Source: a virus. From it: a stretch of DNA of 20,095 nucleotides. Made by a program: the position numbers and the translations under genes. Positions 1-20,095 of this stretch are shown here, piece by piece (position 1 is the stretch's first letter; each line of letters starts with the position of its first letter). The stretch covers positions 1-20,095 of IMG/VR virus record IMGVR_UViG_3300032083_000232; one strand, 5' to 3'. The notes under the pieces were generated by a model. The model ran no database searches and was not told where the DNA came from. It saw nothing but the letters and a program-made list of their open reading frames with translations.

Positions 1-2
1 CC

Positions 3-1016
3 ATGCCTGACTCAGCTAGGAACAGAGTGCAAGAAGTTATATCTGAACTTGATGATGTACCTACTGACAATGATGAACTCCACTTAGACTTGGTCAACAA
101 TCTGTGGCTCAGAGATAGAGCAAGGCAGATAGGTGAGAAAGCACTTGAGATATTTACAGGTGAGAACGAAGAGTTTGGTGAACTGAGACGACTGATTGAT
201 GCAGTTGAAGATGGTCGCATAAGTGACAAGACTACCTACACTATGGTAGAAGATGACTTGGCTCAGTTGTTAGAAGATGTTGATGGAGAATCTGACTTCC
301 CTTTCGACTTCAACCTTATCCAAGAAAACCTTAAGGGTATGGATAGGGGAAACTTAGGTATTATATTTGCTAGACCTGAAGTTGGTAAGACCACCTTTTG
401 TTCTTTCTTGTTGTCTTCTTACATCAGGAGAAAGTTTAAGGTAGTCTATTGGGCAAACGAAGAACCTGCTAGGAAGATTAAACTCAGGGTTATACAATCT
501 TATTTTGAGGTGACAAAAAAAGAGATGATACAAAACAAGCCACAGTTAGTAGAACGGTATCGTAATGAGATTGCTCCTTACCTTAAGATTGCAGACTCTG
601 TTGGTACATCTATTGAAGAGGTTGACGAGTACGCAAAGTTGAATAGACCTGACATTATGTTCTGTGATCAGCTAGACAAGTTTAGAATTAGTGGTCAGTA
701 TAATCGTGGCGACGAAAGACTAAAGGAAACCTACGTGGCTGCAAGAGAAATTGCCAAGCGAAATCAACTACTTATGTGGGCAGTTAGTCAGGCAAGTTAC
801 GATGCACATGATCGTCAGTTTATTGACTACTCTATGCTTGACAACTCTAGAACGGGTAAGGCAGGTGAAGCTGATGTAATCATAGGTATTGGCAAGACGG
901 GGTCTAGTGAAGTTAACAATATCGTGAGACACATTTGTATATCCAAAAATAAAAACAACGGGTGGCATGGTATGATCAATGCTCAGATAGATGTGGATAG
1001 GGGTATTTACTATTGA
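3..1016 (+). CDS. RecA-fold replicative DNA helicase (DnaB / T7 gp4 helicase-domain type), probably 5'-truncated by the window edge
   Basis: Likely the hexameric, ATP-driven 5'-3' helicase that opens the phage replication fork. A Walker A-like loop ARPEVGKTT lies at residues 123-131, with A in place of the usual first G. A candidate catalytic glutamate sits in ANEEP (151-155), Walker B is PDIMFCDQ (216-223), a sensor-like segment ending in Q (WAVSQ, 259-263) follows, and the segment SRTGKAGEADVIIGI (282-296) matches the late conserved block of DnaB-family ATPases. The first ~100 residues are acidic and helical, without a primase zinc finger or TOPRIM motif. The frame is open to the left edge and the visible ATG has only two bases before it, so the true start probably lies outside. 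The stop overlaps the TTG start of the HNH gene. Family placement is firm; the exact subfamily is inferred. Confidence 0.85.
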   Translation: MPDSARNRVQEVISELDDVPTDNDELHLDLVNNLWLRDRARQIGEKALEIFTGENEEFGELRRLIDAVEDGRISDKTTYTMVEDDLAQLLEDVDGESDFPFDFNLIQENLKGMDRGNLGIIFARPEVGKTTFCSFLLSSYIRRKFKVVYWANEEPARKIKLRVIQSYFEVTKKEMIQNKPQLVERYRNEIAPYLKIADSVGTSIEEVDEYAKLNRPDIMFCDQLDKFRISGQYNRGDERLKETYVAAREIAKRNQLLMWAVSQASYDAHDRQFIDYSMLDNSRTGKAGEADVIIGIGKTGSSEVNNIVRHICISKNKNNGWHGMINAQIDVDRGIYY

Positions 1017-1384
1017 CATATAAACATGGTGACATTGGTGTAGATGGTCGTATGTTTTGGTCATACAATGTAAAGTCTAAGGGTGGAGAAGATTGGAGAT
1101 CATCCGATCAGTTTCATAAAACGAAACAAGAGAGAAGAGACAGAACAACAAGGATTAGAAATATAAGAAAGAAGTGGTTAAACTACATTAAGATGAAGTG
1201 TGGTTGTCAAATATGTGGGTACAAAGAACACCCGTTAGGATTACAGTTTGATCATCTCAAAGACAAACACAAGAGTATATCTAGCATGAGAAGCTATAGT
1301 TTAAAAGTTTTGATGCTAGAGGTAAGGAAGTGTAGAGTTCTTTGTGCAAACTGTCACATGATAGAAACTTTTAAGGATAGATAG
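1013..1384 (+). CDS. HNH endonuclease, free-standing, between helicase and DNA polymerase
   Basis: A 123-residue protein with a C-terminal HNH (beta-beta-alpha metal) nuclease fold. The zinc pairs are CQIC (C65, C68) and CANC (C111, C114), the catalytic pair is D80-H81 in LQFDHL, and H115 follows directly in CANCH. The N-terminal segment GVDGRMFWSY and GGEDWRS resembles the leader found in many phage HNH proteins. The chosen start is TTG at 1013, overlapping the helicase stop (TTGA), with a purine-rich GGATAGGGG at 995-1003 as a Shine-Dalgarno candidate. The next in-frame ATG (1052) would remove the conserved leader. HNH genes beside phage polA and nrd genes are often homing endonucleases, so a homing role or host-DNA degradation are both possible. 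The fold is clear; the biological role is inferred. Confidence 0.85.
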   Translation: MTYKHGDIGVDGRMFWSYNVKSKGGEDWRSSDQFHKTKQERRDRTTRIRNIRKKWLNYIKMKCGCQICGYKEHPLGLQFDHLKDKHKSISSMRSYSLKVLMLEVRKCRVLCANCHMIETFKDR

Positions 1385-1386
1385 TA

Positions 1387-1971
1387 ATGAATATATTAAC
1401 GTTAGATGTGGAGACGACTCATAAAACAAAGGAATCAGGTGGCACTACTGCTTTGCCTTATTTTAACAATAGGCTTGTATCTATCGGATATAAGTGGTTA
1501 GGAGAAGATGAGGTAGGCTACGACTTTATACACCACTCAGATGAGAGAGGGTTTGTAGATACAGATTGGTTTGATAAGATGCAGGGTACTTTGAATAGTG
1601 CTGATGTCATAGTAGGACAGAACTTTAAGTTTGATCTTACGTGGCTAAGAGCATGTGGCTTTACCTACGATGGTAGCATCTATGATACTATGGTGGCTGA
1701 GTACATCTTAGCTAAGGCACGTAGGTGGTCACTTAGTCTTGACTCTCTTGCAAAACGATATGGTGTTACACAAAAAGAAAAAGATTTGGTTGCACCTTAT
1801 CTAAAAGATGGTAAAACATTTTATGATATACCCTATGACATAGTAAAAGAATATGGTATAGCAGACGTAATTGCTACAGAAGAAGTGGCAGTAAAACAAC
1901 TTGAAGCCTTTGGCACAACATTTGGAGAACTATTTAATGACATTAGTACCGACACTCAAGCTTTCGCTTGA
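1387..1971 (+). CDS. 3'-5' proofreading exonuclease subunit of a split family-A DNA polymerase (DEDDy)
   Basis: A 194-residue stand-alone version of the proofreading exonuclease domain normally fused to the N-terminus of phage family-A DNA polymerases. Exo I is D7 and E9 (LDVET), Exo II is N79-x3-D83 (NFKFD), and Exo III is Y156-x3-D160 (YGIAD). All catalytic metal ligands of the DEDDy class are therefore present and the domain should be active. AAGGA at 1373-1377 is a good ribosome site for the ATG at 1387. The similarity to polymerases ends near residue 183. The last ~11 residues are read past the point where the polymerase resumes in the +1 frame, so they look like a frame-specific tail. 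The product presumably works in trans with the polymerase encoded immediately downstream. Confidence 0.88.
   Translation: MNILTLDVETTHKTKESGGTTALPYFNNRLVSIGYKWLGEDEVGYDFIHHSDERGFVDTDWFDKMQGTLNSADVIVGQNFKFDLTWLRACGFTYDGSIYDTMVAEYILAKARRWSLSLDSLAKRYGVTQKEKDLVAPYLKDGKTFYDIPYDIVKEYGIADVIATEEVAVKQLEAFGTTFGELFNDISTDTQAFA
1924..1929 (+). promoter_or_regulatory. Internal Shine-Dalgarno (GGAGAA) for the separate polymerase subunit
   Basis: GGAGAA lies seven bases before the ATG at 1937, inside the 3' end of the exonuclease gene. It decides the start of the polymerase gene in the +1 frame. The alternative upstream in-frame start is a TTG at 1901 with no comparable ribosome site. Confidence 0.65.
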
Positions 1972-3469
1972 AATGACAAACGTTCTTACTCGTATTGAGA
2001 TGAACGGACTTAAGATAAACTTGGATACCCTCGATGAAATTGAAAAGGAATATAATAAGGAACTATCCTATTTGGAAACAAAACTGCAATCGATGGCTAG
2101 ACAAGCTATGGGTGATACTCCTGTTAATCTATCTAGTCCAGATGATAGGAGTGTTCTTTTATATTCACGTAAAGTAAAAGACAAACCTCTCTGGTCGATG
2201 ACATTCAATCTGGGTCAGGAGATGAGGGGCAACACAATCAAACCTAAGCTACGTACACGTATGAAGAAGAATGATTTCATTCGTAACGTGAGGAACATGA
2301 CTGACATTGTCTACAAAACTGTAGGTCAACAATGTGCAGGTTGTCTAGGTCATGGCAAGGTCAGACCCGTCAATAAGAATGGAGAGCCAAGTAAAATACT
2401 CAGGATATGCAAGCCGTGTAAAGGTAAAGGCACTAGGTACACAGACACTAATGAGGTAGCAGGCTTTAAGATTGTACCTCGTAATCCAAAAGATACTGCA
2501 TCTGCAGGGTTTAAGACTGACAAAGTAACTCTTGAGGACAGATCAACAGAACTAAGTGGCGATGCCCGTGAGTTTTGTGTAGCCTACTCTAGATACAATG
2601 CTATTCGTACCTACCTATCTACCTTTGTTGAAGGCATGAAGAACAATGTTGATGACGATAACTTCATTCATCCTGAGTTCATGCAGTGTGTTACGGCTAC
2701 GGGTAGACTATCTAGTCGTAATCCTAACTTCCAAAACATGCCACGTGGTTCTACCTTTGCCATACGTAAGATAGTCGAAAGTAGATTTGATGGTGGCTAC
2801 ATACTTGAGGGTGACTACTCTCAGTTGGAGTTCAGGGTGGCAGGTTTCTTAGCCAAAGACCCACAAGCATATGATGATGTTCTCAAGGGAACTGACGTTC
2901 ACAACTACACTGCATCTATAATAGGGTGTTCAAGGCAGGATGCAAAGGCACACACGTTCAAACCTCTCTATGGTGGGGTAAGTGGTACTCCAGCACAACA
3001 AGCCTACTACACGGCTTTTAAAGAGAAGTATGAGCAGGTGACCGAATGGCACAAGGAATTAGAAAAGGAAGCAGTCAAGACTAAAGAGATCAAGTTACCA
3101 TCGGGTCGTGTCTATTGTTTCCCTGATGCTAAGTGGACTGATTGGGGGGCAGCCACGAACAGAACTGCTATCTGTAACTACCCCGTACAAGGATTTGCAA
3201 CTGCTGACTTGCTACCTATTGCCTTAGTTGAGCTAGACAAGGTGATGAGAAAATTAAGAATGGAGTCAGTCATATGCAACACAGTACATGATTCAATAGT
3301 ACTTGACGTACATCCTGATGAAAAAGATCAGTGTATCAAGGTATTATCTGAAGCCATGTTATCTATTTCTGATGGCTCGAAAGCTAGGTACGGCTTAGAA
3401 TACGACATGCCAATAGGAATAGAATTAAAAATAGGAAATAATTGGCTTGACTTGCATGAAATACAGTAG
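1937..3469 (+). CDS. DNA polymerase family A, polymerase subunit with DnaJ-type zinc-binding insertion
   Basis: A 510-residue DNA-directed DNA polymerase for phage genome replication, lacking its exonuclease domain, which is the preceding gene. Family-A motifs (numbered from this ATG): a conserved entry IEMNGLKI near 20-27; TATGRLSSRNPNFQN (254-268); motif A EGDYSQLE with metal-binding D293; motif B R333-x3-K337-x3-F341-x3-Y345-G; motif C VHDS with H451-D452. The position equivalent to E. coli Pol I 762 is Phe, followed by an unusual Lys. Between the entry region and the polymerase core is a partial DnaJ central domain: CAGCLGHG (C133, C136) and CKPCKGKG (C158, C161), probably binding one zinc ion. 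As I recall, this insertion marks HMO-2011-type marine phages. The gene overlaps the exonuclease gene by 35 nt in the +1 frame and has its own GGAGAA site. Assembly error or programmed frameshift are alternatives to a true split gene. Confidence 0.93.
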   Translation: MTLVPTLKLSLEMTNVLTRIEMNGLKINLDTLDEIEKEYNKELSYLETKLQSMARQAMGDTPVNLSSPDDRSVLLYSRKVKDKPLWSMTFNLGQEMRGNTIKPKLRTRMKKNDFIRNVRNMTDIVYKTVGQQCAGCLGHGKVRPVNKNGEPSKILRICKPCKGKGTRYTDTNEVAGFKIVPRNPKDTASAGFKTDKVTLEDRSTELSGDAREFCVAYSRYNAIRTYLSTFVEGMKNNVDDDNFIHPEFMQCVTATGRLSSRNPNFQNMPRGSTFAIRKIVESRFDGGYILEGDYSQLEFRVAGFLAKDPQAYDDVLKGTDVHNYTASIIGCSRQDAKAHTFKPLYGGVSGTPAQQAYYTAFKEKYEQVTEWHKELEKEAVKTKEIKLPSGRVYCFPDAKWTDWGAATNRTAICNYPVQGFATADLLPIALVELDKVMRKLRMESVICNTVHDSIVLDVHPDEKDQCIKVLSEAMLSISDGSKARYGLEYDMPIGIELKIGNNWLDLHEIQ

Positions 3470-3510
3470 TAAGGTTAATTACATTTTAAATAAACTTAAA
3501 GGAAATAAAA

Positions 3511-4362
3511 ATGGAATCAAATGAAATGACAATTGGAAACGAAATGGATCAGTTAGTATCAGCTTTTAACGATGATGATACTGCTACGTTTATGGAACTA
3601 ACAGGACAAGCTAAGGCGACATCCAACGTTGGACTACCAAGATTGAACATTAACTACGACACGGAGACAGACGATGGTACTGCCTTAACACGTGGTTCGT
3701 GGAAGATGTTTGTAGATGGTGAGTTCATCTACGCTAAAGATGTGTTGATCAGACCTATCCTACGTACATTCGAGTGGAGTGTATATGATATGGAGCAGGG
3801 AACTTTCTCTTGCAAGTCAGTACAGAAGCCTACATTGGCAGGAGAATTTCCTGACTCATCAGCAGGCAATAAGTGTGGTAGATTATCAATGAAAGAAGAA
3901 GAGGTTCTTAAGGATGATGACCCACTCAAAGTAAAGTCACGTTCTGCAGTGTGTAACCAAGTTATATATGGTCAGATAAGTGGTGACTTCACTAAGGCAG
4001 ATGGCACAAAGGTAGATATAAAGGACAAGCCTTTCGTATCTTACTTCAAGCGATCAGGCTTTAGACCTATCAGAGATTTCATAGATGGCTTAACTAGACA
4101 GAAGAAGATCATGCAAAAGGTTGTTATTAAGTTAGCGACTAGCAGGGTCAAGTCAGGTTCAGTTGTTTACTATGTACCTGTTCCGACTCTCCATTCGGAA
4201 GTACAAGTCTCGGATACAGATAAGACATTGATGAAAGATTTCTCAGAGACTGTAAAGGCTCACAATGAGAACATTTTAATTCAGAACAGAGAAGCTTTGA
4301 AACTCATTTCTCCTAGTGAGGAACAAGACTTGTCGGCTGATTTCAATGTTAAATCTGCTTAA
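3511..4362 (+). CDS. Conserved phage protein of unknown function, candidate ssDNA-binding protein
   Basis: A 283-residue soluble protein with no signal peptide or membrane segment. The middle (roughly residues 45-235) alternates beta-like stretches such as SWKMFVDGEFIYAKDVLIRP and GSVVYYVPVPTLHSEV, and the C-terminal tail contains the acidic patch SPSEEQDLSADF. It sits between the polymerase and the recombination nuclease, where T7-like replication modules often carry the single-stranded DNA-binding protein. A beta-rich core with an acidic tail is consistent with that, but no diagnostic motif is visible. It has a good ribosome site (AAAGGAAA, 3498-3505) and the largest gap on the + strand in front of it (41 nt, AT-rich, no clear promoter), so it may be translated more strongly than its coupled neighbours. 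The gene is certain; its function is a guess from position. Confidence 0.7.
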   Translation: MESNEMTIGNEMDQLVSAFNDDDTATFMELTGQAKATSNVGLPRLNINYDTETDDGTALTRGSWKMFVDGEFIYAKDVLIRPILRTFEWSVYDMEQGTFSCKSVQKPTLAGEFPDSSAGNKCGRLSMKEEEVLKDDDPLKVKSRSAVCNQVIYGQISGDFTKADGTKVDIKDKPFVSYFKRSGFRPIRDFIDGLTRQKKIMQKVVIKLATSRVKSGSVVYYVPVPTLHSEVQVSDTDKTLMKDFSETVKAHNENILIQNREALKLISPSEEQDLSADFNVKSA

Positions 4363-5236
4363 AATCCAAGACTACATGCAAAAAGCAACTAGGGGGGAAG
4401 TCACGATCTCCCCTAGTGCTATTATGGACTTTGCAAAAGAATGTAAAGAGTCTGTAGAAAGACAGTTAAATAAAGAACGTAAGTTCAGTATCCGTATGTC
4501 AGGACTAGGTAGACCATTGTGTCAACAGTTACTAGATAGGCAGGGTATCAAAGAAGACATGGACTACAATGCTTTGTTTCGATTTATGTTTGGTGACTTA
4601 GTTGAATCAGTCATCGTACTTATCATGGAACAAGCAGACGTAGAGATAGTAGATAAACAAAAAGCAGTTAAGCTAGACATCGGTGGACATACAGTAACAG
4701 GTACACTTGATCTTATCTTGAGAGATGAGATGGGGATAGAGAAAGTTTGGGATGTCAAGTCTGCAAGTGAGTGGGCATTTAAGTTTAAGTACACGGGATT
4801 TGGTGGCTACGATAAGATAAAGGAAGATGATCCTTTTGGCTATATAATGCAAGGGCATCTGTATGGTGAAGCTACGGGTCTGCCGTTTGGTGGGTGGATC
4901 GTTGTAAACAAATCTAGTGGTGAGATTGCTATGGTGGAAGCACCTGATTGGCAAGAAGAAGACAGAAAAGAATATTTAAAAGATGCAGAGGTAAGAGTAA
5001 AAAGATTACTTGATCCTAACCCTGACTTTGTAAAACCATTTAAGTCTGAGTTTGAGACGTACAAAGTAAAAGGTGAAATCATAAGGACAGGTAACAAGAC
5101 CCTACCTAAGATATGTGGCATGTGTGGATACAGATCACACTGTTGGTCAAAGGCACAGTTACACGATAAGGTAATATCTAAAGCTAAGACACGACCTAAA
5201 GTGTGGTATGATGTTTTAAAAAAGAAAGAGATTTAA
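4346..5236 (+). CDS. Cas4/RecB-like PD-(D/E)XK exonuclease with predicted 4Fe-4S cluster
   Basis: A 296-residue nuclease that probably performs the DNA-end resection or host-DNA degradation role that gp6 exonuclease has in T7. Motifs in order: C59 (GRPLC), GDLVES with E87, GTLDLIL with D122, VWDVKSA with D136 and K138, QGHLYGEATG with the QxxxY pair Q169/Y173, then CGMCGYRSHC giving C257, C260 and C266 (CX2CX5C). One cysteine before the nuclease core plus CX2CX5C after it is the Fe-S cluster arrangement of Cas4 and AddB. There is no CRISPR array or other cas gene here, so this is a phage recombination or degradation enzyme. The start is uncertain: ATG 4346 overlaps the previous gene by 17 nt, ATG 4376 is the next option, and neither has a strong ribosome site. 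GTG 4316 is less likely. Confidence 0.85.
   Translation: MLNLLKIQDYMQKATRGEVTISPSAIMDFAKECKESVERQLNKERKFSIRMSGLGRPLCQQLLDRQGIKEDMDYNALFRFMFGDLVESVIVLIMEQADVEIVDKQKAVKLDIGGHTVTGTLDLILRDEMGIEKVWDVKSASEWAFKFKYTGFGGYDKIKEDDPFGYIMQGHLYGEATGLPFGGWIVVNKSSGEIAMVEAPDWQEEDRKEYLKDAEVRVKRLLDPNPDFVKPFKSEFETYKVKGEIIRTGNKTLPKICGMCGYRSHCWSKAQLHDKVISKAKTRPKVWYDVLKKKEI
4388..4417 (+). other. GC-rich inverted repeat / RNA hairpin at the start of the Cas4-like gene
   Basis: ACTAGGGG (4388-4395) pairs perfectly with CCCCTAGT (4410-4417) around a 14-nt loop, with partial extra pairing inside. It lies within the first codons of the nuclease gene, twelve bases after the alternative ATG at 4376. No T-run follows, so it is not a typical terminator. 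In mRNA it could affect initiation or processing; as DNA it is a short palindrome with a spacer. Function is inferred only. Confidence 0.5.
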
Positions 5237-5631
5237 TGTCGGCTATCTACCTACACAACTACCAAACTAAGTTGCTTGAGTTGAACGAGAACTTGTATCA
5301 TGTGTACATTGAGTCTCACAAAGGTATAGGTGGGGGTAGAGATATAACATTCCTTAGACAACACGACAGAGGTATACCTTTGACACTCAGAGATAACTTC
5401 TCTGAACACGGAACGTTAACTCCTGAGACAGAAGCTAGAGACATTGTCAAGGTAGAGAACGAGTTTCAAACAATTAACTATAGCCTTAACTATGGAAAAA
5501 TTTTATGTGTGCCGATATATCCCCTGCTAGACGAACTTATTACAATAGAAAAACAATCCCCGAAGATGGCAGGATATATAAACAAACGCCTAGAATCATT
5601 GAGTTGGAAAATCCAAACGGGGAGAACATAG
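5236..5631 (+). CDS. Hypothetical protein between two nuclease genes
   Basis: A 131-residue protein I do not recognise. It starts at an ATG overlapping the stop of the Cas4-like gene (TAATG) and ends with a stop overlapping the GTG start of endonuclease I (TAGTG), so it is embedded in a coupled string of genes. The N-terminal part carries KGIGGGRDITFLRQHDRG and the C-terminal part is mixed hydrophobic (ILCVPIYPLLDELITI). There is no signal peptide, no clear membrane span and no cysteine pairs. The last ~125 nt are also open in the endonuclease I frame. Its place between recombination nucleases suggests an accessory role in DNA processing, but the sequence does not show one. Confidence 0.65.
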   Translation: MSAIYLHNYQTKLLELNENLYHVYIESHKGIGGGRDITFLRQHDRGIPLTLRDNFSEHGTLTPETEARDIVKVENEFQTINYSLNYGKILCVPIYPLLDELITIEKQSPKMAGYINKRLESLSWKIQTGRT

Positions 5632-6005
5632 TGGCTAAACAAAATGCAGGATATCGATCTAAGTTTGAGTTAGCATTGGCTAAGAAACTTATTGATAACA
5701 AAATAAAATTTGAGTACGAGAAACACAAGATAACATTCGTACCTAAGATACGTACCTACACTCCTGACTTTTACATTCCTGCTACGGGTATATACATTGA
5801 AGCTAAGGGTGAGTTTGATAAAGCAGACAGAGTTAAGATGGCTTTGATTAAAGAACAACACAAGAAGTTAGATATACGTATGGTGTTTATGAACGCTAGA
5901 AATAAAATCTACAAAGGAAGTAAGACTACCTATGCTGATTGGTGTCTCAAGCACAACTACAGATGGGCAGAAGGATCAATACCTATGGAGTGGCTAAAGA
6001 AATGA
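5631..6005 (+). CDS. Endonuclease I, Holliday-junction resolvase (T7 gp3 family)
   Basis: A 124-residue resolvase that cleaves four-way and branched DNA and helps break down host DNA and debranch replicated phage DNA before packaging. It aligns by eye with T7 gp3 along nearly its whole length: KIKFEYEKHKI, YTPDFYIP, GIYIEAKG, LIKEQHKKLDIRMVF, KIYKGSKTTYADWCLKHN and IPMEWLKK all have clear counterparts. The PD-(D/E)XK catalytic set E13, D46, E57 and K59 corresponds to T7 E20, D55, E65 and K67. The chosen start is GTG 5631, overlapping the previous stop (TAGTG), with GGGGAGAA ending at 5626. T7 gp3 is 149 residues with a similar N-terminal lead. An in-frame ATG at 5505 would add 42 residues and cannot be excluded. 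A small TTGGA/TCCAA hairpin lies at 5604-5616, just upstream. Confidence 0.93.
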   Translation: MAKQNAGYRSKFELALAKKLIDNKIKFEYEKHKITFVPKIRTYTPDFYIPATGIYIEAKGEFDKADRVKMALIKEQHKKLDIRMVFMNARNKIYKGSKTTYADWCLKHNYRWAEGSIPMEWLKK

Positions 6006-6340
6006 AAAAGAAAGATATGAATACAATGATGTCATTGGAAAAAGATAAGTACTATGTCATTATATCTGAACTGCCAGACGATCAGTTTCATCTGGTTGCC
6101 TACGATACAACAGGTAAAAAGTACAAGACCTTTGAAGATCACACGGTTGCATCAATCATGCACGAGGGTGTCATGGCTTTGCTACGTAGACGGGGCGATG
6201 AAGTGTTTCGTTGTGGGGAAGCTGAGATAGAGTTTAACTTCTCAGCCAAAGAACTTCAGATAGAGTACCAAGATGAAACAGGAGAAAAGCTTGACTTACC
6301 TGAAAACGTAGTTAAAATAGATTTTGGTAAAGAACAGTAG
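6002..6340 (+). CDS. Small hypothetical protein
   Basis: A 112-residue acidic soluble protein I do not recognise. The start is ATG 6002, overlapping the endonuclease I stop (ATGA), with GGAG at 5987-5990 upstream. A further in-frame TTG at 5939 lies inside endonuclease I and is less likely. The body contains KYYVIISELPDDQFHLVAYD and a C-terminal FNFSAKELQIEYQDETGEK, which reads as a small alpha/beta domain. There are no membrane segments and only one cysteine (RCGEAE). It is coupled both upstream (ATGA) and downstream (TAGTG to the DUF3310 gene), so it is made with the replication enzymes. Confidence 0.7.
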   Translation: MKKKDMNTMMSLEKDKYYVIISELPDDQFHLVAYDTTGKKYKTFEDHTVASIMHEGVMALLRRRGDEVFRCGEAEIEFNFSAKELQIEYQDETGEKLDLPENVVKIDFGKEQ

Positions 6341-6591
6341 TGAGACATATAGAGTATATGATGAAGAGATTAGAAGAAGAAGACATGGTTAATAGTCCTG
6401 CCCACTACAACAAAGCAGGCATCGAGACTATTGACATGATAGAGTCTGTCACAGGTGATGGATTTGAAGCGTATCTTCAGGGCAACATTCTTAAATATCT
6501 GTGTAGATATAAGTACAAGAATGGTGTAGAAGATTTAGAGAAAGCAAAATGGTATTTAAACAGATTAATTAAGACAATAGGAGAAGACTAA
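6340..6591 (+). CDS. DUF3310 family protein
   Basis: An 83-residue protein matching the DUF3310 (SaV-like) family, common in phage replication modules and sometimes labelled a nucleotide kinase without solid proof. Family hallmarks are VNSPAHYNKAGIETIDMIES near the N-terminus, then EAYLQGNILKYLCRYKYK and NGVEDLEKAKWYLNRLI, which together form nearly the whole domain. The GTG at 6340 overlaps the previous stop (TAGTG). ATG 6358 or ATG 6385 (immediately before VNSPAHYN) are alternative starts, because the ribosome site for the GTG is weak. It sits just ahead of the ribonucleotide reductase, which agrees with a nucleotide-related role but does not establish it. Confidence 0.85.
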   Translation: MRHIEYMMKRLEEEDMVNSPAHYNKAGIETIDMIESVTGDGFEAYLQGNILKYLCRYKYKNGVEDLEKAKWYLNRLIKTIGED

Positions 6592-6592
6592 G

Positions 6593-8521
6593 ATGGCATC
6601 GAATATGTTACCAACCTCATATCAAGAGTTTATACATAAGTCTAGGTACGCTAGATGGATGGAAGAAGAGGGAAGAAGAGAGAATTGGGGTGAGACAGTC
6701 AGCAGATATGTAAACTTTATGGCTGATACGTTGATGGAGAAACACAACTACAAGATAGATAAAGTTGATAAAGAAATGATGGAAGACTACATTACTAGTC
6801 TGAGTGTAATGCCATCTATGAGAGCAATGATGACTGCAGGTGAAGCACTCAAGAGAGATAATACTTGTGGCTACAACTGTAGCTACCTGCCCGTAGACAG
6901 TCCAAGATCATTCGATGAAGCTATGTACATACTTATGTGTGGCACAGGTGTAGGTTTCTCTGTAGAAAGAGAGAACGTAGACAAGCTACCTATCATTAGT
7001 GAGAACATGCAGGAGTCTGAAGTTGTTATTAAGGTGGAAGACAGTAAGGCAGGATGGGCAAAAGCTTATCGTGAGTTAGTTGCGTTGCTTTATTCAGGAA
7101 TGATACCGTCATGGGATGTCTCCAAAGTAAGACCATCAGGTGCAAGATTAAAAGTTATGGGTGGTCGAGCATCAGGTGCTGATCCCCTTGTTAACTTATT
7201 TAAGTTTACTGTAGAGAAATTCAAGAGTGCAACAGGTAGAAAGTTATTTCCTGTTGAGTGTCACGATATCATGTGTAAGGTTGGTGAGGTTGTTGTAGTA
7301 GGTGGCGTTAGACGATCTGCTTTGATCAGCCTATCTAATCTAAACGATGATCAAATGGCACACGCTAAGACAGGTCAATGGTGGGAAAGTCAAGGTCAAA
7401 GAGCATTGGCTAACAACTCTGTAGCCTACAAGGGCAAGCCTAGTATGGAAACGTACATGAGAGAATGGTTAGCTTTGTATGAATCTAAGTCAGGTGAAAG
7501 AGGTATGTTTAACAGACAGGCTGCCGATGAGCAGGTAGCTAAGAGTGGCAGAAGACAGACAGGCTACATGTGGGGAACTAATCCTTGTTCAGAGATCATA
7601 CTTAGACCCTATCAGTTCTGTAATTTATCTGAAGTTGTCGTAAGAGAGAACGATGATCTTTCAGCCTTGAGATCAAAGGTACGGATTGCTACCATGCTAG
7701 GTACATTCCAATCAACTCTTACAGATTTAAAGTATCTACGTAAGATATGGAAAACAAACACAGAAGAAGAAAGATTGTTAGGTGTGTCATTGACAGGTAT
7801 CATGGATCATCCTGTGTTAGCTAGAATGACTGACTCTAAGATATGGTTACAAGAGATGAAGCAGGTAGCTATCGATACAAACAGAGAGTATGCAGAGAAG
7901 ATAGGAATACCTAGAAGTACTGCAATTACTTGTGTAAAGCCAAGTGGCACTGTGTCTCAGCTAACTGATTCTGCATCAGGTATCCATGCTAGACACAATC
8001 CGTTTTACATCAGAACTGTACGTGGCGATAACAAAGACCCACTCACACAGTTTATGAAAGAAGAGGGTATACCGTTTGAACCTGATATCACAAAACCTGA
8101 TAGTGTTACGGTCTTTTCTTTTCCTATGAAATCTCCTAGTGGTGCTATCACTAGAACTGAGATGAGTGCTATAGAACAACTAGAACTATGGAAACTCTAT
8201 GCACTTAATTGGTGCGAACACAAACCATCTGTAACTATTTCTGTAAAGGAAGAGGAGTGGATGGAAGTAGGTTCGTGGTTGTATGATAACTTTGATATAG
8301 CTTCGGGTGTATCATTCTTACCATTCTCTGACCACACGTACCAACAAGCTCCTTATCAGGATATAGAAGCTGATGACTATCTAGAATGGAATGGTCGTGT
8401 ACCATCTGCTTTAGATTGGACTAAATTCTCTAACTATGAAAAGGAAGATAATACGAGTGGTTCTCGTGAGTTGGCTTGTACTGCAGATGCCTGCGAAGTC
8501 GTAGACTTGAGTTCAAGCTAA
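6593..8521 (+). CDS. nrdJ: Adenosylcobalamin-dependent (class II) ribonucleoside-triphosphate reductase
   Basis: A 642-residue monomeric class II ribonucleotide reductase that makes dNTPs from ribonucleotides using a B12-derived radical, supplying precursors for phage replication. The N-terminal redox cysteine is C96 in YNCSYLPVD. The active-site block is NPCSEI with C332 and E334, followed by C343 in FCNLSEV, matching Lactobacillus RTPR C408, E410 and C419. The C-terminal reducing pair is C629-x4-C634 (ACTADAC), the counterpart of RTPR C731/C736. The conserved CVKPSGTVSQL segment (447-457) is also present. Length and arrangement fit the short monomeric RTPR type rather than the longer dimeric class II enzymes. 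The ATG is two bases after the DUF3310 stop, and the stop overlaps the next start (TAATG). The enzyme needs adenosylcobalamin, so the host must make or import B12. Confidence 0.95.
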   Translation: MASNMLPTSYQEFIHKSRYARWMEEEGRRENWGETVSRYVNFMADTLMEKHNYKIDKVDKEMMEDYITSLSVMPSMRAMMTAGEALKRDNTCGYNCSYLPVDSPRSFDEAMYILMCGTGVGFSVERENVDKLPIISENMQESEVVIKVEDSKAGWAKAYRELVALLYSGMIPSWDVSKVRPSGARLKVMGGRASGADPLVNLFKFTVEKFKSATGRKLFPVECHDIMCKVGEVVVVGGVRRSALISLSNLNDDQMAHAKTGQWWESQGQRALANNSVAYKGKPSMETYMREWLALYESKSGERGMFNRQAADEQVAKSGRRQTGYMWGTNPCSEIILRPYQFCNLSEVVVRENDDLSALRSKVRIATMLGTFQSTLTDLKYLRKIWKTNTEEERLLGVSLTGIMDHPVLARMTDSKIWLQEMKQVAIDTNREYAEKIGIPRSTAITCVKPSGTVSQLTDSASGIHARHNPFYIRTVRGDNKDPLTQFMKEEGIPFEPDITKPDSVTVFSFPMKSPSGAITRTEMSAIEQLELWKLYALNWCEHKPSVTISVKEEEWMEVGSWLYDNFDIASGVSFLPFSDHTYQQAPYQDIEADDYLEWNGRVPSALDWTKFSNYEKEDNTSGSRELACTADACEVVDLSSS

Positions 8522-9039
8522 TGATAGAGATACCGATCAGCGAAGATTACATGCGTCATGCGAGGGAAAAAGCTTCTGCTGTAGGCATACTGCAGGGAAG
8601 TATTACAGGTGGCACTAGTAACGTAGTAGGTGCGATAGGCGAGGTAATCGTGGCTGATATCATTGGAGCAACTGAAGCAAATACATATAACTATGATTTA
8701 GTAAAAGATGGGAATCGAATCGACGTTAAGACTAAACGTTGTAATACTAAGCCACAGCCTAATTATGATTGCTCAGTTGCATCACATGGTACTAAGCAAG
8801 ACTGTGACAGTTATGTGTTCGTGAGGATACTGACTGATCTCAGTAAGGCTTGGATACTAGGTAGCATTAGTAAACAAGAATACTATGCTGAAGCTACCCG
8901 ATACAAGAAAGGTCAAGTTGACCCGAGCAACGGTTTTACATTCAGAACCGATTGTTATAATTTACCGATAAGCAAGTTAGAGCCGATCAATGAAATCAAA
9001 AGTGAAAGCGAAACTATTCTCACTAGAAGCGTTTCTTAA
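8521..9039 (+). CDS. Putative PD-(D/E)XK endonuclease
   Basis: A 172-residue protein with the look of a small restriction-type nuclease fold. GAIGEVIVADIIG supplies a helix with E41, YDLVKDG supplies D59, and RIDVKTKR gives D68-x-K70, the expected order E...D...(D/E)xK. The second half, SYVFVRILTDLSKAWILGSI, fits the following strand and helix. The start is ATG 8521, overlapping the reductase stop (TAATG). An upstream in-frame start inside the reductase gene is not needed. It is probably another host-DNA degrading or DNA-processing nuclease, the fourth nuclease gene in this block besides the proofreading exonuclease. The fold is inferred from motifs only, and no close relative is recognised. 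Confidence 0.7.
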   Translation: MIEIPISEDYMRHAREKASAVGILQGSITGGTSNVVGAIGEVIVADIIGATEANTYNYDLVKDGNRIDVKTKRCNTKPQPNYDCSVASHGTKQDCDSYVFVRILTDLSKAWILGSISKQEYYAEATRYKKGQVDPSNGFTFRTDCYNLPISKLEPINEIKSESETILTRSVS

Positions 9040-9211
9040 TAAAGATGGGAATGTGGAAATACTCTACGATGCAGTAGAACCTGAAGAGTTTGAGAAGACT
9101 ATGAATATGGGTCTTCCTATGTACGAAGGTACAAACAAGGTGGGAGACTTTATAAGATACCTGAGATCAATAGCACAAGAGGTTATGGATAAATCAGGTA
9201 GGTTCTTGTAG
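8990..9211 (+). CDS. Small hypothetical protein
   Basis: A 73-residue soluble protein of unknown function. ATG 8990 lies 50 nt inside the end of the nuclease gene in another frame, and the ribosome site is weak. A GTG at 9002 is an alternative start. The sequence has a short basic start (MKSKVKAKLF) followed by an acidic helical body, VEPEEFEKTMNM and VGDFIRYLRSIAQEVMD. The stop overlaps the GTG start of the membrane micro-protein downstream (TAGTG), so the two are probably co-translated. No motif points to a function. Confidence 0.6.
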   Translation: MKSKVKAKLFSLEAFLNKDGNVEILYDAVEPEEFEKTMNMGLPMYEGTNKVGDFIRYLRSIAQEVMDKSGRFL

Positions 9212-9333
9212 TGGAGTGGTGGGAAGCGTGGCTAGTCGTAGCTATAACTATCAACACCACTATCAATACAATTGTTTTCTTTAAGGGTCGTAAGATATCG
9301 AGACAGAGGGATAAGCCTAGCTCATCATCTTAA
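9211..9333 (+). CDS. 40-residue single-pass membrane micro-protein, last gene of the + strand block
   Basis: GTG 9211 opens a 40-codon frame ending at TAA 9331-9333. The start overlaps the previous stop (TAGTG) and has AGGTAGG at 9196-9202 as a ribosome site. The protein has a Trp-rich start (MEWWEAW), one hydrophobic helix (LVVAITINTTINTIVFF, about residues 8-24), then a basic Lys/Arg tail (KGRKISRQRDK) and a Ser-rich end. The charge pattern predicts the tail stays in the cytoplasm. A holin-like or membrane-targeting role is possible but not shown. Its last 17 nt overlap the end of the convergent - strand gene. This frame fills what would otherwise be a roughly 100-nt gap between the two blocks. 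Confidence 0.55.
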   Translation: MEWWEAWLVVAITINTTINTIVFFKGRKISRQRDKPSSSS

Positions 9334-9622
9334 AGTCTTTACCTGATATTTTACCGTCTTTGTTTTTATCTAACATAGCCTGCTTACCATGTAGCTTTCC
9401 CCCATGAGCCATACCCATGCTAAATCTTTTCTTTTCAGTCATGCTACCCATTGGGTTCATCATGCCTGCTTGACCTGCAGATGACTTTCTATTGTCCTCA
9501 GCAAGTCCACCCATTTGCATTTTCTTTTTCTTAGCCATGCCACCGTACATCATTGGCTTTCTTGGGGTAGCACCACCACCGTACATCATGCCCTTACGTT
9601 GACCGTTGTTATACATCTTCAT
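9317..9622 (-). CDS. Met/Gly-rich protein with C-terminal EF-hand-like loop
   Basis: A 101-residue basic, low-complexity protein. The first ~75 residues repeat Met-Gly-Gly motifs: MMYGGG (12-17), MMYGG (24-28), MQMGGL and MGMAHGG, separated by Lys-rich stretches such as AKKKK. The C-terminus holds DKNKDGKISGKD, a 12-residue EF-hand/dockerin-type calcium loop with D at positions 1, 5 and 12 and N at 3. Similar MYGG/Lys-rich small proteins occur in marine phage structural blocks, but I know no assigned function. The start has a strong ribosome site (AAGGAG, eight bases upstream) that overlaps the stop of the 1538-residue gene, so it is the last cistron of the virion block and is probably abundant. 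A virion decoration or scaffold role is inferred only. Confidence 0.75.
   Translation of the reverse strand: MKMYNNGQRKGMMYGGGATPRKPMMYGGMAKKKKMQMGGLAEDNRKSSAGQAGMMNPMGSMTEKKRFSMGMAHGGKLHGKQAMLDKNKDGKISGKDFKMMS
9540..9589 (-). repeat. Two 14-bp direct repeats encoding the MMYGG motif
   Basis: CCACCGTACATCAT occurs at 9540-9553 and again at 9576-9589, a 36-bp spacing. Both copies encode MMYGG(G) in the - strand Met/Gly-rich gene. The nucleotide identity suggests a recent internal duplication rather than only convergent codon choice. Confidence 0.6.
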
Positions 9623-9634
9623 TAGTTTGTCTCC

Positions 9635-12600
9635 TTAAGTTAAATCGTTAGCGTATTCATACTCTTTGTATTTTATTTTCCAACCTTCAGGTAAGTCAAT
9701 TTCTCTCTCGGGAGCAACTAGGTTAAGCATCTTGTCTTGATTGGACAGAGCTAAAGTCATTGCGTTAAAAAACTGTACTTCCTTTTGTCTAGACAGAGGT
9801 TGACCTGTCTTTACTATCTCTAAGAATAATTGACCTGCTTCTGGGTTTTCAATCAGAGCCTTAAACATGTTGTGACCTTTCATACGAAACTGTTGTAGTA
9901 TAGCTTCTGTTCCCACATATCTTGCAGATATAACTCCTCTGTTTATAGAATAGAATCTACTAATGTAACTTTCCACAGAAAAGTGTCTTGGAACTCCTGT
10001 TATGTTAGATGCTTTTTCTGCTATGTCTGTTTGTTCAGATACAAAATTTATCATGGAATCAAAAGTCTTTAATCTTTTTTCTCCTATAAGGTTTTGTACC
10101 ATAGCTCTTTTAGTTTTATCGTTGAATCCAGTAATAGATTTTAAAGCTTCCATGTCCATTGTCACTTCGGGTATCAAGTTGCCTTTGTAGTCTAATGTGT
10201 TTTTACCAGTAGTTTTAAATACGTTTTTATTCAAATCTTCTAGGTATACATCTCTAACCAAATCATCTATTCTGTCTCTAGATACTTTACCACCAAAGAA
10301 TGTAAACAATCCATCTTTTGCTCTGTTTAACTGAGGTCCATTCTCAAACATCTTCTGAGCTAAACTTACTGTGGATGTACTCTCTGATGTTAAAGTTTGC
10401 AGAACCCTAGCAACTTGTTTTCTTTGGTCTAGATATTCTGTAGCAGGCTTTACATTTTCTTTAGCCAACTTAGTCATGCGTGTGTCAAGGTTATCTTGTC
10501 CTTTTTTCCATAGCTTGTCTCCAACTGATGCTGGATTATAGGAAAACAAATCTTTTTCTATCTTGTTAACATCTATGAGACTTCTAAGTCTTCCGTCTTC
10601 TCTACCTACAGTAAATGCTTTTTCTATGTTTCTCATTTTAGTTATGTACTCTTTACTGTTTAACTGTCCTTTGTTTGCAACATCAAGTATATAGTCTGAT
10701 AATTTTAATTCCATAAGAGCTTTTAGAGTTTTACCGTTTTGAGTTCCGAGATCAATTGTGTAGTTTTTACCTATCCTTGTTCCTACCAACTCATAAAAAC
10801 TATCTTGAAACTCAGGCAACTCAGAAGTTTTCATGTTTGCAATTTTATCAAAGTCAAACCAACTGTTAGGATTGTTGTCTAAAGTTATACCTGTAGGTCT
10901 AGTGCTACTTGGTGATACTTTGTTTCTTCCTTTAAATGATTTGTTCCAATTTAGTTTGTTATCGAAGAATCTGTTCATGTAGGTTTGGTGCATACCATTT
11001 GCGTTACTTAGCAAATCTCTAACAGCAACTCTTTCTTTGCCTATCTCTACAAACATATCTCCAATTAGTTGTTCGTTTGGCTGTCCAAAGTTTACTTTGA
11101 ATTGTGTAAACATTGTGTCAGCTTCATCTTTTAACTGGCTATACTGGTAAGCTATGCCACCTGCTTCTGTGTTAGTTCCTGACTCTTGTAATCTTTTATA
11201 CTTTGAATTAAGATTAGAAAAAGCCGATTTCATTTCTTTTAGTTGTTCAAAGGATATAGGTATTGAGTCTATTGTTTTACCTCTACTCTTTGCCATTTGG
11301 TTTAGAACATCTACAACTTGTAGATTCATAGGCAGGTAAGATTTTATCATAGATGGATCAGCGTTTTCAAGAATACTACCAATGAACTCACTTATGTTTT
11401 CATATTGACCACCTTGATTGACAGTGTCAAAATGTTTTTGTACAGATATTCCCGCTGCATCGTTTAATCCCTTAAACAAATTGGCTCTCTTAGATGAACC
11501 TATGTTTGCACCTGCAATGTTTTTAAATACATCTGTCTCGTTTGTTTTACCTGTGATGTCTAAAAACTTCTCTAAGATACCTATGCCTTCTACCTTAGCA
11601 TTAGTACCTATAAGTTCTCCTGTTTCAGTTACAAATCTAGAGCTATCTAGCTTTTTATACTCTGCACTAACTTCTGCATTTGCTTTATTTCGTACGTTTT
11701 CTGAAAAAGTAAGAAACAAATCACCAAAGTTATCGTGTTCTACTACAGGATTATCATCTTTCTTTAAGCTTTTGTTTAATTTTGTCTTAGCTTCCTTTAA
11801 CAACTTGGGTCTGTTTAATGACTTTGCTTTATCTGCAAGTGCCCTATCCACAGCATCACTTATAGTTTGATTTTCTGCAGATATATTTACTTCATTCTCC
11901 CAGTTAACTTTGTTTATATTTAAACCATAAGTAGTGTTAAGCTTGGTGCTTATGTCGTCTGCACTGCTAACACCATCGTCTAGTATACCTGTAGTTCCAT
12001 AGATAGCATCAGTTATCTCATTCTTTTGAGCTTCTTTCAATTGCTCTATAGTTTCAGATATCTTTTCATTACGCTTTACACCAAAGTTGTAAACTTTATC
12101 TATTGTGTTTTGAAATTTTATTAGGGCAGGCGTGTCATTGTCTCTACGTATATTTGATATGTCCAAAGAAGCACTAGATAATTCATTTAACAAGCTACTT
12201 TTTAGGGTTTGTACTTTTTGCAAATCTTCTATTGTTTGACCAAAAGATGCTAAACTTTTTTCAGATATGTTTAAGCGTGATCCCTCTTCAATAGTCTGTA
12301 AAATAGATATTCCTGAAAGTTTTGCAAAGCTCATTTTAACTAACTCTATAGGTACACCTGCTGTAATAAGTTCTTGTTGTAACTCATCCATATACTTTAT
12401 ACGTGTCTCTAAGGATTTTTTAAATTCAGGAGAAAAAGTATTTACTCGTTTAGCAAGTTCTTTTGCTATATCTAGGTCTTGAGCCTTTTTACCTGCGTTA
12501 GTAAAACTATATGCTTTATCTAAAAGGTTGGACATAATTCTGTTGTTAGACCCTGTTTGGTATATTATACCTGAAAACAAACCGACTGCTTCAAAGAGAC

Positions 12601-14251
12601 GAGAATCTCCTTCTGCTTCTTGTGCTAGTTGTCCAAAGCCTGCTGACCCAATGATCATGTACTTATTGCCCTGTGAAGCATCTCGTAAGAATTGTGGCAA
12701 GTTAGATTCTAGGACTACGGTACGTAAATTTTCAGTAGATTGATTTAGAGAAGCATTAAGAGATGCAAGTTGTTTTTCATCATCTAAAGTTCTTTTACCT
12801 TTAATACGTAATGCTTCTTCAAAGTTGTCTCTTTGTTTAAGTATATTCTTTCTTGTAGCAAGTGCAGCTGTTACTTCAGGTCTTTTAAACACAGTTTTAG
12901 CTGCATCATCTATTTGTAATCCTCTTACTAATCTACCACCGTTTAATATCGAATCAATACGCTGATAGGCTTTCCCTATACCAAACGGAGCATCTCCTAA
13001 GTTAGCAGTAAATTTACCAAAGCCTATTTGTTTGTTTCGTAAAGTTTGAAAATCTCTCAACCCGTTTTCTGGCGTTAGGTTCTCTCCTCCGGGTTTAAGT
13101 CTTTCTGTTGCTAGGTACTTTTTGTATTTTCTAAATTCTCTTTTGCCCAATTGGGTTACTATCTTTGTTGCCACCTTACTAGGTATCAGTATCTCAGCAC
13201 CGACTGCGGCTAGTCTCTGAGGAGTAGAAGTAAACATGGTAGCTATAAGTTCGGCTGTTCCTATGTCTATCTCAATACCCCTTGCAGCATATCCATCTTG
13301 AAGTATGTTTGCTTGCTTGTCCATAAACACATCGTAGAAATCATTTCGCTTCTTTGAATCAGTTATACCTGCTGTTGAATCTGTTAGAATTTCAAATCCT
13401 TCTCCTATTAGATACCCCCCTGTTTCAAGTCCAAACCTAACACCACCTCTGGCATAACCAAGTATGTTTTCCATATTCTTAAACTTGTTATCCATACGTT
13501 CAGTTATTATACCAAGTCTTTGTCTAGAATTAAGACCTGCTTTAATTAATATCTTATTGTATTGTTTAGCAAGATGAAGATTAAAACCTGTCTCATCAAA
13601 GTTTGTACCAAATGTTTTATCGAGAGTTACTCCTATCTTTTGTCCACCAATAAACGGCATCCACTCAGGAAATCTACCTTGACCTTTTTCATCTTCTGCT
13701 TTAAAGGGCGTGGTTTTTAACAGAGGGTTAATTATCTGCCCTATTGACGGAGGTGAATAGTCTTTAGGCTCTTTTATAATATTTGCAATTTGAGTTTCGT
13801 AGGGAATATCTTCGTATGCTATAGCTCCACTTTTCTTTTTGTAAGCATACTGTAAAGCACCCATGTAATTCATGGTTTTAATTTTATCATCGTAGGTAGA
13901 ACCTTCTTGAAATTTAGAATAGCCATCACCTTGAGTATTCTTTGTTCTGAATCCCACCATATTGTTAACTATATCAATCATTACGGGATTTGTTTTTTGA
14001 AATATACTTTCAGTCTTAACATATGGCTGTAGTTTAGCTTTGTCCACAAACACTTCTCTCTTAGATACAGTTTCTGATCCCGGAACAATATCTTCTACGA
14101 ATGTTTTTTTAACATCAGTAACAGCTTCAGGTCTAACTATACCTACTTTCTCAGCTACTTTCCTAGCTGCACCTGCTGTATCATCAAAAATATCATACCC
14201 TCTTTTTGGCTGTACGATATTATCTGTATCTTCTGTTATTTCTTCAGCCAT
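9635..14251 (-). CDS. Giant virion protein (1538 aa), candidate internal virion / DNA-ejection protein
   Basis: At 1538 residues this is the largest gene in the window. It is mostly helical and polar with long Lys/Glu/Asn-rich stretches and very few cysteines. Gly/hydrophobic amphipathic segments lie at about 262-290 (YARGGVRFGLETGGYLIGEG), 330-368 and 530-566 (YMIIGSAGFGQLA, AVGLFSGIIYQTG), which could insert in or lie on a membrane. No lytic transglycosylase, peptidase or tail-fibre motif is evident. It follows the 1075-residue gene by nine bases holding AGGA as ribosome site. Size, position and composition recall T7 gp16, which forms part of the ejection channel, but that is analogy and not detected homology. 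A large tail or RNA-polymerase-like protein was considered and no supporting motif was seen. Confidence 0.7.
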   Translation of the reverse strand: MAEEITEDTDNIVQPKRGYDIFDDTAGAARKVAEKVGIVRPEAVTDVKKTFVEDIVPGSETVSKREVFVDKAKLQPYVKTESIFQKTNPVMIDIVNNMVGFRTKNTQGDGYSKFQEGSTYDDKIKTMNYMGALQYAYKKKSGAIAYEDIPYETQIANIIKEPKDYSPPSIGQIINPLLKTTPFKAEDEKGQGRFPEWMPFIGGQKIGVTLDKTFGTNFDETGFNLHLAKQYNKILIKAGLNSRQRLGIITERMDNKFKNMENILGYARGGVRFGLETGGYLIGEGFEILTDSTAGITDSKKRNDFYDVFMDKQANILQDGYAARGIEIDIGTAELIATMFTSTPQRLAAVGAEILIPSKVATKIVTQLGKREFRKYKKYLATERLKPGGENLTPENGLRDFQTLRNKQIGFGKFTANLGDAPFGIGKAYQRIDSILNGGRLVRGLQIDDAAKTVFKRPEVTAALATRKNILKQRDNFEEALRIKGKRTLDDEKQLASLNASLNQSTENLRTVVLESNLPQFLRDASQGNKYMIIGSAGFGQLAQEAEGDSRLFEAVGLFSGIIYQTGSNNRIMSNLLDKAYSFTNAGKKAQDLDIAKELAKRVNTFSPEFKKSLETRIKYMDELQQELITAGVPIELVKMSFAKLSGISILQTIEEGSRLNISEKSLASFGQTIEDLQKVQTLKSSLLNELSSASLDISNIRRDNDTPALIKFQNTIDKVYNFGVKRNEKISETIEQLKEAQKNEITDAIYGTTGILDDGVSSADDISTKLNTTYGLNINKVNWENEVNISAENQTISDAVDRALADKAKSLNRPKLLKEAKTKLNKSLKKDDNPVVEHDNFGDLFLTFSENVRNKANAEVSAEYKKLDSSRFVTETGELIGTNAKVEGIGILEKFLDITGKTNETDVFKNIAGANIGSSKRANLFKGLNDAAGISVQKHFDTVNQGGQYENISEFIGSILENADPSMIKSYLPMNLQVVDVLNQMAKSRGKTIDSIPISFEQLKEMKSAFSNLNSKYKRLQESGTNTEAGGIAYQYSQLKDEADTMFTQFKVNFGQPNEQLIGDMFVEIGKERVAVRDLLSNANGMHQTYMNRFFDNKLNWNKSFKGRNKVSPSSTRPTGITLDNNPNSWFDFDKIANMKTSELPEFQDSFYELVGTRIGKNYTIDLGTQNGKTLKALMELKLSDYILDVANKGQLNSKEYITKMRNIEKAFTVGREDGRLRSLIDVNKIEKDLFSYNPASVGDKLWKKGQDNLDTRMTKLAKENVKPATEYLDQRKQVARVLQTLTSESTSTVSLAQKMFENGPQLNRAKDGLFTFFGGKVSRDRIDDLVRDVYLEDLNKNVFKTTGKNTLDYKGNLIPEVTMDMEALKSITGFNDKTKRAMVQNLIGEKRLKTFDSMINFVSEQTDIAEKASNITGVPRHFSVESYISRFYSINRGVISARYVGTEAILQQFRMKGHNMFKALIENPEAGQLFLEIVKTGQPLSRQKEVQFFNAMTLALSNQDKMLNLVAPEREIDLPEGWKIKYKEYEYANDLT

Positions 14252-14260
14252 AAACTATCC

Positions 14261-17200
14261 TTATTTATTGTTTTTGATTGCTTCCATAAGCTTTTTAGTT
14301 TGCTCTGTCTCTTCTTTGTCTACTTTAGCCTTAGTATTGTTGTCACCATCGCTTTTAGTATTCAGTAACTTGTTCATTATAAAAGATCGTCTTGCCTTTA
14401 CTCCCCTTAGATTACCTAAGTTACCTACACCTAAGTATGGTGCTTTGTTACCTTCAAACAATAGTTCTCTTGCTTTTATTGCAGAGTATTGAACCTTTGT
14501 ATCCTTGTTTAACAAGGCATTGTTGTACTCGTAGATAGAAGTCATCATCTTTCTAGCTTCTTGTAAGGTAGCTTTCTCTAAGCTTGCTTCAGTGAAGAAC
14601 CCAAAGTTCAACGCACTTAGTATGTTTTGAACGTCTTGGTCAGATATGGTTCTACCACCTGTGCCACCTTGAATTGCTGCAGCTAGCTGGTATGCCAACA
14701 TATATTTGTGATACTGTCTTATAGCTAACTTTCTTATAACGTCTTTGCCTAACGCACCTTTTGAATAAGCATCACGCATGGCTTTAGGCATACTCTTTAC
14801 AAATCCAGAAGCTTCACCTATGCCTGCTCTTTGCATAAAGTCTGTGCCTTTTCCTAAGTTGCCTTTCATAATTTCTTTTATTTCAGCAAGGGCAGCTTTA
14901 TTCTTTGCTTTAGCTTGTTGTTCTGCAGGATCATTTGAATTTATGGAATCGTAAACATCGTCTTGATCAATAAGTTGACTGTTAACGTCTTCAACACTAC
15001 TAGATACAATGTCAATAACTTTTTCACCTTTGAGAAACCTATAAGCTCTCATGGCTGTTTCTTTCATACCCGAAAGCTTTACAATAAGTTCACCTTGTTG
15101 AGTGTTTATATTAATATCTCTTCCGTTTATCTGGTATGTATCTTCCATAGAATCTATAGTTATGATAGCATTGAAAGCAGATGTTGCTTTACCTTGAATT
15201 TCCTGCCTAACTTTTATGTTACCTGTGTCTCCACCGTGCAGTTGTTCAATAGTTCTATCAACCATGTCCTGATTTACATCAGTAAATCCCATTATTAATT
15301 TTCTTGCTTCAGTAAAATTGTTTGCGGCGAGAGTAGTAAAAGCATTTAGTATATACTTTCTATCATCTCCTATAATGTTACCTGCAGGTGCTTGGCTAGG
15401 ATAAGGATGCAGAATACTAAAAAATCCGTCTAGTAAAGATGCGTTTCTTTCTACCCCATTTATAGTTACTTTCTTACCTATCATAACTCGACTATCTAAA
15501 TCTTTTATAAATGTAAGTAGTCCTTGCTCATCATCAAGGACACGAACTTTTTTACCTTCAGCATTTTCAACGAACATATCTGTGCCATCAGAATTTTTCT
15601 TTGTCTTTATCAAACTTGCAATAGTAGCTGTTATTTGATCAGCGTCGCTGGACTTCACATATTGAGGTAGTTTCTTTGTAACTATATCTTTAAACTCACT
15701 TGGGTAGTTTACTCCTATCATAGCAGTTCCACCGTCTGTAGTTTTGCCTTTTACTACAAGAATGTTTTCACCTTGATTTACAGGAGTACTTGCCATTAAA
15801 TCTTTTGCCGCTTCATCACCTAACATGCCCGCTGCATTTAAAACGATCTGATCAAAGTTTTTTATCTGAGCTATTCCAGTATTCCCTACTAAACTTTTAA
15901 TTTTTCTAATAGCATCTGATGGGTTTTTTGGTAAGTTTTTAAAACTGGCTACCCCATCCCCTTTGTTAAAATCGTCTAAAAAATATTCTCTAACTTCGCC
16001 TGCAATATTTGACATAGCTTGAGAATACAAACTATCATTAGAATTTATTTGATTTACTAGTGTGCTATCTTGTTGTAATGCACGATTAAAATTCATTAAA
16101 TTTCCATAGCCAGCTAATCTTCTGTCCATAGTTATTTGTATATTTTTCTTGCCAAACCCATTAGCCTTATTTTCTGATGATTTTAAATTTATAACACCAT
16201 AAGTATTACCATCAGTTGCTGAGTTGGATGCTTTGGCTTGGCTACTTGTGTTAAAATCCTTTGAAGTAGTTACGCCGTCTTTAGTTGTAACTATCTTTTT
16301 AATATCAACAGTATCCCCAAGTCCTTCATACACCTCTTCTTTTGTCATACCAAACTTAGCAATAGCCATACCTGTTTCAACCTTACCATCTTTTCTTACA
16401 GTTATCAGAAAATCTTCGGTTGTTGTAGCTGAAGGAGTGCTTGTTTTAACTTCTTGAAGTTTACCTTGCTTTAGTAAACCAGTTTCATCAAATGTATTAG
16501 TTTGTTGCTGTACTGCTTGTGATGGATCACTAGTCACTTTGCCATTTTTATCAAAGAAAGTAGTAAGCTCTTGATTTGCAGCTTTGCTCATATCTTGTAT
16601 TTGCTCAACTACTTTTTCTTCGCCACCAATATTTTTAATCTTGTCAAACTTAACTGCTTCACTAGGATTGGTAGTAATGTCGCCGTTACTATCATAATAT
16701 CTTACTGTTGTTAAAATTTCAGAAGCTTTTTGTGTTTTTACCTTATTGGTCGGAATACCTGTAGATACAACTCTCGTTCCTACTTTTTTAATTGTTCTAG
16801 TGTGGGTGGATTTTGTAGTAGTATCACTTGAGTTAATAGGAACAAATCTATTATTAGAATCTAGATACCCGTCTTCTTGTGTTTCTATTTCTTGTTTGTC
16901 AGGTTCTGTTATAAGTTCAACTTTTCCAAAAGAATTTTCAGTGTCTGATTTAGTAACTTGTCTTGTGTGGGTTGCATCCCAAGTGTCTGTATCTTTTCTA
17001 GGTACAAAAACTCCTTTTACTACTTTTCCTTGTTGTTGAAAAGTATTTTTTATATTCTGGTTAGGTTTATACCACGAATGAAAATATGGTTTATTATCTG
17101 CAGGACTTCTATATCCTATTGGAACACCTAATTTTTCAACCTTTGTGCTGTCCACTCCTGCTTTCGTTTTATTCAAAATATCAAATTGTTTTTTTGTTAT

Positions 17201-17488
17201 AGGTGGAGAGTTTTTATCATATGGGTTTTCAAAAAGATCAAAAAACTCAGCTTCTTCTTTTGGAAATTGATTTATAGTTTTAGAATTTCCTATTGAAAAA
17301 CCATATTTTGCATCCCCATCTTTTAAGTTTTCATTGTCACCTAAAGCTCTTATACCTGTAGCTCCCATGACCCAATTCGTTACTTTACTATCTGCCCTAG
17401 CTTTTGCTCTTGCTTGATCTGCTTCTCGTTTTCTTTTAGAACCTACAGATAAAGTATATAATGCTAATAAAGGTAAATTAAGTGCCAT
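14261..17488 (-). CDS. Large virion protein (1075 aa) with N-terminal degenerate repeats, candidate internal virion protein
   Basis: A 1075-residue protein with a short hydrophobic N-terminus (LNLPLLALYTLSV) followed by a basic Arg/Lys/Ala helix. This is not a convincing cleavable signal. Residues ~206-380 hold four degenerate units around an Asp/Asn-Gly turn, 47-56 residues apart: YLDSNN (208), YYDSNGDITTNPSEAV (264), FFDKNGKVTSDPSQAV (311) and VRKDGKVETGMAIAKF (364). The rest is helical, with Gln/Ala-rich parts near 900-960. The start ATG overlaps the stop of the 188-residue gene (TAATG), so the two are translationally coupled. By order and size it parallels T7 gp15, the middle protein of the ejection machine. 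That role is inferred; the sequence itself shows a large structural-type protein without enzyme motifs. Confidence 0.7.
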   Translation of the reverse strand: MALNLPLLALYTLSVGSKRKREADQARAKARADSKVTNWVMGATGIRALGDNENLKDGDAKYGFSIGNSKTINQFPKEEAEFFDLFENPYDKNSPPITKKQFDILNKTKAGVDSTKVEKLGVPIGYRSPADNKPYFHSWYKPNQNIKNTFQQQGKVVKGVFVPRKDTDTWDATHTRQVTKSDTENSFGKVELITEPDKQEIETQEDGYLDSNNRFVPINSSDTTTKSTHTRTIKKVGTRVVSTGIPTNKVKTQKASEILTTVRYYDSNGDITTNPSEAVKFDKIKNIGGEEKVVEQIQDMSKAANQELTTFFDKNGKVTSDPSQAVQQQTNTFDETGLLKQGKLQEVKTSTPSATTTEDFLITVRKDGKVETGMAIAKFGMTKEEVYEGLGDTVDIKKIVTTKDGVTTSKDFNTSSQAKASNSATDGNTYGVINLKSSENKANGFGKKNIQITMDRRLAGYGNLMNFNRALQQDSTLVNQINSNDSLYSQAMSNIAGEVREYFLDDFNKGDGVASFKNLPKNPSDAIRKIKSLVGNTGIAQIKNFDQIVLNAAGMLGDEAAKDLMASTPVNQGENILVVKGKTTDGGTAMIGVNYPSEFKDIVTKKLPQYVKSSDADQITATIASLIKTKKNSDGTDMFVENAEGKKVRVLDDEQGLLTFIKDLDSRVMIGKKVTINGVERNASLLDGFFSILHPYPSQAPAGNIIGDDRKYILNAFTTLAANNFTEARKLIMGFTDVNQDMVDRTIEQLHGGDTGNIKVRQEIQGKATSAFNAIITIDSMEDTYQINGRDININTQQGELIVKLSGMKETAMRAYRFLKGEKVIDIVSSSVEDVNSQLIDQDDVYDSINSNDPAEQQAKAKNKAALAEIKEIMKGNLGKGTDFMQRAGIGEASGFVKSMPKAMRDAYSKGALGKDVIRKLAIRQYHKYMLAYQLAAAIQGGTGGRTISDQDVQNILSALNFGFFTEASLEKATLQEARKMMTSIYEYNNALLNKDTKVQYSAIKARELLFEGNKAPYLGVGNLGNLRGVKARRSFIMNKLLNTKSDGDNNTKAKVDKEETEQTKKLMEAIKNNK
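16349..16873 (-). repeat. Protein-level degenerate repeats in the 1075-aa virion protein
   Basis: Four units with an aromatic-Asp-x-Asn/Gly turn followed by Thr/Asp-Pro-Ser-x-Ala-Val are spaced about 50 residues apart. The middle two (around residues 259-280 and 308-327) are clearly alike; the outer two are weaker. The similarity is in protein, not in long DNA identity. Confidence 0.5.
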
Positions 17489-18054
17489 TATACAATCTCC
17501 TCTTGTTGAGGTTGCTCTTCATTTATAAAAGTTCCTTCACCTTGATCATCCATCTGTTCCATGTTTTGTATGTTTTCCTCTACAGCAAACTCTTCTTGTA
17601 ATCTCGTTGCCTTGTTTAATCTCTCATTCATGTCATTAAACACTTCTGGGTTACGTTCTTTAAGAATAGAAAAGAATTTGCCATCGTCAACTTCACCCTC
17701 TTCAGAATCATCAGGTATAAACATTGTAGGAGTAAATCCGTTGTCAATCCCTAGCTTCATAAGGTACATTGCTATTGCAGGCTTAATTAACTCAGCTACG
17801 TCTGGATTAAATGCACCTTGCATAAAACCTTTAAATGATACTTGACCTACTAATTCTTCTACAGTTATACCTGCAGCCATAAGTTTCAACATATCATCTT
17901 CATTTTGCCCAGTTTTAAATTTATCTACAATAAAATCTATCGCTTGATTTGGATCACTAAATCTTGGAGCTTGCTCCCATGCCCACTTTCCGGGTTCATC
18001 TGTAAATGAATGTCCGGGAGGAGCAGATAATGCTTTTAATTTGTCTAATGCCAT
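17488..18054 (-). CDS. Conserved marine-phage structural-block protein
   Basis: A 188-residue acidic protein whose N-terminal PPGHSFTDEPGKWAWEQAPR, FSDPNQAIDFIVD and VSFKGFMQGAFNPDVAE segments I recognise as a pattern seen in virion gene clusters of marine phages, including T4-like cyanophages, without an assigned function. The C-terminal ~60 residues are Glu/Gln/Asp-rich and probably disordered (EEQPQQEEIV at the end). There is no membrane span. The stop overlaps the start of the 1075-residue gene, so the two should be made together. A chaperone, assembly or minor virion role is possible; the sequence does not decide. Confidence 0.7.
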   Translation of the reverse strand: MALDKLKALSAPPGHSFTDEPGKWAWEQAPRFSDPNQAIDFIVDKFKTGQNEDDMLKLMAAGITVEELVGQVSFKGFMQGAFNPDVAELIKPAIAMYLMKLGIDNGFTPTMFIPDDSEEGEVDDGKFFSILKERNPEVFNDMNERLNKATRLQEEFAVEENIQNMEQMDDQGEGTFINEEQPQQEEIV

Positions 18055-18055
18055 G

Positions 18056-18589
18056 CTACGATTTTACACTCCTTATGTACCCCTTATCAAGACCCCCTAT
18101 TTTTGAACTACCCATAGATACAGTAGGACTAACAACGTTTATATTTGGCATCCTTGATTGCTTATAATCAAATGCAAATTGTCTTATTGCTGGGTCTCTG
18201 AACGCATTTTCTAGTATCTTTGAAGTACCTTGAGGGTAGCCACCGTAGTTGCCCTTGCTAAAATTTGTGTTTCTTGATCTAAACGTATCACCTTCAGGCA
18301 CACTTATGTTAGGCATGTTTCTTCCTGAAGATGGGTCAACACCTAGTCCTTGTGCAAGTAACTGTGAAGCTCCTGATGCAACAGCTTTCTGTACAACTTT
18401 ACCACTTGCATCTCTTACTTCATCAGCAGTGCCAAACGGATTGTAGGGATCAATGTATTCTTTATAGGTTGTTTCTAAAAAGCTACCAGAGTATATGTTC
18501 TCTTTAAAATAATCCCCTGCTAGGGATGCCCCCTTACTTATTGCAGAACCTACTAGCAAGTTCATCATAGAGCTACCGAATAAACTCAT
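18056..18589 (-). CDS. Small putative virion protein with hydrophobic N-terminus
   Basis: A 177-residue Gly/Ser/Asn-rich protein. The first ~27 residues (SSMMNLLVGSAISKGASLAG) are moderately hydrophobic and Gly/Ser-rich and could associate with a membrane. The middle is low-complexity, and the C-terminus is basic (GYIRSVKS). It has a good ribosome site (AGGAG before TATAATAATATG) overlapping the preceding gene's end, and its stop lies one base before the next start. It occupies the place held by the small gp14 in the T7 ejection cluster, but no homology is visible. The gene is well supported by coupling and codon continuity; the function is unknown. Confidence 0.65.
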   Translation of the reverse strand: MSLFGSSMMNLLVGSAISKGASLAGDYFKENIYSGSFLETTYKEYIDPYNPFGTADEVRDASGKVVQKAVASGASQLLAQGLGVDPSSGRNMPNISVPEGDTFRSRNTNFSKGNYGGYPQGTSKILENAFRDPAIRQFAFDYKQSRMPNINVVSPTVSMGSSKIGGLDKGYIRSVKS

Positions 18590-18601
18590 ATTATTATACT
18601 C

Positions 18602-19948
18602 CTATCCGAATATATTGTCTATAGTTTTTATAATTAAAAAGTCATCAAACTTATCGTCGTACATGTCGGCTCTTTCAGATATAGCCGCCGCTTGCATGGC
18701 TGCATTATGGGCCCTGTCCAAGTTGTTTTCACTTGTACTCATCGCCCAGCCTGCCTGATCTCTGTACAATTGCCACAGATTATTCTGTGCTTGATTAGAC
18801 ATGTTTAATAGTGTCTGTAAGTTTGTTCTGTTTTCTTCGTTTATAGCCGCAGTTTCTGCAGTGTTAATTGTTCTTCTCCACTGTGCGTTAGATGCGTCTA
18901 TTTGTTTTCTGTTGTTGGAATTAAACTGTTCTCTTTGCGACACCATTTGTGCGTTGAATTGTTCTACTGCAGTTGCTTGAGATACATTGTATTGCTCAAG
19001 AGCAGCATTTCTATTTAAAGCTGTGTTTTCTACAGAAACACCTAACTCTGCAAAGAATTGGTCAATCTCACTTTGAGTCTTGGCATTAAATTGTTTTGCG
19101 GCGTTAGCTTGAGCCGCATCAGTAAACATACCACTAACTCTTTGTTGGAAATCAATAGTGGCTTTTTGTTGCTCGTTGTTTAAGTTTTGCATATCCATAG
19201 ATAAAAAACTTTTTGCATTATTCACAGCTGCCATTTGTCTGTTATTTAAGTTGGCTGTGTCCATAGTGGCTACGACTGTAGCATTTTGTATTGCCGCCTG
19301 TTGTTTATTGTTTAAATTCTGTAGCTGGATTGTTGCGTATTTATTTGCATCGGCAACTGCTATGGGAACTCCTGATTCATAGATAGCCTGTATCATTGCA
19401 GCTGAAGCCATACTTGAAGAACCTAATCCTCTTTGTGCCATTATAGCAGATACTTTACGTACAGATGGAGCAGCCCAAGCAGGTAGCTCTGTACCTGATT
19501 CTATACCTTTAAATAATTCAGCCATTTGATATGATACTGTAGCTTTTGCATCTAATTGTTCAGTGGCTGCCGTAGCTAAAGAGTCAGCAGATGCTGTACC
19601 TTGTGCCGCAGTCATAACTGCTTCTGATGATACATCTCCTGATACTGCATCCATTTTACCTACATCACCTACTGTCGATGCGTTGTAGGTAGGAGATGTT
19701 GTTTTAGTTGGTTGGTCTTGTTTAAATTTAGAAACGTCAATTTTGTCAGGTTCTTTAGCAGTAGTTTCTTTTACATCGTAAGCAAGAGGATTCATTAGCT
19801 CCTCTGATTTGACTTGTTGTTTTTCTAAAACTACTTTTTCACTAGGGGATAGTTCAGTTTTGTCAGATACTTCTGCTTCTTTAGAGATAACACCTTTACG
19901 AAGTTCGTCTCCAGTTTTATCTTTTAATTTTTCTTCAGTTTCTGCCAT
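18602..19948 (-). CDS. Helical-repeat virion protein (448 aa) with period-22/11 coiled coil
   Basis: A 448-residue protein. Residues 1-150 are charged, Thr/Ser/Lys/Glu-rich and probably disordered. From ~160 a conserved WAAPSVRKVSAIMAQRGLG segment leads into Ala/Met-rich helices. Residues 205-270 are three 22-residue repeats with the NLNN signature at 211, 233 and 255. From 285 to about 354 the pattern continues with an 11-residue period (KQFN 285, DQFF 296, EQYN 318, EQFN 329, EQFN 340), that is, hendecads. This predicts a long rod or bundle. Asn/Gln-rich helical proteins of this style are found in marine phage virion clusters. A core or ejection-machine component is the best inference. The ribosome site is weak to moderate (AGGA about ten bases upstream). 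Confidence 0.7.
   Translation of the reverse strand: MAETEEKLKDKTGDELRKGVISKEAEVSDKTELSPSEKVVLEKQQVKSEELMNPLAYDVKETTAKEPDKIDVSKFKQDQPTKTTSPTYNASTVGDVGKMDAVSGDVSSEAVMTAAQGTASADSLATAATEQLDAKATVSYQMAELFKGIESGTELPAWAAPSVRKVSAIMAQRGLGSSSMASAAMIQAIYESGVPIAVADANKYATIQLQNLNNKQQAAIQNATVVATMDTANLNNRQMAAVNNAKSFLSMDMQNLNNEQQKATIDFQQRVSGMFTDAAQANAAKQFNAKTQSEIDQFFAELGVSVENTALNRNAALEQYNVSQATAVEQFNAQMVSQREQFNSNNRKQIDASNAQWRRTINTAETAAINEENRTNLQTLLNMSNQAQNNLWQLYRDQAGWAMSTSENNLDRAHNAAMQAAAISERADMYDDKFDDFLIIKTIDNIFG
19139..19336 (-). repeat. Three tandem 22-residue (66-bp) repeats in the 448-aa protein
   Basis: Units begin at residues 205, 227 and 249 and share a [AL]-[TS]-M/I-x3-NLNN-x-Q/Q-M pattern (QLQNLNNKQQAAI, DTANLNNRQMAAV, DMQNLNNEQQKAT). 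The exact 22-residue spacing equals two hendecads. Confidence 0.7.
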
Positions 19949-19958
19949 ACTCTAATTC

Positions 19959-20095
19959 CTACTTCATTACTATTGCGACAACCAAAGCTACCACGCCAAG
20001 TGTACCCACCATAGACATAGCTTCTATTCGCCACATTCTTTTGTCTAAACCTTCTAGTTTATCATTGACCATCTGATACCTGATAGCACATTCTT
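19959..20095 (-). CDS. C-terminal end of a small membrane-anchored protein (partial)
   Basis: An open frame enters from the right edge and stops at TAG (19961-19959), ten bases before the start of the 448-residue gene. The visible 44 residues read a charged coiled-coil-like stretch (NDKLEGLDKRMWRIEAM) followed by one C-terminal transmembrane helix (VGTLGVVALVVAIVMK). An internal ATG at 20072 would give a 36-residue product, but the frame is open to the edge, so the gene probably starts outside. This layout resembles small phage lysis-associated or membrane-tethered proteins (XhlA/holin-accessory style). The role is not established. Confidence 0.55.
   Translation of the reverse strand, partial: ECAIRYQMVNDKLEGLDKRMWRIEAMSMVGTLGVVALVVAIVMK

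Follow-up and report, generated by a model that had tools for sequence, protein, structure and literature searches.

Family-A proofreading is normally pictured as a handover of the primer end from one domain to another, the two being tethered within a single chain. In the 20,095-base IMG/VR virus contig analyzed here (the window, to whose positions all coordinates below refer), the exonuclease and polymerase parts of such an enzyme lie in two different reading frames. The question is whether the locus encodes two proteins or a single chain that is interrupted only in appearance.

The Two Genes and the Position of the Break

The features of the locus are the following.

1387-1971, plus strand: predicted 3′-5′ exonuclease gene (DEDDy, PF01612), 194 aa
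1924-1929, plus strand: GGAGAA, Shine-Dalgarno-like (SD) sequence within the exonuclease gene, 7 nt 5′ of the ATG at 1937
1937-1939, plus strand: ATG, start codon of the polymerase gene
1937-3469, plus strand: predicted family-A polymerase gene (PF00476), 510 aa, in the +1 frame relative to the exonuclease ORF
1937-1971, plus strand: overlap of the two genes, 35 nt, exonuclease stop codon included
2333-2431, plus strand: DnaJ-like zinc region of the polymerase half, with two CXXCXGXG motifs (Cys 133, 136, 158, and 161)

The initial annotation had described a +1 polymerase frame with its own ATG at 1937 and GGAGAA 7 nt before it, and these coordinates are confirmed; the frame is open from 1895 and reaches its stop at 3469. 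It had also read the exonuclease frame as ending at 1971 with the DEDDy set intact, and both halves as complete in their catalytic residues, which agrees with the residues given below.

The exonuclease ORF matches Pfam PF01612 (E = 9e-12). Its DEDDy residues (D7, E9, D83, Y156, and D160) are all present and are invariant at the covered positions of 115 non-redundant split exonucleases, so the product can be classed, as a prediction, with the DEDDy 3′-5′ exonucleases. Its AlphaFold2 model has a pLDDT of 91.5 and Pol I as the best PDB match; the last ~14 residues, the majority of them encoded by the overlap, are predicted poorly.

The polymerase ORF matches PF00476 (E = 2e-50) and, judged from its sequence, has motifs A, B, and C and the catalytic residues of a family-A polymerase, that is, D293 in motif A, R333, K337, and F341 in the O-helix, and H451-D452 in motif C. 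D293, R333, H451, and D452 are invariant in the 130 split loci surveyed below, and K337 and F341 in a 39-row alignment. The zinc motifs of the window polymerase are CAGCLGHG and CKPCKGKG, and all four of their Cys residues are invariant across the 130 split loci. The AlphaFold2 model (pLDDT 88.4) matches the large fragments of Pol I. Each half was modeled as a single chain, and each alone gives a confident and complete fold.

In a profile alignment to the 605-aa Klenow fragment, the exonuclease ends at chain position ~196 and the polymerase begins at ~207, and Klenow alignments place the break at about Pol I residues 519-530. By these alignments its position is that of the known Klenow exonuclease/polymerase domain boundary, as expected from the earlier claim of a break in the interdomain linker. 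The E. coli Klenow fragment has been separated into its domains in the laboratory at this same boundary.

The window is part of a phage genome, with a helicase and an endonuclease I present. Other genes recognized in it are the following.

4316-5236, plus strand: Cas4-like exonuclease
5505-6005, plus strand: phage endonuclease I
6340-6591, plus strand: DUF3310
6593-8521, plus strand: B12-dependent ribonucleotide reductase

These four are located within a plus-strand block (4316-9039). Positions 9317-19948 are occupied by a block of large genes on the minus strand (1538, 1075, and 448 aa among them), which probably encode virion proteins; five of these genes gave no match to PHROG at E 0.001. 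Between the helicase and the exonuclease, a small plus-strand ORF (1013-1384) carries HNH-type Cys/His motifs, with a Pfam HNH match below the cut-off (E = 0.03). Many split loci, and the fused loci L124, L125, and L313, have a relative of it at this place or close by, as if the helicase-exonuclease gap were an insertion site.

Distribution of the Split among Relatives

An in-frame reading of the 80 closest IMG/VR loci was followed by further scans; 130 split loci, counted without redundancy, and 62 fused loci were classified. Among the closest 80, the same +1 arrangement was found wherever both halves were present, and the junction of the window recurs at 100% protein identity in two more IMG/VR contigs (L002 and L003). 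The split is universal in the clade (130/130 non-redundant IMG/VR relatives, drawn from many separate metagenomes), and a reversal was never seen. The two genes overlap in 111 of these loci and are 0.2-1.5 kb apart in the other 19; the polymerase is in the +1 frame in 115 of the 130. Fused genes are confined to other lineages, namely the HTVC033P lineage and the HMO-2011/CRP lineage. The checks proposed in the initial annotation thus gave the same split in these 130 relatives, and uninterrupted single frames in sister lineages only and in no member of the split clade.

A single-base sequencing or assembly indel, which had been offered as the alternative, or a recently broken gene would give an identical picture in one genome, but the identical junctions of L002 and L003, the split in all loci with two halves, its presence in 130 non-redundant relatives from many metagenomes, and the purifying selection on both halves (see below) exclude the indel and leave such explanations a negligible probability.

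Wherever a split-clade locus extends 2.2 kb or more upstream of the polymerase, the exonuclease is present there (136 of 136 loci, a count that is not deduplicated), and each locus without an exonuclease is cut by a contig end. Seven long contigs (39-56 kb) have exactly one PF00476 and one PF01612 match each, and thus no second intact family-A enzyme is seen there. A megablast search of the window against named phages gave no match. In a scan of genome contigs, no split relative was found among the loci with a readable exonuclease, and the close matches were fused HMO/CRP types. The phages with a split polymerase form a large, uncultured, and mostly marine group.

Separated Genes and Insertions at the Junction

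In the sub-clade L231-L255, other genes separate the exonuclease from the polymerase, over a distance of 0.2-1.5 kb. Three different relative frames are represented among the separated loci, so in those 19 loci the polymerase must initiate independently. It has its own ATG there, SD-matched in 15 of the 19, and in 11 of the 13 separated loci inspected the SD and ATG at the end of the exonuclease start an inserted small ORF. The inserted ORFs occur in variable sets, vary freely in size, and are positioned exactly at the fission junction; several are helix-turn-helix-like (GcrA, YlxM/UPF0122, and HTH_38). The extra genes were acquired later, in a single sub-clade; gene cassettes use the junction as a landing site.

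An interruption of the gene by a group I intron or an intein, excised to leave a single chain, is another conceivable reading, as group I introns are frequent in phage DNA polymerase genes and an intron has been considered for the OM43 phages MEP401/402 (PMC10580990). The window genes, however, overlap and leave no intervening sequence to remove, which refutes an intron or intein for the overlapping members, and the inserts of the separated sub-clade carry small ORFs and vary freely in size. No intron was found between the halves, and no Rfam family reached threshold when the junction was searched for introns and structured RNAs. The probability of this reading is therefore minimal.

Initiation of the Polymerase

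At the junction, 111 of the 111 overlapping loci have a start codon preceded by an SD match of 4 nt or more, as compared with 7 of the 62 fused relatives at the equivalent place. Across the split clade, the polymerase starts with ATG, GTG, or TTG. The overlap ranges from 4 to 68 nt among relatives, with a shifting position of the exonuclease stop, and the spacing between the start and the conserved TLKL motif also varies, yet a start with an SD persists. A third arrangement is seen in L256, where the genes overlap at ATGA in a different frame. According to the initial annotation, the ribosome site would be a coincidence if the junction were due to an indel; its retention with the start codon in every overlapping locus speaks against coincidence and, together with the clade-wide split, supports the natural two-protein enzyme that had been proposed.

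Programmed +1 ribosomal frameshifting of the prfB kind would fuse both frames into one chain. The +1 frame of the polymerase in 115 of the 130 split loci is in its favor, and a shift near 1937 would yield a plausible linker. On the contrary, it does not predict a conserved SD and start codon, the position and context of the exonuclease stop differ from clade to clade, no conserved slippery site or stop context was found, and folding of the junction gave no unusual fold or stable RNA structure (z -0.98). The separated loci and the ATGA member L256 could not use such a mechanism at all. The kept SD and start, the moving stop, the separated loci, and L256 do not fit a frameshift signal but do fit ordinary overlapping genes. 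The sequence comparison argues strongly against programmed frameshifting, which appears very improbable, and points with good support to two separately started genes that are probably translationally coupled where they overlap. A small fused fraction may arise through ribosomal slippage in the overlapping members.

Phylogeny and Selection

In the polymerase tree, the split and fused states are separated by one change (SH-aLRT 99). The split clade adjoins the fused lineage of pelagiphage HTVC033P, with the HMO-2011 lineage also beside it, in a tree from a quick search whose deepest fork is weak (support 74). The split-clade polymerases are now only ~60% identical to one another. The exonuclease tree was resolved less well, and one split clade was not rejected (p-AU 0.55).

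The deepest split sub-clade (L160-L172) has an exonuclease ~40% identical to that of the window, as against 61% for the polymerase, and its exonuclease may have been swapped or have changed faster. This divergence raised the idea of a second origin or of such a swap; the exonuclease tree did not reject a single clade.

The dN/dS values in the window's own group, 0.13 for the exonuclease and 0.085 for the polymerase, indicate purifying selection on both halves. The overlap, which is a short region, gives 1.8 when read as exonuclease and 0.23 when read as polymerase; these values tentatively suggest a constraint mainly as the polymerase N-terminus. At matched polymerase identity (>60%), exonuclease identity is nearly equal in the overlapping and fused clades and slightly lower in the separated sub-clade. 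As the exonuclease keeps the pace of the fused enzymes, the fission left it under constraint.

Comparison with Known Polymerases

HMO-2011, CRP-1/2/3, and pelagiphage HTVC033P have homologous exonuclease and polymerase domains, with polymerases 41-49% identical to that of the window. Two CXXCXGXG motifs, which form a partial DnaJ domain between exonuclease and polymerase, mark the HMO-2011-type polymerases (PMC9038755); the split polymerase has the same two motifs and is likewise located after a DnaB-like helicase. The HMO-2011-type enzymes have been published as single chains with these zinc motifs (PMC9038755, PMC6918029) and measure 678-705 aa, with exonuclease, DnaJ region, and polymerase together, whereas two genes are found here. 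All HMO-2011-type isolates reported so far are fused; the initial annotation had given exonuclease and polymerase of HMO-2011 as one chain, and the HMO-2011/CRP lineage was indeed found fused. Where family-A polymerases have a proofreading domain, it belongs to the polymerase chain; in all members examined here it is in a separate ORF, and the polymerase starts independently of it. Among marine HMO-2011-type polymerases, a survey retained only DNAPs >540 aa (PMC9038755), so it would probably miss the split polymerases, which are 507-516 aa across the clade.

Phage polymerases in two ORFs are known, with breaks of other kinds. The family-A polymerase of the marine OM43 phages MEP401 and MEP402 is in two ORFs (PMC10580990), but there the interruption falls within the polymerase domain, a small ORF separates the two parts, and an intron was considered. 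In the T4-like Aeromonas phages 44RR and 25, gp43A and gp43B are two polypeptides that must assemble (PMC2988022); this replicative polymerase is of family B, with an intercistronic split or a homing endonuclease link, and occurs in few phages. The family-A DNA polymerase gamma of cyanophage Mic1 has two ORFs with a 298-bp intron between them (PMC7156551), and was rejected as the same split as its intron breaks the polymerase motifs. The annotation of Vibrio phage Saratov-12 (L087, 1440-3533) divides an ICP2-like family-A polymerase into two ORFs at a point within the polymerase region.

The "DNA polymerase exonuclease subunit" families (phrog_403 and phrog_192) hinted at a known split, but in the papers located the name refers to something else: phage PLY has a full-size DNA polymerase (24 hundred bases) encoded separately as well, and the CN1A protein is epsilon-like. 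A search of the open-access literature gave no earlier report of this split. All close known relatives are fused; the natural split at the exonuclease/polymerase boundary is what is new here, two-ORF phage polymerases being already known.

A Probable Proofreading Polymerase in Two Chains

It is highly probable that one fission produced two overlapping, separately initiated genes whose products together constitute the replicative proofreading polymerase. The ancestor would be a single-chain HMO-2011-type family-A DNA polymerase whose gene was divided once, where exonuclease and polymerase meet. The exonuclease would be translated first, and the SD and start in its last ~15 codons would then initiate a separate polymerase chain, most likely through translational coupling to the exonuclease. 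Both products would act jointly at the fork, the polymerase half carrying the DnaJ-like zinc region, and the exonuclease would edit the primer end of the polymerase in trans. The production of two separate proteins is well supported by the conserved gene structure; their physical association and the trans-editing are inferred.

Two proteins that form no complex, the exonuclease being an independent nuclease and the polymerase having no dedicated proofreading, are rather unlikely. Such a condition would agree with the separated sub-clade, where as much as 1.5 kb of other genes can stand between the halves, and with the poorly predicted exonuclease tail. Against it stands an exonuclease that is upstream in the same order in each adequately covered locus, is constrained as much as in fused enzymes, and has invariant DEDDy residues.

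If the two products do act jointly, the exonuclease could also have been freed as a dosable subunit of a dissociable complex, with a ratio set by translational coupling and with fidelity and strand displacement that could be tuned in the course of infection, which is suggested here only tentatively. In Pol III alpha-epsilon (DnaE-DnaQ), a separate 3′-5′ exonuclease subunit serves the polymerase; Pol III alpha is of family C and DnaQ is DEDDh. The split enzyme resembles it in the separate exonuclease and differs from it in these two respects. The dosable subunit, if true, would make the split enzyme an independently evolved family-A counterpart of Pol III alpha-epsilon.

Automatic annotation may give the exonuclease and polymerase halves separate names. 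With a natural untethered lineage, stable since the ancestor of the clade, the need for a tether and editing in trans become directly testable.
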